Positions 1-64,000 of a stretch of 64,000 nucleotides of DNA are shown piece by piece. The stretch is from Ruminococcus flavefaciens. Lineage in GTDB: Bacteria; Bacillota; Clostridia; Oscillospirales; Ruminococcaceae. The DNA is taken from the NCBI GenBank assembly GCA_015067005.1, contig SVNH01000002.1, positions 124,001 through 188,000 of the forward strand, read 5' to 3'. The notes beneath the pieces were generated by a model. The model searched no databases, was not told the DNA's origin, and was given only the letters and a program-made list of their open reading frames with translations. Each line of letters starts with the position of its first letter. Within the stretch, counting starts at the first letter, position 1. The position numbers and the translations under genes are program-made.

Positions 1-58
1 TACATTTTCAAAGAAGATATACACAAGAAGCAAGGTCCGCCTGCTCCGGAGGAACTGA

Positions 59-1627
59 ATGAATAACCAAGAAAACGATATAATTAAACTTCTCCCAAAA
101 CGCAAAAAAGGTATCCTGAGGATAGTATTCAGCCGATTGTTCGTATTCCTGCTGCTTATAGTGATACAGTTCATCCTTACGATAATGGTGCTGACATGGC
201 TCGACCAGCACTACAAGGCGGTAGTCATGTTTGAAGGAATACTGAAAATCACCATGATCTTCTACCTTTTCAACTGCAATATGGACTCATCCGCCAAGCT
301 TTCATGGCTGCTGATAATCGCGGTATTCTCAGTCACCGGCTCAATGCTGCTGTGGTACACGCGGAGAGAATTCGGCAACAATATTGTGCGAAAGAAATCA
401 GCGGAATTCGTGAAAACTACGCGCGGTATGATCTCTTCCTCAGAGGAAGCCTTCGCTGATCCGGATGTCACCCGTTCAGGCATGGATGATCTCTGCCGCT
501 ATCTGAGCCGCACAGGCTGCTACCCTCTTTTCAACGGCACGGATGTGACCTATTTTTCCTGCGGCGAAGAGAAATTCGAGTCACTGCTGAATGAGCTCCG
601 CAAAGCTAAAAAGTTTATCTTCATGGAGTATTTCATCCTTGATGAAGGCTATATGTGGGGCTCTGTACTGAAAATACTCGCTGATAAGGTCAAAGAAGGC
701 GTTGAAGTCAGAGTGATGTACGATGGGATGTGTGAGATAACAACCCTCTCCCACGACTATCCGCAGCGCATGAAGAAGCTCGGTATAAACTGCAAGACCT
801 TCATGCCGCTAAAGCCCGTATTCTCGACCTATTACAACTACCGCGACCACAGAAAGATACTCGTTATCGACGGCAATGTCGCTTTCAACGGCGGTATCAA
901 TCTCGCAGACGAATACATCAACCGCACTGAGCGGTTCGGTCACTGGAAGGACGCCGCTGTAATGGTAAAAGGAAAGGCGGTCAGCAGCTATACGCTCATG
1001 TTCCTGAATATGTGGAACATAACCGAGAAAGAACCGGTATGGGACTACCTTCCCAAGCCTGTGATCCCGGAAAAGCACAGCGGGTATGTCATGCCCTATG
1101 CGGACTGTCCGCTCGATGATGACAAAGTAGGCGAAAATATCTACATGGATATTCTAAACCGCGCCACTACCTACGTTCACATAATGACACCCTATCTCAT
1201 CCTCGACGGCGAGCTCGAATCAGCCTTAAAATTTGCGGCAGAACGAGGTGTTGACATCAAGATAATCCTTCCCGGAAAGCCTGATAAGCCCAGCGCATAC
1301 GCCCTTGCAAAAACGCACTACAAGGCACTCACAAAAGCCGGGGTGCAGATCTTTGAATACGAGCCCGGTTTCGTTCATTCAAAGGTCTTCGTGTGTGATA
1401 ATGAAAAGGCTGTCGTCGGCACGATAAACCTCGATTACCGCAGTCTGTATCACCACTTTGAATGTGCAACATATATGTACAAAACCGACTGCATCTCAGA
1501 CATCGAAAAGGACTTCCTGACCACTCTGAAAATGTGCCGTCCGGTAACAATGGAATCCATCCGCCGCAACAGATTCACCTATGCGCTCAGAGGCAACCTC
1601 CTCAAACTTATAGCACCGCTGATGTAG
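59..1627 (+). CDS. cls: Cardiolipin synthase (phospholipase D superfamily)
   Basis: Predicted to join two phosphatidylglycerol molecules into cardiolipin at the inner face of the membrane. The 522-residue protein has two N-terminal hydrophobic stretches (about 24-46 and 57-72) and a third at about 82-100, then two PLD catalytic domains. The first HKD motif has H264, K266 and D271 (HRKILVIDG); the second has H440, K442 and D447 (HSKVFVCD). Two hydrophobic N-terminal segments plus two HKD motifs and a length near 500 fit bacterial ClsA-type enzymes. GGAGGA at 48-53 sits 5 bases before the ATG. A hairpin directly follows the stop. Monocistronic as far as seen. Confidence 0.93.
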   Translation: MNNQENDIIKLLPKRKKGILRIVFSRLFVFLLLIVIQFILTIMVLTWLDQHYKAVVMFEGILKITMIFYLFNCNMDSSAKLSWLLIIAVFSVTGSMLLWYTRREFGNNIVRKKSAEFVKTTRGMISSSEEAFADPDVTRSGMDDLCRYLSRTGCYPLFNGTDVTYFSCGEEKFESLLNELRKAKKFIFMEYFILDEGYMWGSVLKILADKVKEGVEVRVMYDGMCEITTLSHDYPQRMKKLGINCKTFMPLKPVFSTYYNYRDHRKILVIDGNVAFNGGINLADEYINRTERFGHWKDAAVMVKGKAVSSYTLMFLNMWNITEKEPVWDYLPKPVIPEKHSGYVMPYADCPLDDDKVGENIYMDILNRATTYVHIMTPYLILDGELESALKFAAERGVDIKIILPGKPDKPSAYALAKTHYKALTKAGVQIFEYEPGFVHSKVFVCDNEKAVVGTINLDYRSLYHHFECATYMYKTDCISDIEKDFLTTLKMCRPVTMESIRRNRFTYALRGNLLKLIAPLM

Positions 1628-1632
1628 CATCC

Positions 1633-1662
1633 AGCTTCCGGAAACATTGTTCCCGGAAGCTT
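1633..1662 (+). terminator. Hairpin after cls
   Basis: Nine-base arms AGCTTCCGG and CCGGAAGCT enclose a short loop just after the cls stop codon; the T run behind it is weak. Confidence 0.6.
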
Positions 1663-1744
1663 TGCATTTATTGCGGACTTTTCGGGTGTGTTTGCTTAAA
1701 ACAAATAAATAATCCCAAAAACCGGATTTTTTTGCAATAAATGC

Positions 1745-1773
1745 TTGCTTTTTCTTGTGAAAAGTGTTATGAT
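1745..1773 (+). promoter_or_regulatory. Candidate promoter of the GH26 gene
   Basis: TTGCTT and TATGAT separated by exactly 17 bases, about 105 bases before the GH26 start. The match to the housekeeping consensus is moderate. Confidence 0.45.
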
Positions 1774-1878
1774 AATTGTGTAATACAGAATGTTGAATAG
1801 GCACAACATTTTACAAATTTGTGCAGAAGCAGACCGGCATTTCTGCTCTGCAAAAAATTATTATTCAGGAGTGATAAC

Positions 1879-3756
1879 ATGAAAAGAAAACATCTTGTGC
1901 GTCTGGCTTCAACAGCCTGCGCTGCGGTTATGGCGGCCGCTTCGATCCCGTTCTCTTCAAGTCTTTCTCAGGGTCTCAGTTCGGCGGCTGAAACTCTGAA
2001 ATACGAATTTGAAAACGGCAAAGCAACTCAGTGCTTCATCTACCCGGATGGTCTTTCAGACGTTCCGGAAGACAAGATAGCAGAAGGCTCCGATCTTTCC
2101 GGATTCTCAGGAAAAGGCTTCGCTTACCTCGACCAGAAAAATTCAACTCTCACTGTTGATGTCGAGGTCCCGGAGGCTGGTCTGTATGACCTCACGATCG
2201 GCTACTGCGAGCCTTCCGATCCGAACAAGAAGGTACAGTATCTCTACGTCAACGGCGTGGATCAGGGCGAAGTCACATTTCCCTATTGCAGCTCCTTCTC
2301 TGAGACCTCCGGCGGTGTTGTAAAGCTCAACAAGGGCAAGAATACCATACAGTTCAAAGCTTACTGGGGTTACACTTTCTTCGATTATCTCACACTCGCT
2401 CCGGCTGATGAAAGACTTTCCAAGCTTTCTCCGGATACCTCACCATGCAATCCTGATGCTTCCGATTCCGCAAAGAGGCTCTACAAGTACCTCCGCGATC
2501 AGTACGGCAAGCACATTATCGCAGGTCAGCAGGAATACTGTGGCTCTCACAACTACAATCAGTGGAACGATCCCGATACCTACATCAAGGACAACGAAAA
2601 AGAGTTCGAGTATATCCTCGATAAGACCGGCAAGCAGCCTGCTATCCGCGGCATTGACCTCCTCGCCTACAATACGTCAAGTGACTGGCGTGATGACGCT
2701 CCGGAACGCGCTATCGAGTGGACTAACAAATACCACGGTATCGTTACCATGACATGGCACTGGAACGTTCCTTCCGATGAGGAATGCAGCAAGGACGGTA
2801 TCGCTTTCTACGTTGAATCCACAGGCAATAAACCCTTCACGACCTTCAGCATCTCAAAAGCACTTGAGGAAGGTACATGGGAGAACAAGAAGATACTCGC
2901 AGACATAGACCTCATCGCTCAGCAGCTGAAAAAGCTCAAGGATGCCGATGTGCCGATCCTGTTCAGACCTCTTCACGAGGCTGAAGGTGCATGGTTCTGG
3001 TGGGGCGCTGAAGGTCCTGAGCCCTGCAAGCAGCTCTATCGCCTGCTCTATGATAAACTCACCAATGAATACGGTCTTAACAACCTCATCTGGGAATGGA
3101 CGAGTTCAACCTCGGCTGCTTCCGCAGACTGGTATCCCGGTGACGATGTTGTTGATATAATAGGCTGTGATAAGTATAATGCCAATGACGGCGAACCTAA
3201 TCTCAGCTCTATCGCTTCCACGTTCTTTACTCTCGTTAAGAGTACAGACTGCCGCAAAATGGTCGCTATGACCGAGAACGATTCCATACCGTCTCTCGAA
3301 AACCTTGTGAATGATTCCGCCGGCTGGCTCTATTTCTGCCCGTGGTATCAGAACTATCTCCAGAGTGAGACCATAAATCCTGTTGAGTCGCTTAATGAGA
3401 TCTACAACAGCGATTACTGCATCACTCTTGATGAACTCCCGGATCTGAAAAATTATCCGCTCGATGAAGAGCCCGCAACAGATCCGGCATCCGAAACTAA
3501 CGGTACAACTGAGAAAACTCCTGAAGCTGATCTCCCCGGCGATGCTAACTGCGACACTGCAATTGATATGTCAGATGTCGTTCTCGTTATGCAGGACTGC
3601 CTCAACCCGAAAAAATACGGTATCAACGGTACAAGCAAGGATCGTATCACCGAAAAGGGTGAGGCAAATGCCGATGTTGATGCAGACGGCAGTGTTTCAA
3701 CTAATGATGCGCTACTCATTCAGAAGTTTTCTCTTAAACTCATAAGTAAGTTTTAA
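1879..3756 (+). CDS. Secreted GH26 mannanase-like enzyme with CBM35-like module and dockerin
   Basis: Predicted extracellular beta-mannanase (GH26) tethered to a cellulosome. The ATG at 1879 was chosen because AGGAG lies 7 bases ahead and it opens a clean signal peptide (about residues 1-37). Residues about 40-175 look like a CBM35-type beta-sandwich (begins LKYEFENG). GH26 covers about 196-525: acid/base E367 in RPLHE and nucleophile E466 in MVAMTEND fit the family. A Pro/Thr/Glu linker leads to a dockerin (about 553-625) with two Ca-binding segments, GDANCDTAIDMSDVV and DVDADGSVSTNDA. It lies 24 bases upstream of the GH9 gene, so the two are probably cotranscribed. Mannan is the usual GH26 substrate, but other beta-glycans are possible. 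Confidence 0.92.
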   Translation: MKRKHLVRLASTACAAVMAAASIPFSSSLSQGLSSAAETLKYEFENGKATQCFIYPDGLSDVPEDKIAEGSDLSGFSGKGFAYLDQKNSTLTVDVEVPEAGLYDLTIGYCEPSDPNKKVQYLYVNGVDQGEVTFPYCSSFSETSGGVVKLNKGKNTIQFKAYWGYTFFDYLTLAPADERLSKLSPDTSPCNPDASDSAKRLYKYLRDQYGKHIIAGQQEYCGSHNYNQWNDPDTYIKDNEKEFEYILDKTGKQPAIRGIDLLAYNTSSDWRDDAPERAIEWTNKYHGIVTMTWHWNVPSDEECSKDGIAFYVESTGNKPFTTFSISKALEEGTWENKKILADIDLIAQQLKKLKDADVPILFRPLHEAEGAWFWWGAEGPEPCKQLYRLLYDKLTNEYGLNNLIWEWTSSTSAASADWYPGDDVVDIIGCDKYNANDGEPNLSSIASTFFTLVKSTDCRKMVAMTENDSIPSLENLVNDSAGWLYFCPWYQNYLQSETINPVESLNEIYNSDYCITLDELPDLKNYPLDEEPATDPASETNGTTEKTPEADLPGDANCDTAIDMSDVVLVMQDCLNPKKYGINGTSKDRITEKGEANADVDADGSVSTNDALLIQKFSLKLISKF

Positions 3757-3780
3757 TAAATTTTTACAGGAGGAAAAACA

Positions 3781-6483
3781 ATGCACTTATCAAAACGTTT
3801 AATTTCAGGCATCATGGCTGCCGCTGCTCTTGCTTGTCCGCTGACATCTTCTTACAGCGCACTCGCAGCCGGCACTGAGTCTGAAACAACAGAGGAGCAA
3901 GAGTTCTGCGCTCCTATCAGCGAAGTCGTTGAGGACTCCGGTCTTGACATCGACTATGCCCGTGCGCTCCAGTATTCGCTCTATTTCTATGATGCGAATA
4001 TGTGCGGCGAATTCAAACCCAAAGAGAACCTTCTCTCATGGCGCGGCAGCTGCCACACCTACGATGCACACGTTCCGATGATCGAGTGGGACAAGGAAAC
4101 TAACAAAACCAGCAAGGGCGGTACTAACCTTTCAGCTGAATTCATGGAGAAGTACAAGGATGTGCTCGATCCCGACGGCGACGGTACTATCGACGTTTCC
4201 GGCGGCTTCCACGATGCCGGCGACCACGTTGAATTCGGTATGCCTGAAAACTATACAGCTGCTACTCTTGGCTGGGGCTACTATGAATACCGCGATGTTT
4301 ACGAAAAGCTCGGACTTGATTCACATATTGAGACTCTCATCCGCCATTTCAATGATTACCTCATGAAATGTACCTTCCGCGATGAGGACGGAACTGTTAT
4401 CGCTCACTGCTATCAGGTCGGTGAAGGTAATATCGACCACGAGATCTGGAACAATCCTGAGGTCGATACTATGCCGCGTCCGGCATTCTTCCTCACAGCT
4501 GACAAGCCGCAGATCGACTATGTTGTATCAGCCTGCGCTTCCCTCTGCATCAACTACCTCAACTTCAAGGAGACCGATCCTGACTATGCTGAGAAGTCTC
4601 TCGATTACGCTAAGGCACTGTGGGATTTCGCTGAAGCAGCACTGAAGAAGTTCCCACCGGCTAATAACACAGGAAATCAGGGCAATCAGGGAAACCAGAA
4701 TCAGAACCAGAATCAGACTCAGGATACGACACAGCCAAGTAATCCCGGTCAGCAGGATAAGCTTCTCTCAGATAACGGTGATGGTCCTGTTCGATTCTAC
4801 AAGTCAGACCACTGGGAAGACGATTTCTGCTGGGCTGCTGCATGGATGTACATGGCTACTGAGGACGCTTCAGTATTTGACAACGCATATAAGATCTTCG
4901 ATTACTATGCTCCTTCAGGCTGGTGCTACTGCTGGAACGATATGTGGTCCGGTGCAGCACTCATGTGGGCTGTTATAAACGACAATCACCCTGAACTCGA
5001 CCTCGTTCAGCATATCAGAGACGCTCAGGGCAAAAACCAGTATGTTTACAAGGATTTCTGGGATGATGACTGTCTCGGCAAGTGCCTCAAGACATGGAAG
5101 GGCAAGGAAACTCCCGGAGGCTTCGCTTGGCTCAACGAGTGGGGCAGCTGCCGTTATAACACTGCAATGCAGATGATCTGTCTCCTCTACGATAAGTACC
5201 ACAATAACGGTGAGGTAACTGAGTGGAGCGAATGGGCTCAGAAACAGATGGATTATGTCCTCGGCAAAAACGAGATAACCTACAAGGAAGAACCGAAATA
5301 CTCAGTTCTTGCCGGTAAAAACGGCACAAGCGGTCCGAGAGCATTCATCGTCGGCTATAACGATACAGCTGTAAAGAATCCTCACCACAGAGCAGCTTCC
5401 GGACTTCTCATGGCAGAGGATCCGCGTGAGCAGAAGCACATCCTCTGGGGCGCTCTTGCAGGCGGTCCTGACAACAACGACGGTCACGATGACGCTACCA
5501 AGGACTGGACAGAAAACGAGGTTACTATCGACTATAACGCTTGTCTCCCTGCTGCTGCTGCCGGTCTTTACAAGGTATTCGGCACTGAGGATATGAAGCT
5601 CACTCCTAACTTCCCGCCTGAGGACGAGAAGCGCGTTTACGGCAACGGCAGCGACGGCGGCAACGGTTACTGGGTAGAAGCTCTCGGCGTAGATAAGCCT
5701 AACGAGAACGGTGACGGCTCAGGTACTACACAGGTATCATTCAAGGTGCTCTCAGGCAGCACTTCGCCTTCAAAGAAAACTTCTGTACGCTATTTCTTCA
5801 ACATAAGTGAATGTGCTAATGGCATTGATGGCGTCACAAGAGTATATGAATTATACGATCAGTCAAGTGCTGAGGACAAAGCTGCCGGCGGCGACGGCGT
5901 TCTCTCAGGTCCATACAAGTATGATAAGGTTCCTGATACCTACTATATTGAAATAAACTGGAACGACTATGTTATCGCAAACTCCGGCAAGAAATATCAG
6001 TTCGATCTCGGTATGTTCTACGGAGACATATGGGATCCTACCAATGACTGGAGTTATCAGAACCTCAAGATCGGCAAAGACAGTGACTTCTTTGCTGTCG
6101 ATAATCCGCCTGAGGAGCGCTGCGACAACATCTGTATCTACGATGACGGCGTTCTCGTTGGAGGTATCGAACCTGACGGCACAAAGCCGGAAGAACCGTC
6201 TTCAGAGACTTCTTCAAGCTCTGCATCAAGCGAAACGACTCCTTCACTTATCGGTGATGCAAACTGCGATAAGGAAGTTAATATGTCAGATTCCGTAATC
6301 GTTATGCAGGCTTACCTGAATCCTGCTAAGTACGAAGTTGACGGTACAAGCAAAGACCGCATCACAGAACTCGGAAAGGTAAATGCAGAAGTTGACGGCA
6401 AAGCTGGTATCAACACAAACGATGCACTTCTCATTCAGAAATACTCACTCAAGCTTATTACAAGCTTCCCTGTTGAGAAATAA
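3781..6483 (+). CDS. Secreted GH9 endoglucanase-like enzyme with CBM3-like module and dockerin
   Basis: Predicted cellulosomal GH9 cellulase. Signal peptide about 1-30. The catalytic domain runs from about 55 to 600: DAGD at 145-148 carries the base/nucleophile aspartates, HHR is at 535-537, and E580 in NEVTIDYNA is the proton donor of the family signature. Residues about 294-335 are a Gln/Asn-rich low-complexity stretch placed inside the catalytic domain, which is unusual. About 645-800 resembles a CBM3c-type beta-sandwich, the common partner of processive GH9 enzymes. A Ser/Thr linker and a dockerin (GDANCDKEVNMSDSVIVMQ onward) close the protein at 900 residues. Good AGGAGG site; second gene of an operon with GH26. 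Confidence 0.93.
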   Translation: MHLSKRLISGIMAAAALACPLTSSYSALAAGTESETTEEQEFCAPISEVVEDSGLDIDYARALQYSLYFYDANMCGEFKPKENLLSWRGSCHTYDAHVPMIEWDKETNKTSKGGTNLSAEFMEKYKDVLDPDGDGTIDVSGGFHDAGDHVEFGMPENYTAATLGWGYYEYRDVYEKLGLDSHIETLIRHFNDYLMKCTFRDEDGTVIAHCYQVGEGNIDHEIWNNPEVDTMPRPAFFLTADKPQIDYVVSACASLCINYLNFKETDPDYAEKSLDYAKALWDFAEAALKKFPPANNTGNQGNQGNQNQNQNQTQDTTQPSNPGQQDKLLSDNGDGPVRFYKSDHWEDDFCWAAAWMYMATEDASVFDNAYKIFDYYAPSGWCYCWNDMWSGAALMWAVINDNHPELDLVQHIRDAQGKNQYVYKDFWDDDCLGKCLKTWKGKETPGGFAWLNEWGSCRYNTAMQMICLLYDKYHNNGEVTEWSEWAQKQMDYVLGKNEITYKEEPKYSVLAGKNGTSGPRAFIVGYNDTAVKNPHHRAASGLLMAEDPREQKHILWGALAGGPDNNDGHDDATKDWTENEVTIDYNACLPAAAAGLYKVFGTEDMKLTPNFPPEDEKRVYGNGSDGGNGYWVEALGVDKPNENGDGSGTTQVSFKVLSGSTSPSKKTSVRYFFNISECANGIDGVTRVYELYDQSSAEDKAAGGDGVLSGPYKYDKVPDTYYIEINWNDYVIANSGKKYQFDLGMFYGDIWDPTNDWSYQNLKIGKDSDFFAVDNPPEERCDNICIYDDGVLVGGIEPDGTKPEEPSSETSSSSASSETTPSLIGDANCDKEVNMSDSVIVMQAYLNPAKYEVDGTSKDRITELGKVNAEVDGKAGINTNDALLIQKYSLKLITSFPVEK

Positions 6484-6540
6484 TTTCAAAGGAAAGTCCA
6501 AATACGCAATACCCATATAGAGATTTATAAGTAGTTTATT

Positions 6541-6572
6541 GAGGGAAATCCTTTTTCAAAAGGGTTTCCCTC
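6541..6572 (+). terminator. Stem-loop after the GH9 gene
   Basis: GAGGGAAA and TTTCCCTC plus inner CCTTTT/AAAAGG pairing form a long stem with a tiny loop 58 bases after the GH9 stop. There is little T run, so it may act as an RNA end-protector as much as a terminator. Confidence 0.55.
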
Positions 6573-6614
6573 TGTCCTTCTGACATCTACCTCAAACTTT
6601 CGTCTGTTTTTTCT

Positions 6615-6685
6615 CAATGGTATAAGTATTGCCGGAGGTCATAATGACTTCCGGCTTTTTTCTCCCCCAAAAGCTTATACCATTG
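6615..6685. repeat. Small inverted-repeat element containing a terminator hairpin
   Basis: Perfect 12-base ends CAATGGTATAAG (6615-6626) and CTTATACCATTG (6674-6685) flank a hairpin GCCGGAGGTCAT/ATGACTTCCGGC followed by six T (6631-6661), a good intrinsic terminator. The ATGGTATAA ends recur near 39776-39902, which suggests a small dispersed repeat. Confidence 0.5.
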
Positions 6686-6828
6686 CGTAATAAAATTCTT
6701 TGGGAAGAGAGAAGCTTTACTCATAAAGTTTTTCCCGTAAGCAGCGGCTAAAACTGCTGTATGAGCACAGCGCATAAGGGCTCAACTTTTATTTTCACAT
6801 ATTTTTCATTTCTATCACAATTTTCCGG

Positions 6829-6857
6829 TTGTAATTGCAGAGAATATATGATATAAT
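6829..6857 (+). promoter_or_regulatory. Promoter of ftsH
   Basis: TTGTAA and a perfect TATAAT with a 17-base spacer, about 37 bases before the ftsH start. Confidence 0.65.
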
Positions 6858-6893
6858 TTTCACAGAAACCTTTTCAGGAGATGATAATTTAAA

Positions 6894-8726
6894 ATGAATG
6901 AACAACGCAGTAATAACAATAAAAAGAATTATGTTATTTTCGCGCTTATATGCGTAGGACTCGTTATCCTTTTCAACGCTGTCCTTTTGCCGGCTGTAAA
7001 AAAGGCTCAGATCAAGGAGACAAATTACAGCTTCTTCCTCAAACAGCTTGAAGCCGGTACAATAACACAAGCCGAGATCAAAGACGATACTATCGTTTTT
7101 GAAGTCGAAGACGACGGTGATTCACAGCTGTATTCGACCGTAAAGATAGAAGATCCGGATCTTGTGAACCGTCTCCACGACAACGGTCAGATAGATTTCA
7201 CAGGAAAGATCGAGCACGAGAACCCGATAGTAAGCTTCCTGTTTGCATGGGTACTGCCGATCGTACTGATGATCGTTCTCTGGAACGTGCTTATGCGCGG
7301 AATGAGCAAGCGCATGGGCAATTCTATGGCATTCGGCAAGAGCAACGCCAAGATCTACGTCAAGGCACAGACCGGTAAGACCTTCAGCGACGTTGCCGGT
7401 CAGGACGAAGCCAAGGAAGCCCTCGAAGAGATCGTTGACTTCCTGCACAATCCGGATAAATACGCTGAGATCGGCGCTAATCTCCCTAAGGGTGCACTGC
7501 TTGTAGGCCCTCCCGGAACCGGTAAAACTCTCCTTGCACAAGCTGTCGCTGGCGAGGCAAATGTACCGTTCTTCTCTATCTCAGGCTCTGAATTCGTTGA
7601 AATGTTCGTCGGAATGGGCGCTGCGAAGGTGCGTGACCTCTTCAAACAAGCTAACGAAAAAGCTCCTTGCATCGTATTTATTGATGAGATCGACACCATA
7701 GGCAAAAAGCGTGACGGTCAGCTCGGCGGAAACGATGAGCGTGAACAGACTCTCAACCAGCTTCTGACCGAAATGGACGGCTTTGACGGTAAAAAGGGAG
7801 TTGTTATCCTCGCAGCAACTAACCGTCCAGAATCGCTTGATCCGGCGCTGCTGCGTCCGGGAAGATTCGACAGACGTATACCTGCGGAACTCCCCGACCT
7901 CGCCGGAAGAGAATCTATACTCAAGGTCCACGCAGTCAAGATCAAAACAGAACCCGATATTGATTTCAACGCTATTGCAAGAGCGACCGCCGGTGCTTCC
8001 GGTGCTGAACTCGCCAATATCGTAAACGAAGCTGCTCTGAGAGCGGTAAGAAACGGCAGACAGACTGTTACTCAGTCTGATCTTGAAGAAAGCGTCGAGG
8101 TGGTAATTGCCGGCTATCAGCGTAAAAACGCTGTAATTTCACAGAAAGAAAAGGAGATAATCGCTTACCACGAGATCGGTCATGCACTTGTTGCTGCAAA
8201 GCAGAAGGATTCAGCGCCGGTACATAAGATAACTATTATCCCGCGTACATCAGGCGCACTCGGCTACACAATGCAGGTAGATGAGGGTGAAAAGTTCCTC
8301 CTCACAAAGGAAGAGGCTCTTGCGCGTATCGCTACTCTTACCGGCGGACGCTCAGCCGAGGAACTCATCTTCGGCACCTACACGACAGGCGCTTCCAACG
8401 ACATCGAAAAGGCTACCAAGCTTGCAAGGGCGATGGTAACAAGATACGGTATGAGCAACGGATTTGACATGGTCGCTCTTGAAACTGTCACAAATCAGTA
8501 TCTCGGCGGTGACGCTTCTCTCGCCTGCTCACCTGAAACAGCCTCAAAAATTGATGAAGAGGTCAATTCTATCGTACACTCTTCACACGAAAAGGCAAAG
8601 AAGCTTCTCTCGGATAATCTTGATAAACTCCACGAACTCGCAAAATACCTGCTCGACAAAGAAACTATCACCGGCGAGGAATTCATGGATATCCTGAATA
8701 AAGATCCTTCACCGGCTGCGGTCTGA
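6894..8726 (+). CDS. ftsH: ATP-dependent zinc metalloprotease FtsH
   Basis: Membrane-bound AAA+ protease that degrades misfolded and regulatory membrane proteins as a hexamer. Two membrane helices (about 12-33 and 112-132) bracket a short external domain. Walker A GPPGTGKT is at 205-212, Walker B VFIDEID at 261-267, and the second region of homology ([21 protein letters not shown]) starts at 308. The zinc site is HEIGH at 426-430 in place of the usual HEAGH, with D503 as the likely third ligand. At 610 residues it has the normal length with a shortened tail. Own promoter upstream; a shared palindromic terminator lies downstream. Confidence 0.96.
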
Positions 8727-8758
8727 GCATTATCACATTAACAGATATTTTCAATAAA

Positions 8759-8800
8759 CAAAGAGAACTCCTCTCAGAATATTCTGAAAGGAGTTCTTTG
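8759..8800. terminator. Bidirectional terminator between ftsH and the GGDEF gene
   Basis: A long near-perfect palindrome (CAAAGagAACTCCT ... AGGAGTTCTTTG) with a T run on the plus side sits between two converging genes, so it can end both transcripts. Confidence 0.8.
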
Positions 8801-8809
8801 CTTTTTCGC

Positions 8810-10459
8810 TTATTGCTGAGCCTTCATCTCGCGTTTTTTCTCATACATACGGCTATCCGCAAGACGTTCGGCACTTTCCGGATTCTGCTCACTACAATTG
8901 TATTCAGCCATTCCATAGGCTATCGAAAGATGTACCGGAGGATCCTCTTTGGTGTTATATTCAAGCTGAGCACGTGTAAATTTTGCAATTCCAAGATTAT
9001 AATCTTCCTGACAGGTCGCCTGCTCAAGTATCGCAAAGAATTCATCGCCGCCAACGCGGTAAACTTTTCCATAGTCGCTGAACCCAGCCTTTATCACGTT
9101 AGCTGCCCCGATGATAATTCTGTCGCCCTCAGCATGACCGTAAACGTCATTCACGTGCTTGAGATTATTCACATCAAAATGTACGAACAGACACTTTCCG
9201 GTCTTCTTTTCCATAAGACTTTTCTCATGCGCTACAAAAGCTGTACGGCTGCCAATATCAGTAAGCGGATCTTTCATAGCGAGAGTCTGCATGAGCTCGG
9301 CCTTGCTCGACATTATCTGTATCTCAATTATGTGCTGATACTCATAAACTGCAAGTATCGAAGCAAACACGATAAGTCCGATTACCGTAAGATATGCAGT
9401 ACCGTTTGTATTTTCAACGTAATACATGACCATATCAAGTATGCCCGAAAGCATGAGTACAGTAAGTGCGCTTACGAGGTATATACTCTTTCTGCGGTCG
9501 ATTTTGTTCCGAAGCATTGAAATCACTACTATGTGTATTATCAGACAAACTCCGGTAGCTATAATGATATGAGTAATGAACAAATAATCATAATAATCAC
9601 CTAAGCCCATGCAAACAAGCGAAACCGTAAATATAGTATTGAGTGCGCTTGCTATTATAAGTGACATAACACGCTTATCATCGCAGTTTCGGGTATAAGC
9701 CGCAACAAACATAAGCACAGGTATCGGAAGCACCATCAGCGACGTATACTCAACGACCCTCAGCATGGCTGAATTCTGCACAATAGTGCGAAGTATCATG
9801 GTCTGCGAACCTACCCATGCACTGACTATCATAGTTATCGCGCCGAGGCACATAGTTTCGATCATTTTTCCCTGAAATTTATCTTCTACTATTCCCACAA
9901 CAAACAATAGAAGTCCGAACAGGAAAGTCATAACGCACAGCGCAAACTTTATTCCGGATTTCTGCCTTACATCGTCGATAAAATCATTAGCGTGCATAAG
10001 ATATGCCTCATCACAGCCACTCGTACCGTCATCACTGAGAGAAACAGCTTCAATACTCAGCTGACGGTTATCCGAAAATGCCGGAAGATTCACTATATGC
10101 AAAGCTTCACCGTAGCGCTTTCCGTATAAGCCACCGAGTTCAGGAGCATAAGAATATATCACCTTGTCACCGAGAAGCACCTTAAAAGACATATTATGCG
10201 TTATCAGACACATCTCTCTACCGTTGACTGTATTACCGTTGATCATTCGTGTAAAGGTATGTTTTTCAGTTCCTTTTTCAAAGGATTGGTAAAGCGATAC
10301 CTGCTCACCCTCTTCATCAGTCCAGCCGATGAGATAGTTCTCGCTGATACTTGTATTGTTGCCTTTTACAGGCAATTCAACAGTTTTCACGAGTATAAGA
10401 ATAACAACGATCATAACTCCGGCAAAAGAGACAAGTATTAATTGTAATTTACGCATCAT
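8810..10459 (-). CDS. Membrane-anchored diguanylate cyclase (GGDEF)
   Basis: Predicted to make cyclic di-GMP in response to an external or membrane signal. The start is set at the ATG at 10459, which has GAGG 5 bases upstream; an earlier in-frame GTG at 10477 has no such site. One N-terminal helix is followed by an extracytoplasmic beta-rich region (about 25-165) and then about seven membrane helices (about 170-375), an arrangement like 7TMR-DISM sensors. The C-terminal GGDEF domain (about 390-549) keeps an intact GGDEF active site at 470-474. No clear RxxD inhibitory site was seen. Alone in its transcript. Confidence 0.9.
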   Translation of the reverse strand: MMRKLQLILVSFAGVMIVVILILVKTVELPVKGNNTSISENYLIGWTDEEGEQVSLYQSFEKGTEKHTFTRMINGNTVNGREMCLITHNMSFKVLLGDKVIYSYAPELGGLYGKRYGEALHIVNLPAFSDNRQLSIEAVSLSDDGTSGCDEAYLMHANDFIDDVRQKSGIKFALCVMTFLFGLLLFVVGIVEDKFQGKMIETMCLGAITMIVSAWVGSQTMILRTIVQNSAMLRVVEYTSLMVLPIPVLMFVAAYTRNCDDKRVMSLIIASALNTIFTVSLVCMGLGDYYDYLFITHIIIATGVCLIIHIVVISMLRNKIDRRKSIYLVSALTVLMLSGILDMVMYYVENTNGTAYLTVIGLIVFASILAVYEYQHIIEIQIMSSKAELMQTLAMKDPLTDIGSRTAFVAHEKSLMEKKTGKCLFVHFDVNNLKHVNDVYGHAEGDRIIIGAANVIKAGFSDYGKVYRVGGDEFFAILEQATCQEDYNLGIAKFTRAQLEYNTKEDPPVHLSIAYGMAEYNCSEQNPESAERLADSRMYEKKREMKAQQ

Positions 10460-10531
10460 ACCAACCTCATTCGTCACGAATTATAAATCATATAACAATA
10501 ACTTGTTCTAAATCTATATACCATTATATAT

Positions 10532-10560
10532 ATTATACATTATTTAACAACGAATGTCAA
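10532..10560 (-). promoter_or_regulatory. Promoter of the GGDEF gene
   Basis: On the minus strand, perfect TTGACA (10560-10555) and TATAAT (10537-10532) with a 17-base spacer, about 70 bases ahead of the start. Confidence 0.75.
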
Positions 10561-10697
10561 TTGATATATTGTTAATAATAGTAAATTCTAATACTAATTC
10601 ATTAAGTAATACACTAACTTCATTGTTTTCTTGCCGGAATATTTCCTGAAAACAAGACAGCATAATGTCATTTTCCGAACATCTCACTAAGCTTGAC

Positions 10698-11519
10698 TTA
10701 TTCGCATCCTTTTCCGAGTTCCCAGAATGCTACTGCACTTGCAGCGGCAACATTCAGCGAATCAACTCCGTACGCCATGGGTATCTTGATAGTATAATCA
10801 CATGAATCTATCGTTTCTTCACGAAGCCCCTCACCTTCAGTTCCGAGTATGACGGCAAGCTTGTTTTCGGCTTTAAGGCGCTTATCCCCTATGCTTACGG
10901 TGTCTTTTCTGAGTGCCATAGCAGCCGTTGAAAAGCCAAGTGCTCTGAGACTTGAAACATAGTCCGGTGCAGGCTGCTGAAGATATGTCCACGGGATGCG
11001 GAAAACAGTTCCCATACTTACTCTTATTGAACGCCGGTAGAGCGGATCGCTCGAAGCTGAAGTCAAAACTACTGCATCAAAACCAAGAGCTGCCGCTGAG
11101 CGGAATATCGCTCCGACATTAGTCTGATTCATGACATCTTCAAGTACAGCGATTCGTTTTGCCGAAGCAAGTATTTTTTCAGGCTCAGGAAGATCCTTGC
11201 GCCTCATGACACATAATGCACCGAGTGTAAGCTTGAATCCTGTCAGTTCAGTGAGAACTTCGCTCGGTGCTGTATACACCGGTATATCACCGCAGCGCTC
11301 TATCAAATTGCTCGCCTGACCGGTTATATACTTCCTTTCGATCAGCATTGAAAGCGGTTCATAACCGCAGTCAAGAGCGGTCCTTATCACCTTTGGACTT
11401 TCCGCGATAAATACGCCGTTTTCAGGTTCAAACATCCGCAGCAGCTGTACCTCTGATGTCTGTACATAAGGGAAGAGTTCCGGTATGTTTAAATTCTCGA
11501 TCTCGATTATCTCAGCCAT
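10698..11519 (-). CDS. TrmH/SpoU-family RNA 2'-O-methyltransferase
   Basis: Predicted SAM-dependent methylation of a ribose in rRNA or tRNA. The ATG at 11519 has GGGAG 6 bases ahead and is preferred over the in-frame TTG at 11531. The N-terminal part (about 1-105) resembles the SpoU substrate-binding domain. The C-terminal SPOUT fold shows its three usual motifs: NVGAIFRSAAALGFD, VILGTEGEGL and IPMAYGVDSLNVAAASAVAFWE, which form the knotted SAM site. At 273 residues it is a normal size for the family. It is the last gene of a minus-strand group of three with short gaps. The exact target nucleotide cannot be told. Confidence 0.92.
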   Translation of the reverse strand: MAEIIEIENLNIPELFPYVQTSEVQLLRMFEPENGVFIAESPKVIRTALDCGYEPLSMLIERKYITGQASNLIERCGDIPVYTAPSEVLTELTGFKLTLGALCVMRRKDLPEPEKILASAKRIAVLEDVMNQTNVGAIFRSAAALGFDAVVLTSASSDPLYRRSIRVSMGTVFRIPWTYLQQPAPDYVSSLRALGFSTAAMALRKDTVSIGDKRLKAENKLAVILGTEGEGLREETIDSCDYTIKIPMAYGVDSLNVAAASAVAFWELGKGCE

Positions 11520-11542
11520 TTTTTCTCCCAATCATCAATAGA

Positions 11543-12064
11543 CTATTCTTCCCAGATGCAGTAATAATCATCTTCATCGCCCCACGGAGTTTCCCCCTCA
11601 CAAGGGCCAGCATACAGAACAGTATCATCCCTGATTATTATTTCACACTGGTGTTCCGGCTCCCACGGACAGTCTGCAACTATGCAATAACCTATCCCCT
11701 CTCCTTCCGGAGCATCTACGTACAAAGCCGGAGCGGAAAGGAAATCCGTAAGCTTTCTGCCAGACTTATAGCCCTTCATGACTTCTTCGCAATCTGATAC
11801 TATATCCTCATAAATGCCCATTTTCTTCCATTCATCGTACATATACAGAAAAAAACGTGTGATCTTATCTTCTATCTCAGCAAGCATTTCACCGTTGTTT
11901 GCCAAATCGTTATAGTGCTCAATACACTTTTCTGAATATTCGACCGAAGCACCGTCATCAGTATATACCACGATCACCATTTCACCCTGAAACAGCGAAA
12001 CCGAATCAAATTTTCCTCGCTCGGATCCGGTATTCTCATCATACTTCATATCTTTTATCAGCAT
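11543..12064 (-). CDS. Uncharacterised acidic protein
   Basis: A 173-residue, strongly acidic cytoplasmic protein with no signal or membrane segment. The ATG at 12064 has AAGGATGG 7 bases upstream; the longer reading frame to 12115 has no ribosome site. The layout (N-terminal strand KYDENTGSERGKFDSVSLFQGEMVIVV, central helices, C-terminal GDEDDYYCIWEE) recalls the small DUF6985-type domain found in stand-alone or immunity-like proteins, but this is a weak recollection. It sits 23 bases before the RNA methyltransferase gene and 57 bases after the flavin reductase gene, so it is probably cotranscribed. No function is claimed. Confidence 0.7.
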   Translation of the reverse strand: MLIKDMKYDENTGSERGKFDSVSLFQGEMVIVVYTDDGASVEYSEKCIEHYNDLANNGEMLAEIEDKITRFFLYMYDEWKKMGIYEDIVSDCEEVMKGYKSGRKLTDFLSAPALYVDAPEGEGIGYCIVADCPWEPEHQCEIIIRDDTVLYAGPCEGETPWGDEDDYYCIWEE

Positions 12065-12121
12065 AATGATACCATCCTTTCTGAATATATCGCCACTTTT
12101 CCCTGATTGCCGCAAAAATCA

Positions 12122-12682
12122 TCACTCAAACTTTTTTCCGACACTTCGTGCAGCTGCAACACTTTCGCCAACTGCTCTGTAACATTTTGAAACTGTATCA
12201 TATGTAACAAGTCCGACCTTGCTATAATCGACCTTGCCGTCAGTAAGAACATTCTCATCGGCTTTTAGTCCGACTACCTCCGCAACAACTCTTGTCTCGT
12301 TGAACTCCTCCTGAATGTCGACGACCCTGCACTCAATTGTAACAGGCAGCTGATCAATTACAGGAGCATTCACTTTATCAGATCTTGTAACGGTGAATCC
12401 GCATTTTTCCAGCTTATCTGCTACCTTATTTCCCGATACTATACCCACATAGTCACAGGCTGCAATATACTCTGATGTTGCGTATGCAACTGTGAACTCC
12501 TTAGTCAGCTTGATATTTTCAGTGGTTTTGTGGGAGCTTGAAAGGCTGACTGAGATCTGGCTCATGCCTACCTGACCTCCCCATGCTGCGTTCATAGCAT
12601 CAGGTCTGCCGTCAGCGTCGTATGTGCCGATTATAAGCACAGGCAGGGGTGCAAAAAATCCTTTTTCAAATGATAATTTCAT
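12122..12682 (-). CDS. Flavin reductase-like / flavoredoxin-type FMN-binding protein
   Basis: 186 residues matching the flavin reductase-like split-barrel family: N-terminal FAPLPVLIIGTYDADGRPDAMNAAWGG, SVSLSSSHKTTENI and the FTVAYATSEYIAACDYVGIVSGNKVADK segment are typical of flavoredoxins, which bind FMN and pass electrons in anaerobes. GGAGGT lies just upstream of the ATG at 12682. It heads the minus-strand group that continues with the acidic protein and the RNA methyltransferase. No metal-binding cysteine motif of the rubredoxin type was seen. The physiological electron partner is unknown. Confidence 0.88.
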   Translation of the reverse strand: MKLSFEKGFFAPLPVLIIGTYDADGRPDAMNAAWGGQVGMSQISVSLSSSHKTTENIKLTKEFTVAYATSEYIAACDYVGIVSGNKVADKLEKCGFTVTRSDKVNAPVIDQLPVTIECRVVDIQEEFNETRVVAEVVGLKADENVLTDGKVDYSKVGLVTYDTVSKCYRAVGESVAAARSVGKKFE

Positions 12683-12996
12683 AACAGAATACCTCCAGTT
12701 TTATATTAGACAGCAAATCGCTGTTTATGGCTTTACAATATTGCAGTATATTATAATTAATATTATATCACATCCCAAAAACGTTTTCAATACATAACTG
12801 CTATACACGCCCCGCAGTATTTCTTTGTTTCTCCTGCTATGCGCCTTTTTATGTGTAAATACTGTGTAAAAAAGGTGAAATGATTTCATATTATTTCTTC
12901 TATTTTTCATTTTGTATTGAAGTATTTTCAGTTTGATTTAAGGCTATTTAGTTAATATTATTTTAGGAAATATTTAATCCCAAGGGAAGTGGTAAA
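12683..12996. other. Divergent intergenic region
   Basis: 314 bases, AT-rich, between the minus-strand flavoprotein group and the plus-strand export operon. It must hold promoters for both directions. No convincing consensus promoter, operator or riboswitch fold was recognised. Confidence 0.4.
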
Positions 12997-14922
12997 ATGG
13001 AACATTGGACAGCAAGATCTCACCGTATAAAAATAGTCGCAGCTGTGTGTGCAATGGTCATCATCGCAGGCGGTACGGCAGGAGTATACGCGGTACATTC
13101 AAAAACTCACGCACGAACTGCATCAGAGGAAAGCAGCATCACTGCTGAAAAAAATGATGACAGCACTCTAAATGCCGGCGGAACTGTTACTTCTGCTCAG
13201 CTGAACGATTCTCTCGGACTAAAAAACACCTCTGTTCAGCTTACGGTCGAATCAGTCCTCGCAGAAGCCGGCGACAGCGTAACAGCCGGCACAAAGCTTT
13301 ACAAACTTACAGACGAAAGCCTCGCTAAGGCTTTAAAGGTACTTAACTCAGAGCTGCGGACAGCTGAAAATGCACTGACAGAACAAAAATCGTCCTATCA
13401 GGTCGACCTCAGCAAGGCAAAGCTGCTTTATGAATCCGAGCTCCTTCTTGGAAGAACTGCACAGTCAGAATATGAAGCAGGACTTAAAGAACTTGATGAT
13501 TCTCTGCAAAAGGCTTATGACTCCTATCAGGAGGCACTAAATACGATAAACAATACCCCTGCTGAGATCTCCGCGAAGCAATCAGAGCTAAAAAACGCTC
13601 AGACCACAGCTGAAAAGCTTGAAACGGAGAAAGCTTCGCTCCAGAGCAAGTTCAGTGAAGCTGAAAAAGTGTACAGCAGCGCTGTCGGAAGCTATAACAG
13701 TCTCGCAGCTGAGTACAATGCATCAGCCGGAACTGTACGCTATCTTGGAAATGCACTCGGCAAAGACGTTTCCTCTGTATCGCTTGTTCAGACTGTAACA
13801 GCAAATCTGATCGAACAGAAAGAAACACCCGAAATGCCGGGTAAAAACGGTGCTGAACGTCCGGATGCTTCCAAAGAAGCTTCTGTTCCGGTATCGTTCG
13901 ATATTCCTCAGGAAACAGCTGTTAGCAGCAATGAAAGGAGCTTCAATAAGCTTGCTGAAACAACAGTTTCCGCTTCGGGCGACCTCGTCAAGCTTTATGA
14001 TTCCGCTCTTGCAGAATACAACTCGCAGAAGGAAAAGCTGACAAACGCTGAAAATAGCATGAAGTCAGCTGAGAATAATTACAAATCGCTATCACAGCAG
14101 CTGTCGGAATGCTCTGCATCCCTCAGTAAGGCGCAGAGCAACGTGAGCTCACTTGAAAAAGACATAAGCTCACTGAACAGTTCGCTTTCAAAGGCTCAGA
14201 GCAATCTCAGCAAGCTCATGTCAGAGTACAATTCACTAAAAGCATCATATGATACAGACAAACTCAAGCTCCAGAACACACTCGATACAAATATGGCAAC
14301 CTATGAAAATGCTGAGTACCACTACAAGATAACCTGCTCAACGCTTGAAGATGAACTCGCACAGGCACAGGATGCCCGCGATACTGCCGCAGAGAACCTG
14401 ACTATATTTGAGGAAAATCTCTCCGGCGGATATATTCTCGCACAGCAGGACGGCGTTATCTACTCCATGAACTGTCAGGAAGGCAGAAATGTCAATGTGA
14501 ATTCACCTGTTGTATCCTATGTAGATGACAGCACATTTGCAGTTACTGTTGAGCTCGACCAGAATGACGTTACAGAAGTAAGCATCGGCGATTCTGTCAT
14601 AATCTACTCGTCAGAATCAGGCATTGCAAACGGCAGGATAACTGCTATCGCAGCAGGAGAATCAAAGAGCCTTGCTGATGTAAGATTCAATGTTACGGTA
14701 ACTGCTGATGACGGCGCAAAGCTTTACAGCGGACAATCCGTCAATGTATATTTCAATTCAGACAGTACGAATATGGGCGGTTTTACCGACTTCAAGGGAA
14801 GCAGCTCTGAAAAGGGCGGTATGAGTTTCGGCGGCGGTGAGCGTCCGGATTTCAGCGGCGGAATGCCAGAGGGCTTTGATCCTTCTAATATGCCAGATTT
14901 CAGCGGAAGAAAGGGAAATTGA
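12997..14922 (+). CDS. HlyD/MacA-like membrane-fusion adaptor (first of two)
   Basis: Predicted periplasm-type adaptor of a MacB-class ABC exporter. One N-terminal helix (about 9-31) anchors the 641-residue protein. About 65-105 and 475-600 form the split biotinyl-lipoyl and beta-barrel parts (SVLAEAGDSVTAGTKLYKL; GYILAQQDGVIYSMNCQEGRNV), separated by a very long coiled coil (about 105-475) rich in Ala, Glu, Lys, Ser and Leu. The tail (about 585-641) is a low-complexity run with RPDFSGGMPEGFDPSNMPDFSG. GGGAAG lies upstream of the ATG. First gene of a five-gene operon; the next start is one base after its stop. Confidence 0.87.
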   Translation: MEHWTARSHRIKIVAAVCAMVIIAGGTAGVYAVHSKTHARTASEESSITAEKNDDSTLNAGGTVTSAQLNDSLGLKNTSVQLTVESVLAEAGDSVTAGTKLYKLTDESLAKALKVLNSELRTAENALTEQKSSYQVDLSKAKLLYESELLLGRTAQSEYEAGLKELDDSLQKAYDSYQEALNTINNTPAEISAKQSELKNAQTTAEKLETEKASLQSKFSEAEKVYSSAVGSYNSLAAEYNASAGTVRYLGNALGKDVSSVSLVQTVTANLIEQKETPEMPGKNGAERPDASKEASVPVSFDIPQETAVSSNERSFNKLAETTVSASGDLVKLYDSALAEYNSQKEKLTNAENSMKSAENNYKSLSQQLSECSASLSKAQSNVSSLEKDISSLNSSLSKAQSNLSKLMSEYNSLKASYDTDKLKLQNTLDTNMATYENAEYHYKITCSTLEDELAQAQDARDTAAENLTIFEENLSGGYILAQQDGVIYSMNCQEGRNVNVNSPVVSYVDDSTFAVTVELDQNDVTEVSIGDSVIIYSSESGIANGRITAIAAGESKSLADVRFNVTVTADDGAKLYSGQSVNVYFNSDSTNMGGFTDFKGSSSEKGGMSFGGGERPDFSGGMPEGFDPSNMPDFSGRKGN

Positions 14923-14923
14923 T

Positions 14924-16507
14924 ATGAAGAAGATAATTGCAGGCTCGGCAGCTATTTTACTTGCCGGCGGTTCAGTGCTCGGATATAACATATATAATAA
15001 TTCGTCAAAAAGCAACGGCGCAGACATTATAAAAGAAGTTAAAGTCGCAAGAGGCAATGTGACCTCAGGTATTACGGAAAGCGCAGCGGTAAACGTTGAA
15101 TCGCTCGAACAGACCTACGACCTTGTACTCAACTCCACAAGCGTTTCTGCATCAGTTGAGGGAGAAAGCTCAGCTTCCGGCGGCAGTAAGTCAATGGGCG
15201 GCGGAATGTCAATGAATGGCGGTATGTCCTCAGGCGGTATGTCCTCAGGCGGTATGTCCTCAGGCGGTATGTCCTCAGGCGGTATGTCCTCAGGGGGCAA
15301 AAGCAGCGGCAGTAAAAGCAGCGGCAGTAAAAGCGGAAGTATGGGCTCTACCAGCGTTTCAACAAAATCTGAATCGTCAGCAGTGGAGCTTGTTGTAGAT
15401 AAGGTCAGCGTTACAGAGGGACAGACCGTAAAGGTCGGAGATGTGCTAATGTCTATAACTCCGGAAAGCATCGACAAAGCACGTTCATCACTCACTAAGG
15501 CAGTTGATGATGCGGAACTCGCTCTCAGACAGGCGCAGATCAATGAAAACGAAACAAAGCTGTCTGCGAAATTTGAATATGATACCCGTATCGCTGAGGG
15601 ACAGAATGCCCTTTCAGTATACAATTCATCGCTCGAAGAGATCTCGCAGAATATCAGCAGTCTCCAGAGCCAGATAACCAGTCTTGAATCACAGATCGCC
15701 GAATGCAAAGATGAAAAGCAGCTCTCTCAGCTGAAAACACAGCTTGAAACATATCAGGCGCAGCTCTCATCAGCTCAGAGCTCACGGGCTTCGGAAGAGC
15801 TTTCCGCAAAGCAGACCTACGAAGAGGCTTGTATGTACTATGAGAATGCACAGGACCTCTACGATGTATCTGTAAACGATGTGGGTTCGGCTTCGGAAGA
15901 GGCAGAAGAAGCGGTCGAAGCTGCAAGATCAGACCTCGAAGCCTTTGAGGCTTACATTGCAGACGGAAAGATATACGCTGAATTCAGCGGTACTATAACA
16001 GGTGTCGGCTACTCTTCCGGCGACACACTTTCATCAGATGTTGCTATCGCAAGCTTTGCTGATGCCGAGAGCATTACTGTAACAGTAAACGTCACCGAAG
16101 ATGACATTGCAGCTGTACATCTGGACGACATTGTTGAGGTAAGCTTCCTCTCCTACCCCGATGAGATTTACAGCGGATATGTTTCAACAATCGGCTCATC
16201 TTCTACGAGCGGAAATTCCTCTACTGTCAGCTATCCGGTCACGGTAGTAGTAACAAGCTTCCCGGATACACTTCTCTCCGGCATGACAGCAAATGTTACC
16301 TTCATCACAAAACAGGTCAAAGACGTTCTTTATGTTTCAAACAAGGCTGTCATAACTGAGGATGCTGAAAGCTACGTTCTCCGCAAGAAAGAGGACGGAA
16401 GCGAGGAAAAGGTCAAAGTCAGCGCAGGCTTCTCAAACGGAAACATCGCTGAGATCTCCGGAGTTTCAGAGGGAGATACACTTCTCATAAAAGGAAAGGT
16501 GTCCTGA
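14924..16507 (+). CDS. HlyD/MacA-like membrane-fusion adaptor (second of two)
   Basis: Second adaptor of the MacB-type operon, 527 residues. The ATG at 14924 follows the previous stop by one base and has AAGGG upstream; a longer frame from 14837 overlaps the first adaptor and is rejected. An N-terminal helix is followed by a split lipoyl domain with a Gly/Ser/Met-rich insert (about 87-145, five exact GGMSS units), a coiled coil (about 185-345) and the barrel and membrane-proximal domains (AEFSGTITGVGYSSGDTLSSD; SGMTANVTFITKQVKDVLYVSNKAVI). The barrel region is complete. Two adaptors in a row suggest a mixed adaptor ring or two alternative partners. Confidence 0.88.
   Translation: MKKIIAGSAAILLAGGSVLGYNIYNNSSKSNGADIIKEVKVARGNVTSGITESAAVNVESLEQTYDLVLNSTSVSASVEGESSASGGSKSMGGGMSMNGGMSSGGMSSGGMSSGGMSSGGMSSGGKSSGSKSSGSKSGSMGSTSVSTKSESSAVELVVDKVSVTEGQTVKVGDVLMSITPESIDKARSSLTKAVDDAELALRQAQINENETKLSAKFEYDTRIAEGQNALSVYNSSLEEISQNISSLQSQITSLESQIAECKDEKQLSQLKTQLETYQAQLSSAQSSRASEELSAKQTYEEACMYYENAQDLYDVSVNDVGSASEEAEEAVEAARSDLEAFEAYIADGKIYAEFSGTITGVGYSSGDTLSSDVAIASFADAESITVTVNVTEDDIAAVHLDDIVEVSFLSYPDEIYSGYVSTIGSSSTSGNSSTVSYPVTVVVTSFPDTLLSGMTANVTFITKQVKDVLYVSNKAVITEDAESYVLRKKEDGSEEKVKVSAGFSNGNIAEISGVSEGDTLLIKGKVS
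15218..15292 (+). repeat. Five perfect 15-bp tandem repeats inside the second adaptor
   Basis: The unit GGCGGTATGTCCTCA is repeated five times without change and codes GGMSS. Perfect identity, also at third codon positions, indicates recent slippage expansion. Copy number is therefore likely to vary between strains without changing the frame. Confidence 0.95.
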
Positions 16508-16508
16508 T

Positions 16509-17957
16509 ATGCGTTTTTCTGAGATACTAAATCTTGTAAAGCTAAATCTGATACAGAATAAATTCAAGGTATTTCTCACTTCAATAGGAATCATAGTCGG
16601 TGCGGCTACGATAGTGTGCGTTATCGCTATCGGACGCGGCGGAAAAGCTGACGTAGCGGATCAATTCCGCAACCTGAATGCAGGCGCTCTTGATATAAGC
16701 TATGAGCAGTCGCAGGGCAGATCAGGCTTTTCATTCGGGACCTCATCCCGATCATCCTCATCATCAAAAGGCAGCAGTGCGTCAGGCTCATCTGTTCCCG
16801 GCAGCTTCACGCCTCCGAGCGGTGAGGGTATGCCAAGCTTTTCGGGCAGCCGTGACAGCGGTTCATCCTCCGGCAGCCGACCTGAACGAGGAAGCGATCC
16901 GTTCAGCGGTTCCGGCGGCGGATTCGGTTCTTTCCCGGGCTTCGGTCCAATGTTCGGCGAAAGCTCTGATGCGAAAAATACACAGAAGATAACCCTCTCG
17001 ACTGATGATATGGAAGACCTTGCATCATCTGTTCCCGGTCTCAGCGATGAGACTATCACTTACACAACAAAACAGAACATCTACGGCGGAAATATAGAAG
17101 AGAGTGAATCCTATACAATAGCAGGAACTCTCTCCAATTACGCTGAACTCAGCAATCTCTCAATGCTGCTCGGTGACTACCTCTCAGATGCGGACAACGA
17201 GAACAAGAACAAGGTTTGCGTACTCGGATACACCGCAGCAAAAAAAATTTTCGGAAGCATTGAGGACGCTTATGACAGTCTTGTATATATTGACGACCGT
17301 CCGTACACAGTAGGCGGTATCCTTGACGAACAGGGCACAGTAGAATCAGGCATAAGCGCTGATGAGGCTATATTCATCCCTTACGCTACCGGTATCAAGT
17401 ACCTTACAGGCAGTGACATAAGCCCTACTATAACAGTTATCGCTGAGGATGTTAATAATATCAGCGCTGTTACTGAAAATGTCAAAACAGTTCTTGCTGC
17501 AAGCTATCCGAATGCGGAGTTCACTATCTCCGATGCAGGCAGCAAAATGAAGGCTGCAAACAAGTCAAACGAAACTCTCACACTTATGCTCGTTGCTATG
17601 GCTGCTATCGTTTTCATAATCGGCGGTATCGGCATTATGAACGTTCTGTTCGTTTCAGTCAAGGAGCGTACTCAGGAAATAGGAATCCTCAAAGCTATCG
17701 GCGGCTCGAAAAAGGATATACTCATCGAGTTCATTATGGAAGCCTGCTGCATCAGCATTATCGGCGGTATAATAGGTATACTTGTGAGCTTTGGCATCGA
17801 ACCGGTACTTTCCGGATTCAGCATCAGGACAGAAATGTCCGCAAACGGAGCTCTGCTCGCACTTGGATTCTCACTCGTAACCGGTACGGTATTCGGATTC
17901 TATCCGGCATGGAAGGCTTCAAAGCTCGTTCCGGTCGAAGCACTTTCAAATGAATGA
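16509..17957 (+). CDS. MacB-type ABC exporter permease
   Basis: Predicted membrane subunit of the operon's exporter. The 482-residue protein starts one base after the second adaptor. It has an N-terminal helix (about 18-40), an extracytoplasmic MacB core domain and three C-terminal helices (about 357-380, 408-432, 445-465) with the FtsX-family signature NVLFVSVKERTQEIGILKAIGGSKKDIL. A Ser/Gly/Pro/Phe-rich insert (about 65-155, with SFGTSSRSSSSSKGSSASGS and FGSFPGFGPMFG) interrupts the core domain and is not usual for MacB. The ATPase is encoded two genes downstream. Substrate unknown; peptides, lipids and macrolide-like compounds are all possible in this family. Confidence 0.9.
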   Translation: MRFSEILNLVKLNLIQNKFKVFLTSIGIIVGAATIVCVIAIGRGGKADVADQFRNLNAGALDISYEQSQGRSGFSFGTSSRSSSSSKGSSASGSSVPGSFTPPSGEGMPSFSGSRDSGSSSGSRPERGSDPFSGSGGGFGSFPGFGPMFGESSDAKNTQKITLSTDDMEDLASSVPGLSDETITYTTKQNIYGGNIEESESYTIAGTLSNYAELSNLSMLLGDYLSDADNENKNKVCVLGYTAAKKIFGSIEDAYDSLVYIDDRPYTVGGILDEQGTVESGISADEAIFIPYATGIKYLTGSDISPTITVIAEDVNNISAVTENVKTVLAASYPNAEFTISDAGSKMKAANKSNETLTLMLVAMAAIVFIIGGIGIMNVLFVSVKERTQEIGILKAIGGSKKDILIEFIMEACCISIIGGIIGILVSFGIEPVLSGFSIRTEMSANGALLALGFSLVTGTVFGFYPAWKASKLVPVEALSNE

Positions 17958-17971
17958 TAAGGAGAAATGAT

Positions 17972-18628
17972 ATGAAAAAGCTTATCACCACAGCAATTAT
18001 CACTGCAATGATAGCATCGCTGGCTTCCTGCGGAAAAAGCGAAGCAGTCTCTGACACTGAATATATTTACGGCAGGATAGATTCTATCTCCGGTAATGAC
18101 GTAGTTCTCCTTATGGCAGAATATAACGATGAGGACACAGATTCAGAAGAACAGGATACTACCGCAGCAAGCGGATCTTCAAAGCGCTCAGGAAAACCTT
18201 CCGGCGGCAGCTCAGACAGCTCAGGCAAGAGAAATATGCCTGAGGGCTTTGATCCCTCGCAGTTCAGCGGCAGTATGCCGGAGGGCTTCACCAAACCGGA
18301 AGGCGGCAGCTCAGACGGCTCAGGCAAGAGAAATATGCCTGAGGGCTTCGATCCTTCACAGTTCGGAGACAGTATGCCAGAGGGCTTCACTAAGCCGGAA
18401 GGCGGGAAAGAGGATAAAAGCTTCAATCTCCCACAGAGCAGCAGCAAGTATAAGTTTACAGGTGAACAGGAAGAGATACGCATTCCTGTGGGCGTGACTG
18501 TTACTACTGATCTCGGAGTTCAGACTGATTTTGAGGTGCTCTCGGACGGAGATATGATAAAGTGCAGCATAGAAAAAAACAGTGACGGTCAGGACGTTGT
18601 TACAGGTGTATGGGTAATGGAGCAGTGA
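17972..18628 (+). CDS. Lipoprotein with duplicated MPEGF-rich segment
   Basis: 218-residue predicted surface lipoprotein. The ATG at 17972 has AAGGAG 7 bases ahead. The signal peptide ends in a lipobox LASC (Cys at about 18). Residues about 75-140 hold two near-identical 33-residue units, SSDSSGKRNMPEGFDPSQFS and SSDGSGKRNMPEGFDPSQFG each followed by MPEGFTKPEGG. The same MPEGFDPS words end the first adaptor of the operon. The C-terminal part (about 150-218) looks like a small beta domain. It lies between permease and ATPase genes, so an accessory role in the exporter is likely, but no characterised family was recognised. Confidence 0.82.
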   Translation: MKKLITTAIITAMIASLASCGKSEAVSDTEYIYGRIDSISGNDVVLLMAEYNDEDTDSEEQDTTAASGSSKRSGKPSGGSSDSSGKRNMPEGFDPSQFSGSMPEGFTKPEGGSSDGSGKRNMPEGFDPSQFGDSMPEGFTKPEGGKEDKSFNLPQSSSKYKFTGEQEEIRIPVGVTVTTDLGVQTDFEVLSDGDMIKCSIEKNSDGQDVVTGVWVMEQ

Positions 18629-18635
18629 GGCAGCT

Positions 18636-19325
18636 ATGAGTACAGAACAGATAATTTCAATGCATAAGGTATGCAAGAGTTATAAAATGGGACCAGAACG
18701 TCTGAATGTTCTGAAAAACATAGATTTCACAGTAAATAAAGGTGAATTCACTGCGATACTCGGACCTTCCGGCTCAGGCAAATCCACTCTGATGAATATT
18801 ATCGGATGTATGGATACACTTGACAGCGGTTCTTACTGTTTGAACGGGATAGCGATCCACGACACTAAGGAGCGTGAGCTCGTCAGGATACGCAATCAGG
18901 AAATAGGATTCATATTTCAGAATTATCACCTTATCCCGACTTATACCGTAATGCAGAACATAATAATGCCGCTGCTGATGCGCGGACAGGACAGAAAATC
19001 CGCCGAGAAGGATTGCAGCGAAATAGTCGATATGCTCGGACTTTCAGAGCGTATACACCATAAACCGTCAGAGCTTTCCGGCGGTCAGCGTCAAAGAGTT
19101 GCAATAGCAAGAGCTCTTTGCAGCAAGCCTTCACTTCTTCTTGCGGACGAACCTACCGGTGCGCTCGATCAGAACAGCGGTACTGAAGTATTGCGTCTAT
19201 TCACTAAACTGCACGAAATGGGCAATACTATCGTTATGATAACCCATGATCTCAATGTTGCAAAATGGGCTGAACGCACTGTCCGCATAGTTGACGGGGA
19301 GATATTTGAAGGTGCTTCAAATTGA
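18636..19325 (+). CDS. ABC exporter ATPase (LolD/MacB class)
   Basis: 229-residue nucleotide-binding subunit for the MacB-type exporter. Walker A GPSGSGKS (about 44-51), Q-loop in GFIFQNYHLIP, signature LSGGQRQRVAIARAL, Walker B LLLADEPTGALD and H-loop MITHDLNVA are all intact. The PTGALD and YHLIPTYTVMQNI words are typical of the LolD/MacB group, which drive FtsX-like permeases. The start is 7 bases after the lipoprotein stop with GAGG just ahead. Last gene of the operon; a hairpin terminator follows about 110 bases downstream. Confidence 0.95.
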   Translation: MSTEQIISMHKVCKSYKMGPERLNVLKNIDFTVNKGEFTAILGPSGSGKSTLMNIIGCMDTLDSGSYCLNGIAIHDTKERELVRIRNQEIGFIFQNYHLIPTYTVMQNIIMPLLMRGQDRKSAEKDCSEIVDMLGLSERIHHKPSELSGGQRQRVAIARALCSKPSLLLADEPTGALDQNSGTEVLRLFTKLHEMGNTIVMITHDLNVAKWAERTVRIVDGEIFEGASN

Positions 19326-19404
19326 TCTTTTCACAGCTTAATGCAATGCAAACGTCCAAAAAGCTGCATTCATCTCTAATTATTCCTTTGTCATAGAGTA
19401 TTTT

Positions 19405-19463
19405 CAGCCTGCGCTATGACATTATAAAATCCAACCGTTCTCACGATGTGGGAACGGTTTTTT
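19405..19463 (+). terminator. Terminator of the export operon (repeat family member)
   Basis: AACCGTTCTCAC pairs with GTGGGAACGGTT (19433-19459) and six T follow. The 28 bases before it (CAGCCTGCGCTATGAC...) are shared with four other sites in the window, so the hairpin belongs to a dispersed repeat. Confidence 0.85.
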
Positions 19464-19661
19464 GTCTTATAACAAGCCCTGACATACAGCTAAGCAACGG
19501 ACATATACACAAGTCCCGAAGCATACTGAATTTTTCCGGCAGCAAAACGTAGCAGCGATATATTTAGTTAGTCGTCTGCAACACTGTTTGTATGATTTGA
19601 TAATTATTTGGTTTGTGTATGATAACAATATGTTAGTATGTACAAATATAATTGTATCTTA

Positions 19662-19690
19662 TTGACGGATACAAACTCAGGCGTTATAAT
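19662..19690 (+). promoter_or_regulatory. Promoter of the enolase leader
   Basis: TTGACG and perfect TATAAT with a 17-base spacer. Transcription would start near 19697, leaving a leader of about 290 bases before eno. Confidence 0.7.
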
Positions 19691-19691
19691 C

Positions 19692-21287
<1,596 letters not shown>

Positions 21288-21311
21288 GCTGCAATTAAAT
21301 TCCCTTCAAAG

Positions 21312-21343
21312 AAACTGTCCGGACTTGAGTGTCCGGACAGTTT
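21312..21343 (+). terminator. Terminator after eno
   Basis: Perfect 13-base arms AAACTGTCCGGAC / GTCCGGACAGTTT with a 6-base loop, 25 bases after the stop. The T run is short. Confidence 0.75.
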
Positions 21344-21389
21344 CCTGATATATCTTACGGAGAAAAATATGGTATAAGGAGGCTGTATT

Positions 21390-22169
21390 ATGGACCTGAA
21401 ATTCGGCGATATTCAGGAGACCGCACTCATCCCCCTTGCTATAAAAGCAAGTGAGACTGCGCGTCCTGACGCAAGGATAAACGACCCGAAAGCGAAAGAG
21501 ATAATCGACACTCTCGGCGTTGACGTAAGCAAGTATGATCCTTTCCTGTCACACGAGGGAGTTGTGGCAAGAACGATAATGTACCGCAATCAGCTGAAAG
21601 CGCTGATAAAGAAGTATCCGGACGCTTTATGCATAAATCTCGGCTGTGGATTTGATGATAAGTTCTCACAGGTCGATAACGGAAGACTGCAATGGTTCGA
21701 CGTTGACCTGCCCGATCAGATCGCGGTCAGAAGAAAGGTCTACTCAGACCGCGAACGCTGCAAAATGCTTGACGGCAGTGCTCTTGACGGTGAATGGACA
21801 AAGCAGATACCGAAAGCAAAAAAGTACATCATCGTAATGGAGGGAGTACTGGAATACTTCTCAAAAGAACAGGTAAAGACCTGTCTGAATATGCTCTGTG
21901 ATTCTTTTGTACACGGCTATCTTTTAGCTGAGCTGCACTCGCCGTTACTTGAAAAGCACGGCAGTCACCACGATGCCGTAAAGCACACTAATGCAAAATT
22001 CGGCTGGGGCACTAAGACTGGCAGAGAATATCTCGAACTTGAACCACGCATGAAGTTTGTCTCCGAAACAAGCTATAATGAAGAAATGAAGAAGTATTCT
22101 ATCCGCGGCAAGCTGTTTGCGCTGCTCGGAAAGAACCTCAACAACCGTCTTGCTGTTTTCCGCTGGTGA
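21390..22169 (+). CDS. Class I SAM methyltransferase of the LCM/Ppm family
   Basis: 259 residues resembling leucine-carboxyl-methyltransferase-like and TcmP-type O-methyltransferases. The SAM site shows INLGCGFD (near 94), the acidic WFDVDLPDQIAVRR strand that binds the ribose, and MEGVLEYF. These enzymes usually methylate carboxylates or hydroxyls of small molecules or proteins. AAGGAGG precedes the ATG. The AraC gene begins 5 bases after its stop, so the pair is cotranscribed and lies just upstream of the P-type ATPase and ABC genes. A link to metal or metallophore chemistry is inferred from context only. Confidence 0.85.
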   Translation: MDLKFGDIQETALIPLAIKASETARPDARINDPKAKEIIDTLGVDVSKYDPFLSHEGVVARTIMYRNQLKALIKKYPDALCINLGCGFDDKFSQVDNGRLQWFDVDLPDQIAVRRKVYSDRERCKMLDGSALDGEWTKQIPKAKKYIIVMEGVLEYFSKEQVKTCLNMLCDSFVHGYLLAELHSPLLEKHGSHHDAVKHTNAKFGWGTKTGREYLELEPRMKFVSETSYNEEMKKYSIRGKLFALLGKNLNNRLAVFRW

Positions 22170-22174
22170 CATCT

Positions 22175-22996
22175 ATGGAAGAATACCAAATATTTCCCGA
22201 TATTAAGCTAATATGCGGTGCCGAAAAAACGTCTGTAAATGACGGCATCGGGATAACATACTGCTTTGAGGGCGTAAGGGAGTATTATATCGGCGAGAGA
22301 TATTTCTATCTTACAGCAGGAAACTGCATGATCTGCCGGAATAATGCTATCACTTGCGCTGACTCAACAGATCTCAGGACCATTACTCTGATAATCGACA
22401 GCAAAAATGCTCCGGAAGGTTCCGATGTTATGCTGTTTGACAGCAGGAGCTTCACTGATAAGCTAAGCTTCTGTATGCCGTACATAATTAAGGCAGACAG
22501 CAAGATCTCAAAACTTTTTGCCGAAACAGAAAAGTTCTGCAAATCCTCAGACACTGTTATGCTTCGCATCAGGGCTGTCGAAGCACTTATGCTCATATCG
22601 AACTCACTTAACAGTATTACTGCCGATAAACGAGAAAAAGCTCTCGCCGCCTCTGAGTTTATTTGCGGGGATATTATGACGCATTATACTATTCAGCAAC
22701 TCTCCGAACGTTTCAGAATGAACCCAACAACTCTCAAGGAAACTTTCCGTCAGATATGCGGCTGCTCTGTCTATACATATGTCAAAAACAGGAAGATGTT
22801 CCGGGCTGCGGAGCTTCTCCTGCACACCGATATGAAGATAATCGACATCGCCGCGGAGGTCGGCTACTGCAACGCCAGCAAATTCGCAAAGGCTTTCTGC
22901 AATGTTATCGGCAAAACTCCAAGACATTTCCGAATGGAGCACAACAAGCTTTTGAACACAGGAATCCCCAGTGTTACGGCTCCTGCACTATATTAG
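22175..22996 (+). CDS. AraC-family transcriptional regulator
   Basis: 273 residues; ATG at 22175 preferred over an in-frame GTG at 22166 that overlaps the previous stop codon. The N-terminal half (about 1-165) is a ligand-sensing domain that is not a clear cupin by eye. The C-terminal double helix-turn-helix (about 170-265) has the family pattern: YTIQQLSERFRMNPTTLKETFRQICGCSVYTYV, RMFRAAELLL-like helix and IIDIAAEVGYCNASKFAKAFCNVIGKTPRHFR. AraC regulators of this type often control siderophore or metal uptake ABC genes (YbtA is the known example), which fits the genes downstream. Its own Shine-Dalgarno is poor, so translation is probably coupled to the methyltransferase. Confidence 0.9.
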   Translation: MEEYQIFPDIKLICGAEKTSVNDGIGITYCFEGVREYYIGERYFYLTAGNCMICRNNAITCADSTDLRTITLIIDSKNAPEGSDVMLFDSRSFTDKLSFCMPYIIKADSKISKLFAETEKFCKSSDTVMLRIRAVEALMLISNSLNSITADKREKALAASEFICGDIMTHYTIQQLSERFRMNPTTLKETFRQICGCSVYTYVKNRKMFRAAELLLHTDMKIIDIAAEVGYCNASKFAKAFCNVIGKTPRHFRMEHNKLLNTGIPSVTAPALY

Positions 22997-23100
22997 CATT
23001 ATATACCAACTTTTGCCGGACGGAGCGGAAACGCATTAATATATATGGTATTATTAATATAGCGAAACTGTTATTCCGACTTTTCATATGAGGTGATTTT

Positions 23101-23397
23101 ATGAGATTCAATAATATACCGTGGAAAAAGATAGGCGTATTCACAGGCGGTGTTCTCTTCGGAACTGCCGGTATCAGAGTGCTTTCCAGCAAGGATGCCA
23201 AGAAGTGCTACACACACGCAACTGCTGCTGTACTTCGTGCAAAGACTGACGTAATGGCAACTGCAACGAAAGTCCGCGAGAACTGCGACGACATACTTGC
23301 CGATGCTAAGGAAATAAACGAGCAGAGAGCACTTGCTGAGGAAGCTGCCGAGATCGCAGACGAGTGTGAGGAAATAGCTGATACAAGCGAGGAATAA
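23101..23397 (+). CDS. Small single-helix membrane protein (DUF6110-like, FezA-like candidate)
   Basis: 98 residues with GAGGTG 7 bases before the ATG. Residues about 10-28 (KIGVFTGGVLFGTAGIRVL) form one hydrophobic helix with a Gly zipper, followed by SSKDAKKCYTHATAAVLRAK and an amphipathic, Glu-rich helix to the end. From memory this matches the DUF6110 family, which sits next to P-type ATPases in many Firmicutes. In ferrosome clusters a small membrane protein (FezA) accompanies the P1B-6 ATPase FezB, and this gene occupies that place. Identity with FezA is an inference from size and position. Confidence 0.75.
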   Translation: MRFNNIPWKKIGVFTGGVLFGTAGIRVLSSKDAKKCYTHATAAVLRAKTDVMATATKVRENCDDILADAKEINEQRALAEEAAEIADECEEIADTSEE

Positions 23398-23533
23398 ACT
23401 GGAACAGGTCGCTAAGTTGGCTGATATTGTCAATATAGCGGGTTACCGAGTCTAAAATTATGGGCTCGGTAATTTTATGCCACGAATCGCCAGAGGAGGC
23501 TCCCCTCCGACCAGTTTTATAGGAGAACATATT
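23398..23533 (+). promoter_or_regulatory. Hairpin-containing gap before the P-type ATPase
   Basis: TTACCGAG (about 23443) pairs with CTCGGTAA (about 23463) and is followed by TTTTATG, so it can act as an attenuator or partial terminator. A second short stem GGAGG/CCTCC lies near 23497. It would let the small membrane protein be made in excess over the ATPase. Confidence 0.4.
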
Positions 23534-25603
23534 ATGAAATGCAAGATACTTCATGAAACTAAAGGACGTATGCGTGTGCGCTTCTGCATCAAGCGCATGA
23601 CGCTCAGACAGGCTGATATAGCCGAATATGCACTCTCAGCCGCTATCGGCGTGACGAGAGTTAAGGTGTTTGACCGCACCTGCGATATTGTCATTGCGTA
23701 TACCTGTCCGAGGTCTGAAATAATAGAAAAGCTGTCGAAATTCTCGTTCAGTGACGAAAGGAATATTGCTCTCGTTCCTGAAAAAACAGGCCGTGAACTG
23801 AATCGTCAGTACGAGGAAAAGCTCTACGGAGTTGTAATAAAACGTTTTGTGAACAAGCTCGTGATACCGCAGCCGATACGCCGTATCATAGCTGTTTTCA
23901 GGGCTGCAAAATACATATTGCGCGGGCTGAAATGTCTTCTGCAAGCAAAGCTCGAAGTAGCGGTACTTGACGCAGCAGCTATCGGTGTATCCATGCTCCG
24001 CGGCGACTTCAGCACTGCCGGATCTGTAATGTTCCTGCTGAATGTTGGCGACATTCTCGATGAGTGGACTCACAGAAAATCCATTGACGACCTCGCACGT
24101 ACTATGTCTCTCGGAGTTGAGCAGGTATGGGTGAAAAACACTGACGGTCAGGAGGTACTTATACCTGTTAACGAGGTCAGAAAGGGTGATACTGTCATCG
24201 TCCGGACCGGCTCTATGATACCACTTGACGGCAAGGTCATTTCCGGCGATGCTATGGTCAATCAGGCTTCGATGACCGGCGAATCCGTGCCCGTTCACAA
24301 GAGCGAGGGTGCTTATGTCTATGCCGGAACAGTCGTTGAGGACGGCGAGTGTACCTTCCTTGTCGAGAATACCGCTGGCGGCGGACGCTACGACCGTATC
24401 GTTAAGTTGATAGAGGAGTCGGAAAAGCTGAAATCAGCTGCTGAGGATAAGGCTTCTCACCTCGCTGACAGGCTCGTTCCGTGGAGCTTGGGCGGAACTC
24501 TGCTGACCTATATTCTGACGAGAAATGTAACAAAGGCACTGTCTATACTTATGGTCGATTTCTCCTGCGCTCTAAAACTTGCAATGCCGATCTCGGTGCT
24601 TTCGGCTATGCGCGATTGCAGCCGCGCAGGAATAACCGTCAAGGGCGGACGCTTCCTCGAAGCCGTTGCAGAGGCTGACACAATAGTTTTCGACAAGACC
24701 GGAACTCTCACACATTCATCTCCAAAAGTTGCTGAGGTCATAGCCTTCGGCGGACGTGACGAAACGGAAATGCTGCGCCTTGCAGCCTGCCTTGAGGAGC
24801 ATTATCCTCACTCTATCGCTAATGCGGTAGTGGCTGCTGCGGCAGAGAGAGGTCTTGAGCACGAGGAGTTCCACTCAAAGGTAGAGTACGTCGTCGCTCA
24901 CGGCATTTCGAGCATGGTTGAGAACGAGCGTGTACTCATCGGCAGTCACCATTTCATCATTGAGGACGAGGGCTGTACTCCGCCTGATGAGCGTATCTTC
25001 CGGCATCTGCCGAAGGAGTATTCTCACCTTTATCTCGCTATCGGCGGTGAAGTCGCTGCTGTTATCTGCATTGAGGATCCTCTCCGTGACGAGGCTGCGG
25101 ACGTTGTGCAGCAGCTGCACGAATGCGGCATTTCAAGAGTTGTGATGATGACCGGCGACAACGAGCGTACTGCTAAAGCAGTCGCAGAAAAAGTGGGAGT
25201 TGACGAGTACCATGCAGAGGTACTCCCCGAGGACAAGGCTGCTTTCATAAGAGCCGAACACGAAGCCGGACGCAAGGTCGTAATGATAGGCGACGGCGTG
25301 AACGACTCCCCTGCTCTGAGTGAAGCTGACGCTGGTATAGCCATAAGCACGGGAGCTGCCATTGCCCGTGAGATAGCCGATATAACCATATCTGCCGATG
25401 ACCTCTACGCTCTTGTGGAACTGAAACGTCTCAGCAATGCGCTGATGAAGCGTATCGGCTGGAACTACCGTACTATCATCGGCTTCAACGGCGGACTTAT
25501 TGGTCTTGGCGTTCTGGGAGTGTTACCGCCTGCAACATCTGCCCTGCTTCATAACGCTTCAACTCTTGCTATCGGTTTGAGAAGCATGACGGAGCTCAAA
25601 TGA
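23534..25603 (+). CDS. P1B-type metal ATPase with RxRxR N-terminus and SCALK motif (FezB-like)
   Basis: 689-residue P-type ATPase; ATG at 23534 has AGGAGA 9 bases upstream. TGES is at 248-251, the phosphorylation site DKTGTLT at 387-393, and MMTGDNERTAKAVAE and GDGVNDSPALSEADAGIAIS complete the catalytic core. The metal-binding transmembrane motif is SCALK at 344-348 instead of CPC, SPC or TPC. The N-terminus is an HMA-like fold without CxxC but with R12-x-R14-x-R16 (KGRMRVRF). As I recall, SCALK-type sites and the R-rich N-terminus mark P1B-6 ATPases such as FezB, which load iron into ferrosomes. Neighbours are a small membrane protein upstream and two ABC half-transporters downstream. Confidence 0.88.
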   Translation: MKCKILHETKGRMRVRFCIKRMTLRQADIAEYALSAAIGVTRVKVFDRTCDIVIAYTCPRSEIIEKLSKFSFSDERNIALVPEKTGRELNRQYEEKLYGVVIKRFVNKLVIPQPIRRIIAVFRAAKYILRGLKCLLQAKLEVAVLDAAAIGVSMLRGDFSTAGSVMFLLNVGDILDEWTHRKSIDDLARTMSLGVEQVWVKNTDGQEVLIPVNEVRKGDTVIVRTGSMIPLDGKVISGDAMVNQASMTGESVPVHKSEGAYVYAGTVVEDGECTFLVENTAGGGRYDRIVKLIEESEKLKSAAEDKASHLADRLVPWSLGGTLLTYILTRNVTKALSILMVDFSCALKLAMPISVLSAMRDCSRAGITVKGGRFLEAVAEADTIVFDKTGTLTHSSPKVAEVIAFGGRDETEMLRLAACLEEHYPHSIANAVVAAAAERGLEHEEFHSKVEYVVAHGISSMVENERVLIGSHHFIIEDEGCTPPDERIFRHLPKEYSHLYLAIGGEVAAVICIEDPLRDEAADVVQQLHECGISRVVMMTGDNERTAKAVAEKVGVDEYHAEVLPEDKAAFIRAEHEAGRKVVMIGDGVNDSPALSEADAGIAISTGAAIAREIADITISADDLYALVELKRLSNALMKRIGWNYRTIIGFNGGLIGLGVLGVLPPATSALLHNASTLAIGLRSMTELK

Positions 25604-25805
25604 TGCGTTCCTGAGCTGTCAATGATGATAACGCTATTGCAGCTTACCTATACCTGTTATCAGGAAAAAATAAGCGAAAACATTTCAAAACGCTAAATTC
25701 TGATTTCTATATACTTTATATAACGTAAAACAAGCAAGAAGTTCTTTGATACTTCTTGCTGTTATTTAGAATATTTGTTAGTGTTATATAACAAAGGAGG
25801 ATAAT
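25604..25805 (+). promoter_or_regulatory. Terminator and leader between ATPase and ABC genes
   Basis: GCAAGAAGT pairs with ACTTCTTGC around 25735-25759, a likely terminator or attenuator. The palindrome GTTATATAAC near 25784-25793 lies directly before the AAAGGAGG site and could be an operator for the AraC protein or a metal regulator. This is a suggestion from symmetry only. Confidence 0.4.
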
Positions 25806-27569
25806 ATGAAAACTGAAAGCAGCCCGAAAGTAATGAAGATACTGAACGAATATGCCGGCGGGCACCGGCATCTTATAACACTCGGACGCATACTTGCAGC
25901 GGTGAGCGCGTTTATGGGGCTTGTTCCATTCTATGACCTGTGGAGGATAATCCGCATAGCCGTCAATGGTGAGGAGCTCTCCAGAATATCAGGCATAGCA
26001 TGGCAGGCAGTCGGGATACCAGTTGCTGCGCTGCTGGTGTATATCGTCGCTTTGTTCTGTACACACATCGCCGCATTCAGAGTTCAGGCAAATATGCGCA
26101 GCAGACTTATGCACCGCATAGTTACCCTCCCTCTTGGCGTTTTTGACGAGGACGGTACAGGCAAGATACGCCGCACTGTAAACGAATCTACTGCCGCGAC
26201 CGAGACATTCATCGCACACAATCTTCCCGATAAAGCCGTTGCCTCAGCAACACCTGTCGGGCTGCTGATACTTCTTGCTGCATTCAACTGGAAGCTTGGT
26301 CTCATATGCCTTATTCCTGCGCTTATCGGCTTCGGTTTTATGATGAGCATGATGGGCAAGGATATGCAGGAGAAAATGGCTGAATATCAGAATGCACTCG
26401 ATACGATGAGCAGCGAGGCAACTGAATACGTCCGCGGAGTTCCGGTAGTCAAGGTGTTCGGACAATCCGTCCACTCGTTCCGTAGATTCAAGGAAGCGAT
26501 AGACGGCTTCGGAAAATGGACTACTCAGTATACGCTCATGCTCCGCAAACCTATGACTGCATTTATGACCTGTATCAACTCTGTGTTTGCTTTTCTTGTG
26601 TTGGGAGCATATATCCTTTCAAAGGGCAGCGTGGACTCGGATATAATACTTGATGTGATGTACTATATCATCGTAACACCGCTGCTGACTGTAACTCTGA
26701 CCAAGATAGCCTATTCCGGCGAACAGGAAATGGTAGTTGTTGATGCACTGAAACGAATGGACAGCATACTCAATATACAGCCGCTTAGCGAACCTGCACA
26801 ATCCGAAATGCCGAAGGATAATTCGGTTGAACTGAGAAATGTCAGCTACCGTTACAAGGGATCCTCTGACTACGCAGTAAGAGAACTGAATATCAGTATC
26901 GGAAGCGGTGAGCATATCGCACTTGTTGGACCTTCCGGCGGCGGTAAAACTACCACTGCCGAGCTTATCGCGCGTTTCTTTGACGTGACAGAAGGCTCGA
27001 TACTCATAGGCGGCGCTGACATACGCAGCATACCGCAGGATGAACTTATGAAACAGGTATCGTTCGTGTTTCAGGACAGCCGTCTGCTGAAAACCTCGAT
27101 ACTTGAAAATGTCCGTCTTGCACGTCCAGACGCAGCGGAAGCCGAAGTTATGCAGGCACTTGAAACTGCACAGTGTATGGACATAATCGAAAAGCTGCCG
27201 GACGGCATACATACAGTCATCGGCACAAAGGGTACTTACCTTTCCGGCGGTGAACAGCAGCGTATCTCGATCGCAAGAGCGATACTGAAAAATGCTCCTA
27301 TAATAATTCTCGATGAGGCAACAGCTTTTGCCGATCCAGACAACGAAACGAAGGTACAGGCAGCATTCAGTGAGCTCGCTAAGGGCAAGACCGTAATTAT
27401 GATAGCTCACAGGCTCAGCACAGTAGTGAACACAAATCGCATATATGTCCTAAAAGACGGAAGCGTATGCGAGTACGGTACTCACTCTGAGCTTATGGAC
27501 AAAAATGGTCTGTATCGTCAGATGTTCGATGAATACAGCCGCTCAATAAACTGGAAGGTAGGTGCGTGA
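25806..27569 (+). CDS. ABC half-transporter, exporter fold (YbtP/IrtA-like position)
   Basis: 587 residues with about six membrane helices (to about 310) and a C-terminal ATPase domain: Walker A GPSGGGKTT, Q-loop FVFQDSRLL, signature LSGGEQQRISIARA, Walker B IIILDEATAFAD and H-loop MIAHRLSTV. It carries both domains in one chain and pairs with the next gene, whose start is one base after this stop, so the two form a heterodimer. Tandem exporter-fold half-transporters next to an AraC regulator and methyltransferase recall YbtP/YbtQ and IrtA/IrtB, which import iron-siderophores. Substrate and direction cannot be read directly. AAAGGAGG precedes the ATG. Confidence 0.9.
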   Translation: MKTESSPKVMKILNEYAGGHRHLITLGRILAAVSAFMGLVPFYDLWRIIRIAVNGEELSRISGIAWQAVGIPVAALLVYIVALFCTHIAAFRVQANMRSRLMHRIVTLPLGVFDEDGTGKIRRTVNESTAATETFIAHNLPDKAVASATPVGLLILLAAFNWKLGLICLIPALIGFGFMMSMMGKDMQEKMAEYQNALDTMSSEATEYVRGVPVVKVFGQSVHSFRRFKEAIDGFGKWTTQYTLMLRKPMTAFMTCINSVFAFLVLGAYILSKGSVDSDIILDVMYYIIVTPLLTVTLTKIAYSGEQEMVVVDALKRMDSILNIQPLSEPAQSEMPKDNSVELRNVSYRYKGSSDYAVRELNISIGSGEHIALVGPSGGGKTTTAELIARFFDVTEGSILIGGADIRSIPQDELMKQVSFVFQDSRLLKTSILENVRLARPDAAEAEVMQALETAQCMDIIEKLPDGIHTVIGTKGTYLSGGEQQRISIARAILKNAPIIILDEATAFADPDNETKVQAAFSELAKGKTVIMIAHRLSTVVNTNRIYVLKDGSVCEYGTHSELMDKNGLYRQMFDEYSRSINWKVGA

Positions 27570-27570
27570 A

Positions 27571-29355
27571 ATGAAGATAACTGAGAAATTGCAGCACACC
27601 TTTGCACTTTCTCACGATGGTGCTGTTGATATGGTCAAAGCCTGCGCGAGTGTTACCGTTACAAATATCTCACTGATGATGTCCGCCGGCGTACTCTATA
27701 CACTTATAAAGGATATGCTCAATGATAACCTGAGCAAAGAGCGCATACCGTTCTATGTTTTCGTTTCTATTGCGGTGATAGTCTTTATTGCACTGACAAA
27801 CTTTATCCAGTATAATGCAACTTTCCTTTCGACCTATAAAGAGAGCGGAGTGCGAAGAACTGCTCTTGCTGAAAAGCTAAGGAAGCTGCCGCTTTCATTC
27901 TTCGGAAAGAAAGACATCGCAGACCTGACAACTACGATAATGTCCGACTGTGCGATGATAGAAACTGCTTCAAGCCACTGGATACCTGAACTCATAGGTG
28001 CTATTATATCGACGGGACTTGTCGGTGTTAGCCTTTTCATATTCTTCGACTGGCGTATCGTAATGGCAAGTTTCTGGGTGATACCGGCTTCGTTCCTGCT
28101 TATATGGGTTTCGGCTGACTATCAGAAAAGAGCTGTAAGGAAGAATAACAGCGTTAAAATGGAAATGGCTGACGGCATACAGGAGTGCCTTGAGACCGTC
28201 CGTGACCTTTGTGCAAACAACGCACAGGAAAGATATATGGACAGTCTTGATGTGAAGATCAAAAATGTTGAGAAATACGCGCTTTTCACAGAATTGAAGC
28301 TTGCGATCTTCGTCAATGCTGCGGCTATAATACTTAAACTCGGTATCGCCACTACTGCACTTGTGGGAGGCTCGCTGCTTGCTGACGGTGATATAAGTCT
28401 GCTGACATTTTTTATGTTCCTGATGCTGGTTTCAAGACTTTACGATCCGATGCAGATAACATTGCAGAACTATGCTGCGATAATCGCAACAACTGTACAG
28501 TGCGAACGCCTTGATGAGGTGCTCTCACACGAAGTTCAGACCGGTTCTGAGAAGATGACAAATAACGGATATGACATCACATTCGACCATGTATCATTTG
28601 CGTATAACGATGATACTGCTGTACTAAATGATGTATCGTTCACTGCTAAGCAGGGGGAAGTTACAGCTTTGATAGGACCTTCCGGCGGAGGAAAGACCAC
28701 GGTCTCACGCCTTGCGGCAAGGTTCTGGGATGTTACCGGCGGAAAGATAACTCTTGGCGGTATGGACGTTTCAACTGCCGATCCGGAGACACTTTTCTCA
28801 GCGTATTCCATTGTGTTTCAGGACGTTACGCTGTTCAATCAGAGCGTCATGGACAACATCCGTATCGGCAGAAAAGATGCTACCGATTCGGAAGTAATTG
28901 AAGCGGCAAAACTTGCAAACTGTGATGAATTTGTCAGCCGCCTGCCTCAGGGATATGATACTGTGATAGGTGAAAACGGCAGTGAGCTCTCGGGCGGAGA
29001 GCGTCAGCGCATTTCAATTGCGAGAGCCTTTCTGAAAAATGCACCTGTTATCCTGCTTGATGAAGCTTCGGCAAGTCTTGACGTTGAAAACGAAACTGCT
29101 ATACAGACCGCGCTTTCGCGTCTCATCAAGGATAAAACTGTAATGGTTATCGCTCACAGAATGAGGACTGTATCGGGAGCGGATAAGATAGTAGTTCTTG
29201 CGGACGGCGTTGTCAAGGAATCGGGCAAGCCAGCTGAACTTCTCCAAAAAAAACGGTATATTCGCGCAAATGCTCAGAACTCAGAACGAAGGACAAAACT
29301 GGGGGTTCAGCTGATACCCCAATACGATCAGACTGAGCGGATATACCATAATTGA
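27571..29355 (+). CDS. ABC half-transporter, exporter fold, with C-terminal frameshift
   Basis: Partner of the preceding half-transporter. ATG at 27571 is preferred over an in-frame GTG at 27562. Membrane domain about 1-320; ATPase domain with GPSGGGKTT, SIVFQDVTLF, LSGGERQRISIARA, VILLDEASASLD and VIAHRMRTV, all intact. Near the end the frame crosses eight A (29246-29253). With seven A the protein would read QKNGIFAQMLRTQNEGQNWG and stop at 29312-29314, the usual tail of this family; as written it reads into a basic tail ending at 29355. This is a one-base shift after the last functional motif, so activity is probably kept. Polymerase slippage on the A run could restore the tail. Confidence 0.9.
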   Translation: MKITEKLQHTFALSHDGAVDMVKACASVTVTNISLMMSAGVLYTLIKDMLNDNLSKERIPFYVFVSIAVIVFIALTNFIQYNATFLSTYKESGVRRTALAEKLRKLPLSFFGKKDIADLTTTIMSDCAMIETASSHWIPELIGAIISTGLVGVSLFIFFDWRIVMASFWVIPASFLLIWVSADYQKRAVRKNNSVKMEMADGIQECLETVRDLCANNAQERYMDSLDVKIKNVEKYALFTELKLAIFVNAAAIILKLGIATTALVGGSLLADGDISLLTFFMFLMLVSRLYDPMQITLQNYAAIIATTVQCERLDEVLSHEVQTGSEKMTNNGYDITFDHVSFAYNDDTAVLNDVSFTAKQGEVTALIGPSGGGKTTVSRLAARFWDVTGGKITLGGMDVSTADPETLFSAYSIVFQDVTLFNQSVMDNIRIGRKDATDSEVIEAAKLANCDEFVSRLPQGYDTVIGENGSELSGGERQRISIARAFLKNAPVILLDEASASLDVENETAIQTALSRLIKDKTVMVIAHRMRTVSGADKIVVLADGVVKESGKPAELLQKKRYIRANAQNSERRTKLGVQLIPQYDQTERIYHN

Positions 29356-29370
29356 CAGGCGAATATGATG

Positions 29371-29427
29371 CTGCCTGTGCTATGGCAGTGCCCAAAATAA
29401 CCGTTCTCACGATGTGGGAACGGTTTT
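29371..29427 (+). terminator. Terminator after the ABC genes (repeat family member)
   Basis: AACCGTTCTCAC / GTGGGAACGGTT at 29399-29425 followed by TTTT. It shares both hairpin and preceding bases with the terminator at 19405-19463. Confidence 0.85.
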
Positions 29428-29438
29428 GCTATTTTCAC

Positions 29439-29467
29439 TTGAAATATTCCTGATAACGGTGTATAAT
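29439..29467 (+). promoter_or_regulatory. Promoter of the lipoprotein gene
   Basis: TTGAAA and perfect TATAAT with a 17-base spacer, 31 bases before the next start codon. Confidence 0.7.
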
Positions 29468-29497
29468 GACAGTATATAGTTATAGGGAGGGAAGCAA

Positions 29498-30223
29498 ATG
29501 AAAAGAATCATCGCACTAATGAGCGCAGCAATTATTGCAGCAGGAATGCTTACTTCTTGCAGAAAAACTTATCCTTACGATACTGACAAAGCGATCAGCC
29601 TTGCCACTGAATATATGAAAAACAAGTATGGTAAAGACATCAAAGATATAGAAACCTATAAAAAAACTCATGGAAGCGACGCATATATCGGAGTAAAATT
29701 CAAGCTTGACGAAACTGATAATGAATCTTCTGATGACAACACATATGAAGTCAGAGTTTATGTTGATGGTGAGGGTGAAGAAAATCATTATGTCAAGTGC
29801 GATAATTTTATGAGAACTTTAGTTAATCCATATTTGAAAGAAGGATTAAGCAATATACTTGATGAAAATGGGTTTGAGAATTATTCTTTGGGAATAATAA
29901 CATCAGATCAAAACGAGACAGGTTCATTCAACTATTTTATGAAGGAATTTGTATTTCATGAGGATAAAAAAATTGATGAAATGTTTAAAGAAAACCATTT
30001 TGACTTGAAATATAGAATTTTTTTCCCTCAAAAATCTTTCGACAATTCATATTTGGAGAAAATAAGATCTATATATGCACCGCTTTTTGATGATGACTAT
30101 GTAAGAATTAAGATACTGGTATTTAAAGATAGTGATTATGAAGAGATAATAAATACCAACTCCAGTTCGACAAAAAATATTAAAGAACTAAAAAATGAAG
30201 AGATAGTATTTAATAATGTTTAA
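29498..30223 (+). CDS. Hypothetical lipoprotein
   Basis: 241 residues with a type II signal peptide ending LTSC (Cys at about 21). The mature protein is highly charged (many Lys, Asp and Glu), begins YPYDTDKAISLATEYMKNKYG and shows no domain that I recognise. Base composition is clearly more AT-rich than the flanking transporter and sugar genes, with AAT, AAA and GAT codons dominating, which suggests a different origin. GGGAGG lies 7 bases upstream of the ATG. Two further small AT-rich genes follow on the same strand. Confidence 0.78.
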   Translation: MKRIIALMSAAIIAAGMLTSCRKTYPYDTDKAISLATEYMKNKYGKDIKDIETYKKTHGSDAYIGVKFKLDETDNESSDDNTYEVRVYVDGEGEENHYVKCDNFMRTLVNPYLKEGLSNILDENGFENYSLGIITSDQNETGSFNYFMKEFVFHEDKKIDEMFKENHFDLKYRIFFPQKSFDNSYLEKIRSIYAPLFDDDYVRIKILVFKDSDYEEIINTNSSSTKNIKELKNEEIVFNNV

Positions 30224-30236
30224 AGGTGGTAATAAT

Positions 30237-30314
30237 ATGAAACATGAGTTAACTTTTAACGAATTAATGATGATATCTTACCTCAATGAAAAGTATGATG
30301 AGGAGCTCGTCTAA
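30237..30314 (+). CDS. Possible 25-residue peptide or gene remnant
   Basis: A short frame, MKHELTFNELMMISYLNEKY followed by DEELV, with a good AAAGGTGG site 6 bases ahead of the ATG and only 13 bases after the lipoprotein stop. It has no signal peptide. It may be a small cotranslated peptide, or the first codons of a longer gene that has been cut off; the sequence after its stop shows no continuation by eye. Confidence 0.35.
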   Translation: MKHELTFNELMMISYLNEKYDEELV

Positions 30315-30365
30315 AAACACCTGCAAGTATGATTACGTATATATAATTCAAGAGAGTGATGCTTT

Positions 30366-30917
30366 ATGATAAGAAAAAAAATCACAATAGTTTTAATTAC
30401 AATTCTGATTATCATATCTACAATTGTAATATATTTTATTGCTACACGAACAGTTTACTGGAATAATAAATACTATGATTTTGACCATCCAAGTAAAACA
30501 GATGCTGAATATTTGAATGTTTGGGATGTCAGGCTTATACTAAATAATAAAGATAAAGATGAAATAGAAGATTTAGGCTGTAAGATAGTAAATGATTCTC
30601 TTAAATATAATGGAATACTTACTGATGAATTACAAGAAATAATACCTCAGAGTACTTTTTCGTATATAAATCCTCGTGACTTTTTATCAAAAAGCGATTA
30701 TGAAATAACAAATGAAAAATTCAGCATTAAAGAAACTGATGTTCTAAGGCATAAAAATAAAGCTATTTTCTTTTACGGTTGTACCTATCATGCAACTTAT
30801 TTAAAAAATGGTAAATCTGATGTCTATGATACTGGATATGACGGCGTGCCAAATAGGATATACTTAGAATTTGTTGACAATAAATGGATCGTTACTTCAG
30901 CTTTTAGGAGCGGTTAA
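30366..30917 (+). CDS. Hypothetical membrane-anchored protein
   Basis: 183 residues: a basic MIRKK start, one hydrophobic helix (about 6-27) and an external domain with no family that I recognise. AT-rich like its upstream neighbours. The ribosome site (GAGAG, then GTGATGCTTT) is weak. The C-terminal half (KAIFFYGCTYHATYLKNGKS ... NRIYLEFVDNKWIVTSAF) looks like a small beta-sheet domain of the kind seen in secreted SnoaL/NTF2-like folds, but this is a guess. It ends 21 bases before a shared hairpin terminator. Confidence 0.7.
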   Translation: MIRKKITIVLITILIIISTIVIYFIATRTVYWNNKYYDFDHPSKTDAEYLNVWDVRLILNNKDKDEIEDLGCKIVNDSLKYNGILTDELQEIIPQSTFSYINPRDFLSKSDYEITNEKFSIKETDVLRHKNKAIFFYGCTYHATYLKNGKSDVYDTGYDGVPNRIYLEFVDNKWIVTSAFRSG

Positions 30918-30937
30918 TAGTCTGAAAAATAATTTCT

Positions 30938-30994
30938 CAGCTTCCGCTACGATAGTGTAAATAATAACCGTTCCCACATCGTGAGAACGGTTTT
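30938..30994. terminator. Bidirectional terminator (repeat family member)
   Basis: AACCGTTCCCAC / GTGAGAACGGTT (30966-30992) with TTTT, between converging genes. The preceding CAGCTTCCGCTACGATAGTG matches the repeat seen at 45797 and 39608. Confidence 0.85.
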
Positions 30995-31006
30995 ATGTTT
31001 ATGCAA

Positions 31007-32197
31007 TCATAATGTATCTATGAGTTTGAGCGAGTAGCGCTGTATCATGAGGGCATCATTTGCGGTAAGACCTGAATTTCCGTCAACATCGCCGGCTTTT
31101 TCACCGTCCGATGTTATGCGGTCTTCACTTGTGCCGTTAACGCCGTACTTTGCCGGATTCAGATAAGCCTGCATTACCATTACTACGTCCGACATATCCA
31201 CACTGCCGTCAATGTTGGCATCGCCTTTTAGAAATTCTGGTCCGGATGTCGGAACATATTCCTCGAATACGACGGTCGCTCTCTGGAGGAACTGGTCGCT
31301 TGCTGATTTCTCAACAGCATCCCAGCTTTCTTTTGTGCCGTAGAATGTTATCGTTGCCGTTCCCTTAGCATCTGAGAAGCCATAGCTGTCAATGCTCTTT
31401 AAGTTTTCCGAAAGCTTAAGAGATGTCAGCTTATCACAATAGGCAAAAGCCATGTTTTCAATAGTCGTTGCGCCCTTTGCTTCGACCGATGTAAGATTAG
31501 AGCAATAGAAGAAAGTATTGTCAGAGATCTTGCTCACACCTTCCGGATAAACCACAGAGGTTATATCCATATTTCGTGCAAAAGCGCTCGCAGCCACGTA
31601 TTTGACTTCGGAAGGGATAACGACATCTCCCTTTGCGTCCTGTGCGTCGATCAGAGCGCCGTTTATTATAACAAGAGGTCCTTTTTCACGCTGCTCTTGT
31701 ATCCATGGCGTACCGTCGAAAACCTTTGAAGAAAACTCTACCACACGATCCGGGAATTCTACTGTCGTGAGGGCTGTGCAGTACTCAAAAGCGCGTATAC
31801 CAACAGTTTTGAGGTTTGCCGGTAATTTTACAGACTTCAGCTTCGTACACATATTGAAAGCATAGTTTCCTATATCTGTAACAGAATCTGGTATAGTTAC
31901 GCTTTCTACTGACGAGTATCCGCAAAAAGCGTTCATACCGATAGCGGTTACGGGAACGCCTTCAATGGTATCCGGGATCTCAATGGAAGTTGCTGATAGA
32001 TCGCCGCCGCTGATCTCAACATGGTCGGAATACTTCATATATTTCAGATTTCCTTCCGTGCCCGTAGTATAACTCTCTTCCGCGCTTGCCGTAACCGGTA
32101 TCGCCGAAAGCAAAGTCTCCGGAATCGCAGCTCCGGTCGTAAGTGTGAGTGCCGCTGCAAATGCGGCAATTTTTAACATTGTTTTTTTAGCGGTCAT
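31007..32197 (-). CDS. Secreted LRR_5 (BspA-like) protein with dockerin
   Basis: 396 residues. The ATG at 32197 has AAGGAGGG 8 bases upstream; the longer frame to 32323 lacks one. A signal peptide (about 1-37) is followed by about seven BspA-type leucine-rich repeats with the pattern VTIPDSVTDIGNYAFNMCTKL, one diverged copy (GTKESWDAVE, usual in this family) and a dockerin (GDANIDGSVDMSDVVMVMQ ... NDALMIQRYSLKLI). LRR_5 surface proteins bind other proteins or carbohydrates; the dockerin indicates docking to a cellulosome scaffold. No catalytic domain is present. Confidence 0.9.
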   Translation of the reverse strand: MTAKKTMLKIAAFAAALTLTTGAAIPETLLSAIPVTASAEESYTTGTEGNLKYMKYSDHVEISGGDLSATSIEIPDTIEGVPVTAIGMNAFCGYSSVESVTIPDSVTDIGNYAFNMCTKLKSVKLPANLKTVGIRAFEYCTALTTVEFPDRVVEFSSKVFDGTPWIQEQREKGPLVIINGALIDAQDAKGDVVIPSEVKYVAASAFARNMDITSVVYPEGVSKISDNTFFYCSNLTSVEAKGATTIENMAFAYCDKLTSLKLSENLKSIDSYGFSDAKGTATITFYGTKESWDAVEKSASDQFLQRATVVFEEYVPTSGPEFLKGDANIDGSVDMSDVVMVMQAYLNPAKYGVNGTSEDRITSDGEKAGDVDGNSGLTANDALMIQRYSLKLIDTL

Positions 32198-32538
32198 AAA
32201 TAACCCTCCTTTTTTATTTCTCCATAAATGTACTCCTGACGGCATATTAACTGTTCCGCCGACAAATAAGCAAGCGTTAAATAATAATCGTTTATTCATC
32301 GTTTTTATAGCCGCGCAAAACACTTTGAGTCTAAGAGCTTACCATTATTATAACGCACTGCGCCGAAATAGTCAACCCATTTAAAAAAGTTCTGATCGGT
32401 GAAACTTTAACTATAAATCTCTATTGCCATTTGTTATACTGACAGCGCAGCATCCGCTGATAAGACTTAGTAAAAAAAGTGTAAGCGTTTGTGAGTTTGT
32501 TCCGTATATAATAACAGAAGAGGAAAGGAGGCGTACAG
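32198..32538. other. Divergent intergenic region before the sigma operon
   Basis: About 340 bases between the minus-strand LRR gene and the plus-strand sigma gene. GTAAGCGTTTGTG (about 32480) and CCGTATATAATA (about 32501) could be an autoregulated ECF-type promoter, but spacing and consensus are uncertain. Nothing else stands out. Confidence 0.35.
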
Positions 32539-33084
32539 GTGGACGACATAAAGCTGGTGCATCAGCTTAACATGAAGAATGAAAACGCACTTGCTGCATT
32601 GATAGAACGTTACAGCGGATATGTCAGCACGGTCATCAGAAATATATCGCGCGGAGTTCTTGACAGCAGCGACATTGAGGAAGTCATTTCGGACGTATTT
32701 ATAAAACTCTGGAATAATGCCGGTCATCTGCGGGCTGAAACCTTAAGGTCATATATTGCAGTAATAGCGAGAAATCTTGCCATTGACAAAATGAGGTCAA
32801 AGCATATTCAGCTGCCGCTGGACGAGATAGAAACAGATAACGGTCAGGATATAGAATATGAGACAGAACGTAAACTTCTTGTGAGGGAGCTTAACCGCAT
32901 AATTGCTGAAATGCAGCCGCGTGACAGAGAGCTTCTGGTGCGGTTTTACTTTTATTATCAAAGCCTGCCTCAGATCGCAGAGGAAATGGAACTCGGACTT
33001 TCTGCCTGTACAACTGCGCTGCACCGTGCGAGAAATAAGCTAAGGAAAAAACTCACGGAAAGGGGTTATGACTATGAAACATAA
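32539..33084 (+). CDS. ECF-type RNA polymerase sigma factor
   Basis: 181 residues with the two ECF domains. Region 2 (about 15-85) includes VSTVIRNISRGVLDSSDIEEVISDVFIKLWNN and AETLRSYIAVIARNLAIDKMR; region 4 (about 115-175) includes MQPRDRELLVRFYFYYQSLPQIAEEMELGLSACTTALHRARNKLRKKL, a helix-turn-helix for the -35 element. The start is GTG with GGAGG 8 bases ahead. The gene overlaps the start of the next, which encodes a membrane protein with an anti-sigma-like cytoplasmic end. Together they look like a signalling pair controlling this operon. Confidence 0.92.
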   Translation: MDDIKLVHQLNMKNENALAALIERYSGYVSTVIRNISRGVLDSSDIEEVISDVFIKLWNNAGHLRAETLRSYIAVIARNLAIDKMRSKHIQLPLDEIETDNGQDIEYETERKLLVRELNRIIAEMQPRDRELLVRFYFYYQSLPQIAEEMELGLSACTTALHRARNKLRKKLTERGYDYET

Positions 33085-34798
33085 CATATATGATCTTTTT
33101 TCGGAATACTCAGGGGAGCTGCCGGAGATAAAGGAAAAAGCCTGTGATGCTGAGAGGATAAAGCAGCTTGTATCGCAGAAAATGATGCAGTCTGAAGTAC
33201 TTGAGCGCACCGGCTCACAGGTCACTGAACACAATTCTGAGCTGCACCGTGAAGCAGATAATAAGAAACATAAAACACATTTCATAAAGCTGAAAAAGCT
33301 ATATAAATCCAGCAATGCGGCATCGAAAAATGTACAGTCGGAGAGCTATGAAAATGAGGAATACTGCTATTATGAATACAAGGTCAAAGGAGCTGATAGT
33401 ATGAAACAAAAGTGGTTCAAGCCTTTGCGGGCAGCTGTGATAGCGCTTATCGTTGCCGGAGGATTGGTCGGAAGCCTCACGCTTATGAAGTCGATGAAAA
33501 GTGACAAGTCTGATCCTGACGTAAGCGCGGCGGTACCTCAGACGGATACGTCGGCCGATAAAAAGGGTACCGACAAAGATACTATAAAAGTTGCATTTAT
33601 CAGGCAGGAAGAAAGTGCTGCCGGAGAATTTGACAAGCATATCCAGAAATTCAAGGTGGCTAACAGCCAATACCGTTTAGAGGTTACCGAGTACAGGGAC
33701 AGCGACGAAGCCGATGCTTTCAAGCAGCTTACTGCTGACATCAGCGGCGGAACAAAATACGATCTGATAGCTGCTTACCCAGATCAGCTGAGAATACTGG
33801 ACAACAGACACTATCTTTCAGATCTTGGAGAATATATTGATTGTTCCACGAATATCAACCGTTCCGACTTTCTGCCCAATGCGCTTGACGCTATGACGAT
33901 CGGCGATCATATACCGGCTATGGCTTTCGATATCAATATTGAAACGATATGCTGTCAGACAGAACGTCTTGATTCGCCGCACGAAAACTGGACTATTGAG
34001 GAGGCTGTCAGCTTCATTGACAAGCTTTCTGACGAAGAAAAATCCGGGCTTCTCGGACCTGCTACAACGAAGAAGGAGATAGCAGCTTTCTTGATAACAG
34101 GAGCTGTCAACAGCTCCGTTGACTTCCGGAATAATAAGTTCGATGCAGAGAATGGTCTGCGTCAGGCGCTGGAGTATATTTATTCAATGCCGGATGATTC
34201 CGGCGTTTACAAGGGGGAAACAGCCAGAGCTAAACAGATACTCTCATCTCCGTATGTATGCATAGACTATTTTTACGGAGACAGGACTATTTCACAGCAG
34301 GATAACAAACCGGTAACTCTTGTCGGATTTCCAACTGAATCAGGAAACGGCTATCACCTTGATAACTGGAATTATATGTATGGAATAATGGATAATGCCG
34401 AGAACAAGGAAGGTGCGTGGGCTTTTATTGAATTATTCCTAAGTGACGAAATGCAGAGCTATGTTGATATCGTTCATGGTCTTCCGGTTATGGAAAGTGC
34501 CCATAAGCAATGGTGGGACAGGGCTCCTGAATATCAATTCTCAATAAACAGTCCGCTCGTTGAGTCTTATGATGCTCCCAAAAACGGAGAGGCAGCAAAC
34601 ATTACTATCACAGATGCTCAGAAAAAACAGCTTGATGATTATATCCATAATATGAAGATTTTCATCTATGAAGACGAGGAAGTTGTGAACATAATAAAAG
34701 AGGAATGCGACTATGTTATAAACGGCGAACGCACTCCGGATCAGTGCATAGATATTCTCAATGACCGCATAGGAACATATCTTGCCGAGAATGAATAA
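33074..34798 (+). CDS. Anti-sigma-like membrane protein fused to an extracellular solute-binding domain
   Basis: About 574 residues. ATG at 33074 (AGGGG 8 bases ahead) or ATG at 33068; both overlap the sigma gene by up to 17 bases. Residues about 1-115 are cytoplasmic, charged and helical, starting HNIYDLFSEYSGELPEIKEK like the N-termini of membrane anti-sigma proteins, though no zinc motif is present. One helix (about 119-139) is followed by a linker and, from about 170, a complete family 1 type solute-binding domain (KVAFIRQEESAAGEFDKHI ... NYMYGIMDNAENKEGAWAFIELFLSDEMQ). The next two genes are sugar-type ABC permeases. So the transporter's binding protein appears to double as the sensor and sigma-factor tether. 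I know of no described example. Confidence 0.82.
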   Translation: MKHNIYDLFSEYSGELPEIKEKACDAERIKQLVSQKMMQSEVLERTGSQVTEHNSELHREADNKKHKTHFIKLKKLYKSSNAASKNVQSESYENEEYCYYEYKVKGADSMKQKWFKPLRAAVIALIVAGGLVGSLTLMKSMKSDKSDPDVSAAVPQTDTSADKKGTDKDTIKVAFIRQEESAAGEFDKHIQKFKVANSQYRLEVTEYRDSDEADAFKQLTADISGGTKYDLIAAYPDQLRILDNRHYLSDLGEYIDCSTNINRSDFLPNALDAMTIGDHIPAMAFDINIETICCQTERLDSPHENWTIEEAVSFIDKLSDEEKSGLLGPATTKKEIAAFLITGAVNSSVDFRNNKFDAENGLRQALEYIYSMPDDSGVYKGETARAKQILSSPYVCIDYFYGDRTISQQDNKPVTLVGFPTESGNGYHLDNWNYMYGIMDNAENKEGAWAFIELFLSDEMQSYVDIVHGLPVMESAHKQWWDRAPEYQFSINSPLVESYDAPKNGEAANITITDAQKKQLDDYIHNMKIFIYEDEEVVNIIKEECDYVINGERTPDQCIDILNDRIGTYLAENE

Positions 34799-34906
34799 AT
34801 ATGAGGATATGCCTGTTGCAATGAAAACGATTGTGATAGGCATATTTGTTATCAATAAAGTAAATGAAATCCGATAATGTTCGCAAATAAAAATGGATGT
34901 GATTAT

Positions 34907-35791
34907 ATGAAATTATTGAATGGACAATGCGGTCGGCGCAGAGAAAAAGTGTTCAGCAGCATCTGCATAGTGCCGAGCCTTGTGGGAGTGCTCATATTCT
35001 TTCTGATACCTTTTGGTATCGTTGTGTACTACTCTCTTATCAACAATCCTGTTATGAAGGACTATGTCGGACTTGAAAACTACAAGTCGCTGATGCAGAA
35101 CTCCGCATTCAGAAAGGCTGCAAGGAATACAGCGCTATTCTCGGCAGTTTCAGTTCCGCTGGCAGTGGTACTTTCACTTGGACTGGCTGTGCTTCTTGAA
35201 AGAAGCATCCCCGGAAAAAGCATACTCCGTACTTTTTTTCTCAGTCCGCTTATGGTGCCTACCGCATCGGTAGTCCTTGTGTGGCAGGTACTCTTCCACA
35301 GCCACGGAACTGTAAATCAGGTGGCGGAGATGTTCGGAGGCGAGCCGGTTGACTGGCTGAAATCCTCTAAGGGACAGCTCGTCATAATACTGATGTTCCT
35401 ATGGAAGAATATCGGCTACAATATGATACTCTTTATGGCAGCATTAAGCGGTATTCCGCGCGATATGCTGGAGGTCGCAGAGCTTGAGGGAGCAGGTGCG
35501 TGGTACAGGTTCGTACATATAAAGCTGAGGTACCTCTCCCCCACCATACTCTTCGTTTTTATACTTTCGCTGATTAACTCCTTCAAAATATTCCGCGAGG
35601 TTTACCTGCTGACCGGTAATTATCCGTTCGACAGGCTGTATATGCTCCAGCACTTTATGAACAACACCTTCAATAAACTCGACTATCAGAAGCTGTCCGC
35701 AGCAGCAGTTCTGTTCGCCGTGATAATGATAGTAATTATAGCAATACTGCTCATAATCGAGAATATATTCGGAAAGGACGTGGAGAACTGA
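34907..35791 (+). CDS. Carbohydrate ABC transporter permease, MalF/UgpA type
   Basis: 294 residues from the ATG at 34907 (GGATGTG just ahead; an in-frame ATG at 34877 is possible). Six membrane helices, with the EAA loop DMLEVAELEGAGAWYRFVHIKLRYLSP that docks the ATPase. The N-terminal VPSLVGVLIFFLIPFGIVVYYSL helix is typical of the MalF branch. It overlaps the next permease by one base (TGATG), so the two are translationally coupled. The solute-binding domain is in the upstream fusion protein. No ATPase gene is present; a shared MsmX-like ATPase elsewhere in the genome is likely. Confidence 0.93.
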   Translation: MKLLNGQCGRRREKVFSSICIVPSLVGVLIFFLIPFGIVVYYSLINNPVMKDYVGLENYKSLMQNSAFRKAARNTALFSAVSVPLAVVLSLGLAVLLERSIPGKSILRTFFLSPLMVPTASVVLVWQVLFHSHGTVNQVAEMFGGEPVDWLKSSKGQLVIILMFLWKNIGYNMILFMAALSGIPRDMLEVAELEGAGAWYRFVHIKLRYLSPTILFVFILSLINSFKIFREVYLLTGNYPFDRLYMLQHFMNNTFNKLDYQKLSAAAVLFAVIMIVIIAILLIIENIFGKDVEN

Positions 35792-36690
35792 TGAAGCGAA
35801 AAAGACGAAAGAAAACACTCGACATAGCTGTCACGGTATTTGCTGCTCTCGGAGCGGTTTTGTTCCTGCTCCCGACCGTACTTACCATAGCGAATTCCTT
35901 TATGACTTCAAGCGAGATCACGGCAAATTACGGCGCTATGTACAGCAATATGACCGACAGCGAAAAGACCTACATATCCGAAGATGTAAACCTCAAATTC
36001 ATTCCGGACAAAGTGACAATCGAACAGTACCGTGCAGTGCTGATAACAAATTCTGACTATCTGGTGAAGTTCTGGAACTCTGTATGGCTGACCGTGCCGA
36101 TAACGCTCTTTCAGCTGCTCATAGCCATACTGACTTCATACGGCTTTGCGCGCTATCCCTCGAAGCTGAAAGGCATCATATTCTTTGTCTACATAATACT
36201 GATGATAATGCCATATCAGGTCACGCTTGTGCCAAATTATCTTGTTGCGAAAAAGTTCGGACTGCTGAATACATGTTCAGCTATCATACTCCCTGCAATA
36301 TTTTCACCGTTCAGTATATTTCTGCTGACAAAGGTAATGCGCCGAGTGCCTGTATCTTACGTTGAGGCTGCAAAGCTCGACGGCGCAGGGGAATTTCAGA
36401 TACTGACGAGGATATATCTTCCGCTCTGCAAAAATGCTGTCATATCCATAGGTATGCTGGTGTTCATCGACTACTGGAATATGGTCGAGCAGCCGCTCAT
36501 ACTTATGACAAGCGACGACGCAAAGGCTCTGCACCCGCTTTCGGTGTTTCTGTCGCAGATAAATACAAGCGATGTCGGACTTGCATTTGCAGTTGGCGTA
36601 GTTTATATGATACCGACTATACTGATATTCCTCTACGGCGAGGACTGCCTTGTTGACGGAATCGCGTACTCAGGCGGTATCAAAGGATAG
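35791..36690 (+). CDS. Carbohydrate ABC transporter permease, MalG/UgpE type
   Basis: 299 residues, six membrane helices, EAA loop SYVEAAKLDGAGEFQILTRIYLPLCKNA. An extracytoplasmic loop between helices 1 and 2 (about 45-85, NYGAMYSNMTDSEKTYISEDV) is larger than usual for MalG-type proteins. It pairs with the preceding permease to form the channel of an oligosaccharide or glycoside importer. The stop is 11 bases before the adaptor gene, so the operon continues. Substrate cannot be inferred; the nearby cellulosomal genes make a plant-derived oligosaccharide plausible. Confidence 0.93.
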   Translation: MKRKRRKKTLDIAVTVFAALGAVLFLLPTVLTIANSFMTSSEITANYGAMYSNMTDSEKTYISEDVNLKFIPDKVTIEQYRAVLITNSDYLVKFWNSVWLTVPITLFQLLIAILTSYGFARYPSKLKGIIFFVYIILMIMPYQVTLVPNYLVAKKFGLLNTCSAIILPAIFSPFSIFLLTKVMRRVPVSYVEAAKLDGAGEFQILTRIYLPLCKNAVISIGMLVFIDYWNMVEQPLILMTSDDAKALHPLSVFLSQINTSDVGLAFAVGVVYMIPTILIFLYGEDCLVDGIAYSGGIKG

Positions 36691-36701
36691 GAGATGGTGC
36701 T

Positions 36702-38480
36702 ATGAATGATATAAAAAACGAAAGCGTGAACAGTGTAGAGCTGCATTCCTCTGAGGACGAAGTAAGAAGAATAACCGAAAAACTGAACAGTTCAGATGCT
36801 AAAATAAAAGATCCTGCAAAGCGCCGCGAAATAATAAAAACGCTGCTGATAATCTTCCTTACGGCACTGCTTCTGCTGACATTTTTCTCGAATACTATTA
36901 TGAACCGCGCACTTGCAGAAATCTCAACCGAAAGGGTAACTGCCGGCGAGCTGACGGAACGCATAAGGGGCAGCGGTATGGTGGAGGCTGAGCAGTCCTA
37001 CGAAGTCAGTGTGAACGAAAACCGTACCGTGGATAAGATCAACATCAAGGCAGGTCAGAAGGTCGTTGAGGGCGATGTTTTGTTTGTTCTCGGCTCAGGA
37101 CAGGAACAGTCGCTGACAGCTGCCAAGAACGAGCTTGCCACTCTTGAGCTTGAATACAATAAGCTGCTGCTGACCGCTCCGGCTGATTACACCTCGGAAA
37201 ATCAGGAGATAAAAAATGCTGCCGAAGACCTTGAAGAAGCTATACGCCGCCGCGATGCAGCTTATGCCGCTCAAAACAGCTCCGCAGAGGCACAGGAGCA
37301 GTACAAGGCAGATAAGAATGAAGCTGCAAGTCTTTCGGCACAGCGTGACAAGCTCAGTTCAACTATCGGCGCTATCGACAGTGATGATTACACAGCTGCT
37401 GCCGCTGAGCTTACAGGCGACCTTCCGGCTCTGAAAAACAGCTGGCAGTCTGCTGAGAGCGAATATGCCGCAGCCTATGAGGTTTATAAGTCGGCAATTG
37501 GATCAGGCGATGCTGAAACTGCTCTTGCGGACTGCAATGCCAAGAACGAAAAGAGGACTTCCGCCAAAACAGCATATGAATTAAAAAAGAGCAGTATCCG
37601 CGCAGAGCTTGCTTCAAGACTGAATGATGCTGAAACAAAGCTCAGCGAAGTCAACTTGCGGATAGCTTCATACGAGGAAAATAATTCCGCAGGCGGTATG
37701 AGTTTCGAGGAATGTGCGGCTGAGGTTCTTGCAAAGCAGCGTACACTTGAAAATCTGCGTATAAACCTCACTAAGCTGCAAAATACAAACAGCATTGCAC
37801 AGCAGCAGTACAAGCTTGATCTTGAAAACAAACGTGATACCATAGAAAAGAAAAAGCAGGAGCTTGAAAAGCTCCGCGGCAGCAGTTCTTCAATGGAGGT
37901 AGTCTCAAAGTACAGCGGCATCATCCGTTCAGTCAATGTGAATCCGAATGAAATGACAGCGGCAGGAGTTCCGCTTGCGGTCATTGATCTTAACGATGCA
38001 GGATTCAAGCTGAAAGTTTCCGTGCCGGCAGAACAAGCCAAAAAGGTCTCGGTCGGAACGACCGCTCAGGTCATCAATAACTGGTCCGGGGATGCTAAGG
38101 CTGTACTCGCTGACATAAAAAATTCCGATGCTGATGCGAATACTATGACGCTGGTGTTCAATATCAGCGGCTCTGTTACTGCAAATACAAATATGGAAAT
38201 ATCTGTTCCTCTCAGCACAGCTCAGTATCAGGCTATTGTTCCGAAAAGTGCGGTATTCAGCGATCAGAACGGTTCATTCGTGTATAAGCTGCGTTCAAAA
38301 AGCACTCCACTCGGAAACAGATATTATGCAGAAAGAGTATCAGTGCAGGTAGCGGCTTCTGATGAACGTTCAAGTGCTGTTTCAGGCGAACTTAATAATA
38401 CCGATAACGTCATAGTTGCATTCAGCAAGCCGATCACTGCCGGAGATCAGGTACGGCTGAAATCAAAGAACAAAGTATGA
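36702..38480 (+). CDS. HlyD-like adaptor protein
   Basis: 592 residues with GGAGATG 6 bases ahead of the ATG. A cytoplasmic tail of about 45 residues precedes one helix (about 47-68), then a split lipoyl-type domain (KINIKAGQKVVEGDVLFVLGSG), a long coiled coil (about 135-400, many Ala, Glu, Lys) and a second lipoyl/barrel part (SKYSGIIRSVNVNPNEMTAAGVPLAVID). This is the layout of adaptors of MacB-type exporters. It follows the sugar permeases by 11 bases and overlaps the MacB-core gene by four bases (ATGA), so it is cotranscribed with both. Why an export adaptor lies in a sugar-importer operon is not clear. Confidence 0.87.
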   Translation: MNDIKNESVNSVELHSSEDEVRRITEKLNSSDAKIKDPAKRREIIKTLLIIFLTALLLLTFFSNTIMNRALAEISTERVTAGELTERIRGSGMVEAEQSYEVSVNENRTVDKINIKAGQKVVEGDVLFVLGSGQEQSLTAAKNELATLELEYNKLLLTAPADYTSENQEIKNAAEDLEEAIRRRDAAYAAQNSSAEAQEQYKADKNEAASLSAQRDKLSSTIGAIDSDDYTAAAAELTGDLPALKNSWQSAESEYAAAYEVYKSAIGSGDAETALADCNAKNEKRTSAKTAYELKKSSIRAELASRLNDAETKLSEVNLRIASYEENNSAGGMSFEECAAEVLAKQRTLENLRINLTKLQNTNSIAQQQYKLDLENKRDTIEKKKQELEKLRGSSSSMEVVSKYSGIIRSVNVNPNEMTAAGVPLAVIDLNDAGFKLKVSVPAEQAKKVSVGTTAQVINNWSGDAKAVLADIKNSDADANTMTLVFNISGSVTANTNMEISVPLSTAQYQAIVPKSAVFSDQNGSFVYKLRSKSTPLGNRYYAERVSVQVAASDERSSAVSGELNNTDNVIVAFSKPITAGDQVRLKSKNKV

Positions 38481-39556
38481 AACGCAAAATAAAAGCAAGA
38501 TCTATTATACTTGCGGCAGTAAACCTCGCGGCTATTGCAGCAGCGGCAGTGTTGTCACTTGTCGGAAGCTCACTGGCAAAGTCTCAGCGTTACAACTATG
38601 CCGCTGACCGCTGGACGCAGGGCGCTGGAGGCTGCACTCAGGTTAGCTGTTTTTTCTCTGACGATTCCGGATTTGTGAAAGACAGTATAATGTCTGTGAG
38701 GATGTCGCTGCTGAATTCACTTGAAAGCGCGGCTGTGGTACAGAAAAAAGGTCAGACATTGTGTCCGGCCGCTTACAGTGCTCCGGTTGGACGCTTTCAG
38801 GTGACCAGTGATAGAATTGGTAATTCGCAGGCAGATGTTACGGCTGTCGGAGGTGAGTTCTTCCTCTTCCGGAGCTTTGATCTTCTTCACGGAAACTATA
38901 TCAGTGACAGTGATCTTATGCAGGACGGCGCAGTTATCGACAGAACGCTTGCATTCAGCCTTTACGGCTCGGACAATATCGCAGGCATGAATATTTACAT
39001 CAATAATACAAGCTTCCGTATTGCCGGCGTTATTGACGATCCGCGTACAAAGTATGAGAGGGAGTGTGCCGGTGACTATCCAAAGGCATATATATCTTAT
39101 CCCAAAGCGGCTGAGTTATCAGGCGGCGAGCCGTTCTCTAAGGTAAGCTGCTATGAGGTTATAGTTCCAGATCCGGTGGAAAATTTCGGATTCAGTGCCG
39201 TTGAAAAGATATTTGGAAACGAATACGAGGGCAAGATCATACTGGTCAATAACACCAAGAGGTTCACCTCAGCTGTTCGCACAGGTGAACTGAAAAACAT
39301 CAGCCGGAGTGACATTCGTCAGGAGGCAATAAGTCTGCCTTACTGGGAGAATGCTTCGCGGATAGTTGAGCATAAACTGACGGTGATTTACAGCAAACGC
39401 AGAGCCCTGATTGCAATACCTCTGATGACGCTTTTGTGGGCAATAGTCCGGACTTACAGGTGGCTGAGGTCAAAAAGAAAAACTGTATTCAGCGGTATAT
39501 CGGATAAAGTGTACGCTCTCATGTGTTGGATGAAAAGCAAGCGTTCTCAGTCGTGA
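38477..39556 (+). CDS. MacB-core-domain membrane protein, permease-like but without the C-terminal helix bundle
   Basis: 359 residues: one helix at about 12-32, a MacB-type extracytoplasmic core domain (about 40-285, with VTAVGGEFFLFRSFDLLHGN, DRTLAFSLYGSDNIAG and FRIAGVIDDP), then a single helix (about 312-330) and a basic tail. Normal MacB-type permeases have three C-terminal helices with an ERTREIG motif; these are missing here, so it is either a specialised half-permease or a truncated one. Its last codons overlap sequence resembling the -35 to -10 region of the tRNA-Leu promoter, which suggests the gene end was set by the rearrangement at 39574. Confidence 0.78.
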   Translation: MKRKIKARSIILAAVNLAAIAAAAVLSLVGSSLAKSQRYNYAADRWTQGAGGCTQVSCFFSDDSGFVKDSIMSVRMSLLNSLESAAVVQKKGQTLCPAAYSAPVGRFQVTSDRIGNSQADVTAVGGEFFLFRSFDLLHGNYISDSDLMQDGAVIDRTLAFSLYGSDNIAGMNIYINNTSFRIAGVIDDPRTKYERECAGDYPKAYISYPKAAELSGGEPFSKVSCYEVIVPDPVENFGFSAVEKIFGNEYEGKIILVNNTKRFTSAVRTGELKNISRSDIRQEAISLPYWENASRIVEHKLTVIYSKRRALIAIPLMTLLWAIVRTYRWLRSKRKTVFSGISDKVYALMCWMKSKRSQS

Positions 39557-39573
39557 TATAGTATTATAGCAAT

Positions 39574-39610
39574 GCGGATATGGCGGAATTGGCAGACGCG
39601 TATGGTTCAG
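39574..39610 (+). tRNA. Orphan 5' half of tRNA-Leu (CAG), copy 1
   Basis: 37 bases identical to the first part of the complete tRNA-Leu at 55985: acceptor strand GCGGATA, D arm and the 5' side of the anticodon arm up to CAG. The rest of the tRNA is missing; TTGCGCTATGATAGTG follows. A degenerate promoter-like stretch (GTGATATAGTATTATAGCAA) precedes it. It cannot make a functional tRNA. Confidence 0.85.
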
Positions 39611-39938
39611 GTTGCGCTATGATAGTGTAAAAATAACAAGCATTCTCGCTTTATTTAGTATTTCGCATATAGTTTCTATTAATAACGAATATAACATAAA
39701 AGCCGATATTCATCATTGAATATCGGCTTTTTTCAAACCACATATGACTGCACTATTGAATCCTGAGTGCGTTTATGGTATAATGAATGCAAAAGCATTC
39801 ATTATAATTTATCCAAATGCCCTTGCAGATACGCAAATCAATAGATTTGCTCCCTGCATATCGGACTATTATACCATATGCGCTTCGCTTATATGGTATA
39901 ATAATATCATCTTCCATTTGTGAACGAGGTGGCTTGAT
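39611..39938. other. Non-coding stretch with terminator and palindromes
   Basis: Holds the P'-like sequence 39611-39632, a strong terminator (AAGCCGATATTCA / TGAATATCGGCTT then six T, 39699-39731) and a palindromic element (next entry). No gene was seen. Confidence 0.6.
39776..39903. repeat. Compact palindromic element with ATGGTATAAT ends
   Basis: Three perfect hairpins in 125 bases: TATAATGAATGC/GCATTCATTATA (39779-39806), GCAAATC/GATTTGC (39833-39850) and ATTATACCATAT/ATATGGTATAAT (39868-39902). The word ATGGTATAAT opens the element, occurs inverted at 39868 and closes it at 39893. It resembles the 6615-6685 element and could be a non-autonomous mobile repeat. Confidence 0.5.
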
Positions 39939-41882
39939 ATGAAAAAATCAACAATATCAATAACGATAATGTGTACGCTGCTGTGTTCTGTATTCTGCGG
40001 CTGTGGAGACAGTAAAAGCTCTAACAGTTCCGCAGAGATTACAACTGTCACACAGACGCAGGACACAGCAACGACTGAGACAACAAATACACAAACTCCT
40101 GCTGCTCCGGACAGCAGCACACTATTCATATATATGTGCGGTTCAAATCTCGAAACAAAAAAGGGACTCGCCGGCAAAAACATTGATGAGCTGCTTGCAG
40201 CAAGTGTGAGTGATGATCTCAGTATTGTTATCCAGACCGGCGGTGCAGCAAAGTGGCGTTCACATGATATAAGTGCAGATGAAACTCAGCGTTATCTCAT
40301 CAGAGATGGTAAACTCGAACTTATAATGTCACTGCCTCAAACCAATATGGGAGAGGCTGACACGCTTACTGATTTCCTGAAATGGGGACAAGAGAACTAT
40401 TTGTCTGATCGAAATATTCTTGTAATGTGGGATCACGGCGGAGGTTCAACCAAGGGAGTGTGCTTTGACGAAAACTATTCATTTGACTCTTTGACTCTTC
40501 CTGAAATGAAAAAAGCATTTGAGGACGCTGATATTACAAAAAAGTTCGATATAGTAGGTTTTGACGCCTGCCTTATGGCATCGATAGAAGTTGCCGCAGT
40601 TATGAGCGATTACTCCGATTATATGGTGGCATCAGAAGAGATAGAGCCCTCCGGCGGCTGGGACTATAAAGTCTTTGCTGAATCGATCAATAAGGATAAT
40701 AATTCTGTTGATATTGGCAAGGCGATCTGCGATTCATTTATAGAAAAATGCAATGGTAAGAAAAACGATGTCTACTCGACGCTTTCGGTTCTGAATCTTT
40801 CAAAAGTCGATCCTATGCTTGACAGATTCACTTATGCGGCAAAGAATTTGAATCGTATAGCCGGAAACAAGAATTACTTTTCGCAGGTACTGATCGCTGC
40901 AAAGCAATCCGAGAAATTCGGCGTTGAGAACGTTTTTGAAGGCAGCTCGAATATGGTGGACTTTATTGGTTTCAACGATCTTGTCAAGCTTGATGAGATG
41001 TTTGCGTGGAATGAGAAACAGGAGTTCATCGAATACTCGGTAAATCACGAAAATCGGGATAATTCCGGCGTTTCTTTCTTTTATCCTATCAACACAAGCG
41101 AAGACGAGATCAGGGAGTATATCTCTCTTGGGATATGTGAGGAGTACAACAATTTTCTGAGTAAATACTACCTGAACGCACCTGAGGAAACTATAAAATT
41201 CTCTGACAAGGGAAGTATCGGTGAGGACGGCTCATTCAGCATAGCCCTGACCGAAGACAGCCACAAGTACCTTGCTGAAGCTGGATATTATCTCGTTCAT
41301 ATCGATGATGCCGGAACACCGCATATACTTTGTTCGGATACGGATATTATCAGCGACTGGGACAACCTTAGTTTCAAGAGCAATTTTACCGGCGTATGTC
41401 CCATGCTCAATGGACACAGCTTTTACAGGAAAATGCACGTTGACAGAGAGATGATACTTGATTATGAGATACCGGCGATCGTCAACGGAAAAAATACGTT
41501 TATCCGCTATTATATACACGAAGGCAGCTATTATCTGGCTGGCACTTGTGACGGATATAACGAAGATCATCTTCCTGTAAATAGCTTTATAACTCTGGAA
41601 TCGGGAGATAAGATACAGTTGGCAGAAGAAATAGTGTTGAGCGGTGGAACTTCCGCGATAAACTACGGTGAAGAATTCGTTCTGGAATACGACAAAAACG
41701 ATGAAAATGACAACGAGTGTATGGTCAATGCCGTTCTTGACGGACAGTCATATCAATATGTGTTTGTTGTGACGGATATTTTCGGCAACACCTATTTTTC
41801 AGATACAGCAACTTTTGAGAAACAGGGCGACGGCTTCAAGGCTGTAAAGGCTGAGCCGACAACTCATGACTACAACTTATAA
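39939..41882 (+). CDS. Clostripain-family (C11) cysteine peptidase lipoprotein
   Basis: 647 residues. Signal peptide with lipobox-like FCGC (Cys at about 22), a Thr/Gln-rich linker, then a peptidase C11 domain (about 60-410): TLFIYMCGSNLETKKG at the start, catalytic H166 in MWDHGGGS and C211 in FDACLMAS. The second half (about 410-647) is beta-rich and unassigned, as in many gut clostripain-like proteins. These enzymes cut after Arg or Lys and are often calcium-dependent and self-processing. GAGGTGG lies 6 bases upstream of the ATG. First gene inside the tRNA-bounded zone; it ends at a terminator shared with the converging 1156-residue lipoprotein gene. Confidence 0.9.
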   Translation: MKKSTISITIMCTLLCSVFCGCGDSKSSNSSAEITTVTQTQDTATTETTNTQTPAAPDSSTLFIYMCGSNLETKKGLAGKNIDELLAASVSDDLSIVIQTGGAAKWRSHDISADETQRYLIRDGKLELIMSLPQTNMGEADTLTDFLKWGQENYLSDRNILVMWDHGGGSTKGVCFDENYSFDSLTLPEMKKAFEDADITKKFDIVGFDACLMASIEVAAVMSDYSDYMVASEEIEPSGGWDYKVFAESINKDNNSVDIGKAICDSFIEKCNGKKNDVYSTLSVLNLSKVDPMLDRFTYAAKNLNRIAGNKNYFSQVLIAAKQSEKFGVENVFEGSSNMVDFIGFNDLVKLDEMFAWNEKQEFIEYSVNHENRDNSGVSFFYPINTSEDEIREYISLGICEEYNNFLSKYYLNAPEETIKFSDKGSIGEDGSFSIALTEDSHKYLAEAGYYLVHIDDAGTPHILCSDTDIISDWDNLSFKSNFTGVCPMLNGHSFYRKMHVDREMILDYEIPAIVNGKNTFIRYYIHEGSYYLAGTCDGYNEDHLPVNSFITLESGDKIQLAEEIVLSGGTSAINYGEEFVLEYDKNDENDNECMVNAVLDGQSYQYVFVVTDIFGNTYFSDTATFEKQGDGFKAVKAEPTTHDYNL

Positions 41883-41892
41883 TAGGAAAAAT

Positions 41893-41918
41893 ATCCCCTC
41901 CGCTTATACGGAGGGGAT
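41893..41918. terminator. Bidirectional terminator
   Basis: Perfect 10-base arms ATCCCCTCCG / CGGAGGGGAT with a 6-base loop, between two converging genes. Confidence 0.8.
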
Positions 41919-41926
41919 CTGTGTTA

Positions 41927-44900
41927 TCAATAAAGATAGAGATTTACGAATTTATGTTTCTGTTCAAATTGAGCTTTTGACCAAGTACGCGCCCATATAT
42001 GGCGGCTGATATAATTACCAGAAAATGCGCCGCCAAAAGCACCTTCACGATAATAAGATGTAGCGGTATTACTACCGGGCTCTATGATCTTACCTTCAAC
42101 AGTAAATGTGTACATATCCCCTGATTCTCTAGTTTTCGTAATGTCTAATTTCCTTTGGGATTCGATCAGAAGACCATACGGAAGGATCATACCAGCGTCT
42201 GCAAATTCATCTTTGAAACTTGATGTACGCATTTTGCCTTTGAACTTATTCAGCTCAATCTCTGACCAGTTTCTTGATTCATTGGTGTTATATGTATTAA
42301 AGCGATCTTTAATGTGGAGAGCACCATATTTTCCCTGGAATCTTTCAGAGTCATCAGATGTCTCTGCAAAGATCTTCTTGCCAAGAACGTAACAATATGG
42401 GTAGTATTCCGGATCCTTGCCAGTAGGTAATTTGACCTTTGTTTTTCCAGGTGTAGTAGCTGTATCATAGTGAAGGAAGAACATCTCGACTCCTGGAGCA
42501 GCCAAATGTGTGTTATTAAAGCTGCAATAACTGCGATCCTTTTGATTAATATCGTAATCATCGTCAAAATACATATTGACTACTGCTTTTTTATCATTGA
42601 ATTCATCCTTGGTATAGTAAAGATAGTAATCATGGTGAAAACTGCCTTTTTTCTCAGCTGGAACACCTGTATCAAGTCCACCCTTGTTCTTTATGAAAAC
42701 ATCGTCACCAGTATAGGGTGTCGGATCAAATGTATTAAAGCCAATATGATCTTTGAAAGCAGCGTGAACTTTTATTGGTTCATCATCATTATCTGTAAAG
42801 CAGGCAAATCTCTTTATTGCATCGTCATAACTATCTGTTGTCTTGTATCCGAGATAAATATAATGACCTCCGAATGTATCGTTAAGGTTCTTGTCGATAA
42901 CGGTATATCCCTCGTCTGTGAGATACTTTTTAGCCGTCTCTGCACTATTTGCATCACCTGCAAGCTTCACTTCACCGATGAATTTTCCATCGATCTCAAC
43001 TTCTTTAGTGCCAACTACCGCATCTACCTCACTTACAGGGTGACCTATATTGCTCATTGCCTCAAGCTGATTCAATGCTTTCTGCACATTATCCTGAACT
43101 ATTTCAAAATCAGGATTATTCGGATAATTGTCGATCTTATTGTAATATCCGACAAGTGCAAGGCCCTTGTTTATGAGATATTCAGCTGTTGTTCTCTGAG
43201 CAAGTCTGAATTCATAGCACTGTGAGTCAAAATTATAGGCAGTTGCACATATCTCATCATATCTGATGATAGGGTTAGAACTGTCATTTCTTGCCAGCTC
43301 GCAGGCAACATCGTTCAATGACTTATACAGTTCATTATATGTATTTGTATAACCTGCGAATTCCTTATCAAATTCGTTTTGTTCTCTCTTAGTGAGATAG
43401 TCGGTAAGACGCTCGTTATAATCAGCAGCTTCTTTATCGGTCATATTGTCTACATTAGGAGCATAGAGCTGCCTGTACTTTTCCTTTTCAGCCTCTAAAA
43501 CTTCTCTTCTCATTCCGGCAAAACTCGGCATCTTATCCAGCTTTCCAGATGCAACTGCATCTTCAAGTGCCATATAAAGTGCGCCGTTCTTCAATCGCAT
43601 AGTCATATTATCAATATTGGTGCGAAGTGTTGCAAGATCCTTTTGATATGTTTCGTTTGCACCTGAAACGATCTGACCAGTCATTTTCTCCAGATCATTC
43701 ATTATGACAAACTGATTTTCAAGCACTTTACTTACCTTTTTATCGACCTGAGCTATTGCCTCCATAAGCTGCTGGTGTTCAGATTTTATGACACCTGTTA
43801 ATTCAAGAACAGTCTTTGCAATCGAGAAAACCTGACTTGCAACACCACCCCAGTAAATTATAGTACCTAATTTAGTGTCCTTTCCTCTAACATACTTCTG
43901 TATCTCAAGAAGAGTTTCCTCATTGAGCATAATATTTGGTTTGATTGATCCTGCTCCTCCGCTCTTCATGTTCCTTCCAAGGGTCTCTGCGGAGTACTCA
44001 CGGGTATAAGAGCACTCCTTAGTGGTCTTTTCGCCCCAGTTGTTCACAAGAGCACCGGCTTTTACAGTAACAGTACCGTTCATCAGGAAATTATCACTGT
44101 CCTGACCGTTTGCGGGAACAGAGATGATAAGCTCCGCAATACCGTCATTGTCGATCTCTACTGATTCAGCCTTTGCACCTTCAAAATCGTCGCCGAAACT
44201 GAACTGTGATGTGCTGATCGAACTATCAAAATCGCCGTAGAATGCATACAGCTTGAGTGTAAGTTCGAGATCTTCACCTTTTTCGTCAACATAGTCAAAT
44301 ACAGGATAGAAATCAGCCTGAGAAAGACCGATCATAGTATCATAACTGCCGATAGTAATTGACTTGCCGCTTATGAGATCAACGAAGTCGTTTACGCTCT
44401 TGATATTTTCTTCCGACATAGTTAATGTAACTCTGCCGTCATCCTTCTTCTCAACGTTTTCAATGGTAACACCCTCAATTTTGATATTATCTTTAGTGAG
44501 AGAGTCAATGTCAGCAACGCCGCAAACTATCAGATCAGCTGTTACATTACCATCAGCAAATTTGAGTGAAGAACTGTCAAATCCTGCGTATTCACTCTGA
44601 ACATCTATGTTTGCAGAAACACTGACATAACCGTCTTTGATTGCCTTAGGCGAAACACTGATAGTTCCCCACTGATAGACACCTGCCTCGTTTCTTACAG
44701 GCTCACCCGATAACTTCATTGTGAGGTTTTTGCCGGAAGCGGAAACACTGTCGACCGTCATAGCGGAAAAAGCGTCATCAAGTGAAATCTCTTCTTTGGT
44801 GACTTCGTTTTCAAATTCGCTGCCGTCAATAGTCAGAGTGATCTTGGTTTCCTTATCTGAGGACATGACCGCATCTACATCTGGAGTAAGCTTTATCTTA

Positions 44901-45397
44901 CTGAATTCAACAGGAACAGAAACTCCCCCGTCAATATCATCGAAGAAAATGGTGTATGAATCTGTCACATATTCGTAAGGCGTTTCATCGGTAAAAGTGA
45001 TGTCTATACCGTCTTTGTCATTCTTGGAAACGCTTTCGACCTTAACCTCTACTGATTCTTTTTCGTCTGACTCGTAAACTAATCCGCTGTCCTCATTAAT
45101 AACCTTGTTGATATTTGTAAGGTAGCTGATTTCGATATTATCAGCTGTCAGACCCGAAAGGTCAACTTCATCAGAAGAAACCGTAGTTTTGTACATACCA
45201 TCTTTTGAATAGCTTACAGGAGTGGCTTTTACCGGATTCTCCTTTATTTCTTCTGAGTCAGTAGCTGTCTCAGCCGTAGTTTCTGTCGTTGCTGCACTCT
45301 CAGAACTTGATTTATTTTTGCTTGAACAGCCTGTAGCAAACGCTGTACAAATTGTTAATGCAGTAATGAATGCTATTATACGTTTTGTATTAGTCAT
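41927..45397 (-). CDS. Large toxin-like lipoprotein (Ig-like repeats, helical bundle, beta-prism-like repeats)
   Basis: 1156 residues with a lipobox ATGC (Cys at about 24) and a Ser/Thr/Glu linker. About 60-480 is beta-rich, with several units of about 90-100 residues ending in patterns like VEVKVESVSKNDKDGIDITF, probably Ig-like. About 500-800 is helical: VASQVFSIAKTVLELTGVIKSEHQQLMEAIAQVDKKVSKV is a hydrophobic helix followed by a coiled coil, like the helical part of some pore-forming proteins. About 850-1060 holds YIYLGYKTTDSYDDAIKRF and YYLYYTKDEF words that recall MABP/beta-prism domains of MACPF-type toxins. No family covers the whole chain to my knowledge. GGAAAGGGG precedes the ATG. 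The function is unknown; a cell-surface adhesin or antagonistic toxin fits the layout. Confidence 0.75.
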   Translation of the reverse strand: MTNTKRIIAFITALTICTAFATGCSSKNKSSSESAATTETTAETATDSEEIKENPVKATPVSYSKDGMYKTTVSSDEVDLSGLTADNIEISYLTNINKVINEDSGLVYESDEKESVEVKVESVSKNDKDGIDITFTDETPYEYVTDSYTIFFDDIDGGVSVPVEFSKIKLTPDVDAVMSSDKETKITLTIDGSEFENEVTKEEISLDDAFSAMTVDSVSASGKNLTMKLSGEPVRNEAGVYQWGTISVSPKAIKDGYVSVSANIDVQSEYAGFDSSSLKFADGNVTADLIVCGVADIDSLTKDNIKIEGVTIENVEKKDDGRVTLTMSEENIKSVNDFVDLISGKSITIGSYDTMIGLSQADFYPVFDYVDEKGEDLELTLKLYAFYGDFDSSISTSQFSFGDDFEGAKAESVEIDNDGIAELIISVPANGQDSDNFLMNGTVTVKAGALVNNWGEKTTKECSYTREYSAETLGRNMKSGGAGSIKPNIMLNEETLLEIQKYVRGKDTKLGTIIYWGGVASQVFSIAKTVLELTGVIKSEHQQLMEAIAQVDKKVSKVLENQFVIMNDLEKMTGQIVSGANETYQKDLATLRTNIDNMTMRLKNGALYMALEDAVASGKLDKMPSFAGMRREVLEAEKEKYRQLYAPNVDNMTDKEAADYNERLTDYLTKREQNEFDKEFAGYTNTYNELYKSLNDVACELARNDSSNPIIRYDEICATAYNFDSQCYEFRLAQRTTAEYLINKGLALVGYYNKIDNYPNNPDFEIVQDNVQKALNQLEAMSNIGHPVSEVDAVVGTKEVEIDGKFIGEVKLAGDANSAETAKKYLTDEGYTVIDKNLNDTFGGHYIYLGYKTTDSYDDAIKRFACFTDNDDEPIKVHAAFKDHIGFNTFDPTPYTGDDVFIKNKGGLDTGVPAEKKGSFHHDYYLYYTKDEFNDKKAVVNMYFDDDYDINQKDRSYCSFNNTHLAAPGVEMFFLHYDTATTPGKTKVKLPTGKDPEYYPYCYVLGKKIFAETSDDSERFQGKYGALHIKDRFNTYNTNESRNWSEIELNKFKGKMRTSSFKDEFADAGMILPYGLLIESQRKLDITKTRESGDMYTFTVEGKIIEPGSNTATSYYREGAFGGAFSGNYISRHIWARTWSKAQFEQKHKFVNLYLY

Positions 45398-45722
45398 ACT
45401 TATACCCCTTTCCGAATTATGATTCGTTGTTTTGATTATTAAGTGTATTTGCTAAACTGATGACAGTAAGTTATCCGATAACATTTATCTTATGGCTAAT
45501 TATAACATATTTTTTGAGGAAAGTGTTTAATATTTTATAAACAAATTATAATCACAGTATAATGATAGCGATCATATACTTTACGTAATCGTATATTACA
45601 TTGCTGTGCAACAAGATGAGGTTCGCTTGCTTTTATCTTCGTAACTAAACTGAAATACAGATTTATGGTGTTACACACCTATTGTGCTCCTAAATGTTTT
45701 GGAAAATGTGTTCAAATAATAC
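45398..45722. other. AT-rich intergenic region
   Basis: Upstream region of the large lipoprotein gene; a TATAAT-like box on the minus strand lies near 45503. No gene or structured element was recognised. Confidence 0.4.
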
Positions 45723-45751
45723 TTGACAAACTTTCTCACTTGTGATATAAT
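45723..45751 (+). promoter_or_regulatory. Strong promoter reading into the tRNA-Leu half
   Basis: Perfect TTGACA and TATAAT, 17-base spacer with TGTGA before the -10. Nearly identical to the promoter of the complete tRNA-Leu at 55945-55973. Confidence 0.85.
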
Positions 45752-45762
45752 ATTAAAGCAAT

Positions 45763-45799
45763 GCGGATATGGCGGAATTGGCAGACGCGTATGGTTCAG
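45763..45799 (+). tRNA. Orphan 5' half of tRNA-Leu (CAG), copy 2
   Basis: The same 37 bases as at 39574, again ending exactly at CAG and again followed by TTGCGCTATGATAGTG. Here the tRNA promoter is intact and a terminator hairpin follows at 45824, so a stable chimeric RNA of about 90 bases should be made. Confidence 0.88.
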
Positions 45800-45823
45800 C
45801 TTGCGCTATGATAGTGGTAAAAT

Positions 45824-45853
45824 AACCGTTCTCACTTTTGTGAGAACGGTTTT
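45824..45853. terminator. Terminator (repeat family member)
   Basis: AACCGTTCTCAC / GTGAGAACGGTT with a TTTT loop and a T run. Ends both the half-tRNA transcript and the converging LRR gene. Confidence 0.85.
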
Positions 45854-45866
45854 GTGTTTGTATTGA

Positions 45867-48800
45867 TCATAATTTGTCAATGAGTTTAAGCGAGTAGCGC
45901 TGGATAATGAGGGCATCGTTAGCGGAAAGACATTCCTTGCCGTCAACATCGCCGGCTTTTTCGCCTTCTGCGGTGATGCGGTCTTCGCTTGTACCGTTAA
46001 CGCCGTACCTTTTCGGGTTGAGGGAAGCCTGCATTACAATTACCACATCGGACATATTTACGTCATTATCACCATTGGCATCGCCGCTCTTAAGAGTGAT
46101 CGCTCCTGTTGTTTGCTGTATATTACCAGAAGTTGTCTGAATTGTTGAATTCTGAGTTGTTGATTGTACAGTTTGAACTTCAGTAGTAGACTGAGAACCT
46201 AACGATACGAATCTCTTACCATACTTATCAGCATAAGCCTGCGCAGTTGATCCGTCATAGCCATATATTGTTCCGCTGGTATTACTATAATAGTTTTTAG
46301 AGATAGTTAATTCATCATCATAGATATCACAGTCAGGATTCATAATATAGATATCTTCAAGGTCTCCGCATACGAAAGCGCATCTTCCGATACTTGTTAC
46401 AGATTCGGGAACAGTTATTTTCTTTATAGGCACATATTGAAATGCGCAGCCTCCAATTGTTCTAAGATTCGTTCCTAAAACTATCGCAGGGAGATTACGG
46501 CAATTACTGAATGAAGCTTCTCCTATCTGATTAACGCTTTCTGGAAGGATTATTTCTTCGTTAATTGACATACAATCTGAAAACGCCCTGTCTCCGATAA
46601 CTTCAAGACTTGTGAGCTTATCCCAGTTCAGTTTCTGAAGGTCACTGCCTGAAAAAGCATCTTCGCCGATAGTTTTAGTTTCTTTTGGAAGGTTGATCTT
46701 CTTTGCATGAAGATTAGCGAACGATTCAGGAGCAATATCGGTATCATGGGTAATAGTTATAGTTTCAAGGCTCTCCGTTGAAGTATAATCGCCATTATTA
46801 TCTCTTCCAAACAGCAGATCTCCGGGAACATCTGCATGATAATCGTCTTCCTTAATACTCTTGGGCGTAAGATGAGTATCAGCAAGAGTCAAATTTTTCA
46901 ATGCGTTGCAACCCTTAAATACACTTCTGCCTATCCAATCAACAGTTCCGATCTTTGCACTTATAAGATCACTGCAATTGTAGAAAGCGCTTGCCCCGAT
47001 GTAATCCATATGATCCGGCAGTGTTACATCAGTAAGAGAAGAGCAGGCTGTAAACGCACTGTCGCCGATGTGTTTCAGATTATTTCCAAAAGAAATATCA
47101 GGAAGGCGCTGGCAATAATAGAAAGCCTTGTCGCCGATATATTCAATAGATTTCGGTAATTCAAATTCATTCAGCTTTAAGCAGTAGTAAAAAGCTTCAT
47201 CTCCTATGTTTTTTATAGAATCCGGCAGTATTACTGTTTTAAGATTCTCACAAGCAGTAAATGCGCCTTGTGGAATATCTGTGCCGTTTCTGATCGTGAT
47301 TTTTTCAATGATATGCCTCGTATCAACGCTATATGTACCTTGTGTATTACTAAAAAGATCAACAGGTGTTTTGGCTGCATCTTCATCTGTTAAAGCAGGT
47401 GTCAGATCAGCCTTTTCGATAGATAGTTCTTTAAACAAACTGCAGTCTTCAAACATTCCTTTTCCATAGTATTCCGCATTTCCTATAGTAGCTTTCTCGA
47501 TCGACGACCATGCAAACGCGCTTTTTCCTATACGCTTAATATTATCAGGAAAATTAACTACTGAAAGCTTTGAACTAGCAAAAGCACTTTCACCTATCTG
47601 TATATTCATATTCTCAGGCAATACAATTTTTCTTAAACCAGCATCCAAAAAGCACTTTGGTGAGATATAGCTTCCACAGCCGGGATGAAATTTACGTCCG
47701 GAAGGTTTAGCTACAAATTCCTGATTTTTAATATCGAATGTATTTCTTTCAGGTTGATTATCATTGTATTCTAATCTGTCATATTCTCTCCAGCCGTCTC
47801 CGCCGCAGAAGAGGGAATTTATCCAATGAACATATGTTACCATACAATGTGCATTTGGCATACTAATTCCATATTTAATAGCATTTTTTGCAACTTTTAC
47901 GATATCAAGAAGATTTTCATAATCGTCAATTCTTGATAATGCCTTATCTATCTCATATACTATTTTTACTCTAGTGACACCCTGATAGGATATTCTATCA
48001 AACGGATTAGGAATAAGAAGGAATAAATAAATCAGGTCGTTTATCGCCTTATTTTTATCTACTGCTGCAATAAGCGCATCAGCATTATCCTCTGTATTTA
48101 GAATCTCTTCACGGAATCTTTTTAATTCATCTCGATAACTACTGCATTTTTCCAAGTGATCCTTAGTTAATTCATCAAGATCTTCAGCTTCATTCATACG
48201 TTCGATAAAATCATCATTATCGCTGTTATTATCATTAGAATTATCCTCACTGATAATTCGCTTTACATAATACTTAATATCTTCTTCATCATAAATTTTA
48301 TTTGAATCTAACAGCATTTTATATATAAGATTTGAATAGAAAAAATTAGCTGTTTTTTCATTTTTAATAGTGAGATAACGCATAGCTTCTTCAGGTACTG
48401 CGCTTAGTATATCCTGGGGTGTCATAGATTCATTTAACTCACCTTTATACTTTTCACCGGTAACACGTTGATACTGCTGTAAGAAGTTCTCATACGGTGC
48501 ACCTTTAGTCTGAAGAGTAACAGTCTGACCAAAGCGCTTATATCCCCAGTCTTCCATCGGAAGCAATGGCACTATATCAATCGGATTATTGAAGTTATAT
48601 ATATTCATAAGCGTATCATCAGCACGTTTGCTTACTGCCGGACAAGCAAACGTATACGCAAAAATCTGATTGCGCGGAGCAAGTTTCTCTTCAACCGAAA
48701 GCTTGCCTGCAACAATATTAGCTACTGCTGCTCCACGGCTATGTCCGGTAAAAAGGAAGATACGATGATCTTTGTCATATTCGCTGCCGGTTTTAGCAAC

Positions 48801-49466
48801 AACATCATCAAGAGCATCATAAACCGTTTCAGCAGCATCGTAGAAGCCCTTATGATCCTTTCCAGGTCCCAGTCTCATATTTGCAAACCATTCAAGGTCG
48901 GCAGAAGTTCCTTTAACAGGAACTGCATACAATATATATTTTTCGCCTTGATGTTCTATCTCCTTGTGACCGATATAATATCCTGCTGTATTGCAGTCAT
49001 CAAGTGTTGGAATATCAACATTGTAATCATCAAGTGCCAGAGCATTAGTCTCTATATCAGATTTTTTGCAATGGAATCCCATTTGAGTAAATAAGCTGTT
49101 TACACGAATTGTTCGATCTTGAATTGGAGCTTCATAATCGTAATATGCTGAACAAGCAAGAGCTACGGCAAGTTTAATAATATCAGCATTCATTTCTTCT
49201 GCGTCTGCAACTTTTGTTCCTGAGAACCACATATCATCAGAATAATCAAATGATAATTGGTCTGTCATATTCATCTCGGTAACACTTTCACCTAATCCTT
49301 TACGATAATCGTATTCAATATGCTTATATTCAGACATAGCTTCATCAGTTACTGCTACCTCAGCAATTGCAGTTGCCAAATTTTGATCTGCACTAAGTCC
49401 ATAACCGCATGTAACAAACATCATTACAGATGCAATTAAAATAGACAGGCTTCTTTTAAAAATCAT
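45867..49466 (-). CDS. Secreted class 3 lipase-like domain, BspA-type LRRs and dockerin
   Basis: 1199 residues from the ATG at 49466 (GGAGG 9 bases ahead). Signal peptide about 1-27. About 90-420 is an alpha/beta-hydrolase of the lipase class 3 type with nucleophile elbow GHSRG in LFTGHSRGAAVANIVAGKL and NFNNPIDIVPLLP after it. A helical region (about 430-600) follows, then about 14 LRR_5 repeats (VTIPDSV..IGEAFxxC type) and a dockerin (GDANGDNDVNMSDVVIVMQ ... NDALIIQRYSLKLI). It should be an exported esterase carried on the cellulosome or cell surface; substrate may be lipid or an acylated polysaccharide. A paralogue with the same order lies at 51414. Confidence 0.88.
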   Translation of the reverse strand: MIFKRSLSILIASVMMFVTCGYGLSADQNLATAIAEVAVTDEAMSEYKHIEYDYRKGLGESVTEMNMTDQLSFDYSDDMWFSGTKVADAEEMNADIIKLAVALACSAYYDYEAPIQDRTIRVNSLFTQMGFHCKKSDIETNALALDDYNVDIPTLDDCNTAGYYIGHKEIEHQGEKYILYAVPVKGTSADLEWFANMRLGPGKDHKGFYDAAETVYDALDDVVAKTGSEYDKDHRIFLFTGHSRGAAVANIVAGKLSVEEKLAPRNQIFAYTFACPAVSKRADDTLMNIYNFNNPIDIVPLLPMEDWGYKRFGQTVTLQTKGAPYENFLQQYQRVTGEKYKGELNESMTPQDILSAVPEEAMRYLTIKNEKTANFFYSNLIYKMLLDSNKIYDEEDIKYYVKRIISEDNSNDNNSDNDDFIERMNEAEDLDELTKDHLEKCSSYRDELKRFREEILNTEDNADALIAAVDKNKAINDLIYLFLLIPNPFDRISYQGVTRVKIVYEIDKALSRIDDYENLLDIVKVAKNAIKYGISMPNAHCMVTYVHWINSLFCGGDGWREYDRLEYNDNQPERNTFDIKNQEFVAKPSGRKFHPGCGSYISPKCFLDAGLRKIVLPENMNIQIGESAFASSKLSVVNFPDNIKRIGKSAFAWSSIEKATIGNAEYYGKGMFEDCSLFKELSIEKADLTPALTDEDAAKTPVDLFSNTQGTYSVDTRHIIEKITIRNGTDIPQGAFTACENLKTVILPDSIKNIGDEAFYYCLKLNEFELPKSIEYIGDKAFYYCQRLPDISFGNNLKHIGDSAFTACSSLTDVTLPDHMDYIGASAFYNCSDLISAKIGTVDWIGRSVFKGCNALKNLTLADTHLTPKSIKEDDYHADVPGDLLFGRDNNGDYTSTESLETITITHDTDIAPESFANLHAKKINLPKETKTIGEDAFSGSDLQKLNWDKLTSLEVIGDRAFSDCMSINEEIILPESVNQIGEASFSNCRNLPAIVLGTNLRTIGGCAFQYVPIKKITVPESVTSIGRCAFVCGDLEDIYIMNPDCDIYDDELTISKNYYSNTSGTIYGYDGSTAQAYADKYGKRFVSLGSQSTTEVQTVQSTTQNSTIQTTSGNIQQTTGAITLKSGDANGDNDVNMSDVVIVMQASLNPKRYGVNGTSEDRITAEGEKAGDVDGKECLSANDALIIQRYSLKLIDKL

Positions 49467-49487
49467 TTTCAACAACCTCCATTATAA

Positions 49488-49865
49488 TTAGTTTTTACTA
49501 AAAATAAAAAACAGATACTCTAATAATGCGTAACCAATACTAGTCACGCTGTCCGGAATTGTAATTCCTGTCAGTTTTTTGCAGTAATAGAAAGCCTTTT
49601 CTCCGATACTTGTCACAGATACTCCATTGATCTTATCCGGTATTACAATCTTTCCCTCTGAGCTCTTAACACATTCACTGAGTTCAGCGTGATCTGCGTA
49701 AACGCGGTAAATAAGGCTGCCCTCAGTGACTTCGGTGTATTCGTTGCATTCATCGTCTGTCTCCGCGAAAGCTGTCACAGCGCACTCCGGCGCACCGCTG
49801 TAAACCGATGGCAGAGAGCCTCCCACAATGCAAAGTGCCATAATTGCAGCTAATTATTTTTTCAT
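49488..49865 (-). pseudogene. Broken LRR-protein gene (5' fragment)
   Basis: From the ATG at 49865 (GGAGGTG upstream) the frame reads MKK and then TAA (49856-49854). After the stop it continues LAAIMALCIVGGSLPSVYSG ... a signal peptide, then YADHAELSECVKSSEGKIVIPDKINGVSVTSIGEKAF and one LRR before ending abruptly at 49488. It therefore has a nonsense codon at position 4 and has lost its 3' part. It closely resembles the start of the broken gene at 54193-55736. Confidence 0.82.
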
Positions 49866-50098
49866 ATAAACACCTCCGGAAAATAATTCTATAAGTTTAT
49901 TGTAACATATCGGCAGTTTAAAATTTGTTGCGATTGTGTGAACAAAATGCAAATGAGTGTATATTTCGTGACCTTCCACAAATTGCTAACTTTCCATTTG
50001 TACATTATGCGGTTCCTTACACTGTATAATTCTGTGTATTATGGAATTGTCAAGAAATGTGCAGTCAGAGAATACCCAAAATCTTGGATAGGCAGGAG

Positions 50099-50918
50099 TC
50101 AGGCAGCATGATGAGTAAGCTGCTTTGAAGTTCTAAATGCCACAGGTGGGAGGCCGCCTTCATTGAAGCTGTTGATCCTTTGTGTGTTGTAATAACCGAA
50201 GATTGTATCGGAAGATGACAGTTTTGACCTCTTCACGCTTCATTCGGTATGTCGGGATCTGATATAGCTTTTCTTTCTTCAGTGTGGCAAAGAAGCTCTC
50301 CATGCGAGCGTTGTCATAGCAGTGAGCGGTACTGCTGAGGCTCTGGATCAGCCCGCTTGTAACAAGCTCCCTGCGGAATGCATAGCTTGTGTACTGACAG
50401 CCACGGTCGCTGTGAAGGATAGTTCCATCGAGCCTGCTGAATTTCTTACGCAGCTGTTTTACGGTGTCTATACAGAGTTCCTTCTTCATGTTGTCACGCA
50501 TTTCAAGAGCGACTATCTCACCGTTGTAGCAGTCGAGGATCGGCGATACATAGAGCTTTCCGTCTGCACACTGGACTTCGGTAATATCGGTCAGAAGCTT
50601 TTTCATCGGCTTATCTGCATTGAAATTTCTTTTGATCAGGTTTTCTCTGTTCTGAGTTTCAGTATCAGCCTTTGTGATGCCGTGAGGTCTGCGGTGCCTG
50701 TGGATAAGCCCGGCTTCGCTCATAGTGCGGTATACTGTTCTGAAGCTGACATGAGTGCCTTTCTGGGCAAGAGCTGCCTGCATCCTTCTGACGCCGTAAT
50801 TCTTATTGTCAGGATGCTCTGAAAGAATTCCCTGTATTTTGACCAGAAGAAGCTGCCTTGCACCGGGCTTGCCCTGATTTCTGAGCCAGCGATAATATCC
50901 TGATTCGCTAATTTTCAA
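50099..50918 (-). pseudogene. IS3-family transposase OrfB, frameshifted
   Basis: The rve-type DDE domain is readable: KKLLTDITEVQCADGKLYVSPILDCYNGEIV (first D), TILHSDRGCQYTS (second D) and NARMESFFATLKKEKLY (E). The frame breaks near 50200 by one extra base: the intact tail would read IFGYYNTQRINSFNEGGLPP and stop at 50099, but the actual frame stops at 50160. The upstream coding sequence continues to about 51000 in the same frame (VNEFRNKYGAKAICRFLKISESG), reached from orfA by the usual -1 slip at an AAAAG run. Confidence 0.85.
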
Positions 50919-50989
50919 AAATCTGCATATTGCTTTCGCTCCGTACTTGTTACGGAACTCATTGACGAACAGGTGACGTTCGCTTGTCT

Positions 50990-51178
50990 TTACTTCTTCC
51001 GGCCTTTTGCGAAAAAACCGAGTGCGTCCTTGAGGATATCATTTGCTTTGCGAAGCTCGGCATTTTCACGTTCAAGCTTCGTAATACGCAGTTTTGCTTC
51101 GTCATCTGTCATCTGATACTTCTTAGCTTTGGCAGCGGCATTTCGCTTTGTACGCCAATCGGACAATGGAATTGTCAA
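50990..51178 (-). pseudogene. IS3-family OrfA, N-terminally truncated
   Basis: 62 codons remain: AAAKAKKYQMTDDEAKLRITKLERENAELRKANDILKDALGFFAKG, the leucine-zipper part of OrfA. The N-terminal helix-turn-helix of about 40 residues is missing and is replaced by the direct-repeat sequence at 51166-51204. Confidence 0.78.
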
Positions 51179-51222
51179 GAAATGTGCAGTCAGAGAATAC
51201 CCAATAGCTGTGGGGAAATTTT

Positions 51223-51470
51223 ACAGTGTATTCATATTTTTCTACATTGTATACAACTCGTGATGCGTTTATTTGTAAAATGTGCTAAGCGCGGATAATT
51301 CTCTTAAAAGTTAAACGTTTATTCTTGTATTGGAAGATTCATATGACTTGGTCTGTTGGGAGATAGGACAAAAAATCACCGGTCTCATGTTATGTGAGAC
51401 CGGTTTTGATTTATTATAATTTATCAATAAGCTTCAGGGCAAATTTCTGAATAAGAAGTGCATCATTAGC
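51223..51470. repeat. Duplicated segment, copy 1
   Basis: About 245 bases that are nearly identical to 54004-54250. It covers non-coding sequence, a terminator hairpin (ACCGGTCTCAT/ATGTGAGACCGGT, 51378-51407) and the last codons of a dockerin gene, so the 3' end of an LRR-dockerin gene plus its downstream region was copied. Confidence 0.9.
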
Positions 51471-53915
51471 GGAGAGTCCTTTATTACCGTCAACATTGCC
51501 GGCTATTTCGCCTTCGGGAGTTATGCGGTCAGGACTTGTACCATTTACACCGTATTTCTTAGGATTCAAGTATGCCTGCATTACAATAACGACGTCTGAC
51601 ATATCAATACTGTTGTCGCCGTTGGCATCGCCGGTAGAGAACTTTCCTCCGGACTGGCTTGACGGCATATCAGTTACCTTCTCCGTGGTTGCCTCAGTTG
51701 ATACATATTCTGATGTAACAGGCATCTCAGTGGAAGGCTGCTGAGTTACGATAACTGTTTCTGTAACTATCTGTGTTACGATGACTGTTTCTGTAACGAT
51801 AACTGTCTCAGTAACGATAATTGTCTCAGGCGGCTGAGAACCGGTAACGATATCCGATGTGGTAGGCTCTGTGCCGCTGCCGAGAGATACAAACTTAATA
51901 CTGTTGTCGTTTGCATATTGTTCAGCTGCTGTGCCGGTATAACCATAGATCACATAATCACCGATGCGTGTGGTTGCGTATCCGAAAGCACGAGTGCCGA
52001 TAGATGTAACAGTGCTTGGGATAGTTACGCTCTTGAATTTAGCACCGCAGTTGCAGAAAGCATAATCGCCAACACTTTTAAGGTTCGGCGGAAGGTCAAC
52101 CCCCTTTAACGAAGAACATCCATTGAATGCATACTCATATATACTTGTTACAGTATCCGGTATCTTGATTTCTTTCAAGGATTTACAATCACTAAACATT
52201 GCGTAGCTTATATTAGTAATATTAGCCGGAAGTTTTACACTCTCTAAGGATGTACAACCGCTAAAAATGCCTGGAGAATGATTTGCGTAACCAATTGTAG
52301 AAACACTATCGGGGAGACTTATTGTCTCCAAAGAAGTACAACCAGCAAAAGCACCCTTTCCAATTTGCGTAACACTGTCAGCAATAGTAACATCCTCTAA
52401 GGATATACAGCCTCCAAAAGCATCGGTGTCAATTATAGTAACGCTTTCCGGAATATCAATGCTGGTCAATGACTTACACTGATAAAAAGCAAAACTATCT
52501 ATTTTGGTTATACTATCCGGTATCGTTATATTATCAAGCTTTGAACATCCTCGAAACATATTGTAACTCAATTCAGTAACAGAATCCGGAATATCAAAGC
52601 TTTTCAAGCTTTTGCATCCGCTAAATGCGTTGCTTCCTATATTAAGGATGCTGTCCGGAAGAGTGATAGATTTCAAACCGCCACACCCCGAAAATGCACT
52701 ATCGCCAATAGCTGTAACACGCTTGCCTTCTATCTTCTTGGGTATCTCAATGTTTTCAAGCAGTCCATCGCAGTCTGTGATGGTGACCGTGCCGTCAACT
52801 TTATATGAAATATGATCAAAGAGGTCATGCTCGGAATCCTCAAAGAAAAGGCTCTCTCTTAAACGGAAATCGAGCAGATCAGGCTCATTTCTGAGATATT
52901 CGAGATACTTGCTGCCGGGGTGATATTCAATTGCACGGGCAATAAGAGTTCCGAGGCTGAGAGTTATATCGTCCTGATAAATATTTTCCTGAGCATAGTA
53001 ATTGTTCCAGTCGTCAGAGAACCAGAAGGAATTACCGAATTTGCCCCAGTATTTTGTTATAGGCTGGCTGGTCAAACGCTTCCATGTCTCTCCAAGACCA
53101 ATGCCGTTGGCAATGCTTGCACAGGAAGGAACCATGCTTATAGGATCAAGTGCATTGCTGATATTGAAGATATTGTTGTATTCGCCAAAATCAGTGCCTC
53201 TGAGATAAGCTACATCAGGAACAGCAAAATTGTAATTAAATACTTTTCCTTTACCAATATGGCTATCTTTAGAAAGTGCCATAGCAACAAGGTTTCCGAC
53301 TGCTGCACCTCTGCTGTGACCTGTTATGATATATCTGTCATATCCATAAGAAATATGTCTCGATACTTCATTAGCGGCAGTCTCAAATCCGTAGTGATAG
53401 CCGCCGTCATCGCCGATCTTATCATATCCTACATTCAGATCGCTGAACCACTCATTCTGTGCTAAAGAGCCTTCTGTGGTCTGAGTTCCTCTTATAACGA
53501 TAAGGCATTCTTTTTCGCCGTTTGCGGTTGTTTTTGTACCGACAGTAAAACCGATATTATCCGGATCAGTTCCCTCTTCATTATAGCCTACCTGATAAAA
53601 ATCAGAGGTATCAAAGCCGAGCGCCTGATAGTTCTTGTTGGTGTCCTCCTGATTATAAGCGCCTGTTGCGAGCGTTACGAGCATATGTGCAAGACGGGGG
53701 CTGTATGTGCAGGAATAGCTGTCATCAAGAAGGTAATCAAGATCATAGCTGAAGCTTTCCTTGTTTCCACCGTCATACAGAAGCGTTACGCCCTTCGTGA
53801 CTGCGTTTGCAATGGAAGATTCTGTCATCTCCGGCAGCATATTCAGCGTACTGCACATCATGATCGCCGAAACTGCTGATGCAAGACAACGTTTAAGTTT
53901 GTTTCTTACATTCAT
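51414..53915 (-). CDS. Secreted class 3 lipase-like domain, BspA-type LRRs and dockerin (paralogue)
   Basis: 833 residues; AAAGGAGG lies 7 bases before the ATG at 53915. Signal peptide about 1-38. The lipase class 3 domain (about 70-330) has IVIRGTQTTEGSLAQNEWFSDLN, the nucleophile elbow GHSRG in YIITGHSRGAAVGNLVAMAL and ISNALDPISMVP. About nine to ten LRR_5 repeats (about 385-690) precede a Val/Thr/Glu linker made of ETVIVT repeats (about 710-745) and a dockerin (GDANGDNSIDMSDVVIVMQ ... NDALLIQKFALKLI). Same order of domains as the 45867 gene but only moderately similar in the lipase part, so it is an older duplicate. Predicted cellulosome-borne or surface esterase. Confidence 0.9.
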   Translation of the reverse strand: MNVRNKLKRCLASAVSAIMMCSTLNMLPEMTESSIANAVTKGVTLLYDGGNKESFSYDLDYLLDDSYSCTYSPRLAHMLVTLATGAYNQEDTNKNYQALGFDTSDFYQVGYNEEGTDPDNIGFTVGTKTTANGEKECLIVIRGTQTTEGSLAQNEWFSDLNVGYDKIGDDGGYHYGFETAANEVSRHISYGYDRYIITGHSRGAAVGNLVAMALSKDSHIGKGKVFNYNFAVPDVAYLRGTDFGEYNNIFNISNALDPISMVPSCASIANGIGLGETWKRLTSQPITKYWGKFGNSFWFSDDWNNYYAQENIYQDDITLSLGTLIARAIEYHPGSKYLEYLRNEPDLLDFRLRESLFFEDSEHDLFDHISYKVDGTVTITDCDGLLENIEIPKKIEGKRVTAIGDSAFSGCGGLKSITLPDSILNIGSNAFSGCKSLKSFDIPDSVTELSYNMFRGCSKLDNITIPDSITKIDSFAFYQCKSLTSIDIPESVTIIDTDAFGGCISLEDVTIADSVTQIGKGAFAGCTSLETISLPDSVSTIGYANHSPGIFSGCTSLESVKLPANITNISYAMFSDCKSLKEIKIPDTVTSIYEYAFNGCSSLKGVDLPPNLKSVGDYAFCNCGAKFKSVTIPSTVTSIGTRAFGYATTRIGDYVIYGYTGTAAEQYANDNSIKFVSLGSGTEPTTSDIVTGSQPPETIIVTETVIVTETVIVTQIVTETVIVTQQPSTEMPVTSEYVSTEATTEKVTDMPSSQSGGKFSTGDANGDNSIDMSDVVIVMQAYLNPKKYGVNGTSPDRITPEGEIAGNVDGNKGLSANDALLIQKFALKLIDKL

Positions 53916-54003
53916 AAAAATTCCTCCTTTAATACAGAGTTTATCTGCATATGTATATTTTACTGCAAAAGCAAAGATTCCTCAATAACTTTGCAAAAAA
54001 TTA

Positions 54004-54250
54004 ACAGTGTATTCATATTTTTCTGCATTGTATACAACTCGTAATTCGTTTGTTTGTAAAATGTGCTAAGCGCGGATAATTCTCTTAAAAGTTAAACGTT
54101 TATTCTTGTATTGGAAGATTCATATGACTTGGTCTGTTGAGAGATAGGACAAAAAAACCGGTCTCATGTTATGTGAGACCGGTTTTGATTTATTATAATT
54201 TATCAATAAGCTTCAGGGCGAATTTCTGAATAAGAAGTGCATCATTTGCG
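54004..54250. repeat. Duplicated segment, copy 2
   Basis: Direct repeat of 51223-51470, with the same terminator hairpin at 54157-54186. A few substitutions and a short indel separate the copies. Confidence 0.9.
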
Positions 54251-55736
54251 GTCAGACCTGCCTTGCCGTCAACGTCTCCGGCTTTTTCACCGTCAGCTGT
54301 TATGCGGTCAGGACTTGTACCATTAACACCGTATTTCTTAGGATTCAGGCAAGCTTGCATTACAATAACGACGTCTGACATATCAATACTGTTGTCGCCG
54401 TTGGCATCGCCTTTTTCAAGCTCTGTACCAGATGTCGGAGCTTCGCCTAATGACTCGAATTTGTAGCCGTATTTTCCAGCATATAGCTGTGCAGTCGAAC
54501 CTTCATAGCCGTAAACAGTGCCGGCAAACGAGCTGTCAAGAATAACGTCATATATTCCACACGCAGGATTTAGTATAGTTATTGATTCAAGGCTTTTGCA
54601 GTTTCTAAATGCACTAGCGCCTATATCTGTAACACTATCAGGAATTGTTATTGATTCAAGACTTGTACAGTTGCTAAAAGCTCCAATTCCTATGATTGTA
54701 ACTGAATCCGGTATAGTTATCGATTCAAGATTTGTACATCTTCCAAATGCATACCATTCTATAGTCGTAACACTATCGGGAATTGTTATTGATTTTAGGC
54801 TTTCACAACATAAAAATACATTAGCGCCTATATCTGTAACACTATCAGGAATTGTTATTAATTTTAGGCTTTCACACTCGAAAAATGCAGCATCACCTAT
54901 ACTTGTAACAGAATCCGGTATCGTTACTGATTTAAGAATTCTACATTTATAAAATGCATCGTAGCCTATACTTGTAACAGAATTGGGAATTGTTATTGAT
55001 TTTAGGCTTTCACAGTCCTCAAATGCTTTTTCACCTATACGTGTAACCGGAACACCATCAATCTCCTCCGGAATCACTATCTCGCCAACTGCTTCACTGT
55101 CACATTTGGCAACTTCCGCATGATCCTCATAAATATTATAGGACAGATAATCCTCTGTATTGCCTTGGGTAGTGGTAGATTCTGAGGTTGGCTGTTCGCC
55201 TATCACTTCAGATTTTTTGCCGTATTTCTCGGCATAAGCCTGTGCGGTGGAATTAGAATAGCCATAGATAGTACCAGCGAAATAGTCATTTTGATGTTCA
55301 TATTCCCCATTACTAATTGTCGATTTATCGTTATATATTTTACATTCAGGATTTAGTATAGTTATTGATTCAAGACTTGTACATTCAGTAAATGCATTAT
55401 AGCCTATACTTGTAACAGAATTGGGAATTGTTATTGATTAAAGGCTTTTGCAGTTGCTAAATGCACTAGCATCTATACTTTTAACCGAATCAGGAATTGT
55501 TATTGATTCAAGTCTTATACATCCAATAAATGTGGCATCTGCTATTTCTGTAACCGAATCAGGTATATTTAAACAAAATAGTTCAGATAGCCCTCAGTAA
55601 GTTCCTCATATTCGTTGCCATCAATGTCAGTGTCCGCAAAAGCCGTGACCGCACACTCCGGCGCAGAACTGTAAAACGCTGGGAGAGAGCCTCACACGAT
55701 ACAAAATGCCATAACGATTGCAATAAATTTTTTCAT
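54193..55736 (-). pseudogene. Broken LRR-dockerin gene
   Basis: The ATG at 55736 has AAGGGGG upstream and opens MKKFIAIVMAFCIV, then TGA (55694-55692). The frame resumes GSLPAFYSSAPECAVTAFAD and is broken again near 55580 by a stop and shift where the first LRRs should begin. A third lesion, GAA to TAA in an LRR, lies at 55440-55438. From there an open stretch of about 400 codons holds LRR_5 repeats of the SITIPDSVTSIGYDAF type, a YGYEGSTAQLYAGKYG unit and an intact dockerin. A 337-codon frame from a GTG at 55206 has no ribosome site and is not a gene in its own right. Confidence 0.85.
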
Positions 55737-55944
55737 AATGATTCCCCCTTAGAAAGTATAATTATGATTACATAGTAATTTTATCACATTTTTATGCAGA
55801 GCACAATTAATTTTAGTGAAAGTTCACAAAATATTTGCAAAAAGTTTACAAAAGCAATGACAGATGCGAACCAAGACAGGCTCATTTTTGTGGTTCTTGA
55901 TACAGGGGTAAGAGGAGAGTCTATTATGAATTGTAAAAAATGCT

Positions 55945-55973
55945 TGACAAACTTTCACGCTTGTGATATAATA
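55945..55973 (+). promoter_or_regulatory. Promoter of tRNA-Leu
   Basis: Perfect TTGACA and TATAAT with a 17-base spacer, 11 bases before the mature tRNA end. Confidence 0.88.
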
Positions 55974-55984
55974 TTAAAGCAATG

Positions 55985-56071
55985 CGGATATGGCGGAATT
56001 GGCAGACGCGTATGGTTCAGGTCCATATGTTCGCAAGGACATGCAGGTTCAAGTCCTGTTATCCGCACCAA
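55985..56071 (+). tRNA. tRNA-Leu (anticodon CAG)
   Basis: 87 bases with encoded CCA. Acceptor GCGGATA/TATCCGC, discriminator A, D arm GCGGAATTGGCAGACGC, anticodon stem TATGG/CCATA with loop TTCAGGT (anticodon CAG), long class II variable arm TGTTC-GCAA-GGACA, T arm GCAGG-TTCAAGT-CCTGT. All stems pair. Bases from TCAGGTCCATATG to the CCA end recur at 63842-63895, so its 3' part probably came with the integrated element. Confidence 0.95.
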
Positions 56072-56075
56072 AAGC

Positions 56076-56144
56076 AAAGAGTGCCTTAGCAAAAATTATG
56101 AGGAAGCATCAAAAAACTCATAAAGTTTGCTGGGCACTCTTTGT
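56076..56144. terminator. Long hairpin between tRNA-Leu and the recombinase gene
   Basis: CAAAGAGTGCC/GGCACTCTTTG, then AGCAAA/TTTGCT, then TATGAG/CTCATA stack into one long stem. It can end the tRNA transcript and the converging recombinase transcript. It lies at the left end of the inferred mobile element. Confidence 0.7.
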
Positions 56145-56203
56145 TATTGTATCACATAACTTAAGTAATGTCAATCCGGATTTAGGTCAGACTTCTTCCT
56201 GTA

Positions 56204-57784
56204 TCACAGTATGTCAGTTGTAACATCTTCCATGATGTTGTAATTGAACGCACCGTTCATATCGAAGCTGATGTCGATAGACTTGTCCTCGTTCTGGTGG
56301 ACTGTGACCTGACGGACAAGCATTCTCAAGTTGACGTTCGAGATATGTCCGTCTGCAAGTATAGTTTCTATCAGCTCGGAAGTGTTCTTTAGCTCCTCAC
56401 GCCGCTTCTTGCAGACCTCATCATAATGCCGCAGGTCAGCTATCTTCTGTTCGAGAGAATGTATCTCAGCTTCACGCTTTTCGATCATATTGTTGTAGAC
56501 CTTAGCGTGCTCGCGGTCGCTGATGCGTTCTATGATAAGCTGTTCGATCTCGTCATGCTTCTGCTTGATCTTCTCATTGTTGCGTTGTATCTCCTTGTCA
56601 AACTTAGGCTTCTTTTTCAGCCAGTTTTTGACGATTTTCTCGTACTTCGCACTCTCGTCCTGTATATATTCAAGCAGCGATACGATCTCGATGTTTATGA
56701 GTGCATCAAGCTGCTCCTCGCGTACTGAATGCGGAGTGCAGTATTCTTTGCCGTAGCGGTGATTGCTGTTGCATGTGTATTCAACGTACTCCTTGTCCTT
56801 CCACTTTCTGCGTCTTGCGACCAGACTTGCACCGCACTCGGCGCATTTGATGATACCAGCGTACCGATGAATGTTTCTTCCACACTGTGAGCGTGGGTTT
56901 ATCTTTGACCTCTGCTCCAGCATGAACTGCGCCTGTTTCCATGTGGTCTCGTCTATAATAGGTTCGCAGAAGTTATCATGACGGTATTGTTCATCTTCTG
57001 GTACTGCTGTTATGGTCTTGTATATCTTTGAGCTTATTGTCTTGTGATTGACAAGTGTACCGTGATAAAGCTCGTTTGTAAGCATACGTTTCACAGTGGT
57101 CTGCACCCACAGATATTTCTTCGAGATGTCAGGCTTATGTTCGCTCAGCTTTCGGTTGAAGTAATAGTCTGGCGACTTGATGCCTTCTGCATTCATTTTC
57201 TTGGCAATCGTAGTCAGTCCGTAGCCCTCTATGTACAGCCGGAACACTTCGCGGACTATCCACGCAGTATCCTCATCTATCATTATCTTACCTGTATTCT
57301 TATCCTTAACATATCCCATCGGTAAAGTTTCAACTATACCGGTGCTTTTTTGTTTCTGCCGGACTCCAGCACGAACCTTCTTGCTTATGTCCTTGGCATA
57401 AAAGTCATTGAACAGCTGCTTGAAGCCTATGAGCATATCATCATTCTCGTTTGTTGAATCTATGCCCTCAGTCACAGAATAGACCTTTACGTTGTTCTCG
57501 CGCAGGTGGTCTATGAACAACGCAGTTTGTGTTCTGTGCCTGCCGAGTCTTGATAAGTCTTTGACTAAAACGATGTCTATTTTTCCCTCATCGACAGCTG
57601 TCTCGAGCTGACCTATACCTTTTCTGTTGAACGTCATACCGGAAACATTATCATCGAAGCTCTCGCCGATAATGTCATAACCATTTTGTTCAGCGTAATC
57701 TGCAAGTATCTGCCGCTGATTCTGAAGACTGTTCATCTCGGCGTCCTCGTCGCGTGACAGTCTGTAATATAACCATGCTTTCAT
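56204..57784 (-). CDS. Large serine recombinase (integrase)
   Basis: 526 residues from the ATG at 57784 (GGAGG 8 bases ahead; longer frame rejected). The resolvase domain (about 1-145) has the catalytic serine in WLYYRLSRDED and VKDLSRLGRHRTQT. A recombinase domain (about 160-290, GYGLTTIAKKMNAEGIKSP) is followed by a zinc ribbon (about 300-360: CAECGASL ... CNSNHRYGKEYC) and a coiled coil (about 390-470), the usual order of large serine integrases and TndX-like proteins. It sits at the edge of a mobilizable element, next to tRNA-Leu, and is the likely enzyme for integration there. Transcribed towards the tRNA. Confidence 0.95.
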   Translation of the reverse strand: MKAWLYYRLSRDEDAEMNSLQNQRQILADYAEQNGYDIIGESFDDNVSGMTFNRKGIGQLETAVDEGKIDIVLVKDLSRLGRHRTQTALFIDHLRENNVKVYSVTEGIDSTNENDDMLIGFKQLFNDFYAKDISKKVRAGVRQKQKSTGIVETLPMGYVKDKNTGKIMIDEDTAWIVREVFRLYIEGYGLTTIAKKMNAEGIKSPDYYFNRKLSEHKPDISKKYLWVQTTVKRMLTNELYHGTLVNHKTISSKIYKTITAVPEDEQYRHDNFCEPIIDETTWKQAQFMLEQRSKINPRSQCGRNIHRYAGIIKCAECGASLVARRRKWKDKEYVEYTCNSNHRYGKEYCTPHSVREEQLDALINIEIVSLLEYIQDESAKYEKIVKNWLKKKPKFDKEIQRNNEKIKQKHDEIEQLIIERISDREHAKVYNNMIEKREAEIHSLEQKIADLRHYDEVCKKRREELKNTSELIETILADGHISNVNLRMLVRQVTVHQNEDKSIDISFDMNGAFNYNIMEDVTTDIL

Positions 57785-57857
57785 TTTTATACCTCCATTC
57801 TTATTGGCAGTCGCAACACCTTGTCCGGTGCTACGACACACCATACCACAAACTTTC

Positions 57858-58055
57858 TCAGAAGTCTACTGTTTTTCCTTTATCTTGCGGAATTTCGACC
57901 TTTCCACTAAAATCCATCTGAGCAGTCTGTGATGCTTTTGACGAATTCAGATAGTCGTGTATCATAGCCTCGATGAAATTATCAAAGGCGGTATAATCAC
58001 CGTTGTATTTAAAATACGCATTATTGATCTTTGGTTCAATTCTTGTTCTTCCCAA
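57858..58055 (-). CDS. Small conserved-looking protein of the mobile element
   Basis: 65 residues, MGRTRIEPKINNAYFKYNGDYTAFDNFIEAMIHDYL and a Ser/Lys-rich tail. The start appears to be TTG at 58055, with GAGAGGAG about 9 bases ahead; no nearby ATG fits. It lies between the relaxase and recombinase genes on the same strand. Short proteins of this kind are common next to serine recombinases in Firmicutes elements; an excisionase or accessory role is possible, but no helix-turn-helix was recognised. Confidence 0.6.
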   Translation of the reverse strand: MGRTRIEPKINNAYFKYNGDYTAFDNFIEAMIHDYLNSSKASQTAQMDFSGKVEIPQDKGKTVDF

Positions 58056-58144
58056 TATACCACGCTCCTCTCATATTCTTTGTTCATATTTCTGATGTGA
58101 TTTGAATTGTTCATTTTAAAAATTCCTTTCATTTTAGATTTGGG

Positions 58145-59479
58145 TTACCCCATATGCATACCGAATTCTTCCTTTTTTCTGAGCTCCTTTGCCAGTGCCT
58201 TTCGGTCAACGTGTTCCCGAGCGTACTCGGTATCATCGGCAGGCTCGTCCTCAATTATCGAAGCCATAGTTGCAACGCCGCTGACAATGCTATCAAGACC
58301 GATTGTGATATCACTATCCACTTCGCAACCTTCAAGCTGAGCCTGTGCTTGTATTCGTCGAGCTCTTTCAGTTTCAAGCCATATTGCTCGTTCAGCTTCC
58401 CAGCCTGTAAGACGAGATCTGCTGTTGCTTTCTTCAATTCCTTGGCTGCTAAAGTCGCGGTTTCCGACGTTTGATCCAGTATCTCCTGACAGGTCGCTAT
58501 GGTATTCCTCTGCTCGGAGCGTACCGTTTTCAGCACCTGTTCTGTCTCTGCTTTCGTCGCCAAAACCGACAGTCGGCTGAGTATTTCCAGCTGCTCCTGC
58601 GACATCAGTTTGTTCAATTCTATCAGCGCTCTCCAGTTGGAATCGAGCACCAATACCGTTGGCTGAGTTTCCTCCGCAGCCGACAATTCCTTGTCGTACA
58701 TCTGCTGCAATTCTTCTTGTTTCGAACTCATATTCCATATTCTCCTTTCTGTATTTGTCGCCGTGAAGCTTATTGTCACGGCATCTTCTGCCATTTGGAC
58801 AGGCATATGTGATATACTTTCTGTTGTCCTCCCACCTGACACCGTAGCCCTGCCGCTTCATCATGTAGCAGAACTGCTTCTTGGTTTTGGCTTGTTTCAT
58901 CACTTGGTTTATGACATTCATCAGCTCCCACTTGAAGCTCTCGCCGCGCTTGGCTGACCTGTACTCGTTGTCGGAAAGTATATCTTTCTTCATTTTCTTC
59001 TTGGGTGCATCAAGTACATGGACTCCATACCGCTGACAAATTTCATCGCTGAGTTTCATCAGTTGCTCGACGCTCTCCTTGTTTGAATGATATTTCTTTC
59101 CGTCCTCGAAGCTGACCGAATTCAGCACCAAGTGGCTGTGGATATGCTCTCTGTCAATATGAGTTGCGACTACAACTTCGTATCTGTTGAAGACTTTCTC
59201 CGCAAGCTCCACCGCTATCTTGTGTGCGAGTTCGGGTTCGATTTCATATCCGCTTGGGAAGCTCTGCACCAGATGATAGTAGAGCCGACCGTCAGGCTTG
59301 TGGTACAGGTTCTTGGTCGCGGTCATTTCATCGAGGGCAGTCTCGGGAGCACAGTTGACTCCTGTCACGAAACGCTTGTCCTCTGACACTGTTTTCTCCT
59401 TTCTGCTGACGTAGGCAAGGACGTTCTTCATACCGCCAGCGGTCTGAGTTTTGTTGTTTATGAAATGGATTATCGGCAT
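58145..59479 (-). CDS. Relaxase / mobilization nuclease
   Basis: 444 residues, ATG at 59479 overlapping the MobC stop codon by one base. The N-terminal nuclease domain (about 1-200) has the histidine triad HIDREHIHSHLVLNSV of the PF03432 relaxases and a candidate nucleophile tyrosine in NVLAYVSRKEK. It would nick oriT and lead the strand into a recipient cell with help from a conjugative element elsewhere. The C-terminal part (about 250-444) is low in recognisable structure and is shared, in another reading frame, with the nested gene at 58255-58731. No coupling protein is present, so the element is mobilizable rather than self-transmissible. Confidence 0.92.
   Translation of the reverse strand: MPIIHFINNKTQTAGGMKNVLAYVSRKEKTVSEDKRFVTGVNCAPETALDEMTATKNLYHKPDGRLYYHLVQSFPSGYEIEPELAHKIAVELAEKVFNRYEVVVATHIDREHIHSHLVLNSVSFEDGKKYHSNKESVEQLMKLSDEICQRYGVHVLDAPKKKMKKDILSDNEYRSAKRGESFKWELMNVINQVMKQAKTKKQFCYMMKRQGYGVRWEDNRKYITYACPNGRRCRDNKLHGDKYRKENMEYEFETRRIAADVRQGIVGCGGNSANGIGARFQLESADRIEQTDVAGAAGNTQPTVGFGDESRDRTGAENGTLRAEEYHSDLSGDTGSNVGNRDFSSQGIEESNSRSRLTGWEAERAIWLETERARRIQAQAQLEGCEVDSDITIGLDSIVSGVATMASIIEDEPADDTEYAREHVDRKALAKELRKKEEFGMHMG
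58255..58731 (-). CDS. Nested out-of-frame gene inside the relaxase gene (MobB-like candidate)
   Basis: 158 residues starting at the ATG at 58731, with AAAGGAGA 9 bases upstream. The protein MSSKQEELQQMYDKELSAAE ... is a long coiled coil (about 40-130) with a C-terminal membrane helix (WIVISQSVLIALSAALQLWL). The whole gene lies in another frame within the relaxase gene. ColE1-type plasmids have the same arrangement: mobB, encoding a coiled-coil membrane protein, lies within mobA. The good ribosome site, coherent predicted structure and matching precedent argue that it is real rather than a shadow frame. A role in bringing the relaxosome to the membrane is inferred. Confidence 0.72.
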   Translation of the reverse strand: MSSKQEELQQMYDKELSAAEETQPTVLVLDSNWRALIELNKLMSQEQLEILSRLSVLATKAETEQVLKTVRSEQRNTIATCQEILDQTSETATLAAKELKKATADLVLQAGKLNEQYGLKLKELDEYKHRLSLKVAKWIVISQSVLIALSAALQLWLR

Positions 59480-59790
59480 CACTTCACCGCCTTTGTTATG
59501 TCACAGACGGCTTGTGTAAGTGCTCTGTGCTGCTCCACAAGCTCGTCCAGTCGGACGGAGTGAAGCCGTCCTTCGTGAGCCAGCATTGCTATCTGATTGA
59601 GATTTCGCCCGATTGCTTTCTGCTGCTTGGCGACCTCGTTCAGTCCGTCAGCTACGATAATTTTCTTGTCCATAGCCGACCTGAGAACGAAGTCACTCAG
59701 CGATAATTTGTGCCGTTCAGCCTTGCTGTGTATCCGCTTGTACTCGTCATCGGTACAGCGAATGGTTATAGTTTTGTTGCGTTTTCTCAT
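59479..59790 (-). CDS. mobC: MobC-like mobilization accessory protein
   Basis: 103 residues with AAGGAGAA 8 bases before the ATG. The N-terminus TITIRCTDDEYKRIHSKAERHKLSLSDFVLRSAM is a ribbon-helix-helix DNA-binding segment; GLNEVAKQQKAIGRNLNQIAMLAHEG matches the MobC consensus (GxNLNQIA). It binds oriT next to the relaxase and helps open the nick site. It overlaps the relaxase start by one base, so translation is coupled. Candidate oriT palindromes lie directly upstream. Confidence 0.92.
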   Translation of the reverse strand: MRKRNKTITIRCTDDEYKRIHSKAERHKLSLSDFVLRSAMDKKIIVADGLNEVAKQQKAIGRNLNQIAMLAHEGRLHSVRLDELVEQHRALTQAVCDITKAVK

Positions 59791-59832
59791 TATAACATTC
59801 TCCTTTCTATGTGCGATTTTTGAGTGGGGGTT

Positions 59833-59885
59833 CGGGGTTCTCCCCGACCAGCAAGCGTTCGGCGGACTGCCGAATGCGATGCTGG
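59833..59885. other. Candidate oriT palindromes
   Basis: Two hairpins just upstream of mobC: CGGGG-TTCT-CCCCG (59833-59846) and CCAGCA..TTCGGC-GGACT-GCCGAA..TGCTGG (59848-59884). Position next to mobC and relaxase genes and a GC-rich composition fit an origin of transfer. The nick site was not identified. Confidence 0.5.
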
Positions 59886-60068
59886 CATTTCATACCTCCG
59901 CTACCTGTACTGCTCCCTCAGCAGTTTTTCTTCCTCCGCTGAAAATATCTCCGCGGTACCGCCACACTCGCTCCACGTTGCGCGACAACCGCTTTCACCG
60001 CCGCAGGTGGGATAACTCCCCGATTTGTGTAGCCGCGGCAAAAACGCGCGTTTTTGTGCGTGTGTATA

Positions 60069-60117
60069 CCGTCACCCTGAACCGCAAATGCCGTCACCCA
60101 TATTTTTACCGTCACCC
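60069..60117. repeat. Three CCGTCACCC direct repeats
   Basis: CCGTCACCC occurs at 60069, 60091 and 60109, at the 3' end of the RepA-type gene, where they code GDG words. A near copy (CTGTCACCC) is at 60206. They could be iteron-like protein binding sites or only a coding repeat. Confidence 0.45.
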
Positions 60118-61133
60118 GCCTCAAACAAAGGTAAATAGACGTTTTCGGGACTTCGGGTGCCGGTATGGTCAGTAATTTCTACCCACAGCAGACTTCCGTT
60201 TTTACTGTCACCCGACTGGTCATAAACGAGTTCCAGTATTCTTGAGCCATGACTTCTGCGCATACTGAATAGTACTCCGTATACTTTTAATTCGTCCGTG
60301 TGCTGAACAAGATTTCGAGTCATCCAGTTCGGAGCATACTCACGACCGAAGCGTTTATACATCAGATTGCAGAGTTCTGTTGCTGAACCTGTGAAGCGCT
60401 TCTCATCGACCATGAGATCATGTATCGCGAAAGAGAAAAGGTCTGGCTTGCGTTCAGGCACATCGTCAACTACATTCCACCTGTGATTTGCAAACTCCAA
60501 GTTCAATTCAAGGTGTTCAATGTCACGACCTGCGCAGTGTAGCTTAGCTTTACCGCTGCCGCGATGTTGTTCTATCATGACCATGATACCGTCGACGCTG
60601 CCGATGATACCTGTCGAGCCTGAGACCATATTGAACGGATCGCTGTCATAACACTTGCGCGTATGATGCACGACAAGTATTGCAACTTTCAGCTTATCCG
60701 CAAGCGCTTTCAGTACAGAGAGCTCTTTGTAGTCTGAGCCATAGTTGACATCAGTGTTGCACCTGATTTTCTGAAGTGTATCGATAACAATTACTTTCAG
60801 ATTCGTAAGCTCCTGTTTACTCTTTTCAAGTTCTTCCTCGAGACCATTGCCTATTGACTGCGCTTCTATTGCGAAGTTCAAGTTCTCACAAGGTTCATCT
60901 GTGAGTTCATATATCCTGTTCTGCAAGCGCAGGAGGTTGTCCTCAAGACTCAGATACAATACCTGACCAATATTTGTATCGTGCTTGAGGAACTGCTCAC
61001 CATTAGCGACTGATAAACATAAATCGAGCGCTAACCACGATTTGCCTATCTTCGGTGCGCCTGCAAGGATATACAGTCCGGGATACATCATTTTGTAGAT
61101 GATGTACTCCTGCTTTTCCAGTGGAGTTGTCAT
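60072..61133 (-). CDS. RepA-type RecA-fold ATPase
   Basis: 353 residues. Walker A GAPKIGKSW (about 25-33) and Walker B VIVIDTLQKIR (about 112-122) with VVHHTRK downstream match the AAA_25/RepA helicase group found on plasmids and mobilizable elements. The C-terminal third (about 230-353) may be a DNA-binding or primase-contact region. The ATG at 61133 has no ribosome site; a strong AAAGGAG lies about 55 bases upstream and the frame stays open through GNELTIYNSEYI, so translation may begin there at a rare start codon. It probably supports replication of the excised circle. Confidence 0.82.
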   Translation of the reverse strand: MTTPLEKQEYIIYKMMYPGLYILAGAPKIGKSWLALDLCLSVANGEQFLKHDTNIGQVLYLSLEDNLLRLQNRIYELTDEPCENLNFAIEAQSIGNGLEEELEKSKQELTNLKVIVIDTLQKIRCNTDVNYGSDYKELSVLKALADKLKVAILVVHHTRKCYDSDPFNMVSGSTGIIGSVDGIMVMIEQHRGSGKAKLHCAGRDIEHLELNLEFANHRWNVVDDVPERKPDLFSFAIHDLMVDEKRFTGSATELCNLMYKRFGREYAPNWMTRNLVQHTDELKVYGVLFSMRRSHGSRILELVYDQSGDSKNGSLLWVEITDHTGTRSPENVYLPLFEAGDGKNMGDGICGSG

Positions 61134-62105
61134 TATGTACTCGCTGTTGTAAATTGTTAATTCGTTTCCTATAAAATCATCTCCTTTTTATCTTTAAACA
61201 CAGCCGACAGCTTTTTCGTTACGAGCAGTTACCCGCGCGAACTATTTGTGTGGGCTGTGTCGGGCGGATTTCTACTTTCCACAAGTAAAAAAGTGGGAGC
61301 AGTATCCTTTATGCAAATTGAACTGTTTTTGCATATGTTTTTGACTGCTCTGAAACGTTTTCCGAAACACAAATCCATTTTATGAGAACTGACCTTTTCT
61401 CATAAAATCATGACTGCGACTGCAAACAGCGTAAAATAGAGGCTTGCAGACATTTTCACTCAAGACTGCTATTATGCCAGTTTTGAATGTTTTTCAGTTA
61501 GAAATGTGACTTTCGGAATTAAAAAGTGGGAGCAGTATCCTTATTGCATTTTGATGTAGTTTTGAATATATTCTAAGGCTGCAGATCACGAACGGATCAG
61601 TACAAAAGTGCGCGACACATCACGGACCTGCTGTGAGCTCACAGTGGTATCCGCCGCACCCTTGTCTGACCGAATCAGAAGCCGTCCGACTGCACATCGG
61701 ACTCATAGGCAACCTAAATGCTCGGCTGCCCTAGCACACTCCCATTGCCTGCGACGGTTTTATCACGCTCGGACTGTGGCTGAATGTAAGTATCCGTTCC
61801 CGACTTTCATCGCTACTTCACATCTGCGCTATGTGAAACCAGAGATGTTATCGCTCGGCATTCGCGTCATAGCGCATCTCTGGGCTGGTACGGCTCACCA
61901 CCCCACCATCGGAAACAACGTAACTCCTGATCCCATATTCAATTTTCAAGTTGCTGTCCAAGTCCGAAGACTCTTCCTCAGTTTCAATCATAACAGACTT
62001 TTTTCACATAATAAATGCGAAATGAAACTCAAATGTTTATTTATACTTCCATTTCAATATGATGTGTGTTATAATAGTGGTAACCTATCTTTGGAGGTAA
62101 AACTT
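61134..62105. other. Long non-coding region of the mobile element
   Basis: Holds a 20-base direct repeat, AAAAGTGGGAGCAGTATCCTT-like, at 61287-61309 and 61521-61542, in an AT-rich part. A GC-rich, hairpin-rich part follows (about 61600-61930, for example CTGTGAGCTCACAG and GTCCGA/TCGGAC). TATAAT at 62070-62075 is the likely -10 of the next gene. The region may contain a replication origin or a structured RNA; no known family was recognised. Confidence 0.4.
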
Positions 62106-63107
62106 ATGTATCTGAGCCGTGGACTGTACGTTTTCCCAAATAAAAATACTATTAGGCGCTTTATGTATGATGGAGAAGAAGCAACCGAACTGCCTGAGAT
62201 AACATTTGAACAGCAGCTGATAGACTTTCTTGAGATTGATCTGACGCCGTTCAACAGACTGCTTGACAAGCTGAAAGCATATACCAAGGAGAACACGACT
62301 CCTGATGAACTTTTGGGCGTGTGCCGAGCCGTTGGATATACTGCTGAGATCTTTTGTCAGGAAGAACCTGTGTACAGCTTTCTGCTGTGTACAAAGCTGT
62401 ATGTTGACAGTTATGATATATCAAGTTATGAAGAGCTTTTTGAGTATAAGGATCACGCTGTTGAAATGCTGCGAGATATGGTACACACTCAAAACATTTT
62501 CTTCACTATCGCAGATGCGTATTGCAGATTTGAAGGCACCCACGAGGAAAAGACTACTAAAGCATTCTTAGGCAGGGAAACAATCTTCAAGTGCCAATTT
62601 GAACAGGTTATCGCACATACAGATGTCAGCACGGAAATGTTTCAGATGACAAGACCTAAGCTGCCATACAGCAGAGGTTACCGCTTCGACAATCTGCCTG
62701 ACTATATATGGTATATCTTCCTGCACACAATGGAATATGATACGAGCTTCAGCCAATGCGACTACTGCGGTCATTTTTTCAAACCTAAGACAAAGAAAAA
62801 GACCCGATACTGTGATCGGGTCAGGACTGATGACGGACGCACATGTAAGCAGGTTGGACCACCGTTAATATATAAATTCAGGCTTCAGCACAGCAAGCTG
62901 CTAGCTGACTACGACAGAGCCATCAATCGCAACTACAGGCGCGTTGAGCGGTACGAGTTAAAGCTCGGAGACGAAAAGCAAGGCAAGGACTTGTCCTATA
63001 ACGATTATGCCGACTGGCTCAGGGAGCTTCATTCAGCAAAGACAGCGTTCATGTCAGGTGAACTGTCTGAGGAGAATTTTAAAAAAGCAATACATAAATT
63101 GGATTAA
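62106..63107 (+). CDS. DUF6076-like protein with treble-clef-type zinc motif
   Basis: 333 residues from the ATG at 62106 (GGAGG 7 bases ahead); the open frame upstream to 61608 is non-coding leader. Helical throughout. Near 215-255 the pattern CDYCGHFFKPKTKKKTRYCDR ... TCKQVGP gives four cysteines in two pairs, a zinc site of the type seen in DUF6076 proteins, as I recall. Such proteins are frequent in Firmicutes mobile elements and may bind nucleic acid. It lies between the element's origin-like region and its toxin-antitoxin pair. The function is unknown. Confidence 0.72.
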   Translation: MYLSRGLYVFPNKNTIRRFMYDGEEATELPEITFEQQLIDFLEIDLTPFNRLLDKLKAYTKENTTPDELLGVCRAVGYTAEIFCQEEPVYSFLLCTKLYVDSYDISSYEELFEYKDHAVEMLRDMVHTQNIFFTIADAYCRFEGTHEEKTTKAFLGRETIFKCQFEQVIAHTDVSTEMFQMTRPKLPYSRGYRFDNLPDYIWYIFLHTMEYDTSFSQCDYCGHFFKPKTKKKTRYCDRVRTDDGRTCKQVGPPLIYKFRLQHSKLLADYDRAINRNYRRVERYELKLGDEKQGKDLSYNDYADWLRELHSAKTAFMSGELSEENFKKAIHKLD

Positions 63108-63165
63108 CATTTAAATATTATACAGGGGGATTACTACAAATTTGATGATAAATTTATCTTAAAAC

Positions 63166-63194
63166 TTGACAATTATTCTGGATTAGGTTATAAT
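63166..63194 (+). promoter_or_regulatory. Promoter of the toxin-antitoxin pair
   Basis: Perfect TTGACA and TATAAT with a 17-base spacer, 40 bases before the antitoxin start. Confidence 0.85.
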
Positions 63195-63234
63195 AGTTGT
63201 AGAAAGAAAACTGTTTCTGAAAGGAGCTGTTACT

Positions 63235-63501
63235 ATGCCGAATATCGTGCCTATTTCAGATTTAAGGAATTATTCTGCTGTATTGCAGGACGTTGCAGTA
63301 GGTTCACCCGTTTATCTTACCAAGAACGGTCGCGGCTGCTATGCAATCGTTGATATTGCGGAGCAAGAGGAGTACGAGCGTACCAAAGCGGCACTCCGCC
63401 TAATGTGTGAATTGGAAGAGGGAAGGAAATCCGGCGAACAGGAAGGCTGGATCACTTCCGATGATATGAGAAAGCATTTCGGAGCAAAAAAGCATGAATA
63501 A
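63235..63501 (+). CDS. Phd/YefM-type antitoxin
   Basis: 88 residues; AAAGGAGC is 8 bases ahead of the ATG. The N-terminus MPNIVPISDLRNYSAVLQDVAVGSPVYLTKNGRGCYAIVDIAEQEEY is the Phd/YefM DNA-binding fold, and the acidic C-terminal half would wrap the toxin. It should neutralise the downstream RelE/ParE-like toxin and repress their shared promoter. The stop overlaps the toxin start by 8 bases. Position at the right end of the element suits a role in its stable maintenance. Confidence 0.92.
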   Translation: MPNIVPISDLRNYSAVLQDVAVGSPVYLTKNGRGCYAIVDIAEQEEYERTKAALRLMCELEEGRKSGEQEGWITSDDMRKHFGAKKHE

Positions 63502-63811
63502 AATTGTTTACTCTCCGAAAGCCCGGAATGACCTTGATGAGATATGGACTTATATTTCTGAAAAATTGTTGAATCCTTCTGCTGCTGAAGCCACTGTCAA
63601 CGGAATACTTGATACTATTGATATGCTTCAGGCACAAGCTGAGATTGGAAAGCCTCTTTATTTCTCGTCCGACCTGTTCAGCGGATATCGTTTTCTTGTT
63701 TATAAGAATTACCTTGCATTCTACCGAACAAGCGAAGATACCGTATATATTGACCGTATCATTTACGGTAAACGTGATTATATGCGGCTGCTTTTCAGAG
63801 ATTTGGATTGA
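63494..63811 (+). CDS. RelE/ParE-family toxin
   Basis: 105 residues with the family start IVYSPKARNDLDEIWTYISEKLLNPSAAEATVNGI and the C-terminal YRFLVYKNYLAFYRTSEDTVYIDRIIYGKRDYMRLL. This is closest to the ParE/RelE superfamily members that pair with Phd/YefM antitoxins. RelE-type members cut mRNA on the ribosome, ParE-type poison gyrase; the sequence alone does not settle which. Overlaps the antitoxin gene, so translation is coupled. It is the last gene before the tRNA-Leu 3' half at 63843. Confidence 0.92.
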   Translation: MNKIVYSPKARNDLDEIWTYISEKLLNPSAAEATVNGILDTIDMLQAQAEIGKPLYFSSDLFSGYRFLVYKNYLAFYRTSEDTVYIDRIIYGKRDYMRLLFRDLD

Positions 63812-63842
63812 CCGTAAAAAACCACTATCGTGACCTATCCCT

Positions 63843-63895
63843 CAGGTCCATATGAACGCAAGTTCATGCAGGTTCAAGTCCTGTTATCCGCACCA
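63843..63895 (+). tRNA. Orphan 3' half of tRNA-Leu (attR of the element)
   Basis: Begins at CAG of the anticodon and contains CCATA, a variable arm TGAAC-GCAA-GTTCA (perfectly paired), the T arm and TATCCGCACCA. It matches the 3' part of tRNA-Leu at 55985 except for five bases in the variable arm. No 5' half precedes it, so it is not functional. Joined to any of the 5' halves it would give a complete tRNA-Leu. Confidence 0.9.
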
Positions 63896-63899
63896 TTGA

Positions 63900-63932
63900 A
63901 AAGCTCGATTTATCGGGCTTTTTTCTTTTTGC
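63900..63932 (+). terminator. Terminator after the tRNA-Leu 3' half
   Basis: AAGCTCGA/TCGGGCTT stem followed by TTTTCTTTTT. It looks like the original terminator of the tRNA-Leu gene before integration. Bases 63933-64000 hold nothing recognisable. Confidence 0.75.
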
Positions 63933-64000
63933 CTAATGGTATTCCGATGTTGTCACTATGTAAACTTTTGCGCAAAAGTTATGTTAATGCGTATGCCGAG

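Follow-up and report, generated by a model that had tools for sequence, protein, structure and literature searches.

We analysed a window of 64,000 nucleotides of Ruminococcus flavefaciens DNA and found an operon in which an ECF sigma factor gene is followed by a gene fusing an anti-sigma-like N-terminal part, one membrane helix and an extracellular solute-binding protein (SBP) domain. The fusion is probably a one-protein receptor for the sigma factor, with an importer SBP as its sensor. The computed support consists of the architecture, the homology of the N-terminal headpiece, its co-inheritance with the sigma factor, the SBP fold and a single conserved promoter; in addition, among the permease clusters, only those with an SBP of this kind had the sigma factor. 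The initial annotation had described an ECF sigma factor, a single-span SBP fusion and two permeases in that order, which the open reading frames and Pfam matches bore out. Its view that an SBP fused in this way was undescribed holds for the literature searched, most subscription journals lying outside it.

Operon layout and domains of the fusion protein

The operon and the parts of the fusion protein are laid out in the window as follows.

32480..32510, + strand: ECF-type promoter TGTAAG-N17-CGTATA, presumed sigma target (recurs before type-A sigma genes)
32539..33084, + strand: ECF sigma factor, 181 aa (Pfam Sigma70_r2 and Sigma70_r4_2 above cut-off; TIGR02937)
33074..34798, + strand: anti-sigma-like / membrane helix / SBP fusion, 576 aa (ORF open from 33068)
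33074..33202, + strand: headpiece of the fusion, residues 3-45, presumed sigma clamp (similarity to separate anti-sigma-like proteins)
33203..33424, + strand: cytoplasmic linker (C-terminal motif E-E-...-K-x-K/T-G-A/V-D/G, also in other fusions)
33386..33403, + strand: candidate internal start, speculative (AAAGGAG at 33386-33392, then ATG at 33401, Met112)
33425..33487, + strand: membrane helix, about residues 120-140, without lipobox cysteine (sequence; AF2)
33575..34795, + strand: extracellular carbohydrate-type SBP domain, residues 170-576 (SBP_bac_1/8 fold)
34877..35791, + strand: importer permease A, permA (BPD_transp_1)
35791..36690, + strand: importer permease B, permB (BPD_transp_1)
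36702..38480, + strand: HlyD / RND-adaptor-like protein (adjoins permease B in the relatives read too)
38477..39556, + strand: membrane protein resembling the MacB periplasmic core (MacB_PCD-like), final gene of the run (order kept in relatives)

The sigma factor has regions 2 and 4 only, which fits an ECF sigma factor (Pfam), and its gene overlaps the fusion gene by 11 bp. Together with the SBP, the two permeases make up an importer operon of the type that we take to be CUT1. No cognate ATPase is encoded within the operon (32539-39556); a single MalK-type protein (OB_MalK) was found elsewhere in the window genome (G000:C12). A separate permease promoter is possible at a sigma-70-like site (34849-34878), a kind of site that occurs at background frequency.

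The promoter ahead of the operon looks, on sequence, like one of the TGTAAC/CGT type, the window site reading TGTAAG. Twelve loci, some of which are close pairs of relatives, carry the motif (extended form TGTAASNNTTT-N12-CGTAYATA) upstream of their type-A sigma gene. A site with 0-1 mismatch was found once per genome, at this operon, in all 11 scanned genomes with a type-A sigma factor, and the regulon appears to be one operon.

AF2 predicted helices at residues 7-11 and 28-48 of the headpiece (model of the isolated N-terminal part, pTM 0.23) and, in two models, helices over the membrane segment at residues 110-131 and 110-143. Residues 101 to 258 contain no cysteine, and thus no lipobox. Met112 was invariant in all six fusions described below, five of which have GGAG upstream of that methionine. 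The SBP domain has the SBP_bac_1/8 fold of a family-1 carbohydrate SBP by Pfam, predicted structure and fold comparison, the last of which matched YesO, CbpC and MalE-like SBPs. Searched with phmmer, PDB sequences gave no match to the SBP part at E<=0.01, so that fold comparison alone gave matches. Judged from the modelled fold, the ligand is probably an oligosaccharide. The membrane module (residues 112-145, 34 codons) had a dN/dS of 0.13 and the SBP of 0.20. The headpiece (0.49) and linker (0.45) were less constrained than the SBP, an observation that we counted against the receptor explanation.

Fused and unfused relatives and the pairing of headpiece with sigma factor

A search for the same domain order found six fusions in 4 of the 125 genus genomes. 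The initial annotation had staked its reading on such fusions neighbouring sigma genes, and an ECF gene lay directly upstream of every one of them, the sigma factors sharing down to 24% identity with that of the window. Elsewhere in the order no such fusion was found among 394 genomes drawn, with at most the best 3 candidates scored per genome; the genus searches scored at most the best 11 first-look candidates per genome. With so few candidates scored, the searches of both the genus and the order may have overlooked fusions that are rare or distant. A search with the type-B fusion returned mostly SBPs of ~800 aa among the matches listed.

Residues 3-35 up to 3-45 of the window protein were 44-76% identical (33-43 aa) to the N-termini of separate anti-sigma-like proteins in six of nine cases compared, and the proteins with that N-terminus sit behind orthologous sigma genes. 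Past the headpiece, the fusion and these proteins share no likeness in the alignment. With hhalign, the N-terminal and membrane module of the fusion also aligned (98.9%, E 3.4e-17) with proteins that partner other ECF genes, and position and topology suggest that those proteins are anti-sigmas. Both results support the sigma-linked reading of the fusion first put forward from the sequence. With its gene directly behind the sigma gene, one membrane helix and an N-terminal part homologous to ECF partners, the fusion would class as a membrane anti-sigma factor.

The triple array in genome G104 offers a closer view of this pairing. Two of its fusions, A and B, have in common a 38-aa membrane module (36/38 aa, 102/114 nt) and a near-identical C-terminus (70/75 nt). 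Yet the two headpieces show no relationship (E 8.3), and the sigma factors paired with A and B are 24.7% identical; therefore, the headpiece goes with the sigma factor. The headpiece appears to have been exchanged along with the sigma factor while the membrane module and SBP were retained.

Eight other genomes encode the type-A anti-sigma and an SBP lipoprotein in two genes with a 4 bp overlap, and all eight separate SBPs behind type-A anti-sigmas carry a lipobox-like cysteine. Genome G128 has an unfused operon in the order sigma, anti-sigma, SBP, permA, permB, hlyD and macB, which the hlyD tree places as sister to four fusion operons (96/92 and 100/100). The fusion operons formed one clade in only 47% and 8% of bootstrap trees for permA and permB, respectively, and it is the hlyD tree alone that leads to a single-origin reading.

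The importer cluster itself is widespread, with a permease A ortholog (E<=1e-60) in 113 of the 125 genus genomes, and in most of the genus it includes a different SBP from the same family. A sigma gene preceded permA in five clusters, all with an SBP fused or adjacent, and in none of 25 other clusters read (4 of them with <2 kb of upstream DNA). Most of these 25 end in a different, ~800-aa SBP. That SBP is absent from the window genome, in which no other SBP of the family was found; three clusters that have no sigma gene (L143, L146, L148) lack it as well, and the fusion is therefore not necessarily the cause of its loss from the window genome. Outside the type-A loci, only 4 of 20 loci (L109, L116, L118, L120) had an ECF sigma gene no more than two genes away from a separate SBP. 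The 20 were chosen from the best separate-SBP matches, most contig-edge matches and most loci covered elsewhere in the analysis being excluded. Sigma genes in this survey and upstream of the clusters were called with a profile from 19 sigma proteins (E<=1e-5).

Proposed signalling and its alternatives

In the proposed receptor, the cytoplasmic headpiece (residues 3-45) would hold the sigma factor, and the single membrane helix would join it to the extracellular SBP, a past or present binding protein of the neighbouring importer. Ligand on the SBP, either alone or docked on the permeases, would probably cause the sigma factor to be let go. Release might follow from a conformational change, or possibly from a stepwise proteolysis involving RseP, like that of RsgI. 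The freed sigma factor would then transcribe from its own promoter (32480-32510), giving more sigma factor, sensor, permeases and HlyD/MacB-like partners if co-transcription extends to 39556.

A further-reaching proposal, which we regard as doubtful, is that these fusions form a new plug-in receptor class, in which an importer SBP is the covalent ECF sensor and swappable headpieces of ~40 residues rewire the sigma factor, possibly with two products from one gene. The full-length sensor would then be accompanied by a clamp-less, membrane-anchored SBP made from Met112 (Shine-Dalgarno AAAGGAG) and feeding the permeases, so that transport and sensing would share one binding site.

It is unlikely that the SBP domain is the importer's binding protein only, tethered by the anti-sigma helix, with the sigma factor sensing permease traffic, envelope stress or something else. 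The importer permeases beside the fusion have another SBP elsewhere, and the SBP may have to serve transport because no further SBP of this family was found in the window genome. Moreover, in 2 of the 9 genomes with a separate type-A anti-sigma (L042, L059) this protein has a different ectodomain and its gene is not followed by one for an SBP, so a type-A anti-sigma can work without an SBP. Against this explanation, the SBP fills the whole place of the separate anti-sigma's ectodomain, and therefore no other outer domain remains in the fusion.

Still less credible is a sigma gene merely co-transcribed with a membrane SBP whose N-terminal part is not an anti-sigma. The short headpiece matched no Pfam anti-sigma domain, and two sub-threshold matches in the N-terminal part, BAMBI_C over the membrane helix and Botulinum_HA-17 (61-129), were taken as chance. 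However, proteins encoded behind orthologous sigma genes share homology with the headpiece, the headpiece changes when the sigma factor does, and the N-module matches other ECF partners by profile. An assembly or annotation artefact uniting two genes was rejected as having next to no probability: most relatives with this headpiece do encode the two functions in separate genes, but an ortholog of the fusion (L031/L063), 80% identical, keeps the frame intact on contig ONAI01000056, intact frames also occur in G104 and G131, and the join is under purifying selection, as the dN/dS of the membrane module indicates.

For the receptor reading, the covalent link and the apparent single-operon regulon mean that ligand, switch and output are testable with one protein, one sigma factor and one promoter. 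From the natural headpiece swaps, sigma specificity appears to lie in ~40 residues, which would be useful for building sugar-responsive switches, and the fusion operon gives a handle on a conserved importer cluster of Ruminococcus.

Relation to known systems

CUT1-type ABC sugar importers share with this operon the SBP fold and two BPD_transp_1 permeases. Here, in contrast, the anchor of the SBP is not a lipid but a membrane helix that follows an anti-sigma-like part, and HlyD-like and MacB_PCD-like partners are present in an operon without an ATPase. The SigI-RsgI systems of Clostridium thermocellum likewise pair an alternative sigma factor with a membrane anti-sigma that senses outside substrates. 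The outer part of RsgI consists of carbohydrate-binding modules or enzymes, whereas the partner here is an ECF sigma factor and the outer part an importer-type SBP. We rejected RsgI membership, as the fusion had no RsgI_N or RsgI_M match (PF12791, PF23750; none at E<=1); an RsgI-like protein encoded elsewhere in the window genome (L087) scores above cut-off for RsgI_M and below it for RsgI_N. According to the accessible part of PMC12203970, RsgI signals through RseP cleavage and ClpXP.

ECF sigma factors with membrane anti-sigmas that control transport or glycan genes are described in the portions available of PMC10766802 and PMC8999054; there they come with TonB-dependent transporter genes and carbohydrate-binding domains. 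In those portions, "solute-binding" and "substrate-binding protein" are absent from PMC10766802, and "solute" from PMC8999054. The receptors reported to be activated by SBPs comprise chemoreceptors, sensor kinases, cyclic-di-GMP enzymes and Ser/Thr kinases, a list that, in the excerpt available, does not name sigma factors (PMC9602780). In CuaD-CuaS-CuaR, as far as the accessible text goes, importer genes are triggered once an SBP has signalled sugar outside the cell (PMC10384115); XylFII-LytS is reportedly a similar SBP-dependent three-component system for extracellular sugar, and clusters of an SBP with a histidine kinase have been proposed for C. cellulovorans (PMC4441647, in part). In these three-component systems a separate SBP acts on a histidine kinase, whereas here the SBP is covalently part of the sigma factor's membrane partner.

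Operon architecture at the window locus

Domain matches and gene order bear out the arrangement described in the initial annotation, namely an ECF sigma factor, a single-span protein fused to a solute-binding protein (SBP) and two permeases. The window genome (2.79 Mb, 28 contigs; the window is G000:C26:124001-188000), whose nearest relative is uncultured Ruminococcus sp. RUG127, carries the following run:

32539-33084, + strand: ECF sigma factor, 181 aa (domain match)
33074-34798, + strand: fusion, 576 aa (ORF opens at 33068; start taken as the second ATG)
34877-35791, + strand: permease, BPD_transp_1 (permA)
35791-36690, + strand: permease, BPD_transp_1 (permB)
36702-38480, + strand: HlyD-like protein (hlyD)
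38477-39556, + strand: MacB_PCD-like protein (macB)

The second ATG, which gives an 11-bp overlap with the sigma gene, was chosen because homologues begin there. The fusion comprises a charged helical N-terminal part, a membrane helix at about residues 120-140 and an SBP_bac_8 domain. The permease, hlyD and macB genes are tightly spaced or overlap, and a terminator scan found no + strand stem-loops between genes of the run, all being intragenic. Promoter-like sites occur at background frequency; one (34849-34878) lies right upstream of permA. The run contains no ATPase gene, and a single OB_MalK protein is encoded elsewhere in the genome; an ATPase-like ORF beside macB was noticed only in L058, a locus of genome G104. 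The window also holds Lipase_3 domains with BspA-type leucine-rich repeats (45867-49475, 51414-53915; one with a dockerin) and a 1156-aa lipoprotein-like ORF without a Pfam match at 1e-3 (41927-45397). A separate RsgI-like protein follows a sigma-like gene on the same contig (L087:1158-2192; RsgI_M, 4.9e-14).

Recurrence and modular make-up of the fusion

A search of 125 genomes of the genus with the first 45 residues matched 12 genomes. Three of them (the window genome, G128 and G104) carry this headpiece as part of an SBP fusion, and in the other nine it forms the N-terminal end of a separate protein of ~410 aa with a different ectodomain (one truncated at a contig end). G104 carries three sigma-fusion pairs in tandem, each with a different sigma factor (L058, L067; contig C32), and a further fusion lies 5' of the permeases in G131 (L064, L092). 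Searched against the same 125 genomes with up to 11 candidates scored per genome, a profile of these six returned them at 729-815 bits, a match given by construction, followed by a plain SBP at 364 bits; no seventh fusion was found. The initial annotation had called for a search for this domain order beside ECF genes, its reading to fall if fusion homologues never adjoined a sigma gene; all six fusions directly follow one. In each of the four fusion genomes, one fusion is then followed by the same permA-permB-hlyD-macB run. In an order-wide sample, 27 of 394 genomes matched at 1e-40. The matches in the 25 genomes outside the genus have frames of 738-910 aa aligned only from profile position 96 onward; judged by frame length and matched span, they are as expected of the ~800-aa SBPs, unlike the fusions.

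By its sequence relationships, the window fusion has a mosaic make-up. Over 33-43 aa, its residues 3-45 share 44-76% identity with separate anti-sigmas of type A, the kind encoded behind orthologues of the window's sigma gene (six of nine compared), and no similarity to these was found past residue 45 (best E 0.097). The linker and membrane module resemble those of other fusions, not type-A anti-sigmas. Fusions A and B of G104 are identical at 36/38 residues and 102/114 nt of the membrane module and at 70 of the last 75 nt; their SBP middles are 29.5% identical. Their headpieces show no relationship (E 8.3), and the two sigma factors are 24.7% identical. It is the headpiece that varies along with the sigma factor, the strongest indication from sequence that the sigma factor is held there. 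N-terminal modules of the fusions also match the corresponding modules of seven further ECF partners, of which five are encoded in the window genome (profile comparison, 98.9% probability, E 3.4e-17). Eight more ECF genes in the window genome each precede a protein with one membrane helix predicted by simple hydropathy (L080-L086, L089); one has a Beta_propel ectodomain and the others lack a Pfam match at 0.01. SBP ectodomains thus enlarge a repertoire of interchangeable outer parts.

Between the window genome and RUG127, dN/dS (NG86) is 0.24 for the whole fusion (headpiece 0.49, linker 0.45, membrane module 0.13, SBP 0.20), 0.175 for the sigma gene, 0.03-0.05 for the permeases and 0.24 for hlyD. 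The reading frame is maintained over the join, and the headpiece and linker evolve faster.

Related clusters and separate-gene forms

Permeases, a HlyD-like adaptor and a MacB_PCD-like protein, usually with an ~800-aa two-part SBP, form a conserved Ruminococcus cluster (window 34877-39556; L068-L072, L143-L148). PermA is present in 113 of the 125 genomes at 1e-60. Leaving aside the window and G128:C89, the listed hits include an SBP frame of 690-910 aa lying 3.5-7 kb 3' of permA for 41 of the next 50 best permA matches. Of the remaining nine, two have such an SBP on reading (L145, L147), three lack it after macB (L143, L146, L148), one runs off its contig (L144), and the last three, in G131, G104 and G128:C74, are of the sigma type. 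We call the N-terminal ~390 aa of this SBP a propeller; in the one example searched (L071), Pfam gave a match for the SBP part alone. A sigma gene lies 5' of permA in all five clusters whose SBP is either fused or a separate immediate neighbour, versus none of the 25 fusion-free clusters read on this side (L123-L142, L143-L147, G021 counted once; four with <2 kb upstream). No ~800-aa SBP was found in the window genome, where the fusion is the only family match. The fusion has likely replaced it, and only likely, because three sigma-free clusters also lack this SBP. In the hlyD tree, the four fusion operons group together (96/92); their sister is an unfused cluster of G128 (100/100), and five clusters with the ~800-aa SBP fall separately. 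The permA and permB trees place the fusions on one side in 47% and 8% of bootstrap trees, so the branching order is not settled.

That second G128 cluster (L091) encodes a sigma factor, a 415-aa anti-sigma-like protein, a 516-aa SBP, permA, permB, hlyD and macB, all unfused. A separate type-A anti-sigma gene is directly followed by an SBP gene in six of nine genomes (L039, L040, L041, L060, L061, L062) and not in two (L042, L059). In the seventh, G022, a contig break falls at this spot, though a different contig (L044) carries the end of such a gene with an SBP behind it. Found via its SBP, G007 (L045, start lost at a contig end) supplies an eighth pair. All eight pairs share a 4-bp overlap, and each SBP bears a lipobox-like cysteine. 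Other separate family SBPs lie at most two genes from ECF sigma genes at four of 20 loci read (L109, L116, L118, L120).

Promoter, proposed signalling and known systems

Type-A sigma genes are preceded by TGTAA(C/G)..TTT, a 17-nt spacing and CGTA(T/C)A (12 loci, including several close pairs). A scan of 12 genomes (G022 and G007 left out) at up to two mismatches gave 46 sites, compared with 43 when the pattern was reversed as a control. All 11 genomes with a type-A sigma factor have exactly one site each with 0-1 mismatches, at their own sigma operon, and G131, which lacks this sigma, has none in its genome. Presence at type-A loci follows by construction, since the pattern was drawn from them; uniqueness per genome is the result. 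The simplest reading is that the regulon would be the operon itself.

We propose that the headpiece would hold the sigma factor and that ligand binding by the SBP, which may at that time be docked on the permeases, would release it to raise its own operon; the trigger could be the ligand or its absence. Release might proceed by conformational change or by cleavage, and the window genome encodes an RseP homologue. An internal start at Met112 may possibly yield an SBP without the clamp: Met112 is invariant in all six fusions, with GGAG upstream in five (window: AAAGGAG and an in-frame ATG, 33386-33403). This conservation could also come from shared descent and codon choice.

The earlier reading of the fusion as an anti-sigma/SBP sensor is well supported by comparison, through headpiece homology, the co-change of sigma and headpiece and the position of all six fusions behind ECF genes. 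RsgI of C. thermocellum is acted on by RseP plus ClpXP, according to the excerpted text of PMC12203970. Histidine kinases are known targets of SBPs, CuaD-CuaS being one such case (excerpt of PMC10384115), and the excerpted PMC9602780 lists receptor types activated by SBPs without naming sigma systems. In the literature searched, largely titles and abstract openings, we found no description of an anti-sigma that has an SBP for its outer domain. We regard the locus as a novel form of ECF sigma/anti-sigma signalling.
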